Of a stretch of DNA of 64,000 nt, positions 1 through 64,000 are shown piece by piece (within the stretch, counting starts at the first letter, position 1; each line of letters starts with the position of its first letter). Source of the stretch: Streptomyces globisporus (lineage in GTDB: Bacteria; Actinomycetota; Actinomycetes; Streptomycetales; Streptomycetaceae); NCBI GenBank assembly GCA_014649555.1, contig BMTG01000009.1:62001-126000 (forward strand), read 5' to 3'. The notes under the pieces are model-generated. The model made no database searches and was not told the DNA's origin. It worked only from the letters and a program-made list of their open reading frames with translations. Made by a program: the position numbers and the translations under genes.

Positions 1-363
1 TGCGGCCGGGAGCACCCAGTACGCCGCGTTGGCGACCCCGTCCTCGAAGTCCACACCGCGCAGGGCCATCCGGCCGAGCACCTCGCCGCTGTCGCGGGCG
101 ACGGCCCAGTGACAGCCCTTCTCCCGCTCCCAGGCCTGCCGGTACCCGTCGAACCACTCCTCCACCTGGGCCACGGTCGAGGGGCGGTGCGTGTGCCAGC
201 GGCGGGTCCCCTCGTCCTCGTACGCGGAGAGGAACGCCCGCGCGTCGGCCCGCTCCCACGGCCGCAGCAGCAGCCCGCCACCGGCTACCGGGATCACGGG
301 TTGCGGAGCGCCGGCGAGGCAGCCGGAGAGCATGGTGGGTGGCGTGGACAACGTACGGGTCAT
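1..363 (-). CDS. GNAT family N-acetyltransferase, partial (C-terminus outside window)
   Basis: The reading frame begins with ATG at 361-363 on the minus strand and runs off the left edge, giving 121 residues of the N-terminal part. After a short leader the protein reads GGLLLRPWERADARAF, the usual opening beta strand and alpha-1 of RimJ/RimL-type GNAT acetyltransferases. The following EEWFDGYRQAWER helix and the WAVARDSGEVLGRMALRG strands match the same fold, which transfers an acetyl group from acetyl-CoA to an amine. The acetyl-CoA binding loop lies beyond the window, so the substrate class cannot be judged. A second in-frame ATG at 331-333 is an alternative start. The family call is fairly secure; the substrate is unknown. 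Confidence 0.7.
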   Translation of the reverse strand, partial: MTRTLSTPPTMLSGCLAGAPQPVIPVAGGGLLLRPWERADARAFLSAYEDEGTRRWHTHRPSTVAQVEEWFDGYRQAWEREKGCHWAVARDSGEVLGRMALRGVDFEDGVANAAYWVLPAA

Positions 364-422
364 GGCCTCATGGTCGCTTGTACCCGGCTGACAGCGGATC
401 GTCCCCTGCCTACGCTCGGCCC

Positions 423-917
423 ATGAACGTCTTCTACGGGGGTGACGGCCGGCGCCTGGAGATGCGCAACGGCGGTACGGCGGTGTTCGTGGACGTCCTC
501 GTGCTCGCCGTGTCCGCCCTGGTCCGCGAGCCCTGGCACTTCCGCTTCGCCGCCCTGCTCACGCTCCAGGACCAGAACGTCATGGGGCGCGGAGTCGTCG
601 GCTTCGACCTGGCAGAGCTCGACTGGGGAGACACCCCGCAGGAGCGGGCGGCGGCGAAGGACTGGCTGTTGCGCGTCCTCGACCTGGCGCTGACCCGTCA
701 CCGCTGGGACGAGCTGACCTACGATCCGCCGTACGCCGAGAAGTACTTGCGCACGTACCGGGCCATGGTGGAGGCGTTCGACCCGGCGACGGCCGAGCCC
801 GGTACGGATGTCCTGCCCGGGCCGGAGGACGCCGCGATGGCCTCGTGCGTACGTCACCGGGTGCTGGACGCCCTGCCGTACTGGGCGGGGTGCGTGTTCT
901 GCACGGCCGGGGTCTGA
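423..917 (+). CDS. Conserved hypothetical protein, 164 aa
   Basis: I do not recognise this protein. It starts at ATG 423 (MNVFYGGDGRRLEM) and runs 164 residues with typical high-GC codon use. No signal peptide or membrane segment is evident. It has alternating hydrophobic strands near the start (AVFVDVLVLAVSALV) and a helical C-terminal half rich in acidic and aromatic residues. Two cysteines lie close together near the end (WAGCVFC). An in-frame upstream start at 339 exists but would overlap the divergent acetyltransferase gene and its promoter, so 423 is preferred. No Shine-Dalgarno is obvious, so it may be leaderless. It is divergent from the acetyltransferase and convergent with the next gene. 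Confidence 0.6.
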   Translation: MNVFYGGDGRRLEMRNGGTAVFVDVLVLAVSALVREPWHFRFAALLTLQDQNVMGRGVVGFDLAELDWGDTPQERAAAKDWLLRVLDLALTRHRWDELTYDPPYAEKYLRTYRAMVEAFDPATAEPGTDVLPGPEDAAMASCVRHRVLDALPYWAGCVFCTAGV

Positions 918-947
918 GGGTCCGGCGCCCCGGCAGCCCCTGCTGTA

Positions 948-1520
948 TCAGTGACGCCCGCCGCGCTCCCAGCGCTGCGCCGTGAGAACCGCGGGCCGTC
1001 CGCCGGCCAGCCGTTCCGCGAACGGCCGGACCAGATCCCGCGCCTCGTCCGGGAGCGCCCGCACGGCCGCGACCACTCCCGTCGTACCGGTTGTCCCGTC
1101 ATCGACCAGAGCGGCCACGAAGGTCAGCCGGCTATCCGGTTCCGCGCCCAACAGCCCCTGCTGCTCGGCATCGCCCGAGGCGCGGGCCGACATGGTCCAC
1201 CGAGCGATGACGAGCGTGTACGGGACGTCCGCCGCCGTTTCACGCCTCAGCAGCACCTCCGCCGCGACGACCGTGAGATCCCGGTAGAGGCCCGCCTTCC
1301 AGAACGGCTCCTCCCTTGCGAACCGCTCAGCGGCGGCACGGTCGGGCAGGTCGACGACGTGGACGCTCCCTGTGTGCTCCTCCCCGTCGTCGGACACGGT
1401 GGGGCCGCGGAGTATCAGCCGGCTGTCGAACCCGTCCATGTAGGACCAGTGCTCCTCGCACAACGCCTCCAACTGGTCGGCGACATCGGGCTGATCCTGG
1501 GCGTACACGTAGAACGGCAT
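948..1520 (-). CDS. YCII-like domain protein, 190 aa
   Basis: The N-terminal 90 residues look like a YCII-related alpha/beta barrel: MPFYVYAQDQPDVADQLEAL, then a helix with EEHWSYMDGF, a HTGSVHVVDLPDRAAAERFA segment and EEPFWKAGLYRDLTV. YCII-like proteins are small dimeric ferredoxin-like domains usually carrying a catalytic-looking His/Asp pair. Their substrates are mostly unknown. The C-terminal 100 residues form an extra domain I do not recognise. The ATG at 1518-1520 is chosen because homology-like sequence begins there; the frame stays open further upstream but collides with the next gene. It lies 28 bp downstream of the gene at 1549-1893 on the same strand and may share its transcript. 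Confidence 0.6.
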   Translation of the reverse strand: MPFYVYAQDQPDVADQLEALCEEHWSYMDGFDSRLILRGPTVSDDGEEHTGSVHVVDLPDRAAAERFAREEPFWKAGLYRDLTVVAAEVLLRRETAADVPYTLVIARWTMSARASGDAEQQGLLGAEPDSRLTFVAALVDDGTTGTTGVVAAVRALPDEARDLVRPFAERLAGGRPAVLTAQRWERGGRH

Positions 1521-1548
1521 GCCGAGAACGTACCGGAGCCGTACCGCC

Positions 1549-1893
1549 TCACGGCCGCAGCGGAACCAGCCCGGGACCCGACGGGTGGTCCGGCTCGAAC
1601 GCGTCCGGAATCCCCAGCCGCAAGCCCCGGCTCCGGGCGACCCGGTGCACGTCCCGCAGCGAGTGCGCCAGGGCGGCGGCGACATGGCGGAGCTGGACGG
1701 CGGTGGACGTGTCGTCCTCGACCATGTCGTCGGCATGGTCGAGGAGTTCGTAAGCCATGCCGAGCTGCATGGCCTCGACCTTGTCGGCCTCGCGCGAGAC
1801 CTTGCCGTCGCCGTTGCCCACGACGTAGCAGGGCCTGCCTGCCGTGCCTGCCCAAGGCAGCAGGCGGACGGTGCTCAGCGGCTGTTCTTTCAT
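1549..1893 (-). CDS. Conserved small protein next to XRE/DUF397 locus, 114 aa
   Basis: This is an unrecognised 114-residue protein starting at ATG 1891-1893 (MKEQPLSTVRLLPWAG). It contains CYVVGNGDGKVSREADKVEAMQ followed by a long helical region with LLDHADDMVEDD and LRHVAAALAHSLRDVHRVA. As I recall, streptomycete XRE/DUF5753 plus DUF397 loci commonly have a divergent small gene, either an ATPase or a helical protein like this one, so the position suggests participation in that regulatory module. This is an inference from context only. An alternative start at 1953 would extend it by 20 residues. Confidence 0.55.
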   Translation of the reverse strand: MKEQPLSTVRLLPWAGTAGRPCYVVGNGDGKVSREADKVEAMQLGMAYELLDHADDMVEDDTSTAVQLRHVAAALAHSLRDVHRVARSRGLRLGIPDAFEPDHPSGPGLVPLRP

Positions 1894-2026
1894 GAAGGCG
1901 TCAACTCCGTGTGCGGTGGGGGTGAATTCTTCGCTGCGTAGCGATCCACTCACAGCGTGCGAGCGGCGCGGCTAGGCTCGCCAGGGGGGTTGTGGTGACA
2001 CCGCGTCCGTCGCACGGGAGTTGGCT

Positions 2027-2824
2027 GTGAGTAATACCTATGGCGAACGGTTGAAGGCCCAGCGAGAGGCGGCCGGACTGACACAGCAGCAGCTCGCGGA
2101 TCTGGCGTTGATGACGCGGTCGCACATCTCGCACATCGAGGCGGGGCGTCGCATGCCGAGCGAGGAGGATGCCCGGCGGTTGGACAAGGCGCTGGGCACG
2201 GGCAATGTGCTGACCACTTTCCGGCCCCAGCCAGACGACCGATCCGTCGCGGAACGATTCAAAGCGGCTCGGAAACTTGAGGAACAGGCGACATTCATCC
2301 GTGAGTTCGCCATCGCCTACTTTCCTGGAATCCTCCAGACACGCCGGTACGCGGATGCGGTACTGGGCGCAGCCTTTCCGCCGTACAGCGATGAGGAACG
2401 TGACAAGGCTGTTGTCTCACGACTGGAGCGGGCCAAGATCCTGGAGCGCCCCACGACCCCCGTAGTCTGGGCGCTGCTGGACGAATCCATCCTCCGACGC
2501 TTGGCGGGGAGTGCGGACATGATGGCGGAACAGATCATGCATGTGGTGCGCCTGGTCGAACGAGGCCGAATCCGCGCGCATGTGATGCCCTTGGGCGGCC
2601 CCATCTCCAATCTGCACCAGAGCATGGTGACGCTAATGCACTTCGCGGATCAGCCGCCGGTTGCGTACTCCGAAGGCACGCAGGTGGCCAAGGTGCACGA
2701 TGCACCGCACTTGGTCGAGCGGATCGAGGCCACCTACGCTCTGGCCATGAGCGACGCGCTGTCCCTCTCCGAGTCGCTGAACGTACTCAGGGCAGCGGCA
2801 AGGGAGTACGGATACCGTGACTGA
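2027..2824 (+). CDS. XRE-family HTH regulator with DUF5753 domain (WhiJ-like / Scr1-type)
   Basis: This is a DNA-binding regulator. Residues about 5-60 form an XRE helix-turn-helix (GERLKAQREAAGLTQQQLADL, then RSHISHIEAGRRMPS). Residues about 80-255 are a DUF5753 effector domain, with the characteristic IREFAIAYFPGILQTRRYADAV and LHQSMVTLMHFADQPPVAYSEG. Such proteins pair with DUF397 partners and include WhiJ, which affects development in Streptomyces. GTG 2027 is chosen because GGGAG at 2016-2020 sits six bases upstream; TTG 2021 has no room for a ribosome binding site. The stop overlaps the start of the DUF397 gene by eight bases, implying translational coupling. Several rare codons and lower third-position GC than the neighbours hint at acquisition. 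Confidence 0.88.
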   Translation: MSNTYGERLKAQREAAGLTQQQLADLALMTRSHISHIEAGRRMPSEEDARRLDKALGTGNVLTTFRPQPDDRSVAERFKAARKLEEQATFIREFAIAYFPGILQTRRYADAVLGAAFPPYSDEERDKAVVSRLERAKILERPTTPVVWALLDESILRRLAGSADMMAEQIMHVVRLVERGRIRAHVMPLGGPISNLHQSMVTLMHFADQPPVAYSEGTQVAKVHDAPHLVERIEATYALAMSDALSLSESLNVLRAAAREYGYRD

Positions 2825-3026
2825 GCGAACCAACCCATTGGCAGACTGGCGGAAGTCGTCGTACAGCGGCCCCGACAAAGACAGCTGCCTCGAAGTCCAG
2901 GACCACCACCCCACCGCCGTCCCCGTCCGCGACTCCAAGGTCCCCGGTGGGTCCGCCCTGCTCATCCCCGCCGCCGGGTGGACCTCCTTCGTGGACGCGG
3001 TCAAGCGCGGGGCCCTCTCCGCCTGA
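2817..3026 (+). CDS. DUF397 domain protein, 69 aa
   Basis: This small protein has the DUF397 signature: LADWRKSSYSGPDKDSCLEV near the start, then VPVRDSKVPGGSALLIPAAGW and a C-terminal TSFVDAVKRG. DUF397 proteins are the usual partners of the preceding XRE/DUF5753 regulator type and are thought to modulate its activity. The GTG at 2817 overlaps the upstream stop codon, so the two are co-translated. The stop codon lies inside the left arm of a strong hairpin at 3013-3048. The family call is near certain; the biochemical role is not established. Confidence 0.88.
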   Translation: MTERTNPLADWRKSSYSGPDKDSCLEVQDHHPTAVPVRDSKVPGGSALLIPAAGWTSFVDAVKRGALSA

Positions 3027-3048
3027 CCCGGAGGTCAGGCGGAGAGGG
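3013..3048. terminator. Bidirectional terminator between DUF397 gene and uvrA-like gene
   Basis: There is a perfect 16-bp stem, CCCTCTCCGCCTGACC at 3013-3028 and its complement at 3033-3048, with a 4-base loop. It sits between convergent genes, and the left arm includes the last codons and TGA of the DUF397 gene. Confidence 0.85.
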
Positions 3049-3056
3049 TCCGGGCC

Positions 3057-5447
<2,391 letters not shown>

Positions 5448-5474
5448 GCTCGTCGTCTCTCCATCACGGGAACT

Positions 5475-5527
5475 GGTGCCACTGGATCTGGATTACGGGT
5501 GCCACTGGATTACGGGTGCCACTGGAT
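5475..5527. repeat. Three direct 13-bp repeats upstream of uvrA-like gene
   Basis: GGTGCCACTGGAT occurs at 5475-5487, 5498-5510 and 5515-5527, with spacings of 23 and 17 bases. The second and third copies also share the preceding ATTACG. The array lies 28-80 bp upstream of the start codon of the UvrA-like gene, in the 165-bp gap before the glyoxalase-fold gene. It may be a multi-copy operator or simple tandem duplication of promoter DNA. Confidence 0.75.
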
Positions 5528-5612
5528 CGCTGGTGCGCGGAGCCTACTGTCCGTGCGTGGGGCCGGGGCCCGGATTGCCGGGCTCCGGCCCCTGGGGGCG
5601 GTGGTGCGGGTG

Positions 5613-6026
5613 CTACTTCTTCGCCTGGGTGATGCGCAGCATGTTGCCGGAGGGGTCCCGGAAGGCGCAGTCGCGGACGCCGTACGGCTGGTCGATCGGC
5701 TCCTGGAGCACTTCGCCGCCCGCGGCGCGGACCTTCTCGAACGCCGCGTCGACGTCGTCGGAGGTGAGGATGACGCCGCGCAGCATGCCCTTGGCGAGCA
5801 GCTCGGCCATGGTCTGCCGGTCGGCGGCCGGGGCGTTCGGGTCGGCGAGCGGGGGCTCCAGGACGATCTCCACGTCCGGTTGCGCGGGGGACCCGACGGT
5901 CACCCAGCGCATGCCTTCGAATCCGACATCGTTGCGTACCTCCATTCCCAGGGCGTCGCGGTAGAAGGCGAGCGCCTTGTCGTGGTCGTCGACGGCGATG
6001 AAGCACTGCGAGAGCTTGATGTCCAT
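5613..6026 (-). CDS. VOC/glyoxalase-fold protein, 137 aa
   Basis: This is a vicinal-oxygen-chelate fold protein: MDIKLSQCFIAVDDHDKALAF, then YRDALGMEVRNDVGFEGMRW, GVILTSDDVDAAFEKVRAAG and the closing FRDPSGNMLRITQ. Two beta-alpha-beta-beta-beta modules fit in 137 residues, the normal length for a single-chain VOC protein that dimerises around a metal site. Homologues include antibiotic-sequestering and glyoxalase-like proteins; the substrate cannot be read from sequence. The ATG at 6024-6026 is preferred over 6068 because it starts the fold exactly. It lies 10 bp downstream of the AraC-type regulator on the same strand, a pairing that suggests the regulator controls it. Confidence 0.8.
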   Translation of the reverse strand: MDIKLSQCFIAVDDHDKALAFYRDALGMEVRNDVGFEGMRWVTVGSPAQPDVEIVLEPPLADPNAPAADRQTMAELLAKGMLRGVILTSDDVDAAFEKVRAAGGEVLQEPIDQPYGVRDCAFRDPSGNMLRITQAKK

Positions 6027-6036
6027 GGATTTCACG

Positions 6037-6456
6037 CTACGGGCGGGGCTTCCGATCCGCTTCTCCATTCCTGACCGGTCGCGTCAGCATCTTGGCGACG
6101 CATGCGGGGATGGTCTCACCGGCGTCGTGGGGGAGGGCCCGGTAGGCGCTGGGGCTCTCCCCGACCAGCTCCGTGAAGCGAGAACTGAACGAGCCCAGCG
6201 ACGTACAGCCGACGGCGAAGCAGACGTCCGTGACCGACAGGTCGCCCCGGCGCAGCAGTGCCTTGGCCCGCTCGATGCGGCGGGTCATGAGATAGCTGTA
6301 CGGGGTCTCGCCGAAGGCGGCGCGGAAGCTGCGGGAGAAGTGGCCCGCCGACATCAGGGCGTCGCGGGCCAGCGAGGGGACGTCGAGCGGTTCGGCGTAC
6401 TCGCGGTCCATACGGTCACGGGCCCGCCGCAGCCGGACCAGGTCCTCCAGCCTCAC
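6037..6456 (-). CDS. AraC-family transcriptional regulator, 139 aa
   Basis: The protein is essentially only the AraC DNA-binding domain. Residues about 15-110 contain both helix-turn-helix motifs: DVPSLARDALMSAGHFSRSF and LSVTDVCFAVGCTSLGSFSSRF, ending in the family-typical GESPSAYR. No N-terminal ligand-binding domain is present, so it resembles the short SoxS/Rob-like regulators. It precedes the VOC gene by 10 bp and is divergent from the acyl-CoA dehydrogenase. It probably regulates the VOC gene and itself. Confidence 0.85.
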   Translation of the reverse strand: MRLEDLVRLRRARDRMDREYAEPLDVPSLARDALMSAGHFSRSFRAAFGETPYSYLMTRRIERAKALLRRGDLSVTDVCFAVGCTSLGSFSSRFTELVGESPSAYRALPHDAGETIPACVAKMLTRPVRNGEADRKPRP

Positions 6457-6634
6457 TCCCTCGCCTTCCTCCCCGTCCCCTTCTCCATCTCCCTTCGATA
6501 GTCCCCCACGCCACTGACAATCGGGCCGCCCCTTGGCCTCCGCCGGCCCCCGCCGACCTCCGCCGGGTCCGTCGCGTGCCGAGCATCACCCTGGACAGCG
6601 ACCACAACCGGCGGGTAACTTCGAAGGGAGTCTG

Positions 6635-6648
6635 AGCAAGCGCTTAGC
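6635..6648. promoter_or_regulatory. Candidate TetR-type operator upstream of acyl-CoA dehydrogenase
   Basis: AGCAAGCGCTTAGC contains CAAG-CG-CTTA, one base from the CAAG-N2-CTTG core seen in KstR-like operators of actinobacterial lipid catabolism. It lies about 50 bp upstream of the acyl-CoA dehydrogenase start, in the 241-bp divergent gap. The assignment is speculative. Confidence 0.25.
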
Positions 6649-6697
6649 CACGTTCCGCGAGTTTCCGCGAATCGACTGCCGACCTAGGAGGCATTCC

Positions 6698-7855
6698 GTG
6701 CGCCGTACGGTATTCAACGAGGACCACGAGGCGTTCCGGGAGACCATCCGCGCCTTCATCGCGGCCGAGGTCGTGCCGGTCTACGACGAGTGGTTCGCCG
6801 CGGGCCAGGCTCCGCGCGACTTCTACCTCAAGCTGGGCGAGCTGGGCGTCTTCGGCATCGAGGTGGACGAGGAGTACGGCGGCGCGGGCATCGACTCGCA
6901 CAAGTACGAGGCCGTCATCTATGAGGAGACCGCCCGCGCCGGCGTCTCCTTCGGCGGCTCCGGCGTCCACACGCTGCTCGGCCTCCCCTACATCAAGATG
7001 CTCGCCACCGACGAGCAGAAGAAGCGCTGGCTGCCGAAGTTCGCGACCGGCGAGGAGATGTGGGCCCTCGCGATGACCGAGCCGGGCACCGGCTCCGACG
7101 TCGCGGGCATGAAGACCACCGCGAAGCTCTCCGAGGACGGCACGCACTACGTCCTCAACGGTTCGAAGACCTTCATCACCGGCGGTGTCCACGCCGACCG
7201 CGTCATCGTCTGCGCCCGTACCGCCGCCCCGCGCGAGGACGACCGCCGCTTCGGCATCTCCCTCTTCGCCGTCGACACGAAGTCCGAGGGCTACTCGGTC
7301 GGCCGCAAGCTCGACAAGCTGGGCCTGAAGGTCTCCGACACCGCCGAGCTGGCGTTCGTCGACGTCAAGGTCCCGGTCGGGGACCTCATGGGCGAGGAGA
7401 ACAAGGGCTTCGGCTACCTCGGCACCAACCTGGCCTCCGAGCGCTGGGGCATCGCCTTCGGCGCGTACGCCCAGGCCGCGGCGGCCGTCCGGTTCGCCAA
7501 GGAGTACGTCCAGGACCGCACGGTCTTCGGCAAGACCGTCGCCTCGTTCCAGAACACCAAGTTCGAGCTGGCCGCCTGCCAGGCCGAGGTGGACGCGGCC
7601 CAGGCCGTCGCCGACCGTGCGCTGGAGGCCCTGGACGCCGGTGAGCTCACGGCAGCAGAGGCCGCCTCCGCGAAGCTGTTCTGCACCGAGGTCGCCCACC
7701 GCGTCATCGACCGCTGCCTCCAGCTGCACGGCGGCTACGGCTTCATGAACGAGTACCCGATCGCCCGCCTGTACGCGGACAACCGCGTCAACCGCATCTA
7801 CGGCGGCACCAGCGAGGTCATGAAGTCCATCATCGCCAAGTCCATGGGCCTGTAA
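6698..7855 (+). CDS. Acyl-CoA dehydrogenase, 385 aa
   Basis: This FAD-dependent acyl-CoA dehydrogenase introduces an alpha,beta double bond into an acyl-CoA. N-terminal helices (FRETIRAFIAAEVVPVYDEWF), the FAD-contact segment MTEPGTGSDVAGMKTTA and the C-terminal LQLHGGYGFMNEYPIARLYADNR are all present at normal length. The C-terminal motif is YGGTSE, so the MCAD-position glutamate is replaced by glycine. The base is therefore probably the alternative LCAD/IVD-position residue. GTG 6698 is chosen because a perfect AGGAGG lies at 6686-6691; the frame is open further upstream but without a ribosome site. A TesB thioesterase follows 17 bp downstream, suggesting a fatty-acyl-CoA turnover operon. 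Confidence 0.92.
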   Translation: MRRTVFNEDHEAFRETIRAFIAAEVVPVYDEWFAAGQAPRDFYLKLGELGVFGIEVDEEYGGAGIDSHKYEAVIYEETARAGVSFGGSGVHTLLGLPYIKMLATDEQKKRWLPKFATGEEMWALAMTEPGTGSDVAGMKTTAKLSEDGTHYVLNGSKTFITGGVHADRVIVCARTAAPREDDRRFGISLFAVDTKSEGYSVGRKLDKLGLKVSDTAELAFVDVKVPVGDLMGEENKGFGYLGTNLASERWGIAFGAYAQAAAAVRFAKEYVQDRTVFGKTVASFQNTKFELAACQAEVDAAQAVADRALEALDAGELTAAEAASAKLFCTEVAHRVIDRCLQLHGGYGFMNEYPIARLYADNRVNRIYGGTSEVMKSIIAKSMGL

Positions 7856-7872
7856 GGGATTACCTTCCCTCC

Positions 7873-8757
7873 ATGAACGAGAGTCCCGATCCCCTGCTCG
7901 ATCTGCTCCACCTGCTCGACCTGGAGCAGATCGAGCGGGACATCTTCCGGGGCGAGAGCCGCAGCGCGCTCGTGCCCCGGGTGTTCGGCGGACAGGTCGC
8001 GGCCCAGGCGCTCGTCGCCGCGGGCCGCACCGTCCCCGCCGACCGGGGAGCCCACTCCCTGCACTCCTACTTCCTGCGGGCCGGCGACCCCGGTGCGCCC
8101 ATCGTCTACACCGTCGACCGCATCCGCGACGGGAAGTCCTTCACCACCCGCCGCGTCGTCGCGGTCCAGCACGGGCAGCCGATCTTCCACCTCTCCGCGT
8201 CCTTCCAGACGGACGAGGAGGGCATGGAGCACCAGGCCCCCATGCCCGCCGCCCCGGACCCGGAGACCCTGCCGACGGCCGCCGAGATGCTGCCTCGGTA
8301 CGCGGACCGCTTCAGCGATCCCAGCGTCGTGGACCGGCTGATCGAAGCACGTCAGGCGGTGGACCTGCGGTACGTGGACGCGCCGCCGTTCGGCACGGTG
8401 GGCGAGCCGCGCGAACCCCGCTCCCAGGTGTGGTTCCGGACGAACGGCAAGCTCGCCGACGATCCGCTGCTGCACGTCTGCATGGCGACGTACGTCTCCG
8501 ACATGACCCTGCTCGACTCGGTGCTCCTGGCCCACGGGCGGGGCGGCTGGGCGGTCGGGGACGTGGTCGGGGCCAGCCTGGACCACGCGATGTGGTTCCA
8601 CCGGCCGTTCCGGGCGGACGAGTGGCTGCTGTACGACCAGGAGTCGCCGTCGGCCTCCGGCGGACGCGGCCTGGGCCAGGCCCGTATCTACACCACCGAC
8701 GGCCGCCTCGCGATCACGGTCATCCAGGAAGGCGTCGTCCGTATCCCGCGAGGATGA
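7873..8757 (+). CDS. tesB: Acyl-CoA thioesterase II (TesB family)
   Basis: This hydrolyses acyl-CoA to free acid and CoA. It has two tandem hot-dog domains in 294 residues. The first has SRSALVPRVFGGQVAAQALVAA and the TesB signature HSLHSYFLRAGDP. The second has YVSDMTLLDS, ESPSASGGRGL and VIQEG, which supply the Asp, Ser and Gln expected for the catalytic triad of the family. The gene follows the acyl-CoA dehydrogenase closely and is likely co-transcribed. Its last 15 bases (ATCCCGCGAGGATGA) are duplicated 20 bp downstream at 8763-8777. Confidence 0.9.
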   Translation: MNESPDPLLDLLHLLDLEQIERDIFRGESRSALVPRVFGGQVAAQALVAAGRTVPADRGAHSLHSYFLRAGDPGAPIVYTVDRIRDGKSFTTRRVVAVQHGQPIFHLSASFQTDEEGMEHQAPMPAAPDPETLPTAAEMLPRYADRFSDPSVVDRLIEARQAVDLRYVDAPPFGTVGEPREPRSQVWFRTNGKLADDPLLHVCMATYVSDMTLLDSVLLAHGRGGWAVGDVVGASLDHAMWFHRPFRADEWLLYDQESPSASGGRGLGQARIYTTDGRLAITVIQEGVVRIPRG

Positions 8758-8815
8758 TGTGCATCCCGCGAGGATGAACGGCTCCTGAAGCCGCCATTCC
8801 GACATACTCCCCACC

Positions 8816-9784
8816 ATGAGCGACGCGAAAGCGAGCAAGGAAACCGATGGTGGGGAGTCCACCTTCACCGTGATCGTGGCGGCCCTCGCCAACCTCGGCA
8901 TCGCCGTGGCCAAGGCCGTCGCCGGGCTGATCAGCGGCTCCAGCGCGATGCTCTCCGAGGCGGCCCACTCGGTCGCCGACACCGTCACCGAAGTCATGCT
9001 CCTCACCGCCCTCAAGCGGAGCGAGAAGCCGGCCGACGAGGAGCACCCCCTCGGTTACGGCCCCGAGCGCTACATCTGGGCGATGCTCGCCTCCATCGCC
9101 ACCTTCGTCGGCGGTGCCGTCTTCTCGATCTACGACGGGGTGCACACCCTGGTCGCGGGCGAGGAGCTGGGCGACCCGCTCATCTCCTACATCGTCCTGG
9201 CCGTCGCCTTCCTGCTGGAGGGCTACTCGCTGCGCACCGGGGTCAAGCAGGTGCGGCGCGAGGCATCCCGGCTGCGGGTGCCGGACACGTACTACCTGCG
9301 CCACACCCCCGACACGGCCGTGAAGGCCGTCGTGATGGAGGACTCGGCGGCCCTGATCGGCCTGCTGCTGGCGGCGGGCGGGCTGCTGGGCGGGCAGCTC
9401 TCCGGCTCGGGCCTCTGGGACGGCATCGCGTCCTGCCTGATCGGCCTGTTGCTCGTGTACGTCGCCTGGGTGCTCGGCCGGTCCAACGCCCAGTTGCTCA
9501 TCGGGCGGCCGCTGCCCCCGGCGGTGCGGTCCGGGGTACGCGATGAGCTGCTGTCGGTGCCGCACATCGTGGAGGTCCTGGAGCTGACCACGTTGATCCA
9601 GGGGCCCGACGAGATCCTCATCGCCGCGAAGATCGACTTCCGGGACATGGCCACCGCGGCGGAGGTCGAGTGGGCCTGCGAGGAGGCCGAGGCCCAGTTG
9701 CGCGAGCGGTTCCCCTCCATCCGGCGGGTGTATCTGGACCCGACACCGGGGCGGGCGCAGCGGCTGCGGCGCGGCGGTTCCTGA
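8816..9784 (+). CDS. Cation diffusion facilitator family transporter, 322 aa
   Basis: This is a membrane metal exporter. Six hydrophobic segments occupy residues about 18-210. The second carries the metal-site pattern SSAMLSEAAHSVADT, with the HxxxD pair of CDF proteins. A soluble C-terminal ferredoxin-like domain (about 215-322, ILIAAKIDFRDMATAAEVEW) follows. The TM5 site reads VVMEDSAAL rather than the HxxxD of zinc transporters, so specificity (zinc, iron, manganese or other) is open. The family exchanges divalent cations for protons. The gene stands alone before the MITE-like element at 9791-9953. Confidence 0.88.
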   Translation: MSDAKASKETDGGESTFTVIVAALANLGIAVAKAVAGLISGSSAMLSEAAHSVADTVTEVMLLTALKRSEKPADEEHPLGYGPERYIWAMLASIATFVGGAVFSIYDGVHTLVAGEELGDPLISYIVLAVAFLLEGYSLRTGVKQVRREASRLRVPDTYYLRHTPDTAVKAVVMEDSAALIGLLLAAGGLLGGQLSGSGLWDGIASCLIGLLLVYVAWVLGRSNAQLLIGRPLPPAVRSGVRDELLSVPHIVEVLELTTLIQGPDEILIAAKIDFRDMATAAEVEWACEEAEAQLRERFPSIRRVYLDPTPGRAQRLRRGGS

Positions 9785-9790
9785 GGCCTA

Positions 9791-9953
9791 GGGGGTGTCT
9801 TGCCGATCAGGGTCGGACAGGCCGCGGCGTCTGGTGCGGTGCATCGCAAGGCGCTGGAACGTCCTCATCGCGGAGCGATTCGGGCGTTTCGGCAACGCCG
9901 CGAGGTGCCGTGCCAGGGGTCGCGGACCCGGCCCTGATAGGCAAGACACCCCC
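9791..9953. mobile_element. MITE-like element, 163 bp, with terminal inverted repeats and TA flanks
   Basis: The left end GGGGGTGTCTTGCC (continuing GATCAGGG) is inverted at the right end as CCCTGATAGGCAAGACACCCCC, 22 bp with one mismatch. Both ends are flanked by TA (9789-9790 and 9954-9955), as expected from insertion at a TA target. No open reading frame of transposase type is inside. The size and architecture fit a non-autonomous element mobilised by an IS630-like or TA-targeting IS5-group transposase. The right TA forms part of the TAG stop codon of the next gene, so the insertion abuts that gene's 3' end. Confidence 0.75.
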
Positions 9954-10387
9954 TAAGGCGTCAGCTCCGCCACCGCCTTCGCGATCCGCCGCTCCCGTGT
10001 CTCCTGAGCCTTCGCCCCCTCGACCGAGGTGACGTGCGCCTTCTGGCGGCTGGGCGAGAGCACGGCGAACGCCTCGGCCGCCCCCGGCACGGCGGCCAGC
10101 GCCGCCGCCAGGTCCTCGGGCGGCTCCACCGTGCGGGGCGCGGTGTCGAGGGTCAGTTCCACCTCGATGGCGTCGCCGCCGCCGATGCCGGTCGCCTTGC
10201 GCTTGTCGGAGCTGAACGGGATGAGGTACTGCCCGCCCATCGGGGCGATCGTGGAGCGGTACGCGTACCCGTTCACGGTCACGTTCACCGGCGGGCGCTT
10301 CCCCGCCCCGAGGGCCTCGACCACGCCTTCGGGGACCTCGATCCCGGTGTTGTTCCCGCTCTGGAACATCGTCGTCCTGAACTTCAT
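9953..10387 (-). CDS. DUF1905 / YdeI-like protein, 144 aa
   Basis: The N-terminal 90 residues match DUF1905, a small beta-barrel (MKFRTTMFQSGNNTGIEVPEGVVEAL, then VNGYAYRSTIAPMGGQYLIPF and IGGGDAIEVELTLD). The remainder has the YdeI/OmpD-associated C-terminal helix pair, where SPSRQKAHVTSVEGAKAQETRERRIAKAV is typical. Function is unknown; the family is common in actinobacteria. ATG 10385-10387 is preferred over 10396 because the domain starts there. Its stop codon coincides with the TA flank of the MITE-like element. Confidence 0.75.
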   Translation of the reverse strand: MKFRTTMFQSGNNTGIEVPEGVVEALGAGKRPPVNVTVNGYAYRSTIAPMGGQYLIPFSSDKRKATGIGGGDAIEVELTLDTAPRTVEPPEDLAAALAAVPGAAEAFAVLSPSRQKAHVTSVEGAKAQETRERRIAKAVAELTP

Positions 10388-10461
10388 GGCCCGCACCCTT
10401 CGTCTCCGCCGGCTGTTGTCAGGGCAGACGCCCGCCGCGCCGGAAACTCATCGCCGACGCC

Positions 10462-11262
10462 CTACGCGACAGGCTCCTCCTCTTCCAGCAGCCCCGCCGC
10501 GTGCAGCAGGTAGTCCGTCATCGGGTCGTAGAAGCGCGGGTCGGTGACGTGGTCGTCCAGCGGGACCGTGACCTGGAGGGTGCCTTCCGACTCGCCGAGG
10601 AAGAGGGCCGGGTCGTTGCAGTCGGCGTAACCGATCGCGTCCAGCCCCCGCTGTCCCGCGCAGCCCGCCCAGCCGTGGTCGGCGACGACCAGGTCGGGCA
10701 GCGGGCGGCCGAGATGGGCCATGGCGTCGAGGATGGCGGCCATCGGGGCCGGGGAGTGGGTGTGCCAGAGGGTCGCGCCGCGTTCCAGCATCGCGACGTC
10801 GGCGAACTGGAAGACCATGCCCTCGTCCGCGATCAGCCCGGACGGGATGCGGACGATCTCGCAGCCGGCCCGGCGCAGCGCGTCCGCCGTCTGCCGGTGC
10901 ACATCCAGCAGGCCGCCGGGGTGCCCGGTGGCGAACAGGACCCGCTCACGGCCGTCGGCGGCCTTGCGCAGGCGGGCCGCCATCCGCTCCAGGGCGTCGA
11001 CCGTCAGCTCCGGGTCGATGGTGTCCTGGCCCTGCCGGTGCGCGGGGTCGTCGTTCACCCCGCAGCGCTCGGCCATCACGGCGAGGACGTCCTGCTCGTC
11101 GGTCCAGCGGTCGCCGAGCTCCAGACCGAGCCAGTAGTGGCGGTCGCCGTTGGCGAGCTTGCGGTAGTGGGAGAGGTTGTTGTCGCGTGGCGTGGCGACG
11201 TCCCCCGCGATACGCGTACGGACGAGGTGGTCGACGAGGGCGGCGCGGCTGGGTATCGGCAT
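10462..11262 (-). CDS. Conserved actinobacterial protein, phosphatase-like annotation, 266 aa
   Basis: Proteins like this are, as I recall, annotated as phosphatase in streptomycetes, but I see no classical phosphatase motif, so the function is uncertain. Conserved-looking blocks are DNNLSHYRKLANGDRHYWLGLELGDRW, RVLFATGHPGGLLDVH, WHTHSPAPMAAIL and LVVADHGWAGCAGQRGLDAIGYADCNDPALFL. These are rich in His, Asp and Cys and suggest a metal site. No signal peptide is visible. The gene stands alone; four degenerate 13-bp repeats lie 50-100 bp upstream of the ATG. Confidence 0.6.
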   Translation of the reverse strand: MPIPSRAALVDHLVRTRIAGDVATPRDNNLSHYRKLANGDRHYWLGLELGDRWTDEQDVLAVMAERCGVNDDPAHRQGQDTIDPELTVDALERMAARLRKAADGRERVLFATGHPGGLLDVHRQTADALRRAGCEIVRIPSGLIADEGMVFQFADVAMLERGATLWHTHSPAPMAAILDAMAHLGRPLPDLVVADHGWAGCAGQRGLDAIGYADCNDPALFLGESEGTLQVTVPLDDHVTDPRFYDPMTDYLLHAAGLLEEEEPVA

Positions 11263-11309
11263 GGACCCATTGTGCCGTCCGGTGTGCGGACCGTGCCCGG
11301 TTCCTGATC

Positions 11310-11358
11310 AACGGAGGGCATCGGCGGAGGACAACAGAGGGCATCGACGCAGGACATC
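11310..11358. repeat. Four degenerate 13-bp tandem repeats upstream of the phosphatase-like gene
   Basis: Reading the plus strand, units are AACGGAGGGCATC (11310-11322), GGCGGAGGAC (short by three, 11323-11332), AACAGAGGGCATC (11333-11345) and GACGCAGGACATC (11346-11358). The common pattern is RRCGGAGGRCATC. The array lies in the promoter region of the minus-strand gene at 10462-11262 and could be an operator array. Confidence 0.6.
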
Positions 11359-11381
11359 GCCGGACGGCGGGGGCGCGGCCG

Positions 11382-11960
11382 TCAGCGGCTCGGGGGGCTC
11401 GGGCTGAGCCCTTCGACGGCGAGGACGAAGAGGCGGTCGGCCTGGACGGACGGTTCGGTGTGGTGCTCGGTGGCCAGGGCGATGCCGACGGCGAGGGTCA
11501 GCAGATCGTGGAAGGTGGTGCCCGGCCTGACCGCCCCGTCGCTCAGGGCCCGGCGGAGCAGCGGGGTGGCCGCGTCCTCGATCACCGCCCCGCAGGAGTG
11601 CTGCCCGGGTTCGGCGGGGGCGTCGGTGGGGGGCTCGAAGGTCAGGGCGTCGGCGAGGCCGCGGGCGCCGACGGCGTACGCGAGGAGGTCGTGCAGCCAC
11701 TCCAGCAGGGCGGCTCGGCTGTCCTCGGCGCGGCTCAGCTCGTCGGCGCGCTCGCACAGGCCCTGGATGCGCTCCTGGAAGACGGCTTCGAGCAGGGCCT
11801 GCCGGGTGGGGAAGTGGCGGCGCACGGTGGCGGAGCCGACGCCTGCCGTGCGGGCGACCTGTTCGAGGGAGGCGGCGGCCCCGTGCTGGGCGACCTCGGC
11901 CTCGGCCACGGCGAGGATGCGGCTGTAATTGCGGCGGGCGTCCGCGCGCTGACCGGTCAC
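11382..11960 (-). CDS. TetR-family regulator, 192 aa
   Basis: The N-terminal helix-turn-helix is clear: ARRNYSRILAVAEAEVAQHG, then SLEQVARTAGVGSATVRRHFPTRQALL. The C-terminal ligand domain has SRAALLEWLHDLLAYAV and the LTLAVGIALATE helix seen in regulators of short-chain dehydrogenases. GTG 11958-11960 is chosen for its GGGAGAG ribosome site; upstream in-frame ATGs would overlap the operators. It is divergent from an NmrA-like reductase, the usual target arrangement for this subfamily, and two matching palindromic elements lie between them. Confidence 0.88.
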   Translation of the reverse strand: MTGQRADARRNYSRILAVAEAEVAQHGAAASLEQVARTAGVGSATVRRHFPTRQALLEAVFQERIQGLCERADELSRAEDSRAALLEWLHDLLAYAVGARGLADALTFEPPTDAPAEPGQHSCGAVIEDAATPLLRRALSDGAVRPGTTFHDLLTLAVGIALATEHHTEPSVQADRLFVLAVEGLSPSPPSR

Positions 11961-11980
11961 TTTCTCTCCCTGTTTGCTAA

Positions 11981-12034
11981 GTGGTGGGCCCCGCCATATC
12001 GTAGCCGGGAAGGAAACGGTGGGCCCCGCCGTTT
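11981..12034. promoter_or_regulatory. Twin operators between TetR and NmrA-like genes
   Basis: The 13-mer GGTGGGCCCCGCC occurs at 11983-11995 and 12018-12030, 35 bp apart. The second copy sits in a longer near-palindrome, AAACGGTGG at 12014-12022 matched by CCGCCGTTT at 12026-12034. Duplicate palindromes centred in a TetR/target divergent promoter are the expected form of the repressor's binding sites. Confidence 0.6.
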
Positions 12035-12064
12035 CGCGTTCCCCGGTTGCGAGGAGACTTCGCC

Positions 12065-12976
12065 ATGGCATCACCCACCGCCCCCGTACTGGTCACCGGC
12101 GCCACCGGCCGTCAGGGCGGGGCCGTCACCCGGGCCCTGCTGTCCGCCGGCATCCCGGTGCGCGCGCTGGTGCGCGACCCGCACACGCGGCGCGCGAAGG
12201 ACGTCGAGGCGCTGGGTGTCGAGCTGGTGACCGGGGACCTGACCGACCGGTCCTCGCTGGACGCGCCCTGCGCGGGCGTCCGGGCGGTGTTCTCGGTGCA
12301 GATGCCGCCGATGGACGCGAGCGGCGTCGACTTCGCGGGGGAACGGGCGCAGGCGGCGAACCTGATCGAGGCGGCGCGGGCGGCGGGCGTGCCCCAGTTC
12401 GTCCAGTCCTCGACCAGCGGCGTCGGGGCGCACACGGAGACGCCCGGCTGGGCGGAGGGCCGCTGGGCGGCGATGGCCCCGTACTTCGACACCAAGCAGG
12501 CGATCCTGGAGCAGGTGCGCGGGGCGGGTTTCGCCCGCTGGGCCGTGGTGAAGCCCGCGTTCTTCATGGAGAACCTGCCCCAACTGGCGCCGAACGGGCC
12601 CGAAGGCGGCCTGGCGACGGTGATCCGGCCGGACACGGTCCTGGCGCTCGTGGCGAGCGAGGACATCGGCGCGGCCGTCGCCCACGCCGTCCAGGAGCCG
12701 GACCGGTTCCACGGGGTGGAGCTGGAGCTGGCGGGCGACCGCCTCACGATGGAGCAGGTGGCCGAGGTGCTGTCCGCGGCGTGGGGCGTACCGGTGACGG
12801 CCCCGTCGATGGACCTCGACGAGGCGCTCGCGGCGGGGATGCCCGCGTGGGGCGCCGGTCACCTGTGGAGCAACGCCATCACCCAGCCGGCCCGCCCCGA
12901 GCTCGCACGGGAACTCGGCATTCCGGTGACCTCGTTCGCCACCTGGGCGCACCGGCACCTGACGCCGGCGACCTGA
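12065..12976 (+). CDS. NmrA-like NAD(P)-binding protein, 303 aa
   Basis: This is an atypical short-chain dehydrogenase of the NmrA/isoflavone reductase-like type. It has the Rossmann motif VLVTGATGRQGGAV at residues 8-21, an ARG-containing second strand (VRALVRDPHTRRAK) and the SSTSGVGAHTETPG region. The YxxxK catalytic pair is represented by PYFDTKQAI. It may bind NADP(H) and reduce a small substrate or act as a redox sensor. The start at 12065 follows GAGGAG. It is divergent from its probable TetR repressor. The substrate is unknown. Confidence 0.8.
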   Translation: MASPTAPVLVTGATGRQGGAVTRALLSAGIPVRALVRDPHTRRAKDVEALGVELVTGDLTDRSSLDAPCAGVRAVFSVQMPPMDASGVDFAGERAQAANLIEAARAAGVPQFVQSSTSGVGAHTETPGWAEGRWAAMAPYFDTKQAILEQVRGAGFARWAVVKPAFFMENLPQLAPNGPEGGLATVIRPDTVLALVASEDIGAAVAHAVQEPDRFHGVELELAGDRLTMEQVAEVLSAAWGVPVTAPSMDLDEALAAGMPAWGAGHLWSNAITQPARPELARELGIPVTSFATWAHRHLTPAT

Positions 12977-13067
12977 GGGACCGCAGCCTCAGGGACGGCA
13001 GTCTTAAGGGACGGCAGCGACGTGAGAGGCAGCAGCCTGAGGGGCGGCGCTTCCCGGGAGCCGGGCC

Positions 13068-13733
13068 CTACGGGACCACCGAGAGCACCGTCACGACGGT
13101 CACCGTGGTGATCGCCGCCTGAAGGTTGCGGATCGCCTCGCGCACGCTGACGCCCGCCCAGTGCCCCTCGGCGATCTCCGCCATACGCGGGTCCACCTGC
13201 TTCTTCGGCAGTCCGGGGAAGGCCTGCGGGTGCATCCCCGTGGCGTGCACCAGGGCGACGAGCGCGCTGGTGCGGGCGTCCGGCTCGGCCCCCTCCAGCA
13301 CCGCGGCGGCCAGCCGGGCGCGCAGCTCCCGTTCGACGGTTCCGTCGGCCTCCGGGTAGCGGCGCACCGGGAAGACGCCGAGGGCCCGGTGCTTCTCCTC
13401 GGTCACCAGGCCACGGGCGACGAGGCTGTCCACGACGTCCTGGGAGCCCTTGGCGTGGTCCCGGGTCAGCCAGGCCACGACCTTGCGACTGCTGGAGGTC
13501 TCGTGGACCCAGCGCGTGAGCCGGTCGAGCCGGCCGTCCAGGAGGGCATCGCCGGTCGGGGTCGGGTCGAAGACCTCGACGCGGCCGCCCCGCACCGTGA
13601 CGCGCCCCGCCATGACCAGCTCCAGGAGCATGCCGGCCGCCACGCCCCAGCGGGCGGCGGTCTCCCCCTTCGCCGCGCCGGTCTCGTCGTCCAGCGACAG
13701 CAGCATGATCTCTTCGCCCAGTGAGACGGTCAT
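13068..13733 (-). CDS. GOLPH3/VPS74 (GPP34) family protein, 221 aa
   Basis: This is a GPP34-domain protein, an actinobacterial relative of eukaryotic GOLPH3, which binds phosphoinositides at membranes. Visible family features are MTVSLGEEIMLLSLDDETGA at the start, WGVAAGMLLELVMAGRV, RRYPEADGTVERELRARL and the C-terminal VSVREAIRNLQAAITTV. Streptomyces genomes carry several copies, and their role is not established. ATG 13731-13733 is the natural domain start. The gene is convergent with the NmrA-like gene; the intervening DNA holds three loose GGGACGGCAG-type repeats. Confidence 0.82.
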   Translation of the reverse strand: MTVSLGEEIMLLSLDDETGAAKGETAARWGVAAGMLLELVMAGRVTVRGGRVEVFDPTPTGDALLDGRLDRLTRWVHETSSSRKVVAWLTRDHAKGSQDVVDSLVARGLVTEEKHRALGVFPVRRYPEADGTVERELRARLAAAVLEGAEPDARTSALVALVHATGMHPQAFPGLPKKQVDPRMAEIAEGHWAGVSVREAIRNLQAAITTVTVVTVLSVVP

Positions 13734-13833
13734 CGTGCGGCTCCCCGATTCGTTGCGTGTTGACCGGAGAGACGTACGTACCCCGTTCATGGTTGCCCGG
13801 AACCACGAGCGACTCAGGCGGAAAAGCCGCAGC

Positions 13834-14451
13834 TCAGGAAGGTTCCGCCGCGGCGAACGCGCCCCGGGCGAGCCGGTGCAGCAGGGCGGCGGTCGCCGCG
13901 CGGCCGGGCAGGGCGTCGGGGCGGGCCAGGTGCGGGGTGGAGTTCAGCAGGCCGAAGACGGCGTGCACGGTGACACGGGCCCGGTTCTCGGGCAGCGACG
14001 GGTAGAGGGCTCGGACGACGCCGACCCAGACCTCGACGTACTCGCGCTGGAGGCGGCGCACCCGCTTGCGGTCCGTGTCGCGCAGCCGGTCCAGCTCCCG
14101 GTCGTGGAGGGTGATCAGGGGGCGGTCGTCGAGAGCGAAGTCGATATGGCCCTCGATGAGCGCGTCCAGGAGGGCCTCCGGGGAGCCGTCGCCCCGGGCC
14201 TCGTCCTCCGCCACCCGCAGCCGTCCGCCCTCCAGCAGGCGTTCACTGATGCCCACCAGCAGTTCGGCGAGCATCGCGTCCTTGCCGGGGAAGTGGCGGT
14301 AGAGGCCGGGGCCGCTGATGCCGACGGCGGCGCCTATCTCGTCGACGCCGACACCGTGGAAGCCGCGCTCGGCGAAGAGGCGGGCGGCCTCCCGGAGGAT
14401 CTGCTCGCGGCGGGTGGGGGCCGCGACGCGGGCGGCGGCATGGGTGCTCAT
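13834..14451 (-). CDS. TetR-family repressor, AccR-like, of the acyl-CoA catabolic operon
   Basis: The N-terminal helix-turn-helix is canonical: RREQILREAARLFAERGFHGVGVDEIGAAVGISGPGLYRHFPGKDAML. The ligand domain has DALIEGHIDFALDDRPLITLHDRELDRL. It is divergent from a methylcrotonyl-CoA-type carboxylase operon. Two copies of the GTTAA-N6-TTAAC motif that I recall for S. avermitilis AccR (a TetR repressor responding to short-chain acyl-CoA) lie in the 119-bp gap. The identification therefore rests on family, synteny and operator. Effectors are expected to be acyl-CoAs; none can be read from sequence. Confidence 0.82.
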   Translation of the reverse strand: MSTHAAARVAAPTRREQILREAARLFAERGFHGVGVDEIGAAVGISGPGLYRHFPGKDAMLAELLVGISERLLEGGRLRVAEDEARGDGSPEALLDALIEGHIDFALDDRPLITLHDRELDRLRDTDRKRVRRLQREYVEVWVGVVRALYPSLPENRARVTVHAVFGLLNSTPHLARPDALPGRAATAALLHRLARGAFAAAEPS

Positions 14452-14474
14452 GAGGATTCATTCTAGACAGGGTC

Positions 14475-14519
14475 GTTAGCGGTCGTTAACCTGAGGGAAA
14501 CGCGTTAACGCTCATTAAC
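14475..14519. promoter_or_regulatory. Two AccR-type operators (GTTAA-N6-TTAAC)
   Basis: GTTAACGCTCATTAAC at 14504-14519 is an exact match to GTTAA-N6-TTAAC. GTTAGCGGTCGTTAAC at 14475-14490 has one mismatch. They lie 24-39 and 53-68 bp from the repressor start and 51-96 bp from the carboxylase start, so both divergent genes can be controlled. Confidence 0.75.
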
Positions 14520-14570
14520 AGCACGTCAACGCATTTCACCACTGCGGTACGGGCAAGGGGGCTCGACACG

Positions 14571-16193
14571 ATGCAGCAGGCACCGGTCCTGGCGAGCGCG
14601 GCCGATCCCGCCTCGGAGGCCTGGCAGGCCAACGAGGCGGCGCATCGCGCGCTCTCCGACGACCTGGCGGGACGTCTCGCCACGGCACGGCTGGGCGGGG
14701 GTGAGAAGGCGCGGGCCCGCCACGAGGCGCGCGGCAAACTGCTCCCCCGGGACCGGGTGGACACCCTTCTCGACCCGGGCTCCCCGTTCCTGGAGCTGGC
14801 CCCCCTGGCGGCGAACGGGATGTACGGGGACCAGGCCCCGGCCGCGGGCGTCATCGCGGGCATCGGGCGGGTCTCCGGCCGGGAGTGCGTGATCGTCGCC
14901 AACGACGCGACCGTCAAGGGCGGCACGTACTACCCGATGACCGTGAAGAAGCACCTGCGCGCCCAGGAAGTGGCTCTGGAGAACCGTCTCCCCTGCCTCT
15001 ACCTGGTCGACTCGGGCGGTGCGTTCCTGCCGATGCAGGACGAGGTCTTCCCCGACCGGGACCACTTCGGGCGGATCTTCTACAACCAGGCCCGGATGTC
15101 GGGGGCGGGCATCCCGCAGATCGCGGCGGTGCTGGGCTCCTGCACGGCGGGCGGGGCGTACGTCCCGGCGATGAGCGACGAGGCCGTCATCGTCCGCAAC
15201 CAGGGCACGATCTTCCTCGGCGGCCCGCCGCTGGTGAAGGCGGCGACCGGCGAGGTCGTGACGGCGGAGGAGCTGGGCGGCGGCGAGGTCCACTCCCGTA
15301 CGTCGGGGGTCACCGACCATCTCGCGGAGGACGACGCGCACGCGCTGCGGATCGTCCGCAACATCGTCGCGACCCTCCCGGACCGGGCCCCGCTCCCCTG
15401 GTCGGTCGAGCCGGCCGAGGAGCCGAAGGTCGACCCGGCGGGGCTGTACGGGGCGGTCCCGGTGGACTCCCGCACCCCCTACGACGTCCGCGAAGTGATC
15501 GCCCGGGTCGTGGACGGCTCCCGCTTCCAGGAGTTCAAGGCGGAGTACGGCCAGACCCTGATCACCGGCTTCGCCCGGATCCACGGCCACCCGGTCGGGA
15601 TCGTCGCGAACAACGGCATCCTGTTCTCCGAGTCCGCCCAGAAGGGCGCGCACTTCATCGAGCTGTGCGACCAGCGCGGCATCCCGCTCGTCTTCCTCCA
15701 GAACATCTCCGGCTTCATGGTCGGCCGGGACTACGAGGCGGGCGGCATCGCCAAGCACGGCGCGAAGATGGTCACGGCGGTGGCCTGCACCCGGGTGCCG
15801 AAGCTGACGGTCGTCGTCGGCGGTTCGTACGGCGCGGGCAACTACTCCATGTGCGGCCGGGCCTACAGCCCCCGCTTCCTCTGGATGTGGCCGAACGCCA
15901 AGATCTCGGTGATGGGCGGTGAGCAGGCGGCCTCCGTCCTGGCCACCGTCAAGCGCGACCAGCTCGGCGACGACTGGAGCGCCGAGGACGAAGAAACGTT
16001 CAAGGCCCCGATCCGCGCCCAGTACGAGACCCAGGGCAACGCCTACTACGCCAGCGCCCGGCTCTGGGACGACGGGGTGATCGACCCCGTGGACACCCGG
16101 CAGGTCCTCGGCCTCGCCCTGACCGCCTGCGCCAATGCCCCGTTGCCCCAGAAGGACCCGGCCGGGCCCGGCTTCGGCGTCTTCCGGATGTGA
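14571..16193 (+). CDS. Acyl-CoA carboxylase carboxyltransferase (methylcrotonoyl-CoA carboxylase beta type)
   Basis: This is the beta subunit of a biotin-dependent carboxylase. It transfers carboxyl from carboxybiotin to an acyl-CoA, here most likely 3-methylcrotonoyl-CoA in leucine breakdown. The 540-residue length is typical. Characteristic crotonase-fold segments are [20 protein letters not shown], the oxyanion loop [16 protein letters not shown], and in the second half [27 protein letters not shown] and [16 protein letters not shown]. The C-terminal [17 protein letters not shown] is also standard. The HMG-CoA lyase downstream supports methylcrotonoyl-CoA rather than propionyl-CoA as substrate. 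It starts the operon and precedes the biotin subunit by 7 bp. Confidence 0.92.
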
Positions 16194-16200
16194 GGAACAG

Positions 16201-18156
16201 ATGACGACGATGTTCGACACCGTTCTGGTCGCCAACCGCGGCGAGATCGCGGTCCGGGTGATCCGGACCCTGCGGGAGCAGGGCGTGCGCTCGGTCGCGG
16301 TCTTCAGCGACGCGGACGCGGACGCCCGGCATGTCCGGGAGGCGGACACGGCGGTACGGATCGGCCCGCCGCCCGCCGCCGAGAGCTATCTGAACGTGCC
16401 GGCGCTCCTGGAGGCGGCCCGCCGCACGGGGGCGCAGGCGGTCCACCCGGGGTACGGATTCCTGGCGGAGAACGCGGAGTTCGCACAGGCGTGCGCGGAC
16501 GCCGGGCTGGTCTTCATCGGCCCGCCCGCCGCCGCGATCGCGCTCATGGGTGACAAGATCCGGGCCAAGGAGACGGTCGCGGCGTACGGCGTCCCGGTCG
16601 TGCCCGGCTCCTCCGGCAGCGGTCTGACCGACGCCGAACTGGAGTCGGCGGCTCGGGAGATCGGCACCCCGGTCCTACTGAAGCCCTCTGCGGGCGGCGG
16701 CGGGAAGGGCATGCGCCTGGTCCGCGACGCGGCGGTGCTGGGCGAGGAGATCGCGGCGGCGCGACGGGAGGCCCGCGCCTCCTTCGGCGACGACACCCTG
16801 CTCGTCGAGCGGTGGATCGACCGCCCGCGCCACATCGAGATCCAGGTCCTGGCGGACGCCCACGGCACCGTGATCCACCTGGGCGAGCGCGAGTGCTCGC
16901 TCCAGCGCCGCCACCAGAAGATCATCGAGGAGGCGCCGTCCGTCCTGCTGGACGAGGCGACCCGGGCGGCGATGGGCGAGGCGGCCGTCCAGGCGGCGCG
17001 CAGTTGCGGTTATGTCGGGGCGGGGACGGTGGAGTTCATCGTCCCGGGCAACGACCCGTCCTCGTACTACTTCATGGAGATGAACACCCGCCTCCAGGTC
17101 GAGCACCCGGTGACCGAGCTGATCACCGGCCTGGACCTGGTGGAGTGGCAGCTGAGGGTGGCATCCGGCGAGCAACTCCCTTACGCACAGGAGGACATCA
17201 CGCTGACCGGCTGGGCGATCGAGGCGAGGGTCTGCGCCGAGGACCCCTCCCGCGGCTTCCTGCCCTCCGGCGGTACGGTGCTGGCGCTGCGCGAACCGCA
17301 GGGCGGCGGGGTGCGGACGGACTCGGGGCTCAGCGAGGGCGTGCCGGTGGGCAGCCTGTACGACCCGATGCTGTCGAAGGTCATCGCGTACGGCCCCGAC
17401 CGCGCGACGGCCGTCCGCAAGCTGCGGGCGGCCCTGGCGGACACGGTGATCCTGGGCGTCCCGACCAACGCGGGTTTCCTGCGCCGCCTGTTGGCGCACC
17501 CGGACGTGGTGGCGGGCAACCTGGACACGGGTCTGGTGGAGCGCGAGGCGGAGGGCCTGGTGCCGGACGGGGTTCCGGACGAGGTGTACGCGGCGGCTGC
17601 GGCGGTGCGCCTCGACGCCCTGGCCCCCCGGCCGGACGCGGGCGGCTGGACGGACCCGTTCTCGGTGCCGAGCGGGTGGCGGACGGGGGGTGTGCGGGCG
17701 CCGCTGACCTTCCCGTTGCGGGTGTCGGGCGCGGACCCGGTGACGTACGGGGCCCCGGCCTCCGCGACGGTCACGGCCGACCGGGTCACGGTCGAACAGG
17801 ACGGCACGGTCGTCCACTTCCACCGTTCCGGCGACTGGCTCGGCCGGGACGGTGACACCTGGCACGTCCAGGACCACGACCCGGTGGAGGCCTCCCTGAG
17901 CGGGGCGGGCCGGAGCGGGGCGGACACGCTGGCGGCCCCGATGCCCGGCACGGTCACGGTGGTGAAGGTGGCCGTCGGGGACGAGGTCGAGGCAGGGCAG
18001 AGCCTGCTCGTGGTGGAGGCGATGAAGATGGAGCACGTGATCTCCGCCCCGCACGCGGGGACGGTGACGGAGCTGGACGTCTCGGCGGGCGCGACGGTGG
18101 CTATGGACCAGGTCCTGGCGGTCGTGGTCCCGGTCGCCGACGGGGAGGACGCATGA
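16201..18156 (+). CDS. Acyl-CoA carboxylase biotin-carrying alpha subunit (methylcrotonoyl-CoA carboxylase type)
   Basis: This alpha subunit combines biotin carboxylase (residues about 5-450) with a C-terminal biotinyl domain. Visible motifs are [16 protein letters not shown] at the start, the ATP-grasp loop [14 protein letters not shown], the catalytic [14 protein letters not shown], and [12 protein letters not shown] near the end, whose lysine carries biotin. The 651-residue length fits methylcrotonoyl-CoA carboxylase alpha. The ATG at 16201 follows GAGGAACAG and lies 7 bp after the beta gene. The stop overlaps the HMG-CoA lyase start (ATGA), so all three are translationally linked. Confidence 0.93.
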
Positions 18157-19127
18157 GCACGCAAGGGCTCCCCATGAAGGTTCCGGCCCCCGGCCTCCCG
18201 GCCCGGGTCCGTATCCACGAGGTGGGCGCGCGGGACGGCCTGCAGAACGAGAAGCAGGCCGTCCCGACCGAGGTGAAGGCGGAGTTCATCCGCCGCCTGG
18301 CGGTGGCAGGACTCACCACCATCGAGGCGACGAGCTTCGTGCACCCGGAGTGGGTGCCCCAACTTGCGGACGCCGAGGCGCTTTTCCCGCTCCTCGGCGA
18401 CATCGCCGACGTAGGAGACGTATCCCTCCCCGTCCTGGTCCCGAACGAACGCGGACTGGACCGGGCGCTGGCGCTCGGGGTGCGGTCGATCGCGGTGTTC
18501 GGCTCGGCGACGGAGACGTTCGCGGCCCGCAATCTGAACCGGACGGTCGACGAGTCGCTGGCGATGTTCGAGCGGGTGGTGGCCCGCGCCAAGGCGGACA
18601 AGCTCCGGGTGCGTGGGTATCTGTCGATGTGCTTCGGTGACCCGTGGGAGGGCGCGGTCCCGGTCGCCCAGGTGGTGAGGGTGGCCAAGGCCCTGATGGA
18701 CCTGGGCTGCGACGAGCTGTCGCTGGGCGACACGATCGGGGTGGCGACGCCGGGCCATGTGACGGCGCTGCTGACAGCCCTGAACGAGGCAGGCGTGGCG
18801 ACGCCCGCGATCGGCGTCCACTTCCACGACACGTACGGCCAGGCGCTGTCGAACACCCTGGCGGCGCTCCAGCACGGGGTGAGCACGGTCGACGCCTCCG
18901 CGGGCGGCCTGGGCGGCTGCCCGTACGCCAAGAGCGCCACGGGGAACCTCGCCACCGAGGACCTGGTCTGGATGCTCGAAGGACTCGGCATCGAAACGGG
19001 CGTCGACCTGGCCGAACTGACCGCCACCAGCGTCTGGCTGGCCGAACACCTGGGCCGGCCGAGCCCATCCCGCACGGTCCGTGCCCTGACCCCTCCCCCT
19101 TCTTCCTCTCCCACAAGGAGTGAGTGA
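18153..19127 (+). CDS. Hydroxymethylglutaryl-CoA lyase
   Basis: This cleaves HMG-CoA to acetyl-CoA and acetoacetate, the last step of leucine degradation. It is a 324-residue TIM-barrel enzyme of the DRE-TIM family. The metal-binding start is [13 protein letters not shown], the barrel continues with [15 protein letters not shown] and [12 protein letters not shown], and the lyase signature [15 protein letters not shown] contains the active-site cysteine. The start codon overlaps the previous stop by four bases (ATGA). The gene is part of the catabolic operon that continues into the acyl-CoA dehydrogenase. Confidence 0.93.
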
Positions 19128-19131
19128 CCCC

Positions 19132-20298
19132 ATGTCCCTGGACCACCGGCTGACCGCCGAACACGAGGAACTGCGCCGCACGGTCGAGGAGTTCGCGCAC
19201 GATGTGATCGCGCCGAAGATCGGCGACCTCTACGAGCGCCATGAATTCCCGTACGAGATCGTGCGCGAGATGGGCCGGATGGGCCTGTTCGGGCTGCCGT
19301 TCCCGGAGGAGTACGGCGGGATGGGCGGCGACTACCTGGCGCTCGGGATCGCCCTGGAGGAGCTGGCCCGGGTCGACTCCTCGGTGGCGATCACCCTGGA
19401 GGCCGGGGTCTCCCTGGGCGCGATGCCGATCCACCTGTTCGGCACGGAGGAGCAGAAGCGCCAGTGGCTGCCGAAGCTGTGCGCGGGCGAGGCGCTGGGC
19501 GCGTTCGGCCTGACCGAGCCGGACGGCGGCTCGGACGCGGGCGGCACGCGGACGACGGCGGTGCTCGACGAGGCGAGAGACGAGTGGGTGATCAACGGCT
19601 CGAAGTGCTTCATCACCAACTCCGGTACGGACATCACGGAGTTGGTGACGGTCACCGCGGTGACCGGCCGCAAGGAGGACGGCCGCCCGCTGATCTCGGC
19701 GATCATCGTCCCCTCGGGCACCCCCGGCTTCACGGTCGCGGCCCCCTACTCCAAGGTCGGCTGGAACGCCTCGGACACCCGCGAGCTGTCCTTCACGGAC
19801 GTCCGCGTCCCGGCGGCGAACCTCCTGGGCGAACAGGGCCGGGGCTACGCCCAGTTCCTCCGCATCCTGGACGAGGGCCGCATCGCGATCTCGGCCCTGG
19901 CCACGGGCCTGGCCCAGGGCTGCGTCGACGAGTCGGTGAAGTACGCGGCCGAGCGCCACGCGTTCGGCAAGCCGATCGGTGCGAACCAGGCCATTCAGTT
20001 CAAGATCGCCGACATGGAGATGCGCGCCCACATGGCCCGCATCGGCTGGCGGGACGCCGCCTCGCGCCTGGTCGCGGGCGAACCGTTCAAGAAGGAGGCG
20101 GCGATCGCGAAGCTGTACTCCTCGACGGTCGCGGTGGACAACGCCCGCGACGCCACGCAGATCCACGGCGGCTACGGCTTCATGAACGAGTACCCGGTGG
20201 CCCGCATGTGGCGCGACTCGAAGATCCTGGAGATCGGCGAGGGGACGAGCGAGGTCCAGCGGATGCTGATCGCGCGGGAGCTGGGGCTGCCGGGCTGA
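19132..20298 (+). CDS. acdH: Acyl-CoA dehydrogenase (AcdH-type, branched/short chain)
   Basis: This flavin-dependent dehydrogenase probably oxidises isovaleryl-CoA and other branched or short acyl-CoAs from amino acid breakdown. Family features are the FAD-binding LTEPDGGSDAGGTRTTA, FITNSGTDITELVTV and the C-terminal IHGGYGFMNEYPVARMWRDSK. The motif is GEGTSE, so the MCAD/SCAD-position catalytic glutamate is present; classical isovaleryl-CoA dehydrogenases have GAGTSE there. The position directly after an HMG-CoA lyase matches acdH of S. coelicolor as I recall it. ATG 19132 is used because AAGGAG at 19115-19120 serves it; the upstream in-frame GTG at 19120 has no spacing. Confidence 0.9.
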   Translation: MSLDHRLTAEHEELRRTVEEFAHDVIAPKIGDLYERHEFPYEIVREMGRMGLFGLPFPEEYGGMGGDYLALGIALEELARVDSSVAITLEAGVSLGAMPIHLFGTEEQKRQWLPKLCAGEALGAFGLTEPDGGSDAGGTRTTAVLDEARDEWVINGSKCFITNSGTDITELVTVTAVTGRKEDGRPLISAIIVPSGTPGFTVAAPYSKVGWNASDTRELSFTDVRVPAANLLGEQGRGYAQFLRILDEGRIAISALATGLAQGCVDESVKYAAERHAFGKPIGANQAIQFKIADMEMRAHMARIGWRDAASRLVAGEPFKKEAAIAKLYSSTVAVDNARDATQIHGGYGFMNEYPVARMWRDSKILEIGEGTSEVQRMLIARELGLPG

Positions 20299-20326
20299 GC
20301 CGCCGGCTGATGCGCTGACTGATGCC

Positions 20327-20364
20327 GCCCCGCCTGCTGTGGATCGCTCCACGGCGGGCGGGGC
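20327..20364. terminator. Hairpin downstream of acdH
   Basis: GCCCCGCCTGCTGTGG (20327-20342) pairs with CCACGGCGGGCGGGGC (20349-20364), 14 of 16 matched with a 6-base loop. It lies 29 bp after the acdH stop codon. Confidence 0.75.
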
Positions 20365-20390
20365 GGACGCGTGAGTGCTCCGGCGGGCCC

Positions 20391-20430
20391 GCGCGCCCCG
20401 CTTGAGCACGCGTACCCAAGCGGGGCGCGC
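20391..20430. terminator. Second strong hairpin between acdH and the DUF1707 pseudogene
   Basis: A perfect 13-bp stem, GCGCGCCCCGCTT at 20391-20403 and AAGCGGGGCGCGC at 20418-20430, probably terminates the convergent remnant gene as well as backing up the preceding hairpin. Confidence 0.75.
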
Positions 20431-20450
20431 ATCCGTTCTCGCTCAGGGAG

Positions 20451-20734
20451 CTACCGCGCCCCCGGCACCGCCACCCCGTCCTCCGTCACGTACTTCACGC
20501 CGTCGTCGTTCTTCGTGATCGTGAACGCGTCCAGGGTCTCCCCCACCTCCTTGTCCGTCGTCGACCTGTCGTCCCACTTCGCCCCGACGACCGCCTCGTA
20601 ACCGCGAGCTCGCCGTACGTCGTGGCGGCGAGCACCCGGTCGAGGCGGTCGCCCATCTCCTCGTGCGCGATGCGCTGTTCGGCGTACGCCTCCCGCACGC
20701 GCGACACGGCGCTCTCGCGGTCGCCTTCGCCCAC
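20451..20734 (-). pseudogene. Broken DUF1707-domain gene
   Basis: From GTG 20734 one frame reads DRESAVSRVREAYAEQRIAHEEMGDRLDRVLAATTYGELA (split here for description), a good DUF1707 domain, a short N-terminal module of actinobacterial membrane proteins. At about 20610 coding sense shifts to another frame, which continues YEAVVGAKWDDRSTTDKEVGE and KYVTEDGVAVPGAR to a stop at 20451. The expected PDL motif and membrane segments after TYGELA are missing, so a deletion plus frameshift is likely. The frame is also closed by a TGA just upstream of the GTG. I therefore read it as a decayed gene; a short functional protein cannot be excluded. Confidence 0.55.
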
Positions 20735-20820
20735 GCGCGTCGAGTCGCTTCACCGAGGTGAGGTCACCGCATCACCTCAGCGCCGCACCAACTGGCCGCC
20801 TATCAAGTGCACTTGGGAGA

Positions 20821-21264
20821 TCAGGAGACCGAAGCCTCCTCGCTCTGCCGGGCGTCGTAGTCGCTCCGCGCCTTCGCGATCTCCTGCTGGTGGCTCTCGG
20901 TCCAGTCGACGAGCGACCTGATCGTCGTGTGCAGGGTCGCGCCCAGCTCCGTCAGCTCGTACTCCACCCGGGGCGGGACGACCGGGTACACCGTGCGCCG
21001 CACCAGACCGTCGCGTTCGAGCTGGCGCAGGGTCACCGTCAGCATGCGCTGACTGATGCCCTCGATGAGGCGGCGCAGCTCGGAGAAGCGCAGCGTGCGG
21101 CGTTCCAGGTGGGCGATGGCGAGGAGCGACCACTTGTCCGCGACGCGGTCGAGGATCTGCCGCACCTCGCAGCCCTCGCGGACGTCCCACTGGCTGATGT
21201 CGTAGTCCGGACCGGTGCCGGTATCGGCGCAGTGACTCGGTGACTTCGAAGTGCCTTCTTCCAT
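20821..21264 (-). CDS. HxlR-family winged-helix regulator, 147 aa
   Basis: This is a MarR-like winged-helix protein of the HxlR type. The core is CEVRQILDRVADKWSLLAIAHLERRTLRFSELRRLIEGISQRMLTVTLRQLERDGLV, followed by the wing YPVVPPRVEYELTELGATL. HxlR proteins often sense electrophiles or oxidants through a cysteine near the start of the domain; one is present in REGCEV. The ATG at 21262-21264 follows the natural domain boundary. It is divergent from an MFS exporter, which it presumably controls; a nested inverted repeat lies between the two. Confidence 0.88.
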   Translation of the reverse strand: MEEGTSKSPSHCADTGTGPDYDISQWDVREGCEVRQILDRVADKWSLLAIAHLERRTLRFSELRRLIEGISQRMLTVTLRQLERDGLVRRTVYPVVPPRVEYELTELGATLHTTIRSLVDWTESHQQEIAKARSDYDARQSEEASVS

Positions 21265-21294
21265 ACCGCCCCACGGTGCCGCAAGCTTCAGGTG

Positions 21295-21328
21295 GTTACA
21301 AGAGGGAACCGACCACCGGTTCGGTAAC
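21295..21328. promoter_or_regulatory. Nested inverted repeats between HxlR and MFS genes
   Basis: GTTAC (21295-21299) and GTAAC (21324-21328) form outer arms around the inner GAACCG-N5-CGGTTC (21306-21322). Position in the divergent promoter suggests an HxlR binding site. Confidence 0.45.
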
Positions 21329-21437
21329 TCGTCTCTGTTCCGCGCTGCTTGAGGCCTCTGCACGCGAACCCCTTCCCGATGAGCCGCTGTTGCGGCTGAT
21401 CGCCATGCCCGATTCGACCGTGCACAAGGAGATCCCC

Positions 21438-22937
21438 GTGCCCTCATCACCGTCCCTGCCGAGACCGAACAGCGCCCGCATGACCGGCCGCGCCTGGGGC
21501 GTGCTGCTCGTCCTGTGCGGCGCGATCTTCCTCGAAGGCATCGATGTGGCCATGCTGAACGTGGCCCTGCCGGCGATCCGCGAGGATCTCGATCTGTCCA
21601 CCGGCACCCTCCAGTGGGTGATGAGCGCGTACGTCCTGGGCTACGGCGGCTTCATGCTGCTGGGCGGACGGGCGGCCGATCTCTTCGGCCGTCGAAGGAT
21701 GTTCGTCCTCTGGCTCGTGGTGTTCCTGCTCTTCTCCGGGCTGGGCGGACTGGCCACCGAGGGCTGGATGCTGATCGTCGCCCGCTTCGTGACGGGGATC
21801 GCCGCGGCCTTCATGACCCCGGCCGGTCTGTCGATCATCACCACCGGCTTCCCGGAGGGGCCGCAGCGCGACAAGGCCCTCCTCGTCTACGCGGGCACCG
21901 CCGCCGGGGGCTTCTCGATCGGCCTGGTCGTCGGCGGGCTGCTCTCCGCGATCGACTGGCGCTGGGTGTTCTTCGCCCCGGTCATCCTCTCGCTGGGCAT
22001 CCTGCTCGCCGCGCTCGCGCTCATCCCCGCCTCGCCCCGGCCGGACCGTACCGGGCAGGGCGTCGACCTGGCCGGAGCGGTCGCCGTCACCGCGGGCATC
22101 CTGCTCCTGGTCTTCGGCGTCGAGCGGGCCACGCACGTCCCGGCCGTCCGGACCGTCGGCACGGTCGGCGCGGCGCTGCTCCTGTTCCTCGCGTTCGTCG
22201 TCATCGAGCGCTCCGCCTCCTCGCCGCTGGTGCGGCTGGGTATCTTCCGCAGCGGGCCGCTGGTCCGGGCCAATGTGTCGGGGCTGTTGTTCGCCGCCGG
22301 GTTCTTCGGCTTCCAGTTCATCGCCGTGCTCTACCTCCAGGAGCTGCGCGGCTGGTCGTCCCTGCAGACGAGCTTCGCGCTGATCGTCATCGGCGTGGAC
22401 GCGGTGCTCTCGCCGCTCCTGACCCCGAAGCTGGTCGCCCGGTTCGGCCACGCCCGGGTCATCTTCGGTGGGCTGCTCGTCGCGTCGCTCTCGTACGCCC
22501 TGTTCCTGCCGCTCGCCGCGGACTGGACGTACGCGGCGATGTTCCCGGGGCTGCTCCTGCTGGGTGTGGCCTTCTCCCTGGTCTACGGGCCGCTGACCAT
22601 CGTGGCCACGGACGGCATCGCCGAGGAGGAGCAGGGCGTGGCCGGCGGACTGCTCTACACGTCCTTCCAGTTCGGTGCCGCGCTGGGGCTGTCCGCCGTG
22701 ACCGCCGTCAACATCGGCGCGACGGACGGGACGTCACCGGCCGCCCTCCTCGACGGGTACCGGACGGCCCTGGTGGTGCCACTGGTCGCCGCCCTGATCG
22801 CCGCCGCCGTCAGCGCGTTCGGTCTCCGTACCCGGCGGGCACAGGGGGACAGCACCCCTGTCGCGGGCCACGGGACCGAGCCGGACAGGAGCGGTGCACC
22901 GGGCGGGGTCGAGCAGCCCGCCGGGCTCGGGTCCTGA
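21438..22937 (+). CDS. MFS drug efflux transporter (DHA2, 14 TM type), 499 aa
   Basis: This is a proton-driven exporter of the DHA2 family. About 14 hydrophobic segments are visible. TM1 contains IFLEGIDVAMLNVALPAI, the loop between TM2 and TM3 is GGRAADLFGRRRMFV (motif A), and TM5 carries the motif C-like GGFSIGLVVGGLLS. The C-terminus is a hydrophilic tail rich in Gly and Pro. GTG 21438 is chosen for AAGGAG at 21426-21431 with six bases spacing; ATG 21405 in the same frame has no ribosome site. It is divergent from the HxlR regulator. Likely substrates are small toxic compounds or antibiotics, but none can be named. Confidence 0.88.
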   Translation: MPSSPSLPRPNSARMTGRAWGVLLVLCGAIFLEGIDVAMLNVALPAIREDLDLSTGTLQWVMSAYVLGYGGFMLLGGRAADLFGRRRMFVLWLVVFLLFSGLGGLATEGWMLIVARFVTGIAAAFMTPAGLSIITTGFPEGPQRDKALLVYAGTAAGGFSIGLVVGGLLSAIDWRWVFFAPVILSLGILLAALALIPASPRPDRTGQGVDLAGAVAVTAGILLLVFGVERATHVPAVRTVGTVGAALLLFLAFVVIERSASSPLVRLGIFRSGPLVRANVSGLLFAAGFFGFQFIAVLYLQELRGWSSLQTSFALIVIGVDAVLSPLLTPKLVARFGHARVIFGGLLVASLSYALFLPLAADWTYAAMFPGLLLLGVAFSLVYGPLTIVATDGIAEEEQGVAGGLLYTSFQFGAALGLSAVTAVNIGATDGTSPAALLDGYRTALVVPLVAALIAAAVSAFGLRTRRAQGDSTPVAGHGTEPDRSGAPGGVEQPAGLGS

Positions 22938-22984
22938 TCGCGCGCACGGCGGCTTTCGGGGTGTCGCACGACACCCCATCCAGG

Positions 22985-23003
22985 CAAGGGTAGGCTAACC
23001 TTC
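22985..23003. promoter_or_regulatory. Iron box (DmdR/IdeR type) upstream of the siderophore-interacting protein gene
   Basis: The core TAGGCTAACCT at 22991-23001 fits the TTAGGTTAGGCTAACCTAA consensus at 14 of 19 positions overall. It lies about 70 bp upstream of the siderophore-interacting protein start, as expected for an iron-dependent repressor site. Confidence 0.7.
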
Positions 23004-23073
23004 CTTCGGATCGCCCCCGCTGGAGCCCGGGCCCGTCCGCCCGGCGCTGCGGCCCGTCCCGGAGGAGCTCCCG

Positions 23074-23988
23074 TTGACGTCGACGACCGCCGCCGCCCCC
23101 GAAGTCGCCCCGTTCCAGCTCTTCGATCTGACCGTGGTGCGGACCAGGCGGCTCGGCCCGTCCATCCTCCGGATCACGCTCGGCGGACCGGGGTCCGAGG
23201 GTTTCCGGGGTGGCGGCCGTGACCAGAGCCTGTCCCTCCTCCTTCCCCGCCCGGGGCAGCGCGAAGCGGTGGTTCCGGCGGCCGGGGGCGGGACCTGGCA
23301 CGAGCGGTGGCGGGCGCTGCCCGAGGACGAACGGGCCGTGCTGCGCTCGTACGCCGTACGGGCCGAGCGGCCGCGGCCCGACGGCTCCACCGAGGTCGAC
23401 CTCGACTTCGTGCTGCACGGTGACGGCGGCCCCGCATCGCGCTGGGCACGGGCGGCGGCCCCCGGCGACCGGATCACGGTGGCGGGCCCCGCCGTGGCGG
23501 ACAACACGGCCGTACATTTCCGGCCGCCGGCCGACACCGACTGGGTGCTGATCCGGGCCGACGAGACCGCCCTGCCCGCCGCGGCCGCCGTCCTGGAGTG
23601 GCTGCCCGCGGGGCTGCCGGCCCGGGTCTGGCTGGAAGTCCCGTGCACCGAGGACCGGCAGGCGCTGAACACCGAGGCGAAGTCCCGGATCAGCTGGCTC
23701 GTCCGGAGCGAGGGGGCCGCCTGCGGCGTGGAGACCGTGCGTGCCGCCGCGTTGCCCGAAGGCACGCCGTACGCATGGATCGCGGGCGAGGCGTCCAGGC
23801 TGCGGGCGCTGCGCCACCACCTGGTCCGGGAGCGCGGGTTCGCCCCGGAGCGGGTGACGTCCACCACGTACTGGACGCGCGGACTGAGCGAGGAACAGGC
23901 GCGGAGGGCGGGATCGGAGGCCGTATCTGCCGGAATCAGCTCGGCAGAGCACCCCAAAGCGGAGTGGGTGGACCAAGTGGCGCGATAG
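23074..23988 (+). CDS. desF: Siderophore-interacting protein, probable ferric-siderophore reductase (DesF-like)
   Basis: This FAD-dependent reductase of the SIP family probably releases iron from ferrioxamine by reducing Fe(III). The FAD-binding barrel has LRSYAVRAERPRPDGSTEVDLDFVLHGDGGPASRWA, the usual RxYxxR-like segment and DFVLHG motif. The NAD(P)H domain holds LIRADETALPAAAAVLEWLP and AYAWIAGEASRLRALRHHL-like sequence (here YAWIAGEAS). Translation probably starts at TTG 23074, preceded by GGAGGAG; no better start lies in frame. An iron box upstream and its position before desA match desF of S. coelicolor. The symbol follows that synteny. Confidence 0.85.
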   Translation: MTSTTAAAPEVAPFQLFDLTVVRTRRLGPSILRITLGGPGSEGFRGGGRDQSLSLLLPRPGQREAVVPAAGGGTWHERWRALPEDERAVLRSYAVRAERPRPDGSTEVDLDFVLHGDGGPASRWARAAAPGDRITVAGPAVADNTAVHFRPPADTDWVLIRADETALPAAAAVLEWLPAGLPARVWLEVPCTEDRQALNTEAKSRISWLVRSEGAACGVETVRAAALPEGTPYAWIAGEASRLRALRHHLVRERGFAPERVTSTTYWTRGLSEEQARRAGSEAVSAGISSAEHPKAEWVDQVAR

Positions 23989-24048
23989 GGGCGGTAAACC
24001 GGACAACCGGTACACCCGCCCGGGGTGAGAGGAATGGATGATTCCGAG

Positions 24049-24067
24049 TTAGGTTAGGCTCGCCTTA
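24049..24067. promoter_or_regulatory. Iron box in the desA promoter
   Basis: TTAGGTTAGGCTCGCCTTA matches the DmdR1/IdeR iron-box consensus at 16 of 19 positions. It lies 79-97 bp upstream of the desA start and should make the operon iron-repressed. Confidence 0.88.
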
Positions 24068-24145
24068 CTTCGAGATCGCGCCCTCGCACCCTCTTCCTGC
24101 CCGGAGGGACGCGATGAAGTTCCCCTCACCCGGGAGGACCCCTTC

Positions 24146-25594
24146 ATGCGTTCGCACCTGCTCAACAACACGACTGCGGAGCACTATCGGAGCACCGTCT
24201 CCGCAGGCGTGGAACGGGTCGCGGCCACCCTCGCCGCCACCGAGCGCCCCTTCAGCGGGGTCGGTGTCGACGAGCTCTCCCCCGTCGTCGACGCGATCGA
24301 CCTCGACCGCCCGCTGGGCGACGCCGCCGCCGCCCTCGACGAACTCGGCGAGGTCTACCTCCGCGACGCCGTCTACTTCCACCACCCCCGCTACCTGGGT
24401 CACCTCAACTGCCCGGTCGTCATACCCGCGGTGCTCGGCGAGGCCGTGCTCTCCGCGATCAACTCCTCCCTGGACACCTGGGACCAGAGCGCGGGCGGCA
24501 CCCTCATCGAGCGCCGGCTGATCGACTGGACCACCGAGCGGATCGGGCTCGGCCCGGCCGCCGACGGCATCTTCACCAGCGGCGGCACACAGTCCAACCT
24601 CCAGGCCCTGCTGCTGGCGCGGGAGGAGGCGAAGATCCGGCCGGAGCACTTCACCCGGCTGCGGATCTTCACCTCCGAGTGCAGCCACTTCAGCGTGCAG
24701 AAGTCCGCCAAACTGCTCGGCCTCGGCCCGGACGCCGTCGTCTCCGTCCCCGTGGACCGCAACAAGCGCATGCAGACCGTGGCGCTGGCGCACGCGCTGG
24801 AGCAGTGCTTCGCCGAAGGCGCCGTCCCGATGGCCGTCGTCGCGACCGCCGGCACCACGGACTTCGGGTCCATCGACCCGCTGCCCGAGATCGCCGCGCT
24901 CTGCGAGCAGTTCGCCACCTGGTTGCACGTGGACGCCGCGTACGGCTGCGGGCTGCTCGCCTCCCGTGAGCGGCGCGGGCTGCTCGAAGGCATCGAGCAC
25001 GCCGACTCCGTGACGGTGGACTACCACAAGTCCTTTTTCCAGCCGGTGAGTTCGTCGGCCGTCCTGGTCCGTGACCGGGCGACCCTGCGGCACGCCACGT
25101 ACCACGCGGAGTATCTGAACCCGCGCCGGATGGCCGAGGAGCGGATACCCAACCAGGTCGACAAGTCCCTCCAGACGACCCGCCGGTTCGACGCGCTCAA
25201 GCTGTGGATGACGCTGCGCGTCATGGGCGCCGACGGCATCGGCGAGCTGTTCGACGAGGTCTGCGACCTGGCCTGCGAGGGCTGGAAGCTGCTCGCCGCC
25301 GACCCGCGCTTCGACGTGGTGGTCCAGCCGCAGCTCTCCACGCTCGTCTTCCGCTACATCCCGGCCGGGGTCACCTCCCCGGACGAGATCGACCGGGCCA
25401 ACCTCCACGCCCGCAAGGCGCTGTTCGCCTCCGGCGAGGCGATCGTCGCCGGCACGAAGGTGGGCGACCGCCAGTACCTGAAGTTCACCCTGCTCAACCC
25501 CGAAACGACCGAGCACGACATCGCCACCGTCCTCGACCTGATCTCCGGCCACGCCGAGCAGTACCTGGGAGACTCCCTTGACCGCGCTTCCTGA
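24146..25594 (+). CDS. desA: Lysine decarboxylase of desferrioxamine biosynthesis
   Basis: This PLP-dependent decarboxylase converts lysine to cadaverine, the first step of desferrioxamine synthesis. It is 482 residues, group II decarboxylase fold. The PLP lysine is K295 in [10 protein letters not shown]; the substrate and cofactor region includes [14 protein letters not shown] and [12 protein letters not shown]. The start [16 protein letters not shown] agrees with known DesA proteins as I recall them. ATG 24146 is preceded by GGGAGG at 24130-24135. A second ATG at 24114, with its own strong GGAGGG, opens a short overlapping frame. The gene leads a tightly coupled operon: desB starts 17 bp inside its 3' end. 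Confidence 0.96.
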
Positions 25595-26855
25595 CCCCCA
25601 CGACTTCATCGGGATCGGCCTCGGCCCGTTCAATCTCGGACTCGCCTGCCTCACCGAGCCGATCGACGAACTGAACGGCGCCTTCCTGGAGTCCAAGCCG
25701 GACTTCGAGTGGCACGCCGGGATGTTCCTCGAAGGGGCCCATCTCCAGACGCCGTTCATGTCGGACCTGGTCACCATGGCCGACCCGACCTCGCCGTACT
25801 CCTTCCTCAACTACCTCAAAGAGCGCGGCCGGCTCTACTCGTTCTACATCCGGGAGAACTTCTACCCGCTGCGGACCGAGTACAACGACTACTGCCGCTG
25901 GGCCGCCGGGAAACTGAGCAGCATCCGGTTCTCCGAGACCGTGGAGACGGTGACGTACGACGAGGGCACCGAGCTCTACACCGTGCGCACCGTGTCCGGC
26001 GAGGAGTTCCGCTCGCGCCACCTCGTCCTCGGTACCGGCACGCCGCCGCACATCCCCGAGGCCTGCCAGGGGCTCGGCGGGGACTTCATCCACAACTCCC
26101 GCTATCTGGACGGGAAAGCCGAGATCCAGAAGAAGAAGTCGATCACCCTGGTCGGCAGCGGGCAGAGCGCGGCGGAGATCTACTACGACCTGCTGTCCGA
26201 GATCGACACCTACGGCTACCGGCTCAACTGGGTCACGCGCTCCCCGCGGTTCTTCCCGCTGGAGTACACCAAGCTGACGCTGGAGATGACCTCCCCGGAG
26301 TACATCGACTACTTCCACGCGCTGCCCGAGGAGACCCGTTACCGGCTGGAGACCGGACAGAAGGGGCTGTTCAAGGGCATCGACGGGGAACTGATCGACG
26401 CGATCTTCGACCTGCTCTACCAGAAGAACCTGCCGGGCCCCGTGCCGACCAGACTGCTCACCAACTCCGCTCTCGTCAGCGCGCGTTACGACGAGGAGGG
26501 CGGCGCGTACAGCCTGGGGCTGCGCCAGGAGGAGCAGGGCAAGGACTACGAGCTCACCACCGAGGGCCTGATCCTCGCCACCGGCTACCGGTACGAGGCT
26601 CCCGCCTTCCTCGCCCCCCTGGCAGGGCGGCTGCGCCACGACAGCCGGGGCCGCTTCGACGTGGCCCGCAACTACAGCATCGACACCACCGGGCGCGGGG
26701 TCTTCCTCCAGAACGCCTCGGTGCACACCCACTCGATCACCTCGCCCGACCTCGGCATGGGCGCCTACCGCAACGCGTACATCATCGGCGAGCTGCTCGG
26801 CCGTGAGGTCTACCCGGTCGAGAAGTCCATCGCCTTCCAGGAGTTCGCCGTATGA
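25578..26855 (+). CDS. desB: Cadaverine N-hydroxylase (lysine/ornithine N-monooxygenase family)
   Basis: This FAD- and NADPH-dependent monooxygenase hydroxylates cadaverine to N-hydroxycadaverine. The FAD-binding motif [12 protein letters not shown] is at residues 12-23, followed by the family [25 protein letters not shown]. The NADPH motif [19 protein letters not shown] lies near residue 190, and the C-terminal ATGYRYEAP motif near 335. The start is TTG 25578 with GGGAG at 25568-25572. It overlaps desA by 17 bases and its own stop overlaps desC (ATGA). Length 425 is normal. Confidence 0.96.
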
Positions 26856-27421
26856 CCCGCCCCGGCAAACAGCAGTCCGCAGCCATCGGCACGTTCACCG
26901 TCCGGCCGCTGGACCCCGCCGTCGACGCCGAGCTGGTGCACGGCTGGGTGACCCACCCCAAGGCCGCGTTCTGGCTGATGGGCGACGCCTCACTCGCCGA
27001 CGTGGAGCGGGAGTACCGGTCCATCGCCGCCCACCCCCACCACGAGGCGTTCATCGGGCTGCACGACGGCGAACCCGCCTTCCTGATCGAGCGGTACGAC
27101 CCCACCGAGGTCGAGCTGAAGGGCCTGTACGAGGCGGAGCCCGGCGATGCCGGGATGCACTTCCTGGTCGCCCCCACCGACACCCCGGTGCACGGCTTCA
27201 CCCGGGCCGTGATCACCGCCGTGATGGCCTTCCTCTTCGCCGACCCGTCGGTGCGCCGGGTCGTCGTCGAGCCCGACGTGACCAACAGCGCCGTCCAGGC
27301 CCTCAACAAAGCCGTCGGGTTCGAGGTGCTCCGCGAGATCGCCAAACCGGAGAAGGACGCTCTGCTCAGCGCCTGCACCCGTGAGCAGTTCGAAGCAGCA
27401 ACCGGAGGTAACGACCGATGA
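26852..27421 (+). CDS. desC: N-hydroxycadaverine acyltransferase
   Basis: This GNAT-fold acyltransferase acylates N-hydroxycadaverine with succinyl- or acetyl-CoA, giving the hydroxamate building block. It belongs to the IucB/AlcB-like group: [30 protein letters not shown] at the start, [20 protein letters not shown] in the middle, and [23 protein letters not shown] at the acyl-CoA binding end. The start and stop both overlap neighbours by four bases (ATGA), which keeps stoichiometry with desB and desD. Confidence 0.94.
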
Positions 27422-29196
27422 CGACCGCCCTCACCGACAGCGTCGCCCACCTCTCCCCGGGGCGCTGGGCCACCGCAAACCGACTGCTGGTCCGCAAAGC
27501 ACTGGCGGAATTCAGCCACGAGCGGCTGCTGGCTCCTACGCCGCTCGGCGATGACCGCTTCACCGTCCGTAGCGACGACGCGTCCACCGAGTACCGTTTC
27601 ACCGCGCGCGTCTTCGCGCTGGACCACTGGCAGGTCGAGGCCGGGACCATCACCCGGCACCGGCACGGCTCCGAAATCCCGCTGGACGCCGTGGAGTTCT
27701 TCATCGAACTGCGGCACACTCTGGGGATCTCCGAGGAGATCCTGCCGGTCTACCTGGAGGAGATCTCCTCCACGCTGGCCGGAACCGCCTACAAACTCAC
27801 CAAGGAACCGGCCACCTCCGGCCAGCTCGTCGCCGCCGGTTTCCAGGCCGTCGAGACCGGGATGACCGAGGGCCACCCCTGCTTCGTCGCCAACAACGGG
27901 CGGCTCGGCTTCGGCGTGGACGAGTACCGGGCGTACGCCCCCGAGGCGGCATCCCCGATCCGGCTGGTGTGGCTGGCCGCCCGCCGGGACCGGGCCACCT
28001 TCACCGCGGGGGCCGGGCTCGACTACGACGCGCTGGTCAAGGACGAGCTGAGCGAGTCGACCCGGGAGCGGTTCGCCGGCGCGCTGGGCGGGCTCGGCCT
28101 CGACCCGGACGACTACTTCCTGCTGCCCGTCCACCCCTGGCAGTGGTGGAACAAGCTCGCGGTCACCTTCGCCGGCGAGCTGGCCGAGCGCCATCTGGTG
28201 GTGCTCGGGGAGGGCGAGGACGGCTATCTCGCCCAGCAGTCGATCCGTACCTTCTTCAACACCGACCACCCCGAGAAGCACTACGTCAAAACGGCGCTCT
28301 CGGTCCTCAACATGGGCTTCATGCGCGGGCTTTCGGCCGCGTACATGGAGGCGACGCCCGCGATCAACGACTGGCTGGCCGGTCTCATCGAACGGGACGA
28401 CCTGCTGCGCGGGGCCCGGTTCTCGATCATCCGGGAGCGGGCCGCGATCGGCTACCACCACCGCTCGTACGAGGCGTCCACCGCCAAGGGCTCCCCGTAC
28501 CGGAAAATGCTCGCCGCCCTGTGGCGCGAGAGCCCGGTCCCGGGGCTCCAGCCGGGCGAGCGGGTCGCGACGATGGCCTCGCTGCTCCACACCGACCACG
28601 AGGGCGGCTCGGTGGCCGGGGTGCTGATCGCCGAGTCGGGCCTGGACCCGCAGGTGTGGCTGCGGCACTACCTGGACGCCTATCTGGTGCCGGTGCTGCA
28701 CAGCTTCTACGCCTACGACCTGGTCTACATGCCGCACGGCGAGAACGTGATCCTGGTGGTGGAGGACGGGGTCGTCACCCGCACCATCTTCAAGGACATC
28801 GCCGAGGAGATCGCGGTGATGGACCCGGAGGCGGTGCTGCCGCCGCAGGTCGACCGGATCCGGGCCGAGGTGCCCGAGGACATGAAGCTGCTGTCGGTCT
28901 TCACGGACGTCTTCGACTGCTTCTTCCGCTTCCTGGGCGCGGGCCTGGCCACCGAGGGCCTCCTCGACGAGGACACCTTCTGGCGGACGGTCGCCGCCTG
29001 TGTGCGCGACTACCAGGAGTCGGTGCCGTATCTCGCGGAGAAGTTCCAGCAATACGACCTGTTCCAGCAGGAGTTCGCCCTCTCGTGCCTCAACCGCCTC
29101 CAGCTGCGGAACAACCAGCAGATGGTCGACCTCAACGACCCCGCGGGCGCGTTGCAGTTGGTGGGCCGTCTGAAGAACCCGATCTCCGGGTTCTGA
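27418..29196 (+). CDS. desD: Desferrioxamine synthetase (NIS synthetase, IucA/IucC family)
   Basis: This ATP-dependent NRPS-independent siderophore synthetase joins N-hydroxy-N-succinylcadaverine units and closes the desferrioxamine ring. The 592-residue length matches characterised DesD. Family motifs are HPWQWWNKLAVTF near residue 240, QQSIRTFFN, the KTALSVLNMGFMRGLSAAYM segment near 290 and the FhuF-like C-terminal domain beginning about 400 (YAYDLVYMPHGENVILV). It is the last gene of the operon; a 12-bp hairpin follows at 29232-29261. Confidence 0.96.
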   Translation: MTTALTDSVAHLSPGRWATANRLLVRKALAEFSHERLLAPTPLGDDRFTVRSDDASTEYRFTARVFALDHWQVEAGTITRHRHGSEIPLDAVEFFIELRHTLGISEEILPVYLEEISSTLAGTAYKLTKEPATSGQLVAAGFQAVETGMTEGHPCFVANNGRLGFGVDEYRAYAPEAASPIRLVWLAARRDRATFTAGAGLDYDALVKDELSESTRERFAGALGGLGLDPDDYFLLPVHPWQWWNKLAVTFAGELAERHLVVLGEGEDGYLAQQSIRTFFNTDHPEKHYVKTALSVLNMGFMRGLSAAYMEATPAINDWLAGLIERDDLLRGARFSIIRERAAIGYHHRSYEASTAKGSPYRKMLAALWRESPVPGLQPGERVATMASLLHTDHEGGSVAGVLIAESGLDPQVWLRHYLDAYLVPVLHSFYAYDLVYMPHGENVILVVEDGVVTRTIFKDIAEEIAVMDPEAVLPPQVDRIRAEVPEDMKLLSVFTDVFDCFFRFLGAGLATEGLLDEDTFWRTVAACVRDYQESVPYLAEKFQQYDLFQQEFALSCLNRLQLRNNQQMVDLNDPAGALQLVGRLKNPISGF

Positions 29197-29231
29197 GCCC
29201 GGCCGCCGCGACGCGACGGCCCCTGGACGGT

Positions 29232-29261
29232 GAGCGCCCGAGGACGGTCCCTCGGGCGCTC
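29232..29261 (+). terminator. Terminator of the des operon
   Basis: GAGCGCCCGAGG (29232-29243) and CCTCGGGCGCTC (29250-29261) form a perfect 12-bp stem 36 bp after the desD stop. Confidence 0.75.
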
Positions 29262-29300
29262 GCCCCCTTTCCGGGGCTGCCTGCTGGCAGAATCGGGGCC

Positions 29301-30182
29301 ATGGCAGAAATCATCCAGCGGGACGGGACGTGGACGTTCGACGGGGACACCGTGCGCATCGTGCCGGGCGGAAAGGCGCATCCGGTCCGGCAGGAGCTGG
29401 GGGAGATCGCCGTCCCGCTGGCGGCGGTGGCGGGCGTCTCGTTCGAACCGGACCGCAAGGGCGGCCGGCTGCGGCTGCGGCTGCGCGGGGGCGCCTGCCC
29501 GGTGCTGCGGGCCGCCGACGGGCGGCTCAAGGACGGCGCCGACCCCTATGTGCTGGCCGTGGAGAAGGACCGTACGGGGGTCGCGGAGTACTTCGTCGAC
29601 GAGGTCCGCAACGCGCTGCTGATCGAGCAGGTGCCGGACACCCCGGTGGACCGCTTCCTGCTGCCGGGACCGACGCTGCCGGTCTCCGGCGGAGGCGGCG
29701 ACGGCACGGCGTCCTTCGACGGCGAGACCATCCGGCTGACCTGGAACTGGAAGGCCGAGGAGTCCAAGACCGCCGGGGGCGCGTCCACCCTCCCGCTGTC
29801 GCGGATCGCGGCGGTGCGGTGGCTGCCCTCGATCGGTCTGGAGAACGGCTATCTGCGCTTCGAGCCGGTGGAGGGGCCCGTCTCGGCGCCGCCGAAGTAC
29901 GACCCGTACGCCCTGGACCTGTGGGGGATGTCCAAGAGGGAGCACACCGCGGTCCTGGTGGCTGCGGCCGTGCTGATGCGGCTGCCCGGGGCCCGTAAGC
30001 CCGTGGACGCCCCGGAGACTCCCCCGGCCCTGGCCAAGGCGGCCGAGCCGGCCGCAGCGCCCGCGGGCGACCACGACGTGCTGCTGCGGCGGCTGCGGGA
30101 GCTGGGCGAGCTGCACCGGGCCGGGGTCCTCACCGACGAGGAGTTCAGCACCGCGAAGCAGGCCGTTCTGCGCAGCATGTAA
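29301..30182 (+). CDS. DUF4429 domain protein with C-terminal SHOCT, 293 aa
   Basis: Two DUF4429 (PH-like) repeats are visible. The first covers residues 1-115 (GTWTFDGDTVRIVPGGKAH to YFVDEVRNALL) and the second about 130-235 (ASFDGETIRLTWNWKAEES to AVLVAAAVLMRL). A short linker leads to a SHOCT motif at the end, LLRRLRELGELHRAGVLTDEEFSTAKQAVL. SHOCT tails occur in many oligomeric actinobacterial proteins of unknown role. ATG 29301 starts the first repeat exactly. No membrane segment is evident. It lies between the des operon terminator and a small gene. Function is unknown. Confidence 0.78.
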   Translation: MAEIIQRDGTWTFDGDTVRIVPGGKAHPVRQELGEIAVPLAAVAGVSFEPDRKGGRLRLRLRGGACPVLRAADGRLKDGADPYVLAVEKDRTGVAEYFVDEVRNALLIEQVPDTPVDRFLLPGPTLPVSGGGGDGTASFDGETIRLTWNWKAEESKTAGGASTLPLSRIAAVRWLPSIGLENGYLRFEPVEGPVSAPPKYDPYALDLWGMSKREHTAVLVAAAVLMRLPGARKPVDAPETPPALAKAAEPAAAPAGDHDVLLRRLRELGELHRAGVLTDEEFSTAKQAVLRSM

Positions 30183-30268
30183 CGCGATCGGGCGACGTTC
30201 CCCACACCCCCTGCCCGATATCGGGCAGATTTCTTGCATAAGCGCTCCCCGGCACGCAATATCGACGG

Positions 30269-30544
30269 GTGCTTGAACGCCGCTCGTCGCACGACGACCT
30301 CATCGATCACCTCGTACGCTCCACCGCGCTCCAGCGCGGCGAGGCGGCCCGGGTGATCCTCGACGTGCTGGCGTACTTCGACGAGAGCACCGACGACTTC
30401 GTCCGGCGCCGCCACCGTGAACTGCAGTCCGGCGGCCTGGTCAACACGGAGATCTTCGAGCGGATCGCGGCCGAGCTGCCGCACCGCGCCGTGGCGCCGC
30501 CGGAGCTCTCGCTCCGCCAGCTGCGCCGCATCGTCTACGGCTGA
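30269..30544 (+). CDS. Small conserved protein upstream of glmS, 91 aa
   Basis: I do not recognise a domain. The 91-residue protein starts at GTG 30269 (MLERRSSHDDLIDHLV) and is largely helical and charged: RGEAARVILDVLAYFDESTDDFVRRRHRELQ, then VNTEIFERIAAELPHRAVAPPELSLRQLRRIVYG. The pattern of a short helical protein preceding glmS suggests a conserved streptomycete gene of unknown function. GC3 is typical, supporting translation. The gap to glmS is 73 bp. Confidence 0.6.
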   Translation: MLERRSSHDDLIDHLVRSTALQRGEAARVILDVLAYFDESTDDFVRRRHRELQSGGLVNTEIFERIAAELPHRAVAPPELSLRQLRRIVYG

Positions 30545-30617
30545 GCGGGCCGGGCGCCCGTGCGCGGGGCGCCGCACCGCGTGTGTACGTGTACGTCGAT
30601 GGAGGGGCAGAGAATTC

Positions 30618-32447
30618 ATGTGCGGGATCGTCGGATACATCGGGAAGCGTGACGTCGCTCCGCTGCTGCTGGAAGGCCTGCAGCGGCTGGAGTACCGGGG
30701 CTACGACTCCGCGGGCATCGTCATCACCAGCAAGGCGGCGGCGGGGAAGCCGGGCACGCTGAAGATGGTCAAGGCCAAGGGCCGGGTCCGTGAGCTGGAG
30801 GCCAAGGTCCCCAAGCGGTTCGCGGGCACCACCGGCATCGCCCACACCCGCTGGGCCACCCACGGCGCCCCGAGCGACGAGAACGCCCACCCGCACCTGG
30901 ACGCGGAGAACAAGGTCGCCGTCGTCCACAACGGGATCATCGACAACGCCTCCGAGCTGCGCACCCGGCTCACCGCCGACGGCGTCGTCTTCCTCTCGGA
31001 GACCGACACCGAGGTGCTGACCCACCTGATCGCCCGCGCCCAGGCCGACACCCTGGAGGAGAAGGTCCGCGAGGCGCTGCGCCACGTCGAGGGCACGTAC
31101 GGCATCGCCGTGCTGCACGCCGACTTCAACGACCGCATCGTGGTCGCCCGCAACGGCTCGCCGGTCGTCCTCGGCATCGGCGAGAAGGAGATGTTCGTCG
31201 CCTCCGACGTCGCCGCCCTGGTCGCCCACACCCGCCAGGTCGTCACGCTCGACGACGGCGAGATGGCCACGCTGAAGGCCGACGACTTCCGTACGTACAC
31301 GACGGAGGGCTCGACCACGACGGCCACGCCGACCACCGTGGAGTGGGAGGCCGAGTCGTACGACATGGGCGGCCACGACACGTACATGCACAAGGAGATC
31401 TCCGAGCAGGCCGACGCCGTGGACCGGGTCCTGCGCGGCCGGATCGACGACCGGTTCTCCACCGTGCACCTGGGCGGCCTGAACCTGGACGCCCGCGAGG
31501 CGCGCGGGGTGCGCCGGATCAAGATCCTCGGCTGCGGCACCTCGTACCACGCGGGCCAGATCGGCGCCCAGCTGATCGAGGAGCTGGCCCGGATCCCCGC
31601 CGACGCCGAGCCGGCCTCCGAGTTCCGCTACCGCAACCCGGTCGTGGACCCCGACACCCTGTACGTCGCGGTCTCCCAGTCGGGCGAGACGTACGACGTG
31701 CTGGCCGCCGTCCAGGAGCTGAAGCGCAAGGGCGCCCGGGTCCTCGGCGTGGTCAACGTGGTCGGCTCAGCGATCGCCCGGGAGGCCGACGGCGGTACGT
31801 ACGTCCACGCGGGCCCGGAGGTCTGCGTGGTCTCCACCAAGTGCTTCACCAACACGGTGGTCGCCTTCGCGCTGCTCGCCCTGCACCTGGGCCGGATCCG
31901 GGACCTCTCGGTCGCGGACGGCAAGCGGATCATCGACGGGCTGCGCCGGCTGCCGGAGCAGATCAGCGAGATCCTGGCGAACGAGGACGAGATCAAGCGG
32001 CTCGCGGCGGAGTACGCGGACGCCAAGTCGATGATGTTCATCGGCCGGGTGCGCGGCTATCCGGTGGCCCGTGAAGCCTCGCTGAAGCTCAAGGAGGTCT
32101 CGTACATCCACGCCGAGGCCTACCCGGCCTCCGAGCTGAAGCACGGCCCCCTCGCGCTGATCGAGCCCGCGATGCCGACCGTGGCGATCGTGCCGGACGA
32201 CGACCTGCTGGAGAAGAACCGCGCCGCGATGGAGGAGATCAAGGCCCGCAGCGGCCGCATCCTCGCCGTGGCCCACCAGCTGCAGGAGAAGGCCGACCAC
32301 ACCATCGTCGTGCCGAAGAACGAGAACGAGCTGGACCCGATCCTCATGGGCATCCCGCTCCAGCTGTTCGCGTACCACACGGCCCTCGCGATGGGCCGGG
32401 ACATCGACAAGCCGCGCAACCTGGCGAAGTCCGTGACGGTCGAGTAG
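30618..32447 (+). CDS. glmS: Glutamine-fructose-6-phosphate aminotransferase (isomerising)
   Basis: This makes glucosamine-6-phosphate from fructose-6-phosphate and glutamine, the entry to peptidoglycan amino sugars. The N-terminal nucleophile is Cys2 in MCGIVGYIG after Met removal. The glutaminase domain spans about 1-230 (GIAHTRWATHGAPSDENAHPH), and two SIS sugar-isomerase domains follow (ILGCGTSYHAGQIGAQLIEEL, MMFIGRVRGYPVAREASLKLKEVSYIHAEAYPASELKHGPLALI). The C-terminus ends in the normal DKPRNLAKSVTVE. Its length of 609 is standard. A perfect 18-bp terminator follows. Streptomycetes usually have more than one glmS; this one lies in the des-adpA interval. Confidence 0.96.
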   Translation: MCGIVGYIGKRDVAPLLLEGLQRLEYRGYDSAGIVITSKAAAGKPGTLKMVKAKGRVRELEAKVPKRFAGTTGIAHTRWATHGAPSDENAHPHLDAENKVAVVHNGIIDNASELRTRLTADGVVFLSETDTEVLTHLIARAQADTLEEKVREALRHVEGTYGIAVLHADFNDRIVVARNGSPVVLGIGEKEMFVASDVAALVAHTRQVVTLDDGEMATLKADDFRTYTTEGSTTTATPTTVEWEAESYDMGGHDTYMHKEISEQADAVDRVLRGRIDDRFSTVHLGGLNLDAREARGVRRIKILGCGTSYHAGQIGAQLIEELARIPADAEPASEFRYRNPVVDPDTLYVAVSQSGETYDVLAAVQELKRKGARVLGVVNVVGSAIAREADGGTYVHAGPEVCVVSTKCFTNTVVAFALLALHLGRIRDLSVADGKRIIDGLRRLPEQISEILANEDEIKRLAAEYADAKSMMFIGRVRGYPVAREASLKLKEVSYIHAEAYPASELKHGPLALIEPAMPTVAIVPDDDLLEKNRAAMEEIKARSGRILAVAHQLQEKADHTIVVPKNENELDPILMGIPLQLFAYHTALAMGRDIDKPRNLAKSVTVE

Positions 32448-32462
32448 CCGACCCCGCACGAA

Positions 32463-32504
32463 CGTTGGGCCCCGTACCGCGATGAAGCGGTACGGGGCCC
32501 AACG
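32463..32504. terminator. Terminator after glmS
   Basis: An 18-bp perfect stem, CGTTGGGCCCCGTACCGC at 32463-32480 and its complement at 32487-32504, with a six-base loop. It serves glmS and the convergent universal stress protein gene. Confidence 0.88.
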
Positions 32505-32552
32505 CGTGGCGCTCCAGGGCCTTCTGGCGGCCCCTCAGGGATGCGGCCCCCC

Positions 32553-33074
32553 TCAGGGGATGACGATGACGGGGCGTTGCGCGCGGCGGGCGAGACGGCC
32601 GGCGACGGACCCGAAGATCCGGCCGACGATGCCGTGCGTGGAGCCGACCACGATGGCGTCGGCGGCATACTCCCGGCCGACCTCCTCCAGCTCGTGGCAG
32701 ATGTCGCCGCCGCGCTCGACGAGCACCCAGGGCACCTCGGAGAGATAGTCGGCGCAGGCCAGCTCCAGGCCGAGGACCTCGGTGCGGTGGTCGGGGACGT
32801 CGACGAAGACGGGGGGCTCGCAGCCCGCCCAGACGGTGGTCGGCAGCCGGTTGGCGACGTGGACGATGATCAGGCCGGAGCCCGAGCGGCCCGCCATGCC
32901 GATGGCGTAGGCGAGGGCCCGCTCGCTGGACGTGGAGCCGTCGAAACCGACCACGACTCCGTGCCGGAAGGCGGGATCGCACGCATGGCGTGCTTCTTCG
33001 ACCGTGCGCGGCTCCGACCCGGGGTCGGCTAGCGGCTTGCGGTCCTTGGGTTCAGGGATTTCGTGACCGGCCAT
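32553..33074 (-). CDS. Universal stress protein family, 173 aa
   Basis: This is a single UspA domain after a charged 35-residue N-terminal extension. The core starts HGVVVGFDGSTSSERALAYAIGMA and ends with the nucleotide-binding pattern VGSTHGIVGRIFGSVAGRLAR followed by RPVIVIP, the G-x2-G-x9-G arrangement of ATP-binding Usp proteins. Such proteins respond to growth arrest or stress; the exact role is unknown. ATG 33072-33074 is the only reasonable start. It is convergent with glmS and divergent from the adpA upstream region. Confidence 0.88.
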   Translation of the reverse strand: MAGHEIPEPKDRKPLADPGSEPRTVEEARHACDPAFRHGVVVGFDGSTSSERALAYAIGMAGRSGSGLIIVHVANRLPTTVWAGCEPPVFVDVPDHRTEVLGLELACADYLSEVPWVLVERGGDICHELEEVGREYAADAIVVGSTHGIVGRIFGSVAGRLARRAQRPVIVIP

Positions 33075-33993
33075 CGGTGTCTCGGCGAAGAGAGTCCTCG
33101 TGAGGAGGGAACGGTTTCGATGTGCATCGGGTGCGTCAGCTGGTGGTGAAGCTCTGTCCGGGAATCATCTTCCCAACCCCATACCCCCAAGGGTACGGCG
33201 TCACTCCTCCATCGCCCAGACCCCCGCAAAAGCGTGCGTGACGCTGGAGGGAGCATGCACGAGCCGGTCCGGTATGGCAATGCCGGTTGTGTCGTACACG
33301 CGCCTTCGAGCGGGTGAACACCGTCGGGCGTCCTGTTTTTCGCGAGGGCCCGCGACGGCTCGCGAGGGGTGGCGACCGAGCGCGCACCCGGTCCCTGTTG
33401 GCCACGTCTCCGAACGCCGCCCGAAACCGGTCGTTCGTGTGTTCCCCGGCACATCGGCCGGTGCCGCGCCCCAGCGGGGCCTCGGCCCGATCCACGCCGC
33501 AACGCCCGCCATGACCGCCCTTCCTGACCCGAGCACGCCACGCGTCCAGGCCGCGAGGGAGCGCACCGGCGCAGCCGCCTCAGGGCGGTTGTGCGCCCGG
33601 CGTGACCGGATACAGCACACACAACCGATGGTTTTCAGCCAACTTCGTCCGAGGGTCGACCCCTTCGCGGGATGGCCGGACAACCCACCGCCCACCAGGC
33701 AGGAACGGACCGCGCGGTACGCTTTCACCCGACGCGGACGGGCCACGTTGGCGAAGGGCACTTCCCTGTGCGCTTCGCAGGTGGAACGCTTCGTGATCGA
33801 ACGCTTCACGCCACGTTTCCTTATCGACATTGAGCTGGTGGGGGAAGGTGTCACGGCAGGACCACGCGACGCAGTAGATTCGATCTTGAAAAATCGGGGG
33901 GCTGGGGAACCGTGCGAAACCGAGGGGAAACGTGCAGGAGCGGCAGGCCCGTAAGGACCAGGGAGACGCGAACACCGAGGGGGGCTTAGCGTC
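33075..33993. promoter_or_regulatory. Long adpA upstream region without supported gene
   Basis: These 919 bp separate the universal stress protein gene from adpA. Open frames cross it on both strands, but they lack ribosome sites, domains and consistent third-position GC, and local GC is lower near adpA (AGTAGATTCGATCTTGAAAA at about 33872-33891). Streptomycete adpA genes are known for long, heavily regulated upstream regions that bind several developmental regulators. I looked for TGGCSNGWWY AdpA sites and saw no perfect one by eye. A CCCCAAGGG dyad lies near 33186-33194. Confidence 0.6.
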
Positions 33994-35211
33994 ATGAGCC
34001 AGGACTCCGCCACCGCGACGGAGGCCGCACGCAAGCTGACCGGGCGGCGACGCCGGGAAGTCGTAGCCGTGCTGCTGTTCAGCGGCGGCCCTATCTTCGA
34101 GAGCTCCATCCCGCTCTCCGTTTTCGGAATCGACCGGCAGGACGCGGGAGTTCCCCGCTACCGCCTGCTGGTCTGCGGGGGCGAGGAAGGACCGCTGCGC
34201 ACCACCGGTGGGCTCGAACTCACCGCGCCGTACGGCCTGGAGGCGATCAGCAGGGCCGGCACCGTGGTGGTGCCCGCCTGGCGGTCGATCACCTCGCCGC
34301 CGCCCGCCGAGGCACTGGACGCGCTGCGGCGCGCCCACGAGGAGGGCGCCCGCATCGTCGGTCTGTGCACGGGAGCCTTCGTGCTCGCGGCCGCCGGCCT
34401 GCTGGACGGCCGGCCGGCCACCACACACTGGATGTACGCGCCGACGCTGGCCAAGCGCTATCCGTCGGTGCACGTCGATCCGCGCGAGCTGTTCGTGGAC
34501 GACGGCGATGTGCTCACCTCCGCCGGTACGGCGGCGGGTATCGATCTCTGCCTCCACATAGTCCGCACCGACCACGGCACGGAGGCCGCCGGGGCACTCG
34601 CCCGCCGGCTCGTCGTGCCGCCGCGGCGCAGTGGCGGGCAGGAGCGCTACCTGGACAGGTCTTTACCGGAGGAGATCGGGTCCGACCCGCTCGCCGAGGT
34701 CGTGGCCTGGGCCCTGGAGCATCTGCACGAGCAGTTCGACGTGGAGACGCTCGCGGCGCGCGCCTACATGAGCAGGCGGACCTTCGACCGCAGGTTCCGT
34801 TCGCTCACGGGCAGCGCACCGCTGCAGTGGCTGATCACCCAGCGGGTGCTGCAGGCGCAGCGGCTGCTGGAGACCTCCGACTACTCGGTCGACGAGGTCG
34901 CGGGCCGCTGCGGCTTCCGCTCCCCGGTCGCGCTGCGCGGGCACTTCCGCCGCCAGCTCGGCTCCTCCCCCGCCGCGTACCGGGCCGCCTACCGGGCCCG
35001 TCGTCCGCAGGGGGTGGCGGAGAGCGCCGCGACGGTGGTCGAGACGATGGTGCCCAGCCAGGGGCCGCCGTCCGGACGCCGGGGCTCCCCGTTGTCCTCC
35101 GCGCCGGTCGCCGTGGCGGCCGCGACGGGTCCCGGGGAGCACTCCCTGCCCGGCCCCGACGCGTTCGTTCCCGGACGCCCGGCCCTGCCGGGACAGCGGA
35201 GCGCCCCGTAG
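33994..35211 (+). CDS. adpA: AdpA, central developmental regulator (AraC/XylS family)
   Basis: This is the pleiotropic activator of aerial growth and secondary metabolism. The N-terminal DJ-1/PfpI-like dimerisation domain (residues about 25-200) includes [27 protein letters not shown] and [21 protein letters not shown]. The C-terminal AraC DNA-binding domain (about 235-330) has [33 protein letters not shown] and [25 protein letters not shown]. Between them, codon 224 (34663-34665) is TTA, the single leucine codon needing the bldA tRNA, at the place where AdpA genes conserve it. The Pro/Ser-rich tail is typical. orn follows 10 bp downstream, the conserved adpA-ornA arrangement. Confidence 0.97.
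34663..34665 (+). promoter_or_regulatory. TTA codon (bldA-dependent) in adpA
   Basis: In-frame TTA for Leu224, in the inter-domain linker ([11 protein letters not shown]). TTA is read only by the bldA leucyl-tRNA in Streptomyces, giving developmental control of AdpA translation. Confidence 0.95.
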
Positions 35212-35221
35212 GGTGGGGCCC

Positions 35222-35827
35222 ATGAACGACCGCATGGTGTGGATCGACTGCGAGATGACCGGGCTCTCGTTGACGGACGACGCACTCATCGAGGTGGCCG
35301 CCCTGGTCACCGACTCGGAGCTGAACGTGCTCGGCGAAGGGGTGGACATCGTGATCCGCCCGCCGGACGCGGCCCTGGAGACCATGCCCGAGGTGGTGCG
35401 GCAGATGCACACCGCCTCGGGCCTCCTCGACGAGCTGGCCGGGGGCACCACCCTGGCGGACGCCGAGGAGCAGGTCCTGGCCTATGTCCGCGAGCATGTG
35501 AAGGAGCCCGGCAAGGCCCCGCTCTGCGGAAACTCGGTCGGTACCGACCGCGGCTTCCTGGCGCGGGACATGCGGGATCTGGAGAGCTACCTGCACTACC
35601 GGATCGTGGACGTGTCCTCGGTCAAGGAGCTGGCCCGGCGCTGGTTCCCCCGGGCGTACTTCAACAGCCCGGACAAGAACGGCAACCACCGGGCGCTGGC
35701 GGACATCCGTGACTCCATCACGGAGCTCCGCTACTACCGGGAGGCGGTCTTCGTCCCGCAGCCCGGCCCGGACTCGGACCGCGCCAAGGAGATCGCGGCG
35801 CGGTTGGTGACCCCGGCCACACCGTAG
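35222..35827 (+). CDS. orn: Oligoribonuclease
   Basis: This 3'-5' exoribonuclease of the DEDDh family degrades 2-5 nt RNAs and linear di-GMP (pGpG). Metal ligands are visible in [11 protein letters not shown] (DxE), in the [18 protein letters not shown] region and in the exonuclease III motif [13 protein letters not shown], where His and Asp are conserved. Its 201-residue length is normal. ATG 35222 lies 10 bp after the adpA stop. In streptomycetes ornA mutants have developmental defects, so the pairing with adpA has functional sense, and pGpG clearance also links it to the cyclic-di-GMP enzyme at 61631. Confidence 0.96.
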
Positions 35828-35946
35828 GAACCCGCTGGTCACGGGCGTGAGAGCGCCCGCGGACCGGCCCCGGGAAACGGGGGCGCGAGCACCCTCCCGG
35901 ACCCTGTACACTTTTTCTCGGCCGGTCGGAAACGACCGGGCGACAT

Positions 35947-36020
35947 GGTGGGTATAGCTCAGCTGGCAGAGCACCTGGTTGTGGTCCAGGATGTCGCGGG
36001 TTCAAGTCCCGTTACTCACC
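35947..36020 (+). tRNA. tRNA-His (GTG anticodon)
   Basis: The cloverleaf is complete. The acceptor GTGGGTA (35948-35954) pairs with TACTCAC (36013-36019), and an extra G at 35947 faces discriminator C 36020, the histidine-specific G-1:C73 pair. The anticodon stem CTGG/CCAG encloses TTGTGGT, anticodon GTG. GGTTCAAGTCC is the T-arm. CCA is not encoded. A TACACT -10-like element is at 35907-35912. Confidence 0.96.
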
Positions 36021-36026
36021 CTGAAG

Positions 36027-36058
36027 GAAGGGCCCCGGTCTTCGGACCGGGGCCCTTC
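36027..36058 (+). terminator. Terminator after tRNA-His
   Basis: GAAGGGCCCCGGTC (36027-36040), loop TTCG, GACCGGGGCCCTTC (36045-36058): a perfect 14-bp stem with a stable UUCG tetraloop. Confidence 0.9.
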
Positions 36059-36086
36059 TGGTTTCTCCGGCCCCCTCGGGCCCTCG

Positions 36087-36122
36087 CTCGGGGCGGCGCG
36101 TCACGTGACGCGCCGCCCCGAG
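36087..36122. terminator. 36-bp perfect palindrome at the 3' end of cebR
   Basis: CTCGGGGCGGCGCGTCAC (36087-36104) is followed without loop by its exact complement (36105-36122). It sits 30 bp beyond the cebR stop and is probably its terminator; it could also be a protein-binding dyad. Confidence 0.7.
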
Positions 36123-36152
36123 TACACCGTCCGCTTCAGGGCCGCCCAGCCC

Positions 36153-37190
36153 TCACGACGAGTCCCGGACCACCAGCTCCGTCGGCAGCACCACCGAAGG
36201 GCGCTCGTCGCCCGGGGTGCGGCCCGCGATCTCGTCCAGGAGGAGCTGGGCCATGCGGCGGCCCATCTCCTCTATGGGCTGGCGGACGCTGGTGAGGGCC
36301 GGGTGCATATGGCGGGCGACGACCGAGTCGTCGAAGCCGACCAGGGCCACGTCCTCGGGGATGCGGCGCTCCGCCTCGCGCAGGACCTGGCGGGCGCCGG
36401 CGGCCATCACGTCGGAGGCGACGAAGACCGCGTCCAGGTCGGGTCGGCGGGCCAGGAGGTCGCGCATGGCCGCCGCGCCGCCCTCCTCGGTGAAGTCGGC
36501 GGGGGCGATGAGGCGCTCGTCCGGGGCCAGACCGGCGGCGGAGACGGCCGCACGGTAGCCGTCCAGGCGGCGCTGGGCCCCGTACACCTCCAGGCGGCCG
36601 GTGATCGTGGCCACCTGGCGGCGGCCCCGGGAGACGAGGTGCTCGACGGCGGCCCGCGCGCCCTCGAAGTTGTCGGAGTCGACCGAGGGCAGCGTCTCGG
36701 CCGCGTGCCGGGCGCCGCTGATCACGCACGGCATGCCCAGTTGTTCCAGGAGCTCCGGCAGTGGGTCGTCCGCGTGCACGGCGACCAGGAGGACCCCGTC
36801 GACGCGGTGCGCGGTGAGGTACTGGGCGAGGCGGCGGCGCTCGCGGTCGTTGCCGACGAGGGTGAGGAGCAGCTGCATCTCGGTGTCGGCCAGGGCCGCC
36901 CCGACGCCGCGCACTATGGCGGAGAAGTACGGCTCGGCGAAGAAGCGGGTCTCCGGCTCGGGCACCACCAGCGCGATGGCGTCGGTGCGGTTGCCCGCCA
37001 GGGCGCGGGCGGCGCGGTTGGGGACGTATCCCAGCTCGGCCACGGCCGCCTCGACCGCCTCGCGGGTGGCGTCGCTGACCCGGGGCGAGCCGTTGATGAC
37101 CCGTGAGGCGGTGCCCCGGCCGACACCGGCCCGTGCCGCCACCTCTTCGAGCGTGGGCCGCCCGCCGCTCCGTACTCGCGCTGCCGCCAT
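36153..37190 (-). CDS. cebR: LacI-family cellobiose/cello-oligosaccharide repressor (CebR)
   Basis: This is a LacI/GalR repressor. The N-terminal helix-turn-helix reads TLEEVAARAGVGRGTASRVINGSPRVSDATREAV, with the hinge helix YVPNRAARALAGNRT. The periplasmic-binding-like sensor domain follows (ALVVPEPETRFFAEPYFSAIVRGV to VVLPTELVVRDSS). Neighbouring genes encode a beta-glucosidase and a sugar ABC importer. The palindrome TGGGAGCGCTCCCA, known as the CebR operator, precedes cebR and cebE. Cellobiose or cellotriose is the expected inducer. ATG 37188-37190 is chosen for GGGGAGG eight bases upstream; a TTG at 37214 is less likely. Confidence 0.87.
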   Translation of the reverse strand: MAAARVRSGGRPTLEEVAARAGVGRGTASRVINGSPRVSDATREAVEAAVAELGYVPNRAARALAGNRTDAIALVVPEPETRFFAEPYFSAIVRGVGAALADTEMQLLLTLVGNDRERRRLAQYLTAHRVDGVLLVAVHADDPLPELLEQLGMPCVISGARHAAETLPSVDSDNFEGARAAVEHLVSRGRRQVATITGRLEVYGAQRRLDGYRAAVSAAGLAPDERLIAPADFTEEGGAAAMRDLLARRPDLDAVFVASDVMAAGARQVLREAERRIPEDVALVGFDDSVVARHMHPALTSVRQPIEEMGRRMAQLLLDEIAGRTPGDERPSVVLPTELVVRDSS

Positions 37191-37282
37191 GGCCGCCTCC
37201 CCGTTCCCGGTCAATTTCTCACAGCCGTAACGTCAATCCAAGTCCTGGATCGATCACCTCGACGAGCGTACGGACAGGGTAT

Positions 37283-37296
37283 TGGGAGCGCTCCCA
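37283..37296. promoter_or_regulatory. CebR box upstream of cebR
   Basis: This is an exact TGGGAGCGCTCCCA palindrome, extended by one matching base each side (TT...AA). It lies 93 bp upstream of the cebR start, indicating autoregulation. Confidence 0.88.
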
Positions 37297-37313
37297 AAGA
37301 GGGTAATCAAAGG

Positions 37314-37351
37314 ACGGTGGGCCCGGTCGCGGAGACGACCGGGCCCACCGT
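37314..37351. terminator. Terminator after bglC
   Basis: ACGGTGGGCCCGGTCG (37314-37329) pairs perfectly with 37336-37351. It lies just past the bglC stop, separating bglC transcription from cebR on the same strand. Confidence 0.85.
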
Positions 37352-37362
37352 TCCCGGGAGGG

Positions 37363-38820
37363 TCAGGCCTCCGGGGGCAGCGCGTGGCGGGCGATCACGT
37401 CGCCGTACCAGAGAGCGCTGGACTTCGGCGTACGGCGCTGGGTCGCGTAGTCGACGTACACCGCGCCGAACCGCTTCCCGTAGCCGTAGCCCCACTCGAA
37501 GTTGTCCATCAGGGACCAGAGGAAGTAGCCCCGCACATCGGCCCCGTCGGCCACCGCCCGGCGGACCGCCTCCAGGTGGCCGTGCAGATAGGCGATCCGC
37601 TCGGGGTCGTGGACCCGGCCGTCCGCGTCCGGGGCGTCGTCGAAGGCGGCCCCGTTCTCGGTGACCATCAGCGGCAGGTCCGGGTGCTCGCGGGATACGT
37701 CCATGAGGAGGGCGTGCAGACCGTTCGGGTCGACCGACCAGTTCATGGCGGTACGCGGCTTGCCCTCGGCCAGGTGGAAGGCCACGTGCTCGGAGCCGGG
37801 CCACGGGGAGTGGTCGCTGCTGCCGTGGCCGTCGTTGCGGGTGTCCCCGGCGCCGTCGGCGGGCGTCGACACGATGGTGGGCGTGTAGTAGTTGACGCCG
37901 AGCACGTCGATGGGGGCCGCGATGGCGGCGAGGTCGCCCTCCTGGATCAACTCGGACCAGTTCACGATGCGTTCGGTGTCGGTCAGGAGGTCTTCGGGGT
38001 ACGCGCCCTTCAGCATCGGGCCGGTGAAGATCCGGTTGCCCACCGCGTCGATCCGGCGGGCCGCGTCCGCGTCCGCCGCGCTGTCGGTCAGCGGGCGCAC
38101 CTGGTGGAGGTTGAGGGTGACCGAGGTCTGCGCGGCAGCGGGGAGGTTCGCGCGCAGCGCCTCGGTCGCCCGGCCGTGGGCCAGGTTGAGGTGGTGGGCG
38201 GCCCGCAGCGCGGCGGCCGGTTCGGTGCGGCCGGGGGCGTGGACCCCGGAGCCGTACCCGAGGAAGGCCGAGCACCAGGGCTCGTTCAGCGTCGTCCACA
38301 TCGAGACCCGGTCGCCGAGCGCGCGGGCCATGATCGCCGCGTAGTCCGCGAACCGTTCGGCGGTCGCCCGCTCGGGCCAGCCCCCCGCGTCCTCCAACTC
38401 CTGTGGCAGGTCCCAGTGGTAGAGCGTGGCGACGGGCTTGATGCCGGCGAGGAGCAGCTCGTCGACGAGCGAGCGGTAGAAGTCCAGGCCGCGTTCGACC
38501 GCGGGGCCCCGGCCGGTGGGCTGGACCCGGGACCAGGAGACGGAGAAGCGGTACGCCTGGAGGCCGAGGCGCTTCATCAGGGCGACGTCGTCGCGGTAGC
38601 GATGGAAGTGGTCGGCGGCCACGTCCCCGGTGTCGCCGTTCACGACCTTGCCGGGGGTGTGGCTGAAGGTGTCCCAGATGGAGGGGGTGCGGCCCCGCTC
38701 GGAGGCCGCGCCCTCCACCTGGTACGCGGCGGTGGCCGCGCCCCACAGGAAACCGGTCGGGAAGGGGGCCTGGGCGGCGGGTGCCTGCTGCGGGACCGTG
38801 TCGGGTCGGACGGCTGTCAT
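37363..38820 (-). CDS. bglC: Beta-glucosidase, GH1 (cellobiose hydrolysis)
   Basis: This intracellular family-1 glycosidase hydrolyses imported cellobiose to glucose. It has the GH1 N-terminal signature [19 protein letters not shown], the acid/base glutamate in [12 protein letters not shown] and the nucleophile glutamate in [36 protein letters not shown] is typical of the C-terminal part. Length 485 is normal and no signal peptide is present. The ATG at 38818-38820 is preceded by AGGGAG, which lies inside a degenerate CebR box (38822-38835). It lies downstream of cebG and upstream of cebR, all on the minus strand. Confidence 0.93.
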
Positions 38821-38821
38821 G

Positions 38822-38835
38822 CGGGAGCGCTCCCT
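38822..38835. promoter_or_regulatory. Degenerate CebR box overlapping the bglC ribosome site
   Basis: CGGGAGCGCTCCCT keeps the central 12 bases GGGAGCGCTCCC of the CebR palindrome but differs at both outer bases. It begins two bases from the bglC start codon, so its AGGGAG half is also the ribosome binding site. Confidence 0.7.
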
Positions 38836-38874
38836 AGGGGAAGTGAGGGGTGTGGGGAGGGGTGGGGTGGTGCT

Positions 38875-39795
38875 TCAGCCCTTGACCGCGCCGGACATGA
38901 TGCCGCCGACGATCCGCTTGCCGAAGAGGACGAACACCACCAGCAGCGGCAGCGTGCTGATCAGCGCGCCCGCCATCACGATCGACTGGTCGGGGGTGTA
39001 GGAGGCGCTGAGCTGGCCGAGGGCCACCTGAAGGGTCGGGTTCTGCTGGTTGAGGGCCAGGTAGGGCCAGAAGAAGTCGTTCCACGCCTGGACGAAGGTG
39101 AGCATCCCGAGAACCATCATCGCGGGGCGCGCCACCGGCAGCACCACGCTGCGCACGATGCGGAAGTTGTTCGCGCCGTCGATCTTGGCCGCCTCGATCA
39201 GCTCGTACGGCAGGGCCTCGATCAGGTACTGGCGCATGAAGAACACGCCGAACGCGCTCACCAGCGTCGGGAAGATCACCGATTCGAGCTGGCCGCCCCA
39301 GCCGAGGCCGGACATCATCATGAACAGCGGGACGACGCTGAGCTGCGGCGGGATGGTGAGGGTGGCGATGACCGCGGTCATCAGCCAGCCGCGGCCCCGG
39401 AAGCGCATCTTGGCGAACGCGTAGCCGGCGAGCGTGCAGAAGAAGAGCGTGGCGAGGGTGATCGAGGACGAGACGATGACGCTGTTGACGATCGCCTTGC
39501 CGAGGTTCGCCTGCTCCCAGGCGGTCTGGATGTTCTCGATCAGCTTTCCGCCCGGGAAGAACGGCGGGGTGGAGGCGAGGACTTCGTCCTGGGTGCGGGA
39601 GGCCGCGACCAGGGTCCAGTAGAGCGGCAGCAGCGAGCCGAAGCCGACGACGGCGAGCGCGGCGTACGCGAACGGGCCGCCTTTCAGCTGCTGTCCGGCG
39701 CCCATCCGGAAGCGGCTCGGGCGCTTCGGAGCTCGGTTCTCCGGGGCCGGTGCGAGCTTGACGGGGGCGGGGTGCGTGGGGCTGGTCATGGTCAT
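38875..39795 (-). CDS. cebG: Cellobiose ABC transporter permease CebG
   Basis: This is an inner-membrane permease of the carbohydrate ABC importer family (MalG-like). Six hydrophobic segments are visible, and the EAA loop that contacts the ATPase reads EAAKIDGANNFRIVRSVVLPVARPAM near residue 205. The N-terminus is a 45-residue hydrophilic extension. The partner permease CebF is 14 bp upstream. No ATPase gene is in the cluster, as expected if the shared MsiK energises it. The start ATG 39793-39795 has GGGAGC upstream; ATG 39789 is an alternative. Confidence 0.88.
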   Translation of the reverse strand: MTMTSPTHPAPVKLAPAPENRAPKRPSRFRMGAGQQLKGGPFAYAALAVVGFGSLLPLYWTLVAASRTQDEVLASTPPFFPGGKLIENIQTAWEQANLGKAIVNSVIVSSSITLATLFFCTLAGYAFAKMRFRGRGWLMTAVIATLTIPPQLSVVPLFMMMSGLGWGGQLESVIFPTLVSAFGVFFMRQYLIEALPYELIEAAKIDGANNFRIVRSVVLPVARPAMMVLGMLTFVQAWNDFFWPYLALNQQNPTLQVALGQLSASYTPDQSIVMAGALISTLPLLVVFVLFGKRIVGGIMSGAVKG

Positions 39796-39809
39796 GGAGT
39801 CGCTCCCGG

Positions 39810-40808
39810 TCAGACCGCGGACGTGCGGAAGAATCGGCCGATGATCCAGTTGGCCGCGGCGATGAGCAGCAGGAGGGCGAGCATCGCCCAGGCGACGGCG
39901 GCGGCCGGACCGAGATGTCCGAGGTTCCAGCCGTAGTTGTAGAGGTAGATGCTGAGCGTCTCGTACTGGTTCTCGTTGCCGCCGGTGGCGCCCAGCGCAC
40001 CGCCCTCCAGCAGCAGCGGTTCACCGAAGAGCTGCATGGAACCGATGGTGGAGATGACGATGGTGAACAGGATCGTCGGGCGCAGCGAGGGGATGGTGAC
40101 CTTGCGGAACTGCTGCCAGCGCGACGCCCCGTCCAACGACGCTGCTTCGTAGAGGTCGTTGGGGACCGCCTGCATGGCGGCCAGGTAGATCAGCGCGTTG
40201 TAGCCGGTCCACCGCCAGATGACGATGACGGAGATGGCGAGCTTCGATGTCCAGTGCCCGTTGGCCCAGTTGACCGGGTCGAAGCCGACGAGGCCGAGCG
40301 TCCAGTTGAGCAGTCCGCCGTCCGCCCGGAACACCAGGGCGAAGACGAGGGCCGCCGAGGCGACCGAGGTGGCGTACGGGGTGAGGATGATCGTGCGCCA
40401 GAACGTGCTGGCCCGCAGGCGGTAGTTGAGCAGGTGGGCGAGGCCCAGGGCCATCAGGAGCTGCGGGACGGTCGAGATGACGCCGATCAGGAAGGTGTTG
40501 CTGACCGAGGTCCAGAACTCGGGGTCGTTCAGGATCTTGTCGAAGTTCTCCCAGCCCACCCACTCCATGGAGTCCAGGCCGGTCATCGAGACCCGGTGCA
40601 GGGCGATCCAGCCGGTGTAGAGCAGCGGGTAGAGGCCGAAGGCCCCGAAGATCAGGAAGAACGGCGCTATGTACGCGTACGGGGACGCCTTGTCGTCGAA
40701 CCGCCACAGCCGGCTGCGCCACACCTGCCGTCGCTCGTCGGTCGGTTCCTTCTTCGATGGGCGGGGCGCTTGCGCGTACGCATCCCGGGTGGGGGTCGAG
40801 GTTGCCAC
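39810..40808 (-). CDS. cebF: Cellobiose ABC transporter permease CebF
   Basis: This MalF-like permease of the importer is 332 residues with six hydrophobic segments after a charged N-terminus. The EAA motif is YEAASLDGASRWQQFRKVTIPSLRPTI near residue 235. The periplasmic loop following TM1 (GWIALHRVSMTGLDSMEWVGWENF) is standard for sugar importers. Translation appears to start at GTG 40806-40808. A 19-bp hairpin lies between it and cebE, and cebG follows at 14 bp, so F and G are made together but probably at lower level than E. Confidence 0.88.
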   Translation of the reverse strand: MATSTPTRDAYAQAPRPSKKEPTDERRQVWRSRLWRFDDKASPYAYIAPFFLIFGAFGLYPLLYTGWIALHRVSMTGLDSMEWVGWENFDKILNDPEFWTSVSNTFLIGVISTVPQLLMALGLAHLLNYRLRASTFWRTIILTPYATSVASAALVFALVFRADGGLLNWTLGLVGFDPVNWANGHWTSKLAISVIVIWRWTGYNALIYLAAMQAVPNDLYEAASLDGASRWQQFRKVTIPSLRPTILFTIVISTIGSMQLFGEPLLLEGGALGATGGNENQYETLSIYLYNYGWNLGHLGPAAAVAWAMLALLLLIAAANWIIGRFFRTSAV

Positions 40809-40856
40809 GGGCGGGGAGTCCTTCCCTGGGTGCGGCTGGGGAGTGGGGCGGGCGGG

Positions 40857-40898
40857 CCGGGGCGGGCGGACGGGTCAGCACCCGCCCGCCCGCCCCGG
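40857..40898 (-). terminator. Intergenic attenuating hairpin between cebE and cebF
   Basis: A 19-bp stem with one mismatch, 40857-40875 against 40880-40898, loop of four. It lies immediately after the cebE stop and before the permease genes. Such structures in binding-protein operons reduce read-through and protect the upstream message, giving excess binding protein. Confidence 0.7.
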
Positions 40899-40912
40899 AG
40901 GGCGGATCAGGG

Positions 40913-42235
40913 TCAGCCGATGGCCTTGTCGATCGTCCGGACGGCCGCGTCCCACGCGTCGTCGGGGCTGGTGCCGCGCTGCTCCATGTTGTTGATCTGG
41001 GTGGAGATGGAGTCCTTGATCACGCCGTCCTTCGGGCCGAGGACCGCCTCGGGGATGGACTTCGCGCCGTCGGCGTAGATCTGGCCGATGGGGGCGTTGT
41101 TGAAGTACGGCAGGGTCGCGTTCTTCACGTCGGGCAGCTCGTAGGCGCCCTGGTTGGACGGGAAGACGCCGATCGCCTTGAAGACGGCGGCCTGCTGCTC
41201 GGGGGCGGTCAGCCACTTGACGAGCTTGGCGGCCTCGTCCACGTTCTTCCCGGACTTGGGGACGGCGAGGAAGGAGCCGCCCCAGTTGGCGGAAGTACCG
41301 CCGGGGGCGCTGGTGATGTCCCACTTGCCCTTGTTGGCGTCACCGGCGTACGTGGAGATCTGGCCGGCCATCCAGGCGGGGCAGACGACGGTGGCCACGG
41401 TGCTCTTGCGCAGGGCCGCCTGCCACTGGTCCTCGAACTGGGCCAGGCCCTGCGTCAGCTTCTTGGACGCGGCCTGGGAGGCGAGCTGCCAGCCCTTCTC
41501 GACGCTCGCGCTGTCCTTGTAGATCGGCTTGCCGCTCGCGTCGTAGTACTGCTCGGGGCTGGAGCTGACCACGGCGTTGAACATGGCGCTCGCGGAATCC
41601 ATGAAGTACGTGCCGGAGGGGGCCTTCTTCTTGTACTGCTCGCCGAGAGCGAGGTAGGCCTCCCAGCCGCCCTCGGTCAGCTTCGCCACCTCGTCGCGCT
41701 CCGTGGGCAGCCCGGCCTTCTCGAAGAGTTCGCGGTTGTAGCAGAGGGACATGGGGCCGATGTCGGTGCCCGCGCCGATGACCGCGCCGCTGGGGGCGGT
41801 GGCCTGCTTCGCCTTCCAGGACACCCACTCGTCCACGCCGATGGTCTTGGAGAGGTCGGCGAAGGAGTCCGCCTTGGTGTCGACGATCTCCTTGATCCGG
41901 CCGACCTCGATGCCCTGGACGTCGGCGAGGCCGCTGCCGGAGTTCAGCTGCTGGAGGAGCTTGGGGTAGTAGTTCTTCTCCTCGGCGGTGGTGTCCTCCT
42001 TGACCGTGATCTTCGGGTTCAGCTCGTGGTACTTCTCGAAGAGCCCGGCCTCCTTGTAACCGAACTGCCCGAAGTCGGCGACGGTCAGGGTGATGTTGCC
42101 GTTCGCGTCGGCTCCCTTGTCCGAGTCGGACGAGCCACCGCATCCGGTGAGCAGGAGGGCCGTGACCGTGAGGCCCGTGGTGGCCACGAGGGCGGTTCTG
42201 TGGCGTCGACCGGCAACGCTGCGGGTGATGCGCAT
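40913..42235 (-). CDS. cebE: Cellobiose/cellotriose-binding lipoprotein CebE
   Basis: This solute-binding lipoprotein delivers cello-oligosaccharides to the permease. The signal peptide MRITRSVAGRRHRTALVATT is followed by the lipobox LLLTGC with Cys32 as the lipid-modified residue, then a Gly/Ser linker. The body (NITLTVADFGQFGYKEAGLFEKYHELNPKI onward) is a cluster-1 family extracellular binding protein; PGGTSANWGGSFLAVPKSGKNVDEAAKLVKWL is the usual ligand-site region. ATG 42233-42235 has AAGGAG nearby; the longer frame starting 42292 would cross the CebR box. It is first in the operon. Confidence 0.9.
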   Translation of the reverse strand: MRITRSVAGRRHRTALVATTGLTVTALLLTGCGGSSDSDKGADANGNITLTVADFGQFGYKEAGLFEKYHELNPKITVKEDTTAEEKNYYPKLLQQLNSGSGLADVQGIEVGRIKEIVDTKADSFADLSKTIGVDEWVSWKAKQATAPSGAVIGAGTDIGPMSLCYNRELFEKAGLPTERDEVAKLTEGGWEAYLALGEQYKKKAPSGTYFMDSASAMFNAVVSSSPEQYYDASGKPIYKDSASVEKGWQLASQAASKKLTQGLAQFEDQWQAALRKSTVATVVCPAWMAGQISTYAGDANKGKWDITSAPGGTSANWGGSFLAVPKSGKNVDEAAKLVKWLTAPEQQAAVFKAIGVFPSNQGAYELPDVKNATLPYFNNAPIGQIYADGAKSIPEAVLGPKDGVIKDSISTQINNMEQRGTSPDDAWDAAVRTIDKAIG

Positions 42236-42273
42236 TCCACTGCTCCTTGTTCCGGGAATCCGGCAATGGCGCA

Positions 42274-42287
42274 TGGGAGCGCTCCCA
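42274..42287. promoter_or_regulatory. CebR box upstream of cebE
   Basis: This is an exact TGGGAGCGCTCCCA palindrome, extended to ATGGGAGCGCTCCCAT. It is 39 bp upstream of the cebE start, consistent with repression of cebEFG-bglC in the absence of cellobiose. Confidence 0.9.
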
Positions 42288-42474
42288 TGCATCGTTGCCG
42301 GAAGGTTGCTGCCTCCAGGGGGTGGGTGTCAAGAGTTGAAGACGATTCCGTTGCCGAGGGATGTCCGGGGCGTCACGGAAGGGGTCTTGGGCGACCCTTC
42401 CGTCGGAAGGTGAACGGGGGTACCCCGGGCCGGGTGAGGTGCCGGCGCATGCCACCCCTGTTAATTTCTCCCTT

Positions 42475-42522
42475 ATGCACCTTTTGATCACCCTGGTCGC
42501 CGACATCAGCCCCGGTGAGTGA
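42475..42522 (+). CDS. Possible 15-aa leader ORF upstream of aspT
   Basis: ATG 42475 opens a 15-codon frame encoding MHLLITLVADISPGE, ending in TGA seven bases before the aspT ATG. The stop region (GGTGAGTGAGGCGGG) also contains the aspT ribosome site, so translation of the leader could influence aspT. It has no good ribosome site of its own and may be chance. Confidence 0.25.
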   Translation: MHLLITLVADISPGE

Positions 42523-42528
42523 GGCGGG

Positions 42529-44205
42529 ATGGGCGTCCTGCGCGACCATCCCGAACTGGCCCTCTTCTTCTGCCTCGCGGCCGGCTATCTCGTCGGCAAG
42601 CTCCGCGTCGGCCCGATCACGCTCGGCGGTATCTGCGGCACCCTGATCGTGTCGCTGTTGATCGGCACCCGGCATGTCAGCGTCGACGACGACGTCAAGA
42701 CGGTCTTCTTCGCGCTGTTCATCTTCTCGCTCGGGTATCTGGCCGGGCCGCAGTTCTTCGCCAACCTCAACCGCAAGAGCCTGCGCTTCTTCGCGCTCTG
42801 CCTGATCGAGCTGGTCTGCGTCCTCGGGATCGCCTTCGGGCTCGCCAAGGCCTTCGACCTCGACGTGGGCACGGCCTCCGGCATCCTCGCGGGCGCGGCC
42901 ACCGAGTCCGCCGTCGTGGGCACGGCCACCGAGGCGATCGGGAAGCTCAGCGACCTGACCTCCGAGCAGATCACCCAGTACCAGGGGCATGTGGCCACCG
43001 CCTACACGGTGTGCTACCTCTTCGGCCTGATCACGATCGTGCTGTTCACCAGCCAGATCATGCCGATGCTGCTGCGCATCAACCTGGCGGACGCCTCGCG
43101 CGAGCTGTGGGAGAGGATGCGCGGCGGACAGACCGGTCTGGAGTCCGACGAGCGCGAGGCGCTGCCCGGCATGGTGGGCCGTACGTATCTGGTGACGCGG
43201 GCGGACGGCCGGACCGTCGGTGAGCTCCAGAGCGCCATGGGCGGCCGGATCACCGTCGAGGGCGTCAAGCGCGGCAGCAAGCTGCTGACGCCCTCCCCCG
43301 GTCTGAAGCTGACGCTCAGCGATCTGGTCCAGGTGGTCGGGGAGCGGGCGGCGATCATCGACGCGGGCCGGGAGCTCGGCCCGGAGACCCCGGCCGTGCC
43401 GGGGCTCGACACCCCACTGGCCACCAGCCAGGTCGCCGTCACCGAGAAGGAGACGATCGGCGCGTCCATCGACCGGCTGGAGAAGCGGCACCCGGAGTTC
43501 CGCAAGGACGGCGTGTACATCACCGATGTGCTCCGCAACGACCAGCACCTGCCCGCCAGCGGGGAGACGGTCCTCGCCCGGGGCGACGTCCTCACCCTGG
43601 TCGGCGCCCGGGGCGGGCTGAACCGGCTCGTCGCCAAGCTCGGCGCGGTCGTGAAGAACGACGCCACCGACTTCGTCTACCTCGGCTTCGGCATCGTCGC
43701 GGGCTCGCTGCTCGGCCAGATCGTCGTCAAGCTCGGGGACGTCCCGATGTCGCTCGGCACCGGCGGCGGCTGTCTGATCTCGGGCCTGGTCTTCGGCTGG
43801 TTCCGCTCGCGCAGCCAGACCTTCGGGGCGTTCCCGCCGCAAGCCGCGACCACGCTCAAGGACATGGGCCTGGCCGTCTTCATCGCCTGTACGGGGCTGG
43901 CGGCGGGCCCGCAGGCCTGGCCGCTGCTGAAGGAGTACGGGGCGCTGCTGCCGGTCGCGGGCATCGCCATGGTGCTGGTCCCGGCGACGATCTCGCTGAT
44001 CGTCGGGACCAAGCTGCTGAAGATCGAGAAGCCGCTCCTGATCGGCGCCATCGCCGGCCAGCAGTGCTCGACCCCGGCGATCACCTCCATCACCCAGGTG
44101 GCCCAGAGCTCCGTCCCGCTTCTCGGCTACACGATCACGTACACGCTCTCCAACTTCCTGCTGCCGCTGACCGGGCCCATCCTGGTCGGCGTCCTGGGCG
44201 CCTGA
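42529..44205 (+). CDS. Aspartate:alanine exchanger family transporter (AspT-like)
   Basis: This is a membrane antiporter of the AAE family. In AspT, aspartate enters in exchange for alanine and net negative charge moves in. Ten or so hydrophobic segments are visible in two halves, with ALFFCLAAGYLVGKLRVGPITLGGICGTL first and FVYLGFGIVAGSLLGQIVVKLG opening the second. The middle carries two TrkA-C-like domains (LVTRADGRTVGELQSAMGG; AVTEKETIGASIDRLEKRH to VLARGDVLTLVGARGGL), typical of this family. The 558-residue length is right. The aspartate decarboxylase gene follows 47 bp downstream, the same pairing as in AspT systems. Confidence 0.88.
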   Translation: MGVLRDHPELALFFCLAAGYLVGKLRVGPITLGGICGTLIVSLLIGTRHVSVDDDVKTVFFALFIFSLGYLAGPQFFANLNRKSLRFFALCLIELVCVLGIAFGLAKAFDLDVGTASGILAGAATESAVVGTATEAIGKLSDLTSEQITQYQGHVATAYTVCYLFGLITIVLFTSQIMPMLLRINLADASRELWERMRGGQTGLESDEREALPGMVGRTYLVTRADGRTVGELQSAMGGRITVEGVKRGSKLLTPSPGLKLTLSDLVQVVGERAAIIDAGRELGPETPAVPGLDTPLATSQVAVTEKETIGASIDRLEKRHPEFRKDGVYITDVLRNDQHLPASGETVLARGDVLTLVGARGGLNRLVAKLGAVVKNDATDFVYLGFGIVAGSLLGQIVVKLGDVPMSLGTGGGCLISGLVFGWFRSRSQTFGAFPPQAATTLKDMGLAVFIACTGLAAGPQAWPLLKEYGALLPVAGIAMVLVPATISLIVGTKLLKIEKPLLIGAIAGQQCSTPAITSITQVAQSSVPLLGYTITYTLSNFLLPLTGPILVGVLGA

Positions 44206-44252
44206 CGTGACCGCACTCCGCGCCCACCGACCCGTACGGAACGGACACCGCC

Positions 44253-45905
44253 ATGCCGAAGACCAGCCTCAGCCGTGAAGAGATCCGGTCCTACGCCCAG
44301 CTCTCCCCCTTCGAGCTGAAGGACACGTTCATCCGGATCGCGACGGACGCGCAGAGCGGCCGGCCGGGCCAGAAGGGGAAGACGACCCGGGCCATGCTCA
44401 ACGCCGGCCGCGGCAACCCGAACTGGGTCGCCACCGGCCCCCGCGAGGCGTACCACGCGCTCGGCTACTTCGCGATCTCGGAGTCCCGGCGGGTGTGGAC
44501 GGCCGACAACCTGGGCGGCATGCCGGAGGAGTCCGGGTGCGCGGAGCGCTTCGACCACTTCGTCCGTACGCACCCGGAGCTGCCGGGCGTCGAACTGCTC
44601 AAGGCGAGCGTGGACCTGGCGGTGAAGCGGTTCGGCTTCGACCGGGAGGCGTTCCTGCACGAGCTCGCGGACTCCTCGATCGGGGACAACTACCCGGTGC
44701 CGGACCGGATCCTGCGCCACACGGAGGAGATCGTGCGCGGCTATGTCGCGGACGAGATGTTCGACCACCGGCCGCCGGAGGGGCAGACGCTGAGCCTGTT
44801 CGCGACCGAGGGCGGCACGGCGGCGATGTGCTACATCTTCGACTCGCTGATGAAGAACGGGATCCTGAAGAAGGGCGACCGGATCGCCCTGATGGTGCCG
44901 GTGTTCACCCCGTACCTGGAGATCCCCGAGCTGGACACGTACGACTTCGACGTGGTGCACGTGGAAGCGAGCCTGTTCACCGAGACCGGGGTGCGGCAGT
45001 GGCGCTACCCGGAGGAGGAGGTCGCCAAGCTCGCGGACCCCTCCATCAAGCTGGTCTGCTGCGTCAACCCGAGCAACCCGCCCTCGCTGGCGCTCTCCAC
45101 CCGGGTGTCCGAGCAGATCGTGTCCATCGTCGGCGAGCGGAACCCGAACCTGATCATCGTGACGGACGATGTGTACGGGACGTTCGTGGAGGGCTTCCGC
45201 TCGCTCGCGGCGGACCTGCCGCGCAACACCCTTCTCGTCTACTCCTACTCCAAGCACTACGGGGCGACCGGCTGGCGGCTCGGGGTGATCGCGCTGCACG
45301 ACGACAACGTGATCGACGCGATGCTGGCGGAGCAGGACCAGGAACAGAAGGACCGGCTCAACAGGCGTTACGGCTCCCTGACGTTGGAGCCGGAGAAGAT
45401 GCGGTTCATCGACCGGCTGGTGGCGGACTCCCGGCAGGTGGCGCTGAACCACACGGCGGGGCTCTCGCTGCCGCAGCAGGTGATGATGGCGCTGTTCTCG
45501 CTCTTCGACATGCTGGACGAGGGGCAGGCGTACAAGCACCGGATCCGGGCGATCGTGCGGCAGCGGCTCGAACTCCTGCTGGAGGGCGCGCACATGAAGG
45601 TCTCGGAGGATCCGAAGCGGGCGGGGTACTACATCGAACTGGACCTGCTGGCCGAGGCGGAGCGGGTCCACGGGAAGCCGTTCGCCGACTTCCTGGAGCA
45701 GCACTACGAGCCGGTCGACCCGCTGTTCCGGCTGGCCGAGCAGACCTCGGTGGTCCTGCTCAACGGCGGTGGCTTCGACGGCCCGGAGTGGTCGGTGCGG
45801 GTGTCGCTGGCCAACCTGGACGACCTGGACTATCTGAAGATCGGCCACCATCTGCGGGCGATCTTCGACGCGTACGCCGAGGAGTGGCGGGCGCAGGCCG
45901 GGTGA
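44253..45905 (+). CDS. Bifunctional aspartate transaminase / aspartate 4-decarboxylase
   Basis: This is a PLP enzyme of the aminotransferase class I fold that beta-decarboxylates aspartate to alanine and CO2. Residues before 100 form the family-specific N-terminal extension, with NAGRGNPNWVATGPREAYHALGYFA. The PLP lysine is K334 in SYSKHYGATGWRLG, and VTDDVYGTFV supplies the aspartate that binds the pyridine nitrogen. The C-terminal arginine region is GGGFDGPEWSVRVSLANL. Length 550 matches aspartate 4-decarboxylases and exceeds that of ordinary transaminases (about 400). With the exchanger upstream it forms a proton-consuming, charge-moving aspartate/alanine cycle. Confidence 0.9.
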   Translation: MPKTSLSREEIRSYAQLSPFELKDTFIRIATDAQSGRPGQKGKTTRAMLNAGRGNPNWVATGPREAYHALGYFAISESRRVWTADNLGGMPEESGCAERFDHFVRTHPELPGVELLKASVDLAVKRFGFDREAFLHELADSSIGDNYPVPDRILRHTEEIVRGYVADEMFDHRPPEGQTLSLFATEGGTAAMCYIFDSLMKNGILKKGDRIALMVPVFTPYLEIPELDTYDFDVVHVEASLFTETGVRQWRYPEEEVAKLADPSIKLVCCVNPSNPPSLALSTRVSEQIVSIVGERNPNLIIVTDDVYGTFVEGFRSLAADLPRNTLLVYSYSKHYGATGWRLGVIALHDDNVIDAMLAEQDQEQKDRLNRRYGSLTLEPEKMRFIDRLVADSRQVALNHTAGLSLPQQVMMALFSLFDMLDEGQAYKHRIRAIVRQRLELLLEGAHMKVSEDPKRAGYYIELDLLAEAERVHGKPFADFLEQHYEPVDPLFRLAEQTSVVLLNGGGFDGPEWSVRVSLANLDDLDYLKIGHHLRAIFDAYAEEWRAQAG

Positions 45906-45920
45906 CACGGGAGCCGGTGT

Positions 45921-45955
45921 CCCCGCCGCCACCGGGGCGAACGGTGGCGGCGGGG
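45921..45955 (+). terminator. Terminator after the aspartate decarboxylase gene
   Basis: CCCCGCCGCCACCG (45921-45934) and CGGTGGCGGCGGGG (45942-45955), a perfect 14-bp stem beginning 16 bp after the stop codon. It lies in the 200-bp convergent gap before the histidine kinase gene. Confidence 0.85.
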
Positions 45956-46105
45956 GCCGACGTGGGGGCCCCGGGGGGAGGTGGGGGCTCGACGACTCCC
46001 GGGGTTGCTTCACGAGCACGCTATCGCCTGCGGAACGGGCGAAGAGGGCGTTACGGACAGGGGTCGGCGTTCTTAGGTTCCGCTTAAGGAACGCATCGGA
46101 GCGGG

Positions 46106-47554
46106 TTAATGCTGGGCCCCCGGGCCGGTCGTGGTCCGGGCCGCCTTCCGCCCCCGCCACCCGATGCGGCGGCCCACCCGGCGGCCGTGGCCGCGCCGGC
46201 CGCGCTCGGGGCGGTTGCCGTGCAGGCCGATCCAGATCCGGACCTCGGTGCCGCCGAGGACGGACCGGCCGATGCGCAGGTCGCCGCCGGTGGACTCGGC
46301 GACCCGGCGCACGATGTCCAGGCCGAGGCCGGTGGAGCCGCGGGCCCCGGCGCGCCCGCTGGCGCCCCGGGCGAGGGCCGCCTTCGGGTCGTCGATCCCC
46401 GGGCCGGCGTCGGAGACGAGCACGATGACCGCGTCGCCGCTGTGGTGGACGTCGACGGCGAAGGCGGTGCCTTCGGGGGTGTGGCGGAAGACGTTGCCGA
46501 GCAACGCGTCCAGGGCGGCGGCCAGTTCGGGACGGGCGACCGGGATGCGTACCGTACGGTCGACCCCCGCGAGGCGCACCTCGCGGCCCTCGTCCTCGGC
46601 GAGCGCCGACCAGAAGCCCATGCGTTCGCGGATCACCTCGGAGGCGTCGCAGCCCGCCTCCGACTGCCCTCCCTGGGTCTGCGGGCGCTGCTCGCGGGCG
46701 GTGCGGATGATCGTGTCGACCTCGTGCTCCAACTGCTGGACGGCCGCCCGGGTCTGCTCGGCCGCCGGGCCCTCGCCGAGGGACGCGGCGTTCAGCCGGA
46801 GCACGGTGAGCGGGGTGCGCAGCCGGTGCGAGAGGTCGGCGGCCAGCTCGCGCTCGTTGGCCAGGAGCTGGACGACCTGGTCGGCCATGGAGTTGAACGC
46901 GACAGCGGCGGACCGCAGTTCGGTGGGGCCTTCCTCGGGAACGCGGGTGCCGAGACGCCCCTCCCCCAGGTCCTGGGCGGCCCCGGCGAGGCGCTGGGCG
47001 GGCTGCACCATCCGGACGCCGAGCCGGTCGGCGACCGCGACCGAGCCGACGATCAGCGCGACGCCGACGCCCGCCAGCATCAGCCAGGCGGTGGCGACCC
47101 CGTTGGAGACCTCGCCCTCGGGGACGAACACCTCGACGACGGCGATCTCGCCGGTGCTCAGCGCGGTCGGCTGGAGGAGCGCGAAGCCGCCGGTGACCTC
47201 GGCGATCGAGGCCCGCCCGTCCTTCTGCACGGTCGCCACGTCCTTGGGGGTGGCGCGTCGGGTGCCGATGTCCAGCGCCTCGCCCTCGGTTCCGTCCGCC
47301 GCTTTCCCGGGGGCCGGGACGTGGACGGCGAGGTGGCCGCGGTCGCCCGGTTCGGTGGACAGGACGGCCCGGGTCAGCTCCTCGCGGTCGGTGGTGATGG
47401 AGAGGGTCGGGGCGATGGCCCCGGCCTGGCGTTCGGCGTCGGAGAAGGCCCGGTCGCTGGCCATCTCCCGGATGACGAGTCCGAGCGGTACGGCGAAGGC
47501 GATGACGACCATCGCGGTGACCGCCAGGCAGACCTTGACCAGGGCCCATCTCAT
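46106..47554 (-). CDS. Two-component sensor histidine kinase
   Basis: This is a membrane sensor kinase. TM1 is at residues about 8-28 (VCLAVTAMVVIAFAVPLGLVI), with an extracytoplasmic sensing region to about 160, TM2 at about 160-180 (ATAWLMLAGVGVALIVGSVAV) and then HAMP. The phospho-acceptor is in ELAADLSHRLRTPLTVLR, followed by a catalytic domain with VSDAGPGIDD and STGLGLDIVRRVAE. The H-box sequence LSHRLRTPL fits the HPK subfamily with Arg after His. The extreme C-terminus is a basic tail (GRRGHGRRVGRR) of unknown use. It starts within the stop codon of the response regulator gene (ATGA), so the two are co-translated. Confidence 0.92.
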   Translation of the reverse strand: MRWALVKVCLAVTAMVVIAFAVPLGLVIREMASDRAFSDAERQAGAIAPTLSITTDREELTRAVLSTEPGDRGHLAVHVPAPGKAADGTEGEALDIGTRRATPKDVATVQKDGRASIAEVTGGFALLQPTALSTGEIAVVEVFVPEGEVSNGVATAWLMLAGVGVALIVGSVAVADRLGVRMVQPAQRLAGAAQDLGEGRLGTRVPEEGPTELRSAAVAFNSMADQVVQLLANERELAADLSHRLRTPLTVLRLNAASLGEGPAAEQTRAAVQQLEHEVDTIIRTAREQRPQTQGGQSEAGCDASEVIRERMGFWSALAEDEGREVRLAGVDRTVRIPVARPELAAALDALLGNVFRHTPEGTAFAVDVHHSGDAVIVLVSDAGPGIDDPKAALARGASGRAGARGSTGLGLDIVRRVAESTGGDLRIGRSVLGGTEVRIWIGLHGNRPERGRRGHGRRVGRRIGWRGRKAARTTTGPGAQH

Positions 47555-48267
47555 GCGGGCGGCTCCGCGACGGGTGCGTCGGCGGGCGGCTGGAGCTTCA
47601 CGCCGACGCCGCGCAGGGTGTGCAGATAGCGCGGGCGGGCGGCGGTCTCGCCGAGCTTGCGGCGCAGCCAGGACAGATGGACGTCGATGGTCTGGTCGTC
47701 GCCGTAGGACTGCTGCCAGACCTCGGCGAGCAGCTCCTTGCGGGCGACGACCACGCCGGGCCGCCCGGCCAGGAAGGTGAGCAGGTCGAACTCGCGCCGG
47801 GTCAGGTCGAGTTCGGCCCCGTCCAGTTCGGCGCTGCGGCGCAGCGGGTCGATGGAGAGCCCGCCGACGCGGATGACCCGGGGCGGCGGCGCCTCGCCCC
47901 CGGCGGCGCGCGAGCGGCGGAGCACGGCGGCCATCCGGGCGGAGAGGTGCTCGACGGAGAACGGTTTCGTCAGGTAGTCGTCGGCGCCGTCGTTGAGCAG
48001 CCGGACGATCTCGCTCTCGTCGTCCCGGGCGGTGGCGATGATGACGGGCACGTCGGTGATGGACCGCAGCATCTTCAGCGCCTCCGCGCCGTCCAGATCG
48101 GGCAGCCCGAGGTCGAGGATGACCACGTCGAAGCGGAAGTGCGCGACCTCGCGCAGCGCTTCGAGCGCGGTGCCCACGCTCCGCACCGTGTGGGAGGCCT
48201 CACTGAGGTGCCGGATGAGGGCGGAACGTACGAACTGGTCGTCCTCGACCACGAGCACACTTGCCAT
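47551..48267 (-). CDS. Two-component response regulator, OmpR family
   Basis: This is a DNA-binding response regulator, 238 residues. The receiver domain has the acidic pair in VLVVEDDQFVR, the phospho-acceptor aspartate in VVILDLGLPDLDG and the switch lysine in DDYLTKPF. The C-terminal winged helix is OmpR-type: LDLTRREFDLLTFLAGRPGVVVARKELLAEVW and DQTIDVHLSWLRRKLG. ATG 48265-48267 starts the receiver domain; the longer frame upstream is not supported. The gene overlaps its sensor kinase by four bases. Signal and targets are unknown. Confidence 0.94.
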   Translation of the reverse strand: MASVLVVEDDQFVRSALIRHLSEASHTVRSVGTALEALREVAHFRFDVVILDLGLPDLDGAEALKMLRSITDVPVIIATARDDESEIVRLLNDGADDYLTKPFSVEHLSARMAAVLRRSRAAGGEAPPPRVIRVGGLSIDPLRRSAELDGAELDLTRREFDLLTFLAGRPGVVVARKELLAEVWQQSYGDDQTIDVHLSWLRRKLGETAARPRYLHTLRGVGVKLQPPADAPVAEPPA

Positions 48268-48421
48268 GGGCGGCACCGTACGCCATGGCGAGGGGCCCGG
48301 TCCCGGCCCCGTCGGAATCCTCCGCAAAGGCCGGAGAAGGGCGTTTGCCCCGCCGGTCCGGGCGGATTGGAGGCGGCCCGGAGCGAGCCAGGAGGGGCCC
48401 GGGTGGTGCAGGATGTGCCGG

Positions 48422-48988
48422 ATGCAACGAGGACTCGTACACGCGCTGGCGTGGTCGCTCGCCACCGGCGCGGCGGTCACGCTCTCGTGGTGGGGTGTGC
48501 ACACGGTCATGACGGGGACGGCGTACGACCCGCCCCGGGCCGTACCGATCTCGGTGGGCGCGGGGGCTCCGCAGCGCATCGGGCAGAGCACCGAGGCGCC
48601 GCTCGTCTCCTCGACGCACCGGACGTCGCCCTCCCCCTCCGCCTCGCCGAGCACCGGTGACGCCCGCCCCTCGGCGTCGGCCCCGCGCCCCTCGCGTACG
48701 CCGTCGGCGACCCCGGCGAAGCCGCCCGCGCGGTCGGCTCCGGCGAAGGCTTCGGGGCAGGTGAAGAGCTACCGGACCGACGGCGGCCGGGTGGTGCTCG
48801 AGCTGGGCAAGGAATCGGCGAAGCTCGTCTCGGCGACGCCCGAGCCGGGCTGGTCGATGCAGGTGTGGACGAACGACGCCTGGATCCGGGTGGACTTCAG
48901 CGACGGGGGCGGCGAGAACGGTACGACGTACTCGGTGTTCTGCACCTGGAACGGGACGCCGCCGACGGTGCAGATCGTCGAACCGTAG
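48422..48988 (+). CDS. Membrane-anchored or secreted protein, 188 aa
   Basis: No domain is recognised. The N-terminus holds one hydrophobic segment (HALAWSLATGAAVTLSWWGVHTV, residues about 6-28), probably an uncleaved anchor or signal. A Ser/Pro/Ala-rich linker of about 60 residues (PSPSASPSTGDARPSASAPRPSRTPSATPAKPP) crosses the cell wall region. A compact C-terminal domain of about 70 residues contains QVKSYRTDGGRVVLELGKESAKLVSATPEPGW and ends VFCTWNGTPPTVQIVEP. It is divergent from the two-component genes and could be the protein they monitor, but this is only positional. ATG 48413 is an alternative start. Confidence 0.65.
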   Translation: MQRGLVHALAWSLATGAAVTLSWWGVHTVMTGTAYDPPRAVPISVGAGAPQRIGQSTEAPLVSSTHRTSPSPSASPSTGDARPSASAPRPSRTPSATPAKPPARSAPAKASGQVKSYRTDGGRVVLELGKESAKLVSATPEPGWSMQVWTNDAWIRVDFSDGGGENGTTYSVFCTWNGTPPTVQIVEP

Positions 48989-49003
48989 GCCGTGGTGGCC
49001 TGA

Positions 49004-49954
49004 TCAGGGGTTTTCGAAGACGGACGGCGGGGGTGCGGGCGACGGCTTGGCGGCCGCGTCGGTGACGACGGCCGCGCCGCCGGTGAAGTCGCTGAGCGCG
49101 CGGCCGTGTTCGACGCGGCCGGGGTGCGGATCGCTCGCCACCCGCCGGGTGAACTCCGCGACCGGGAGCGGCAGGGCGGAGGCGAGCAGGACCGCGTTGC
49201 CGAAGCGGCGGCCCCGCCACACCACCGGGTCGGCGGCCAGCGCCAGTTCGGGGAAGACGGCGGCGGCGGTGGAGACCTGGCCGCGCAGATGGGCGAGCGG
49301 GGGGCCGTCGGCGAGGTTGGCGGCGTAGCGCCCCTCGGGTTTCAGCACCCGGCGTACCTCGCCGAGGAATTCGGCCGAGGTGAGGTGGGCGGGGGTGCGG
49401 GCCCCGCTGAACACGTCCGCGATGACCAGGTCGGCCCAGCCGTCGGGGAATTTGCCGAGCCCTTCGCGGGCATCGGCCGCCCGGACGCGGACGCGGGCCT
49501 GGGGGTCCAGCGGGAGACGGTCGCGGACGAACTGCGTGAGGGGCGCGTCGATTTCGACGATCTGCTGGGTGGAACGGGGGCGGGTCGCGGCGGTGTACCG
49601 GGCGAGGGTGAACGCGCCGCCGCCCAGGTGGAGGACGTGCAGCGGCTGGAGCGGGGGTGCGGCAAGGTCGATGATGTGGCCGAGGCGGCGCTGATAGGCG
49701 AACGAGAGGTGTGCGGGGTCGTCGAGGTCCACGTGGGACTGCGGGGCGCCGTCGATCAGGAGCGTCCAGCCGTGCGGGCGCTCGCGGTCGGGCCGGAGCT
49801 CGGCGACGCCGCCGCCGACCGGCCGTGAGACGGCTTCGCGCTCGCCCCGGCCCGCACCGCGCCCGGAGCCCGGCCGTTCCTGGCGGCCCTTCGCCTTCGC
49901 ATCCCCGTCGGCGCCCTTCCCCTTGCCCCGGCCCGGCGTTCCTCGACGTGCCAC
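49004..49954 (-). CDS. Spermidine synthase-like SAM-dependent protein, 316 aa
   Basis: The Rossmann methyltransferase core resembles spermidine synthases: HVLHLGGGAFTLARYTAATRPRSTQQIVEIDAPL (motif I with GGG and acidic motif II), then RVRAADAREGL and DLVIADVFSGARTPAHLTSAEFL. The usual spermidine synthase active-site aspartates are only partly recognisable. It may therefore act as a methyltransferase or another aminopropyltransferase-like protein rather than a true polyamine synthase. The N-terminal 50 residues are a Gly/Arg/Lys-rich low-complexity tail. The start is GTG 49952-49954 with AAGGACC upstream. Confidence 0.75.
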   Translation of the reverse strand: MARRGTPGRGKGKGADGDAKAKGRQERPGSGRGAGRGEREAVSRPVGGGVAELRPDRERPHGWTLLIDGAPQSHVDLDDPAHLSFAYQRRLGHIIDLAAPPLQPLHVLHLGGGAFTLARYTAATRPRSTQQIVEIDAPLTQFVRDRLPLDPQARVRVRAADAREGLGKFPDGWADLVIADVFSGARTPAHLTSAEFLGEVRRVLKPEGRYAANLADGPPLAHLRGQVSTAAAVFPELALAADPVVWRGRRFGNAVLLASALPLPVAEFTRRVASDPHPGRVEHGRALSDFTGGAAVVTDAAAKPSPAPPPSVFENP

Positions 49955-50059
49955 GTTCGCTGGTCCTTGCTGGTGGGGGCCCGGGGCCGCCGGCCTGGTG
50001 GAGGTGTGCGGAGGTGTTCCGCCCGTCCGGCCATTATGGGCTCAGCGGCGGCTATGGGC

Positions 50060-50509
50060 TCAGCAGCAACTGTCGGCCGCCTCGATCAGCCGGGCCGCCT
50101 GGTCGAGGGCGGCGCGCAGCACGGCCGGGTCGGTGACCGGGGCGTCCTCGGCGGGCGGGAGCAGCCAGCCGGATCCGGAGACCGGCGGCTCGGCGGGGAT
50201 GCGCAGCCCGCGGCCGTCGGTCCGCGTACAGGCGCTGCCGGGTACGTCCCAGGCGTCGGCGGTGCCCGGCGGTACGAGGAAGCCGAGGGTGTCGCAGGCC
50301 CCGTCGTGCAGGACCGGGCCGACGGCCTCCTGGTCGCCGCCGCGACGGAGGATGTCGACGGCTTCCAGACCCTGCCGGGCCGGGACCGTGACGAGGTCCA
50401 GGGGCGGCGGGTCCGCCGGGGCGGGGGTCGTCGCGGTCGTCCGTGAGCCGGTCTCCCTGCCGAGGTGCAACAAGGGAACCCCTCCTCTCATCGCCGAACG
50501 GAGCCACAC
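50060..50509 (-). CDS. Conserved hypothetical protein, 149 aa (possible truncated prim-pol-like family)
   Basis: I do not recognise a named domain with confidence. The arrangement LDLVTVPARQGLEAVDIL, GPVLHDGACDTLGFLVPPGTADAW, then GRGLRIPAEPPVSGSGWLLPPAEDAP resembles the layout of the protein at 59175-59873. As I recall, streptomycete relatives are sometimes annotated as bifunctional DNA primase/polymerase-like. Two cysteines end the chain (ADSCC). GTG 50507-50509 has GGAG five bases upstream; ATG 50491 is an alternative. It is divergent from the HTH/TPR gene, 253 bp away. Confidence 0.5.
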   Translation of the reverse strand: MWLRSAMRGGVPLLHLGRETGSRTTATTPAPADPPPLDLVTVPARQGLEAVDILRRGGDQEAVGPVLHDGACDTLGFLVPPGTADAWDVPGSACTRTDGRGLRIPAEPPVSGSGWLLPPAEDAPVTDPAVLRAALDQAARLIEAADSCC

Positions 50510-50762
50510 TCCGTCTCCACATGGACCAACGCCGTGGGTGCGTCAAGGGCTACGGGCCCACACCGCCGCAAAGGGTGGCAGTTCATGGCGGATCACGGGC
50601 GGTATGACCGCTTTCGCAACGAAACGCTGCGTGTGCGCCTCGTCACAGCAGGTACGTTCATGCTCCGCCGGGACACCAGGACTCCGGGGAGGCCGGAGCG
50701 ACCGGGGAGGCCCGGGGACGTCGGGTGGCACGACCCCCGGCTGCACCAGAGAGGGGCCGGGC

Positions 50763-52202
50763 ATGGCGTCGACAGGGGCAGTTCCCAACCTCGCCTTCCG
50801 TCAGCTGCGCGGACAGCGCTCCGCCGGGGAGTTCGCGGCGGCCGTCCGCAGAGCGGCCCGGGAGATCGGGGAGCAGGTCGCGTGCGACGCCCGGTACATC
50901 GGACGCGTGGAGTCCGGGGAGATCCGCTGCCCCAACTACGCCTACGAACGCGTCTTCCTGCACATGTTCCCCGGGGTTTCCCTGACCGACCTGGGGTTCT
51001 CGGCCCGCGAGAGCGTACGGGGGCGGGGCGCCCGGGTCGTATCGGAACCCCAGCCTTCGCCCGGGGCCGCTACCCCGGGGCCGGCCCCCACGCCCCCGTC
51101 GCACCGCGACACCGATACCGACGACATCCCCGAGGAGAGCGACGTGCTGCGTCGCGTGTTCATGACGAGCGGCACCACCACGGTGGCGGCCGCTTCCCTG
51201 GGTCTCGGCGGGGCGCCCGCCTCCGCCCGGGTCTCTCTGCCCACGCAGCGCCGGGTCGGCGATGCGGAGGTGCTCGCCGTCGAGAAGGCCGTACGGGATA
51301 TCCGGCTGCTGGACGACCGGCACGGCGCGGACGGGCTCTGGCGGGCCGCCCAGCCGCTGCGCGCGGCGTACGAGCTGCTGGACGCCGGAAGCACCGCGCG
51401 GCGCGCCACCTCGGACCGGCTGCACGCGGGCGCGGGTGAGCTGGCCATCTCGGTGGGGTGGCTGGCCCATGACTCGGGCCGCTTCGACGACGCCCGCTCG
51501 CACTACGCGGAGGCGCTGGCCACGGCGCGTCTCGCGGGGGACGCGGGGCTGGAGGCGCACGCGTTCTGCAACACGTCGTTCCTGGCCAGGGACGCGGGGC
51601 GGCCGCGCGAGGCGGTCCGGGCGGCGGAGGCCGGCCAGCGAGCCGCCCGCACGCTGGGGTCGCCCCGGCTGCTGGCGCTGCTCGCGCTGCGGGAGGCGGG
51701 GGGCCGGGCGGGGCTCGGTGACCGTACGGGGTGCGACCGGGCGATCGGGCGGGCGCGGGCGGCGTTCGACCGGGGCCCCGCATCCGGTGACCCCGAGTGG
51801 ATGAGCTTCTTCCGGGAGGCGGAGCTGGAGCTGCTGGAGGCGCAGTGCTGGTCGTCGCTGGGCGACTGGTCCCGGGCGGCGCGGCACGGGCAGCGGGCGG
51901 TGGTGCTCCAGGACGCGCACTTCACCCGGAACCTGGCGCTGTACCGGGCCCAGCTCACGGGCGACCTGGCCCGGGCGGGCCGGGCGGACGAGGCGGCGGC
52001 GACGGGGCACCAGGTGCTGGATCTGCTGACCCGGGTGCAGTCGTCGCGGATCCGGGGGATGTTGGCGGGGGCGGCGCGGGTGCTGGGCCCTCGGGCGGGG
52101 GCGGCGGAGGTGTCGTCGTTCCTGACCCGCCACGGATCCGGCCCGTCCGGCGCCCCTTCCAGCCCGTCCGAACGGCGACCACCCAGCCCGTCCGGCGTTT
52201 GA
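50763..52202 (+). CDS. HTH and TPR-repeat regulator (NsdA-like architecture), 479 aa
   Basis: The N-terminal 75 residues look like an XRE-type DNA-binding region (AFRQLRGQRSAGEFAAAVRRAAREIGEQVACDARYIGRVESGEIRCPNYAYERVF). A linker rich in Pro and acidic residues follows, then RRVFMTSGTTTVAAASLGLG, a twin-arginine-like stretch in the middle of the protein. From about residue 200 on, helical repeats of TPR type dominate (RFDDARSHYAEALATARLAG, GRPREAVRAAEAGQRAARTL, DWSRAARHGQRAVVLQDAHF). This layout is shared with streptomycete regulators of sporulation and antibiotics such as NsdA. ATG 50763 starts the HTH. The last 15 or so residues are encoded by an intergenic-type repeat. Confidence 0.75.
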   Translation: MASTGAVPNLAFRQLRGQRSAGEFAAAVRRAAREIGEQVACDARYIGRVESGEIRCPNYAYERVFLHMFPGVSLTDLGFSARESVRGRGARVVSEPQPSPGAATPGPAPTPPSHRDTDTDDIPEESDVLRRVFMTSGTTTVAAASLGLGGAPASARVSLPTQRRVGDAEVLAVEKAVRDIRLLDDRHGADGLWRAAQPLRAAYELLDAGSTARRATSDRLHAGAGELAISVGWLAHDSGRFDDARSHYAEALATARLAGDAGLEAHAFCNTSFLARDAGRPREAVRAAEAGQRAARTLGSPRLLALLALREAGGRAGLGDRTGCDRAIGRARAAFDRGPASGDPEWMSFFREAELELLEAQCWSSLGDWSRAARHGQRAVVLQDAHFTRNLALYRAQLTGDLARAGRADEAAATGHQVLDLLTRVQSSRIRGMLAGAARVLGPRAGAAEVSSFLTRHGSGPSGAPSSPSERRPPSPSGV

Positions 52203-52492
52203 GGACGGACCGTTCAGCGCGTTCCGGGGTGCGCAACCCAGCCCGTCGAGCGGTGGCCCCTTCCAGCCCGTCCAACGGCGACCACCCAGCCCGTCCGGCG
52301 TTTGAGGACGGAACCGTTGAGCACGGTCCCGGGTGCGCATCAGGGTCTCCCCGCCGGGGTCCGTGAAGTTCCCGCCCACCGGCCACAGGGTTCCGTCCTC
52401 GAACGCCGGACGGGCTGGATGTGGCGCGGGGTCCCGTCCAGCTGACGCCCACCGAGTGGACGGTTCCGTCCTCAAAGGCCGGACAGGCTTGG
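52157..52492. repeat. REP-like repeat cluster at the 3' ends of two convergent genes
   Basis: The 27-bp unit CCAGCCCGTCCGGCGTTTGA plus GGACGGA occurs forward at 52183-52209 and 52286-52312, and inverted (variants TCCGTCCTCGAACGCCGGAC... and TCCGTCCTCAAAGGCCGGAC...) at 52392-52418 and 52465-52492. A preceding half-unit (CTTCCAGCCCGTCC plus AACGGCGACCA) is also duplicated at about 52157 and 52259. The cluster fills most of the 312-bp gap before the histidine phosphatase and can fold into long hairpins. The first unit supplies the TPR gene's last codons and stop. Confidence 0.85.
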
Positions 52493-52514
52493 TTGGTGCG
52501 GGCCCCCCGCGAGG

Positions 52515-53111
52515 TCAGCGGTCCAGGTGGCCCGTGTCGTTCCAGCGTTCCACGGCCGGGAGGCCGTACGCCCAGCCCAGGACCGACAGCGACGTCGGCT
52601 CCAGACGGATCCGCGCGCCGAAGGACAAGTCCTCACCGAGCCAGCGGGCACCCAGCGCCCGCAGAATGTGACCGTGGGCGAAGACCAGCACGTCCCGGTC
52701 CGCAGACCGCGCCCACGCGACGATCTCGTCCGCGCGGGCGGTGACGTCGGCGACGGACTCCCCGCCCGGCACCCCGTCCCGCCAGATCAGCCAGTCCGGC
52801 CGGTCCGCCTTGATCTCGGCCGGGGTCAGCCCCTCGTACGCCCCGTAGTCCCACTCCATCAGCGCGTCCCACCGCTCCGCCCGCTCCCCGAACCCTGCGA
52901 GCTCGCAGGTCTCGGCGGCCCGGACGAGCGGGCTGGTGCGGACCTCGACGCCGGGCAGCCCCGCCCACGGCGCCCGGTGCAGCCGCTCGCCGAGCAGCTT
53001 CGCGCCCGCGCGCCCGCTGTCGAGGAGCGGGATGTCCGTCCTGCCGGTGTGGTTGCCCCGGACCGACCACTGGGTCTGGCCGTGCCGGGCGAGCAGGATG
53101 CGCGGTGCCAT
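52515..53111 (-). CDS. Histidine phosphatase family protein (phosphoglycerate mutase-like), 198 aa
   Basis: This branch-1 histidine phosphatase removes phosphate from a small substrate. The catalytic motif is [22 protein letters not shown] at the N-terminus, with His and Arg in RHG. The second catalytic region has [15 protein letters not shown] and [16 protein letters not shown], and the C-terminal histidine is in [18 protein letters not shown]. The frame stays open far upstream, but ATG 53109-53111 begins the domain exactly. It faces the HTH/TPR gene across the repeat cluster and is divergent from the PAP2 gene. The substrate cannot be deduced. Confidence 0.88.
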
Positions 53112-53351
53112 GAAGGCTCTCCCTGGAACGCTGGTGCTGGGTTCTTCCATCATCCCGTACCGGCCCGCCAGGCAACCTCCCGGCCCCGGCGGGCGTCCCA
53201 CCCTGCGCAGTCCCGGCCACGGAATCGAACCACGGCGGGGCGGCCGCGTACGGGACGTCCGGAAGGGGACCCCCGGGGGATGCGGTGGCACGGCGCCACC
53301 GTACGGTTGAACGTTCGTCGTCGGCCGCATGAACATGGGGAGAGCTACCGG

Positions 53352-54371
53352 ATGCCGCACGCCACCGCGCCGCCCGCGACCGGTCATCGACCCCGCTGGT
53401 GGACGGAGCTGCCACTGATCGCGGTGGTGTACGCGCTGTATTCCGTGGGCCGTCTCCTGGTGCGCGGCGACGTGTCGACGGCGGTCGACCACGGCCTGGC
53501 GATCCTCCGGCTCGAACAGGCGCTGTACCTCAACGCCGAGCACCCGCTGAACCGTCTCTTCACGAGCACCCCGTCCATCGGCATACCCGCCGACTTCGCC
53601 TACGCCTCCCTGCATTACGTGGTCACTCCGGCCGTCCTCGTCTGGATGTTCCGGCGCAGGTCGACGGCGTACCGGACGGCCCGGGTCTGGCTGATGAACT
53701 CCACGCTGCTGGGTCTTGTCGGCTTCACGCTGATGCCGACCTGCCCGCCCCGGCTGCTGGACGCGAGCCACGGCTTCGTCGACACGATGGCGCAGTACAG
53801 CGCGTACGGCTGGTGGGGCGAGGGGGCGAGCGCGCCGCGCGGGCTGAGCGGGATGACCAACCAGTACGCGGCGATGCCCAGCCTGCACGTCGGCTGGTCG
53901 CTCTGGTGCGGGATCCTGCTGTGGCGGCACGGCCGCCACCCCCTGATACGGACGGCGGGGATCGCCTATCCGCTGATCACCACGATCGTCGTGATGGGCA
54001 CCGCCAACCACTACTTCCTGGACGCCGTCGCGGGCGCGGCCGTGATGGGCCTCGGGGCCCTGCTGGTGAAGCCCGTCATCCGGTTCGCCGACGGGGTCAA
54101 GGCGCGGCTGACCGGCGTCCTCCCCGACGGCCTCCCCGGCAGCCGGAAGCAGGGCGGCGCGAGCACCGCCGCCGCGGCGATTCCGGCGACCGTGTCCCCG
54201 GATGTCAGTGCCGGGTGCAAGACTTCCACGGGTGAGCGAATCCCCGGCCAGCGGACCACCTCCGCAGATCCCCCCGGCACGGCAGTCGGCGGCACGGCAG
54301 TCGTCGGGCCGGCAGCCAGAGACGCCGCCGACGCGGACGCGAGCGACGACGCTCCGGCAGCGGCTCGCTGA
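53352..54371 (+). CDS. PAP2-family phosphatase / inositol phosphoryl transferase-like membrane protein
   Basis: This is a PAP2 (phosphatidic acid phosphatase type 2) membrane protein. Six hydrophobic segments lie in residues about 20-235. Motif 2 is [19 protein letters not shown] (PSLH) and motif 3 [15 protein letters not shown] (HxxxD). The first motif is less distinct, as in the AUR1/inositol phosphotransferase-like PAP2 branch. The C-terminal 100 residues are hydrophilic and of low complexity, and the last 47 codons overlap the start of the next gene in another frame. ATG 53352 with GGGGAG upstream is the start. Role: lipid phosphate turnover or phospholipid head-group exchange. Confidence 0.85.
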
Positions 54372-55512
54372 GCTGCGCGGCCCGTCCGTCGCACCGCACC
54401 CGCTGGACGCCAGAGCCCTGGCCGCCCTCGCCGCCAACCCCGGCTGCAAGCGGCGGGCCCTGCTCGACGGCGCCGGGGTGGACAAGGGCGTGCTGGCCAC
54501 CGCGCTCGGCTCACCTGCCCCCTTCGGGCAGTCCCAGTTCGCCTTCATGCGGGGCAACGCCTTCGAGGCGAAGGTCAAGGCCGACGGCGGCGCGGAGCTG
54601 CTCCGCCTGCTGTACGAGCGCCTGGGCGGCTCCTCCCCCGCCCCGGGCCCGGAGGCCGCGACCCCTGATCTGAGCGCCGCCGGTCCCGAGGGCCGTGCCG
54701 CGCGCACCGCGCTCGCCCTGCGGGAGGCCACGGCGGCGGGCGGCTGGGCGCTGCTGGACCACCCGATGCTGGCCCTGGAGGTGGCGGGCTCGCCCGCCTA
54801 TCTGGAGCCGGACGCGGTGGTCGTGCACCCCGACGGCCGGTGGACGGTCGTCGAGATCAAGTCATTTCCCATGATCGACGCCTCCGCGGACGCGTCGAAG
54901 GTCGGCGCCGCCGCCCGGCAGGCCGCGGTGTACGTGCTGGCGCTGGAGCGGGTCGCGGCGGTGACGGAGGGTGCGGAGGTCGGGCAGCGAGTGCTGCTGG
55001 TCTGCCCCAAGGACTTCTCGAACCTGCCGACCGCCTCCGTCGTGGACGTACGCAAGCAGTGCGCGGTGACCCGCCGTCAGCTGACCCGGCTGACCCGGAT
55101 CGAGGACATCGCGGCGGGCCTGCCGGAGGGGACGACGTTCGATCCGGCGTGCCCGTCCGAGGAGCTGGACGCGGCCGTGGCGGCGGTGCCCCCGGCGTAC
55201 GCCCCGGAGTGCCTGGCCGCCTGCGAGCTGGCCTTCCACTGCCGGGCGAAGTCGCGGGCGGAGGGCGCGGTGGAGACGCTGGGGCGCAGCGTGCGCGGTG
55301 AGCTGGGCGGGCTGACGACGGTGGCCGGGGTGCTGGCCGCCGCCGCGGGCAAGGAAGGGGATCCCGCCGATCCGACGGTCGTGGCGCTGCGCCGGGCCGC
55401 CGCCCTGCGGGCCGAGGCCCTGGAGAGCGCCGCCGCCCTGCGGGCCGGGGCGCGGGAAGCCGCCTCGGTCCCGGGCGCCGGGACTCCGGAAGGCGCGGCC
55501 ACATGTCGCTGA
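54232..55512 (+). CDS. RecB-family (Cas4/AddB-like) Fe-S nuclease, predicted, 426 aa
   Basis: The motifs of a PD-(D/E)XK RecB-type nuclease are in order: GNAFEAKV near residue 108-115, LEPDAVVV with Asp194, VVEIKSF with Glu208 and Lys210, and [10 protein letters not shown] with Gln230 and Tyr234 (the RecB QxxxY motif). Four cysteines fit the Cas4/AddB [4Fe-4S] pattern: C72 before the nuclease core and C327, C331, C337 after it ([11 protein letters not shown]). It therefore probably digests DNA ends. The start is uncertain: GTG 54232 gives a 140-bp overlap with the PAP2 gene; the conserved part begins near residue 41. Its stop overlaps the following gene by 10 bases. Confidence 0.75.
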
Positions 55513-57119
55513 TCACCACCCTGGCCCGGCTGGAGGCCGTCGACACCGGCCGCGCCCAGCCGCTCGCGACCGTCCGCCACCGTCATCTCACCGACCGGCC
55601 GCTGGTGCTGGTGCCGCTGACCACCGCCGGTGAGGCCGGGGCCCCGCTCGGGGCGCTGGTCGGCACGGACCGGGAGGCGCCCCGGCTGCTGGCCGTCGCC
55701 CAGCCGCGTGACCGGGATCTGCGCTTCGCGTTCCTGGCCGAGCTGGCGGAGGCGGTCCTGCCGCACATCGAGGCGTACGCGGACGTCGTCGAGCCCGCCG
55801 AGCGCAACGAGACGGATCCGGCGACCGGCAAGAAGACCAAGGTCGAGGTCGAGCTGTGCACGGACGCAGGCCAGCTGATCGTGCCGAGCCGGGCGGGCGT
55901 CGAGTTCGTCCGGCTGCTGGGCCGGTCCATGCGGTTCCGCCGCACCGCCGAGGACGATCCGGACACCCCCTATCCGGCCCCGGCCCGGGTGCCGCTGCTC
56001 GGCCGCTGGCTGACGCATTACGGGGAGCGGGCCCGGGTGCCCGGCTCCTCGCTGCTGCTGGCCGCCACCGATCTGCTGAACCGGCACTGGGCGACCGGGC
56101 AGAGCAGCCTGGAGGACCAGCACCTGGGCGCGCTGCTGTCGTGGATCGCCCCGCCGGCCGGTTCCTCGGGGGCCGAGGCGGCGCTGCGGGCGGAGCTGGC
56201 CCGGGACGGGGAGGGCCAGTTGCTCTGCCCGCCGGCCGGTCCGGCGACCGACCCGGACTTCGACAACCGTCTGCTCGCCCCGGCGATCGAGCGGTACGAC
56301 CGGGCGCGCACGGCGCTGGCGTCCGCCGAGGACGGGCTCGCCGCGGACGCCCGCCTGGGTGAGCTGAGCGGCGCCGAGCGGGAGATCCGTTCGCTGCTGG
56401 CGCGGGTCATGCTGCCGACCTGGGACGCGGTCTGGCGCGGTCTCGACCTGCTGCGGGAGCTGCCCGAGGGGGCCCGGGCCGAGGACCGCTGGACCCGGGA
56501 CCGCTGGTCGTTCACCGCGCACCGCGACCGGGTGCGCTCGGGCGAGCCGCCGCAGCCGCGCCGCGACGACGCGGTGACGGCAGCGCAGAAGCTGGCCTCC
56601 CGGGAGACCGCCCAGGCCCAGCTGGAGGCGCAGGAGGCACTGGACGATCCGCTGGTGCTGGCGGGGCGGCGGCTGGCGGGCGAGGCGTTCCTCGCCACGG
56701 TGACGGATGTGGAGATGACGTACACGGAGTCCAAGCGGCCCTCGCCGCGCCCGCTGGTCACCGTCCGCACGGACGAGCGACCGCATCTGAGTGAGCGGAC
56801 GAAGGTCTACCGCTCGCTGGAGGGCAAGCCGCAGACGGCGGAGTTCGTGCGGGCCGAGGAGGAGCCGGACCAGGACGGCGACGTCCTGCTGGTGCTGCGG
56901 ATTCTCGACCGGATGGGCCGGGGCAAGGAGCCCGCGCCGGGTTCGGTACCGGGGCCCGGGGACCGGATCGCCTGGACCCTGTTCGAGCACGACCAGCGCG
57001 GCGGTCCGAAACTGCCGGACCCGGAGGAGACGCCGTGGACCCACGGCGGGCCGCCGGGCGCGGACGCCGCGACGCGAGCGGAGCAACCCGACCCCGTGAC
57101 CTCGGAGGACCTGCTGTGA
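55503..57119 (+). CDS. Uncharacterised protein of the nuclease/helicase module, 538 aa
   Basis: I recognise no domain. The 538-residue protein begins [21 protein letters not shown]. Its N-terminal half alternates strands and helices (LVLVPLTTAGEAGAPLGALVGTDREAPRLLAVAQPRDRDLRFAFLAELAEAVLPHIEAY). The middle is helical and charged (PAIERYDRARTALASAEDGLAADARLGELSGAEREIRSLLARVMLPTWDAVWRGLDLLRELP), with many Arg and Glu. The C-terminal third carries VTDVEMTYTESKRPSPRPLVTVRTDERPHLSERTKVY and a disordered acidic tail. No membrane segment or catalytic signature is visible. It starts inside the nuclease stop region and precedes the helicase by 25 bp, so it is probably a subunit linking the two. Confidence 0.7.
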   Translation: MSLITTLARLEAVDTGRAQPLATVRHRHLTDRPLVLVPLTTAGEAGAPLGALVGTDREAPRLLAVAQPRDRDLRFAFLAELAEAVLPHIEAYADVVEPAERNETDPATGKKTKVEVELCTDAGQLIVPSRAGVEFVRLLGRSMRFRRTAEDDPDTPYPAPARVPLLGRWLTHYGERARVPGSSLLLAATDLLNRHWATGQSSLEDQHLGALLSWIAPPAGSSGAEAALRAELARDGEGQLLCPPAGPATDPDFDNRLLAPAIERYDRARTALASAEDGLAADARLGELSGAEREIRSLLARVMLPTWDAVWRGLDLLRELPEGARAEDRWTRDRWSFTAHRDRVRSGEPPQPRRDDAVTAAQKLASRETAQAQLEAQEALDDPLVLAGRRLAGEAFLATVTDVEMTYTESKRPSPRPLVTVRTDERPHLSERTKVYRSLEGKPQTAEFVRAEEEPDQDGDVLLVLRILDRMGRGKEPAPGSVPGPGDRIAWTLFEHDQRGGPKLPDPEETPWTHGGPPGADAATRAEQPDPVTSEDLL

Positions 57120-57144
57120 TCACCGCCATCCGGGAGGACCTTCC

Positions 57145-58479
57145 GTGAGCACCGTCTTCGATCCGGGCGCGGAGGCGGCCCGTGCGACCGGCGCGATTCT
57201 CGACGACACCCTGCACGGCAGCAGCCGGGGCATCGTCGTGGACTCGCCCCCGGGCGCGGGCAAGTCGACGCTGGTGGTCCGGGCGGCCCTGGAGCTGGCC
57301 GCCGCCGGGCATCCCCTGATGGTGATCGCGCAGACGAACGCCCAGGTCGACGACCTGGTCGTACGGCTCGCGGAGAAGGACCCGGAGCTGCCGGTGGGGC
57401 GGCTGCACAGCAGCGACTCCGACCCGTACGACAAGGTGCTGGACGGCCTCGCCAACGTCACCAAGTCGGCGAAGGCGGCGGATCTGGCCGGGCTCGACGT
57501 GGTGATCTCGACGGCCGCCAAGTGGGCGCACGTGAAGAACGTGGAGCCGTGGGGGCACGCGATCGTCGACGAGGCGTACCAGATGCGTTCGGACGCGCTG
57601 CTGGCCGTGGCCGGGCTGTTCGAGCGGGCGCTCTTCGTCGGGGACCCGGGTCAGCTGGACCCGTTCTCGATCGTGGGCGCGGACCAGTGGGCGGGGCTGA
57701 GCTACGACCCGTCCGCGAGCGCGGTGTCCACGCTGCTCGCGCACAATCCGGAGCTGCCGCAGCACCGGCTGCCGGTGTCGTGGCGGCTCCCGGCGTCGGC
57801 GGCCCCGCTGGTGTCGGACGCGTTCTACCCGTACACGCCGTTCCGCAGCGGTACGGACCACGGGGACCGGAAGCTCTCGTTCGGGGTGGCGTCGGACGGG
57901 TCGGGGCCCGACCGGGTGCTGGACGAGGCGGCGGAGTCCGGCTGGGGGCTGCTGGAGCTGCCCGCCCGGCACACCCCGCGCACCGACCCCGAGGCGGTAC
58001 GGGCGGTGGCCCTGGTGGTCCGGCGGCTGCTGGACCGGGGCGGCGTCGCCACCAGCGAGCGGGCGGACGAGCCGGTGCCGGTGACGGCGGACCGGGTGGC
58101 GGTCGGCACGGCCCACCGGGACCAGGCGGCCGCGGTGCGGGCGGCCCTCGCGGAGCTGGGTGTCACGGGGGTCGCGGTCGACACGGCGAACCGGCTCCAG
58201 GGCCGCGAGTTCGACGTCACGGTGGTGCTGCACCCCCTGTCGGGCCGCCCCGACGCCACGGCCTTCCACCTGGAGACGGGCCGCCTGTGCGTGCTGGCGT
58301 CCCGGCACCGGCACGCCTGCGTCGTGGTGTGCCGGGAAGGGGTGGCGGACCTGCTGGACGAACATCCGTCCACGGAGCCGGTCCAGCTGGGCGTCACGGT
58401 GAAGTTCCCCGACGGCTGGGAGGCCAACCACGCGGTGCTGGCCCATCTCGCGGAGCACCGGGTGCGCTGGAGGCCTTAG
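57145..58479 (+). CDS. SF1B-type helicase/ATPase (Upf1/Dna2-like), 444 aa
   Basis: This is a P-loop superfamily 1 helicase. Motif I is SPPGAGKST (residues 34-42), motif Ia VIAQTNAQVDDL (60-71), motif II VDEAYQ (141-146), motif III FVGDPGQLDP (164-173), motif IV-like SWRLP (212-216), motif V VDTANRLQGREFDVTVV (345-361) and motif VI CVLASRHRHACVVV (382-395). The pattern is that of Upf1/Dna2-like enzymes, which translocate on single strands. At 444 residues it lacks accessory domains. Together with the nuclease two genes upstream it resembles a split Dna2. It ends the coupled trio; a small acidic protein gene follows at 96 bp. Confidence 0.85.
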   Translation: MSTVFDPGAEAARATGAILDDTLHGSSRGIVVDSPPGAGKSTLVVRAALELAAAGHPLMVIAQTNAQVDDLVVRLAEKDPELPVGRLHSSDSDPYDKVLDGLANVTKSAKAADLAGLDVVISTAAKWAHVKNVEPWGHAIVDEAYQMRSDALLAVAGLFERALFVGDPGQLDPFSIVGADQWAGLSYDPSASAVSTLLAHNPELPQHRLPVSWRLPASAAPLVSDAFYPYTPFRSGTDHGDRKLSFGVASDGSGPDRVLDEAAESGWGLLELPARHTPRTDPEAVRAVALVVRRLLDRGGVATSERADEPVPVTADRVAVGTAHRDQAAAVRAALAELGVTGVAVDTANRLQGREFDVTVVLHPLSGRPDATAFHLETGRLCVLASRHRHACVVVCREGVADLLDEHPSTEPVQLGVTVKFPDGWEANHAVLAHLAEHRVRWRP

Positions 58480-58575
58480 GAGCTGCCCGGCAGGCGCGAC
58501 AGGCCCCGAGGCGCCCTTGCGCGGGGTTGGACAATGGAGGGTGGCCGACCTGGCCGTGCGAGGGAGGAACAGCAC

Positions 58576-58917
58576 ATGACAGAGTCCGAGCGGAACGAAC
58601 GGCAGCGGCTGCGCCCCGCGCCGCTGCTCTTCGAGCCGTCTCAGGCCACGGAGGATCCGGAGCACTTCTTCGACCTGGAGTCGCTGGAGGACCCGCGTGA
58701 GCTGCTGGCCCGGGCGACCGAGCTGACACAGGCCTTCCGGGCGGCGACGGACCGGTCGGTGGAGTTCCAGGCGATGGCGGCGGCGCAGCTCGCCGACCCG
58801 CGCCGGTTCGACCGGCTGACCGCGGCGGACGTCGCGGAGCGCGCGGAGTGGACCGAGGACTACGCGAAGAAGATGATCGAGTTCGGCCGCTCGCTGCTGG
58901 ACTCCCCGAGAGCCTGA
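58576..58917 (+). CDS. Small acidic helical protein, 113 aa
   Basis: No known domain is apparent. The 113 residues are acidic and helical: LFEPSQATEDPEHFFDLESLEDPRELLARATELTQAFRAATDRSVEFQAMAAAQLADPRRFDRL, then TAADVAERAEWTEDYAKKMIEFGRSLL. ATG 58576 follows GGGAGG with good spacing. It lies 96 bp after the helicase gene. The acidic composition would suit a DNA mimic or a protein-interaction adaptor, but that is speculation. Confidence 0.65.
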   Translation: MTESERNERQRLRPAPLLFEPSQATEDPEHFFDLESLEDPRELLARATELTQAFRAATDRSVEFQAMAAAQLADPRRFDRLTAADVAERAEWTEDYAKKMIEFGRSLLDSPRA

Positions 58918-58953
58918 CGTACGGGGACGGGCCGGGCCCGGGAGCCCAACCCC

Positions 58954-59178
58954 GTGACCCAGGGGCCTATGGGGCCTCCAGGACCGATGGGGCCGATGGG
59001 GCGGCCTGGACCGATGTGGCCCGTGGGACGGCCGGGGCAGGTGCTGCGCCGTCAGGCCGGGGGTCAGGTCCCGTGGCATATTCCGGCGGGCAAGATACCC
59101 CTCCCTCTCCTCGCCTGTCCCGGATTCCGGCAACTCTCGGAATCAGTTCCGTCACTCCCGGTAGACCTTGCTTCATGA
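58954..59178 (+). CDS. Small protein with a collagen-like N-terminus, 74 aa
   Basis: GTG 58954 opens a 74-residue frame beginning VTQGPMGPPGPMGPMGRPGP, six or so consecutive Gly-X-Y triplets. It continues with RPGQVLRRQAGGQVPWHIPAGKIPLPLLACPGF. GGGAG lies at 58939-58943. The stop TGA overlaps the ATG of the next gene (ATGA at 59175-59178), which has no ribosome site of its own. This coupling supports it as a real gene. Function is unknown; collagen-like repeats may form a short triple helix. Confidence 0.5.
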   Translation: MTQGPMGPPGPMGPMGRPGPMWPVGRPGQVLRRQAGGQVPWHIPAGKIPLPLLACPGFRQLSESVPSLPVDLAS

Positions 59179-59873
59179 GCGCATGGCTGAAAGACACAAC
59201 GACCCTGCGGACCGGTGCCGCCGTCGCGCACCACGGCGTCGACATCTTCGCCCTGCTCCGGGACCAGTCGGGATCCCAGGCCGCCCAGGTCACGGCGGCC
59301 GGCGCCGCCTGGCTGGCCGGGGCCGCCCCCTACCCGCGCAGCACGCTCGCCCAGTGGGAGGAGCACCCCACCGCCCCCGGGGTGCTGCCCTGCGGTTCCG
59401 CTTTCGACGTGGTGAACGTACCGGCGCTGTTCGGGCGGCGGATGCTGGAGCGGCTCTGGGCGGAGGGGCCCGGCTCAGGGCCGGTCGCCACGCACCGGGG
59501 CCGGATGCTGCTGTTCGCAGCCCCCGGAACGGCCCAGCGGCTGCCCTCGCTGCTCGCCTGGGAGGAGTGGGGAACCGGCGGTTCCGAGGGGTCCGGCGGC
59601 CCCGGGGAGTCGCCTGGCCCGGTGCCGCCCCTGCTCTGCCACGGCACCGGGGACGCCGTGACCGTACCGCCGCTGACCTGCGCGTCGTCGGACGGTGGCC
59701 CGCGGTGGGTGGTCGCCCCGGACACCCGTACGCCGTGGCTGCCGGGTCCCGATGTGCTGCTCTGGGCGTGTGTGCGGGTGAGCCGTTCCGCTTCCACTCG
59801 GGGCCCCGCTCCTGCGATTTTTCCTCGGGCGGATCAGGGTGCTAATGTCTACGACGTCACCAGGCGCCGTTAG
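59175..59873 (+). CDS. Conserved protein, prim-pol-like family (tentative), 232 aa
   Basis: The core resembles streptomycete proteins that I recall being annotated as bifunctional DNA primase/polymerase-like: AAAWLAGAAPYPRST-type helix (AAWLAGAAPYPRSTLAQW), GVLPCGSAFDVVNVPALFGRRMLERLW, THRGRMLLFAAPGTAQRLPSLLAWEEW, and a C-terminal VTVPPLTC with WVVAPDTRTPWLPGPDVLLWACVRVSR. The classical polymerase acidic residues are not obvious, so activity is doubtful. Translation start overlaps the upstream stop (ATGA). The last codons and TAG stop at 59871-59873 lie inside the 5' end of tRNA-Lys, and the final 30 residues look like unrelated read-through. Confidence 0.55.
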   Translation: MSAWLKDTTTLRTGAAVAHHGVDIFALLRDQSGSQAAQVTAAGAAWLAGAAPYPRSTLAQWEEHPTAPGVLPCGSAFDVVNVPALFGRRMLERLWAEGPGSGPVATHRGRMLLFAAPGTAQRLPSLLAWEEWGTGGSEGSGGPGESPGPVPPLLCHGTGDAVTVPPLTCASSDGGPRWVVAPDTRTPWLPGPDVLLWACVRVSRSASTRGPAPAIFPRADQGANVYDVTRRR

Positions 59874-59937
59874 CTCAGTTGGTTAGAGCAGCTGACTCTT
59901 AATCAGCGGGTCCGGGGTTCGAGTCCCTGACGGCGCA
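59864..59937 (+). tRNA. tRNA-Lys (CTT anticodon)
   Basis: The acceptor GCGCCGT (59864-59870) pairs with ACGGCGC (59930-59936) with discriminator A at 59937. The D-arm is GCTCAGTTGGTTAGAGC. The anticodon stem CTGAC...TAATCAG region encloses CTT, and GGTTCGAGTCC is the T-arm. CCA is not encoded. A TAATGT -10-like element at 59843-59848 lies within the 3' end of the overlapping coding frame. Confidence 0.96.
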
Positions 59938-59943
59938 CAGACG

Positions 59944-59977
59944 GAAGAAGCCCCTCGCGAAAGCGGGGGGCTTCTTC
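59944..59977. terminator. Terminator after tRNA-Lys
   Basis: GAAGAAGCCCCTCGC (59944-59958) and GCGGGGGGCTTCTTC (59963-59977), a 15-bp stem with one T:G pair and a tetraloop. It also faces the convergent metalloprotease gene. Confidence 0.88.
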
Positions 59978-60002
59978 GTGTGCGGGGGCCGACGGGAAGG
60001 TG

Positions 60003-61244
60003 TCAGACTCCGGCGGTGATGCGGACGGTCCAGGAGCCGGACGGGGTACGGTCGGCGACCTCGATACGGGTGGCGTCGCCCGGGACGGTGAAGGTCTCGC
60101 CGACCCCGAGCGGGGCGTCGGCAAGCGGCGGGTAGACCGAGCGGTCCCAGCAGGCCCCGGTCTCCGGATGGGTGTCGACCACCTCGACGGGTCCGCCGCC
60201 GGAGGCCGTCTCGCTGCGGACGCGGTAGATCAGGATGCCCTCGGCGCAGGTGCCCCGGTCGTTGCCGGTGGCGCTGCGGGCCTCGATGGCCAGGGCGCTG
60301 TCGGTGCCGGTACGGACGACGGCGAGCCGGGTCCCGATCGAGCCGCCGGGCACCGGGGCGGCGGCGACCGGTTCCAGGGTGAGGTCGGCCGAGCCCTGGA
60401 CGCAGACGACCTGCCGGTCGCCGAGCCAGCCGAGCTTCCACTTGTGCCAGCCGAACAGGTCGGGGGCGAGGCCGAACTGGCTGCCCATGACGTCCCAGTC
60501 GCCGACGTACGTGTCCCAGTCGCCCTTGCCGTCGGTGGGCCGGTGGTAGAGGTCGGCGAGGTCGAAGACGTGCCCGGTCTCGTGGGCGAGGACGTTGCGG
60601 TCGGGCGGGTGCTGCTCGAAGACCGTGACGACGCGCCGGATGTCATGGCCGTCGGCGCGCAGCGGCCGGTCGAAGTTGACGACCTTCGTGGCGTCGGAGT
60701 CGACGCCGGGGGCGTCCGGGTCGGCCACCAGGTAGACGACGTCGTAGCGGGAGAAGTCCACGTCGTCGTCGGCCGCGGCGACGGCGTCGCGGAGGTAGGC
60801 GGTGCGCCGCTCGGCGTTCCAGTCCCGCTCTATGGCGTACCAGGTGGAGTCGCGCGGCATCTGCGTCCAGGTCCGCTGCGGATGCGGGCGCAGGGTGAAC
60901 CGGCCGTAGCTGGCGCGTTCGAAGAAGCGGGTGGTGGCGGGGAAGTGGTCGGCGGTGAGCACCTCGGGAGTGAGCACCGGCTCGGAGTCCGGGAAGGACA
61001 GGAAGATCATGACCGCGTCGAGGCTCTGATCGGGGCGCGGGTAGGCCGCGTTCCAGGTGTTCAGGCCGAGCGAGTGGTGGGCCGCCGTCCGGGGCAGGGC
61101 GCAGGGCGTGGCGTCGCCCGGGGCGGCCACGGCGGGGCCCGCGACGAGGGACATGGCGGCGAGCGCAAGCAGGGAGGTGGCGGCGGCGGCCAGACTGCGC
61201 AGGGGCGGCCGATCCTCTCCCCCGGGTCCGCGACGGGACGGCAC
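60003..61244 (-). CDS. Secreted M6-like zinc metalloprotease, 413 aa
   Basis: This is an exported peptidase. A signal peptide follows a basic start (LRSLAAAATSLLALAAMSLVAGPAVAA, cut probably after AVAA). The catalytic zinc motif is LAHETGHVFDLADLYH, an HExxH with a third ligand Asp/His further on, as in immune-inhibitor-A (M6) and related proteases; YVGDWDVMGSQFGLAPDLFGWHKWKLGW is the Met-turn and following region. The C-terminal third is a beta-rich domain. GTG 61242-61244 is chosen because GGAGG lies five bases upstream; a longer form from 61268 is possible. Substrates are unknown. Confidence 0.85.
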   Translation of the reverse strand: MPSRRGPGGEDRPPLRSLAAAATSLLALAAMSLVAGPAVAAPGDATPCALPRTAAHHSLGLNTWNAAYPRPDQSLDAVMIFLSFPDSEPVLTPEVLTADHFPATTRFFERASYGRFTLRPHPQRTWTQMPRDSTWYAIERDWNAERRTAYLRDAVAAADDDVDFSRYDVVYLVADPDAPGVDSDATKVVNFDRPLRADGHDIRRVVTVFEQHPPDRNVLAHETGHVFDLADLYHRPTDGKGDWDTYVGDWDVMGSQFGLAPDLFGWHKWKLGWLGDRQVVCVQGSADLTLEPVAAAPVPGGSIGTRLAVVRTGTDSALAIEARSATGNDRGTCAEGILIYRVRSETASGGGPVEVVDTHPETGACWDRSVYPPLADAPLGVGETFTVPGDATRIEVADRTPSGSWTVRITAGV

Positions 61245-61630
61245 ATCGACCTCCGGATGGGGAAACACGGTCCATCCCGTCCACCCTGTGCCGCTTCACC
61301 ACGCCACGCCCTGTTGTGCTGCCCCACACGGGTCAGCGGTCAAAATCGCCACCCACACCTTCACGGAACGTCACCACCAGTCAGTCCCATCGTCCGATGC
61401 AACAGATCCGCGCAGAAATTACCAGGACCGGGCAAAGCGGAACGCCTGCCCCCGCTCACTTCCGGCCGCGCGCAGTGGCCCGGACCGGACGGTGAGCTGG
61501 AACGGCCGACGCGGCACCCTCTATGCTTCACCACGCTTTCCCGCGTGGAACGGGCCCCTTCACGGGACCACCACCCGGCGGCCAGTCCGACCCCACCAGT
61601 TCACAACGACCTTCACAGCGGGAGCGAGCG
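61245..61630. other. Divergent intergenic region between the metalloprotease and cyclic-di-GMP genes
   Basis: The 386 bp hold the promoters of two divergent genes. An open frame from 61523 runs into cdgA without a ribosome site. I see no repeat or strong hairpin. cdgA homologues are BldD targets; I could not find a convincing match to the BldD pseudo-palindrome by eye. Confidence 0.5.
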
Positions 61631-63550
61631 GTGAGCGGAACCTCCGAAGGGCCGAGGGCCTCGGCAGGCACGGCCCCGGGCGCGCCCGCCGCGCCGGTCA
61701 CGGAGCGTCATACGACGGCCCCGGCCGAGAACGGTCCCGCCCGGACCGATTCCGCCCGGACCGGTCCCGCCGGGGGCGAGGCCGGTTCCGACGCCTCCGA
61801 GCTGCGCGACTACCGGGCCGCGTTCAACGCCGCCACGCTCCCCATGGGCGTCGTCGACGGCCGGGGCCATGTCGTACGGGCCAACGAGGCGCTCGGCGGG
61901 CTCCTGGGGACCCCTGCGGCGGTCCTCGCCGGGCGGCAGGCGTGCGAACTGCTCGACCTCGCCGGCGACGACCGCACCTGGCACGCCTACCGCGAGGTGC
62001 TCCTCGGCCGGCGCTCCCGGTTCCGCTGCACGCGCCGCCTCAAGCACCCCGACGGGCGCTCCCTGTGGGCCGAGATCACCGTCGTACCGATGACGGGAGC
62101 CTCGGCGGCGGAGTCCGCCCGGGTGCTCCTGACGGTCGCGGACGTCAGCGACCGGCGCGAGCTCCAGGAGCGGCTGCGCCACCTCCAGATGCACGACCCG
62201 GTGACCCGGCTGCCCAACCGGACGCTGTTCTTCGAGCGCCTCGCCTCGGCCCTGGAGACCCCGCCGTACCAGGACGACTCCCTGCCGCCCCGGCAGCACG
62301 CCCGGATCGGCCTCTGCTACCTGGACCTGGACGGCTTCAAGGCGATCAACGACACCCTGGGGCACCGCACCGGGGACCGGCTGCTGGCCGCCGTCGCCGC
62401 GCGGCTCACCGACTGCGCCGAGAACGACGCCTCCCGCAACGCCGGGGGCACCCGGCTGGTGGCGCGCCTGGGCGGCGACGAGTTCGCGATCCTGGTCGAG
62501 GACTCGGCCGGCACCCAGGAGCTGACCGACCTGGCCCGCTCGGTCCTCGCCGCGCTCCAGCAGCCGTTCGACCTGGCCGGGCAGCGGCTCTCGGTCTCCG
62601 CGTCGATCGGCGTGGTCGAGCGGTCCGCCGCGGGCACCTCGCCCACCGGTCTGATGCAGGCCGCCGACACCACGCTGTACTGGGCGAAGGCGGACGGCCG
62701 GGCCCGCTGGACCCTGTTCGACCCCGAGCGCAACGCCCACCGCATGACCCGGCAGTCCCTCTCGTCCACGCTCCGGCCCGCCGTGGAGCGCGGCGAATTC
62801 ACGCTGGAGTACCAGCCGCTGGTCGGGATGGCCGACGGGGTGCTGCGCGGGGTCGAGGCGCTGGTGCGCTGGAACCACCCGCAGTTCGGCGTGCTGCCGC
62901 CGAATCGGTTCGTCCAGATCGCCGAGGAGGACGGTTCGATCGTCCAGCTCGGCCGGTGGGTGCTGCGCACCGCGTGCCGGCAGGCGCGGCGCTGGCAGCT
63001 GGACCACCCGGACGAGCCGCCGCTGTTCATCAGCGTCAACGTCGCCGTACGGCAGGTCTGGGACTCCGACCTGGTGGCCGACGTGGCGCAGATCCTGGCC
63101 GAGACCGAACTCGCCCCCGGGCTGCTCCAGCTGGAGCTGACCGAGTCGGCGGTGATGGGCTCCGGCGGGCGTCCGCTGAGAGCGCTCCAGGCGCTGAGCG
63201 ACATGGGCGTACGGATCGCCATCGACGACTTCGGGACGGGTTATTCGAACCTCGCCTACCTCAGCAGGCTGCCCGTCTCCGTCCTGAAGCTGGACGGGGC
63301 GTTCGTGAAGGGCTTCCGGTACGAGGACGGTACGCACCCGAGCCCCGCGGACGAAACGATCGTGGAGGCCATGGTGCAACTGGCGCACCGCCTGGGCCTG
63401 ACCGTCACCGCGGAGTGCGTGGAGACGGCCGGGCAGGCGGAGCGGCTGCGGCGGATCGGCTGCGACACGGGGCAGGGGTGGCTGTACTCGCGGGCCGTGG
63501 CGCCGGAGCAGATCGCCGGGCTGATCGGGTCCCGGCCGCTGGAGGGCTGA
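61631..63550 (+). CDS. cdgA: PAS-GGDEF-EAL cyclic-di-GMP enzyme (CdgA-like)
   Basis: This is a predicted bifunctional diguanylate cyclase/phosphodiesterase. After a low-complexity N-terminus of about 60 residues comes a PAS domain (about 60-175, FNAATLPMGVVDGRGHVVRANEALGGLLG). A GGDEF domain follows with intact LGGDEFA (281-285), then an EAL domain with EAL at 409-411 and the DDFGTGYSNLAYLSRLPV loop. The product-inhibition I-site RxxD is absent (residues 272-275 are GGTR). The domain order matches CdgA of S. coelicolor, which influences development. GTG 61631 is chosen for GGGAG at 61619-61623. No membrane segments are seen, so it is cytoplasmic. Confidence 0.88.
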   Translation: MSGTSEGPRASAGTAPGAPAAPVTERHTTAPAENGPARTDSARTGPAGGEAGSDASELRDYRAAFNAATLPMGVVDGRGHVVRANEALGGLLGTPAAVLAGRQACELLDLAGDDRTWHAYREVLLGRRSRFRCTRRLKHPDGRSLWAEITVVPMTGASAAESARVLLTVADVSDRRELQERLRHLQMHDPVTRLPNRTLFFERLASALETPPYQDDSLPPRQHARIGLCYLDLDGFKAINDTLGHRTGDRLLAAVAARLTDCAENDASRNAGGTRLVARLGGDEFAILVEDSAGTQELTDLARSVLAALQQPFDLAGQRLSVSASIGVVERSAAGTSPTGLMQAADTTLYWAKADGRARWTLFDPERNAHRMTRQSLSSTLRPAVERGEFTLEYQPLVGMADGVLRGVEALVRWNHPQFGVLPPNRFVQIAEEDGSIVQLGRWVLRTACRQARRWQLDHPDEPPLFISVNVAVRQVWDSDLVADVAQILAETELAPGLLQLELTESAVMGSGGRPLRALQALSDMGVRIAIDDFGTGYSNLAYLSRLPVSVLKLDGAFVKGFRYEDGTHPSPADETIVEAMVQLAHRLGLTVTAECVETAGQAERLRRIGCDTGQGWLYSRAVAPEQIAGLIGSRPLEG

Positions 63551-63591
63551 GGCCCCGGGGCGATCGGGACCGCCACCGCCCGCCCGGGGCC
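63551..63591. terminator. Probable terminator between cdgA and the flavin monooxygenase gene
   Basis: GGCCCCGGGGCG (63551-63562) and CGCCCGGGGCC (63581-63591) form an imperfect GC stem with one bulge, directly after the cdgA stop, between convergent genes. Confidence 0.5.
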
Positions 63592-63600
63592 CCGCACGGT

Positions 63601-64000
63601 CTACGAGGCGTTCGGCAGGCCGTACGCGTCCGCGATGAGGTCGTAGCTGTGCAGCCGCGCGTCCCCGCCGTGCGCGTTGGCGGTGATCATCAGCTCGTCG
63701 GCGCCGGTGCGCTTGGCCAGGTCGTCCAGGCCGGTGCGGACCTCGTCCGCCGTGCCGTGGATGACGTTGCCCAGCCAGCCGTCGACGAACTCCCGCTCCA
63801 TCGGGGAGAAGTCGTACGCCTCCGCCTCCTCCGGGCTCGGGATCAGCCCGGGACGGCCGGTGCGCAGCCGGACCATGGACAGCGCCCCGGTCAGCACCTG
63901 ACGGCGGGCCTCGCGCTCGTCGTCGGCGGCCAGCGCCGAGACCCCGATCAGGGCGTACGGGGCGTCCAGCACGGCGGAGGGCCGGAAGGACTCGCGGTAC
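63601..64000 (-). CDS. LLM-class flavin-dependent oxidoreductase, partial
   Basis: This is the C-terminal 133 residues of a luciferase-like monooxygenase; the frame continues off the right edge (YRESFRPSAVLDAPYALIGVS). The visible part has LSMVRLRTGRPGLIPSPEEAEAY and VIHGTADEVRTGLDDLAKRTGADELMITANAHG, the typical closing helices and strand of the TIM barrel, where GTPEEV-like sequence is usual. Such proteins use FMNH2 or F420 and oxidise diverse substrates, which cannot be specified here. It is convergent with cdgA. Confidence 0.85.
   Translation of the reverse strand, partial: YRESFRPSAVLDAPYALIGVSALAADDEREARRQVLTGALSMVRLRTGRPGLIPSPEEAEAYDFSPMEREFVDGWLGNVIHGTADEVRTGLDDLAKRTGADELMITANAHGGDARLHSYDLIADAYGLPNAS

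Follow-up and report, generated by a model that had tools for sequence, protein, structure and literature searches.

The window, the whole 64,000-nucleotide stretch of Streptomyces globisporus DNA that was analysed, contains a series of five ORFs in the same orientation:

53399..54235, + strand: ORF for a PAP2-like membrane protein, named by eye, flanking and outside the system
54232..55512, + strand: P1, predicted RecB/Cas4-type PD-(D/E)XK nuclease with a four-cysteine Fe-S-type motif (from motifs and fold)
55503..57119, + strand: P2, 538-amino-acid protein without recognised domain
57145..58479, + strand: P3, compact SF1B helicase of UPF1/SMUBP-2/DNA2 type (from sequence matches)
58534..58917, + strand: P4, small conserved protein judged to be outside the system (from genome searches)

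The ORF coordinates bear out the initial annotation, both for the location of the four genes P1-P4 and for their spacing (a 10-bp overlap between P1 and P2, and a gap of 25 bp between P2 and P3). The GTG at 54232 is a credible start for P1 because it shares nucleotides with the stop codon of the preceding PAP2-like ORF (GTGA); an alternative in-frame ATG is located at 54202. The PAP2-like ORF itself has no Pfam match at E 1e-4.

P1 possesses the motif residues E112, D194, E208-x-K210, Q230 and Y234, together with cysteines C72, C327, C331 and C337 (numbering from 54232). In an alignment of 156 P1 rows, from which one fragment shorter than 300 amino acids was dropped and in which five rows repeat an already counted gene, the four cysteines are kept in 156/156 rows, and 143/156 retain the full set of seven scored motif positions. 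Judging from this conservation, the motifs and the cysteine pattern are not due to chance. Catalytic residues are altered in 13 of the 156 rows, among them every one of the 6 copies that adjoin pPIWI-RE island genes, and nuclease activity would therefore not be required everywhere. The P1 structure was modeled with a pLDDT of 87.5 and a pTM of 0.79. A PDB fold search with this model returned a single match at E<=0.001, the Cas4-family protein ACE1 (7.8e-4), followed by RecE (1.0e-3) and MGME1 (1.1e-3), with AdnA, Cas4, AddB, Dna2 and Exo5 at E 0.006-0.08. These matches are modest (TM-scores of about 0.2-0.27 by query, some unrelated rows interspersed), and the sequence evidence alone is weak: PDDEXK_1 is reached in Pfam at E 0.014, below the cut-off, and the P1 profile found no nuclease among PDB sequences, its two top matches being repeat artefacts. 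A structural search placing P1 outside the PD-(D/E)XK nucleases would have spoken against the RecB-family nuclease with D194, E208-x-K210 and four cysteines proposed initially; the best fold matches are PD-(D/E)XK nucleases, and the fold and the conservation across 156 rows both support the assignment. By its residues and fold, P1 thus presents a feature of Dna2 and Bad, the RecB-type PD-(D/E)XK nuclease with four Fe-S cysteines, Fe-S binding being predicted. A further candidate identity, Cas4, was rejected, since no PADLOC model matched P1 at E<=1.

For P3, sequence comparison was sufficient to place the protein. Pfam AAA_11 and AAA_12 match above the cut-off, Walker A is found at about residues 33-42 and a DEAYQ box at 142-146, and a PDB search with the P3 profile retrieved DNA2 first, then SMUBP-2 and UPF1, in agreement with the SF1B helicase previously proposed. 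The best match of the single-sequence PDB search is SMUBP-2, not DNA2, which counts against a DNA2-like reading. By sequence, P3 is an SF1B motor of UPF1/DNA2 type and not a UvrD-type SF1A motor joined to a nuclease: the two are encoded by separate genes, and the 16 Pfam families listed with P3 include no UvrD family. Position 28 of the P3 profile aligns to SMUBP-2 residue 206 and position 25 to DNA2 residue 641; therefore, P3 lacks the region preceding the motor.

P2 represents a widespread protein family without recognised domain. As had been noted from the sequence, nothing significant came from family, PDB-sequence or PDB-fold searches; the fold search of the PDB gave no match at E<=0.001 (best 6e-3), and that among viral structures nothing useful. 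In the P2 model, a mixed part at the N-terminus is followed by long helices (about 251-391) and then by strands (about 395-492). According to this model, the helices and the beta-rich part could be the source of the region absent from P3; as UPF1 and DNA2 are missing from the best 50 rows of the P2 fold search, their reading as a stalk and a barrel is architectural only.

P2 is present in 136/147 genomes of the order and in 129/132 of the genus, three genus members being devoid of the system. None of the 11 P2-negative genomes has P1 or a full P3 (positive controls found, 2/2), and two of them contain only a 28-bit P3 fragment inside another frame of 1286 amino acids. Where P3 is not adjacent, it is found on the same contig, 36 and 49 kb away (2/2 genomes searched). 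At two empty sites the conserved neighbours flank no P1-P3, and at a third the PAP2-like gene is missing as well. The distances of P1, P2 and P3 correlate (r 0.93-0.97, 81 loci), as shared ancestry would also cause them to do. P1-P2-P3 is a genetic unit: loss of co-occurrence would have contradicted the system as first proposed, and the three genes instead co-occur and vanish together. The small acidic protein initially counted as a component is a real ORF, yet P4 is an independent core gene and not part of the system, as it was found in 18/18 genomes searched, the 3 same-genus genomes without P1-P3 among them; it was thus rejected as a member.

In the window, the system occupies a conserved site as a fixed part of the chromosome. 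In all 14 same-genus genomes that contain both P2 and P4, the two are no more than about 2 kb apart, the P1-P3-positive loci opened show the gene order of the window (2/2), and core P2 rows form one clade with a support of 99, in a tree that omits 19/157 rows, all of them core copies. Searches of viral contigs and of phages with P2 were negative, and the plasmid collection yielded 3 matches, one of which lies in an 11.9-Mb record. P3 likewise has no relative in phages, and on the basis of these P2 and P3 searches a phage-borne system was rejected.

Accessory (paralogous) copies usually carry an extra upstream gene, C4, which gave only coiled-coil-like noise against Pfam and the PDB (the C4 scan omitted L164 and L165). 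A winged helix was suggested for C4 by eye only. Positions of P1-P3 and C4 were obtained by tblastn, and flanking genes were called with a GC-frame script and are rough. SbcC and SbcD were mapped close to P2, with two different arrangements, at 16 of 125 loci, and Wadjet genes follow P3 downstream at 3 of 125; these counts omit L001-L031, which are short, and four loci repeating a genome, and the Wadjet and restriction-neighbour count uses L170 instead of the overlapping L048. At L165, both SbcC and SbcD are matched over a short length, by genes that look disrupted. Other neighbours of accessory copies are pPIWI-RE, GmrSD, PLD-ResIII-DUF3427 proteins and a type III-like methyltransferase, the latter adjoining L041, L044 and L045. 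No SbcC or SbcD was seen beside the window copy, and no adjacent defence gene was recognised there (P1-P4 by PADLOC; three further window proteins by Pfam). A distant P2-P3 pair was found on actinobacterial plasmids (hhalign probability 95.4, E 1.8e-8), seemingly without P1 in the 4 plasmid loci searched; the P1 and C4 profiles reached 0.1 against the same plasmid proteins.

Taken together, our results make it fairly probable that P1, P2 and P3 constitute one ATP-driven helicase-nuclease, Dna2/Bad-like and split in three, devoted to maintenance in its core form and to the destruction of foreign DNA in its accessory form. P1 would be the Fe-S nuclease and P3 the motor, in the order seen in Dna2 and Bad, and P2 might supply the parts absent from P3, with helices and a barrel resembling the stalk and the 1B barrel found in UPF1/Dna2 motors. 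The enzyme would load on DNA ends or flaps, unwind them and cut single strands. The data establish the protein families, the conservation of catalytic residues and cysteines, the joint presence and joint loss of the genes, their neighbourhoods and a P2-P3 pairing, and from these we infer complex formation as well as activity, polarity, substrate and role. The fold of P1, the co-occurrence and the co-loss all support the initial idea of a Dna2-like system divided among several polypeptides, one of them an additional subunit. Its alternative roles, recombination, end processing or phage and plasmid restriction, can be narrowed: the window copy, a chromosomal fixture, would ensure chromosome maintenance by end resection or flap removal, and defence-gene neighbours were recognised at paralogous copies, where C4 and often a further enzyme (SbcCD, Wadjet, pPIWI-RE, type III-like RM or GmrSD) may supply or trim ends on invading DNA.

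The core copy might itself be a fixed anti-plasmid or anti-phage system simply kept by the genus, and not a maintenance enzyme. We consider this unlikely, albeit worth keeping in mind. In its favour, the system is absent as a block from three genus members, its paralogues adjoin the defence genes listed above (Wadjet, pPIWI-RE, GmrSD, PLD-ResIII-DUF3427 proteins and a type III-like methyltransferase), and the authors of the Bad study deemed a novel restriction enzyme plausible (PMC7430649). Retention by 129/132 genus members, a single site (P4 proximity 14/14, gene order 2/2), the single core clade (support 99), the results of the P2 searches of mobile elements (viral contigs and phages unmatched, 3 plasmid-collection matches with the 11.9-Mb record among them) and the window copy, beside which PADLOC (P1-P4) and Pfam (three more proteins) recognised no defence gene, all argue for maintenance instead. 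Improbable in our view is a target consisting of RNA or R-loops rather than DNA ends, as is often the case for UPF1-type motors: UPF1, NAM7 and SMUBP-2 are indeed among the relatives of P3, but DNA2 is the first match of its profile, the best fold matches of P1 are mostly DNA nucleases, and SbcCD and restriction genes recur as neighbours. We give hardly any credit to co-transcribed and co-inherited proteins working separately, without a stable complex, which the plasmid P2-P3 pair seemingly without P1 (4 loci) would suit, given the joint absence of the three genes in 11/11 genomes, the presence of unlinked P3 in the same genome (2/2) and the region missing from P3 that its relatives possess.

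The processing of DNA ends opens the way to recombination repair and is a point at which cells often fight phages and plasmids; a near-universal end-processing enzyme for which no description was found would leave a gap in the knowledge of antibiotic producers that have been heavily studied. If the split helicase-nuclease that we favour is true, nuclease, helper and motor become open to study one by one, and the accessory operons with SbcCD and Wadjet raise a testable question: what degrades Wadjet-linearised DNA?

A literature search, in which subscription papers were thinly covered, revealed no recognised description of the P1-P2-P3 gene set. A system named in PADLOC 2023 was rejected, since 0 families were obtained for P1 and P2 at E<=1; P3 has partial matches only (best MkoC, E 4.1e-8). 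Residues 27-399 of P3 align to the C-terminal part of the 1256-amino-acid PLuB helicase-like model NF040671 (E 6.9e-16), but score 56.8 bits for a cut-off of 999, and P1 and P2 do not match PLuB. Compared with its top fold match, the Argonaute-associated Cas4 family protein ACE1, and with Cas4, P1 is longer, lacks a PADLOC Cas4 match and has P2 and a helicase as partners. AdnA and AddB are among the fold matches of P1 (E 0.006-0.03), whose Fe-S cysteine spacing we take to be AddB-like. However, the motors of AddAB, AdnAB and RecBCD are UvrD-type SF1A and joined to the nuclease, whereas P3 is UPF1-type and separate.

Bad of Geobacillus stearothermophilus is described as a nuclease and a helicase with a central domain of unknown structure in between, and its gene adjoins a type III-like methyltransferase (PMC7430649), a neighbour also of accessory copies L041, L044 and L045. 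Bad and P1-P2-P3 have in common an Fe-S RecB-type nuclease, a central region and an SF1B helicase in the same order, but Bad is one polypeptide, rare and sporadic, while P1-P2-P3 are three genes, near-universal in the genus examined. Nuclease and helicase are not joined in a single polypeptide as in Dna2 and Bad: the window has three ORFs, the mapped homologous loci have separate frames, and P3 searches of plasmids and phages revealed no Bad-like fusion among the 9 places opened. Eukaryotic DNA2 is the top PDB match of the P3 profile and likewise associates an Fe-S PD-(D/E)XK nuclease with an SF1B motor; it differs in being a single chain, and the P2 profile has no PDB sequence match to it.

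Mre11-Rad50 is partnered by Dna2 in eukaryotes and by HerA-NurA in archaea, and the SbcCD genes beside 16 of the 125 loci echo this association with end-resection partners. We tentatively suggest, as a possibility that we rate below an even chance, that P1-P2-P3 could be an undescribed actinomycete counterpart of Mre11-Rad50 plus Dna2 resection, in which P2 would be a new motor partner kept in the plasmid P2-P3 pair. On this view, almost every member of the genus would carry the three-polypeptide enzyme as a fixed part of its chromosome, and defence operons would have taken it up, together with C4 and SbcCD, to degrade DNA linearised by Wadjet or other first cutters.

The four co-directional ORFs described in the initial annotation are present in the window, within a host genome of 8.2 Mb:

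54232-55512, co-directional with P2-P4: P1, putative RecB/Cas4-type nuclease
55503-57119, co-directional with P1, P3 and P4: P2, protein without recognised domain
57145-58479, co-directional with P1, P2 and P4: P3, predicted SF1B helicase
58534-58917, co-directional with P1-P3: P4, small protein

P1, P2 and P3 belong together. Across the order, 136/147 genomes contain P2 (134/144 when only good ones are counted), and so do 129 of the 132 genomes of the genus, a number that counts the window's own genome, 70/394 sampled genomes of the class and 11/296 of a phylum draw, all 11 belonging to the same class. Both P1 and full P3 were missing from all 11 P2-negative genomes of the order in searches that recovered both positive controls, so that the expected co-occurrence of the three genes in relatives held; two of these genomes carry a 28-bit P3 fragment in a different, 1286-aa frame. 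The site between P4 and the PAP2-like gene, the ORF just upstream of P1, is empty in two genomes, and a third genome without P1-P3 also has no PAP2-like match. P3 is not adjacent to P1-P2 in a Micromonospora-type clade (18 rows); a search of two of these genomes placed it on the same contig, 36 and 49 kb away, and one of them has an extra broken P3 fragment. Pairwise distances of the three proteins correlate at 0.93-0.97 across 81 loci, a value that shared ancestry alone could also yield.

P4, the small acidic protein noted earlier after the helicase, was rejected as a member of the system, being present in 18/18 genomes searched, including three of the same genus without P1-P3. It lies beside P1-P3 in the 14 same-genus genomes carrying them and about 3.2 Mb from P2 in a genome of another family (G017). 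Two loci without P1-P3 (L167, L168) have two tRNA-Lys genes near the site versus one in the other three loci scanned. Elsewhere in the window, positions 24146-29196 hold four consecutive ORFs that, by eye, we take to resemble the desferrioxamine desABCD cluster, and a PAS-GGDEF-EAL protein (61523-63550) is likely a cyclic-di-GMP enzyme.

P1 is taken as a Cas4/RecB-type nuclease on the basis of its motifs and modeled fold. Its PDDEXK_1 match in Pfam is sub-threshold (E 0.014), this family being matched at E<=0.1 in 5 of 16 aligned members, and a P1 profile found no nuclease among PDB sequences. Its four cysteines are kept in 156/156 aligned rows, and all seven scored motif positions are intact in 143 of them; we infer that P1 binds an Fe-S cluster. 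The structural search proposed earlier as a check, run with the AlphaFold model (pLDDT 87.5), returned the Cas4-family protein ACE1 (E 7.8e-4) as best and sole PDB match at E<=0.001, followed by RecE, MGME1, AdnA, Cas4, AddB, Dna2 and Exo5 (E 0.001-0.08, low TM-scores), which agrees with the original RecB-family assignment.

The SF1B assignment of P3 was likewise confirmed, with AAA_11 and AAA_12 above the Pfam cut-off and a profile of 19 relatives retrieving DNA2 (8e-12), SMUBP-2 (3.7e-11) and also UPF1 from the PDB; SMUBP-2 ranks first when the single sequence is the query. P3 starts almost at the Walker A motif (profile position 28 aligned to SMUBP-2 residue 206, position 25 to DNA2 residue 641) and therefore has no counterpart of the pre-motor region that carries the stalk and 1B barrel in those two proteins. 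P2 has no significant relative in Pfam, NCBIfam, PADLOC or PDB sequences, as its description as domainless implied. Its confident model (pLDDT 88.9, pTM 0.87) comprises an N-terminal mixed part, helices (251-391) and strands (395-492), and gave no PDB fold match at E<=0.001; small barrels and helical-hairpin-plus-barrel proteins are among its weak ones. P2 would complete P3.

Core copies, which like that of the window occupy one conserved chromosomal site, group on a P2 tree built by a quick method from 138 of the 157 rows (SH-aLRT support 99). A second, accessory copy (41-49% identity) occurs in at least 12 same-genus genomes. A scan of GTDB contigs gave at least 557 confirmed relatives out of at least 595 stretches, the best 80 of which were taken further and belong to Streptosporangiaceae, Thermomonosporaceae, Micromonosporaceae, Pseudonocardiaceae and Frankiaceae. 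An extra gene, C4, was matched directly upstream of P1 in 82 of 125 loci; its product is mostly about 250-340 aa, with uncertain start sites, and one single C4 query, which is weak evidence, found none in the window's genome.

A more distant P2-P3 pair was encountered on plasmids, where tblastn with P3 gave 49 records, three stronger and 46 weaker, the latter mostly from Rhodococcus, Mycobacterium, Mycolicibacterium and Arthrobacter. Nine of the 46 were opened, and in seven a gene for a 387-448-aa protein lies just upstream of the P3-like helicase in the same direction. The profile of the nine helicase-neighbour proteins aligned with P2 over 203 columns (hhalign probability 95.4, E 1.8e-8), versus a probability of 0.1 for the P1 and C4 profiles. 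Searched singly against the P2 profile (nine-protein search), the seven co-directional neighbours gave E 4e-10 to 0.12 and the two opposite-direction ones 0.7 and 0.94; in the reverse search P2 was the top-ranked of 234 window ORFs, with an E of only 0.005. In 6/9 loci an AAA/MoxR ATPase and a VWA gene come first, the module in the actinobacterial plasmid loci L173, L175 and L177-L180 reading AAA/MoxR ATPase, VWA protein, small ORF, P2-like protein, P3-like helicase. P1 was not seen in the four loci searched for it. Together, these findings suggest that the main role of P2 is as partner of the motor, P1 being a nuclease added to the pair.

Gene calls in the flanks of accessory copies are rough and flank lengths vary, and most of the 125 loci have none of the following neighbours within the stretch examined. 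SbcC and SbcD matches, backed by Pfam for examples, occur near P2 in 16/125 loci, always together: upstream and divergent in same-genus genomes and those of f3, f48 and f20, downstream and co-directional in Amycolatopsis and Kibdelosporangium. This label requires four changes on the P2 tree, at least two forced by starred branches, and such repeated adjacency would presumably be improbable by chance. On two plasmids, one of them a linear Streptomyces plasmid, the four Wadjet genes directly follow C4-P1-P2-P3. The first 19 kb (1-19000) of an 8.87-Mb contig (L170) carry, co-directionally, C4-P1-P2-P3, an HA-domain helicase, perhaps a telomere helicase of the TtrA type, and JetA, JetB, JetC and JetD, with SbcD and SbcC upstream and divergent in the overlapping L048; a further locus, L155, shows weak similarity to JetC (25%). 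Six copies (L039-L042, L044, L045) adjoin genes that accompany PIWI in the pPIWI-RE island, with families called in L041 and by similarity in the other five; the published island combines pPIWI-RE with a REase gene and a DinG-type helicase (PMC3702460). P1 in all six has changed nuclease motifs, including K to R and other catalytic changes, and intact cysteines, and three of the six loci also encode ResIII and type III-like methyltransferase proteins. A GmrSD-type gene separates P2 and P3 in two Micromonospora loci (L106:11577-13919, L107:11579-13915), and a PLD-ResIII-DUF3427 protein occurs in four loci. Wadjet and Lamassu are reported by a survey to be enriched towards Streptomyces chromosome ends (PMC10482375). 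An SbcC-like protein (L050:483-3686) scores E 1e-19 against LmuB, a Lamassu model of PADLOC, and automatic Lamassu calls near these ends might include SbcC-type loci of this kind.

The core copy would serve chromosome maintenance and accessory copies the disposal of cut foreign DNA, whose ends SbcCD, Wadjet or other enzymes may make or trim. In Bad, the DNA2-like single-chain helicase-nuclease of Geobacillus stearothermophilus, the central domain is described as structurally uncharacterised, and the gene neighbours one for a type III-like methyltransferase (PMC7430649). Unlike Dna2 and Bad, P1-P2-P3 are three separate ORFs and are therefore not classed as members of that group. Their order is that of Bad, a nuclease, an uncharacterised middle and an SF1B motor, and on this basis we read them, by analogy, as a three-polypeptide enzyme that would work like Dna2/Bad.
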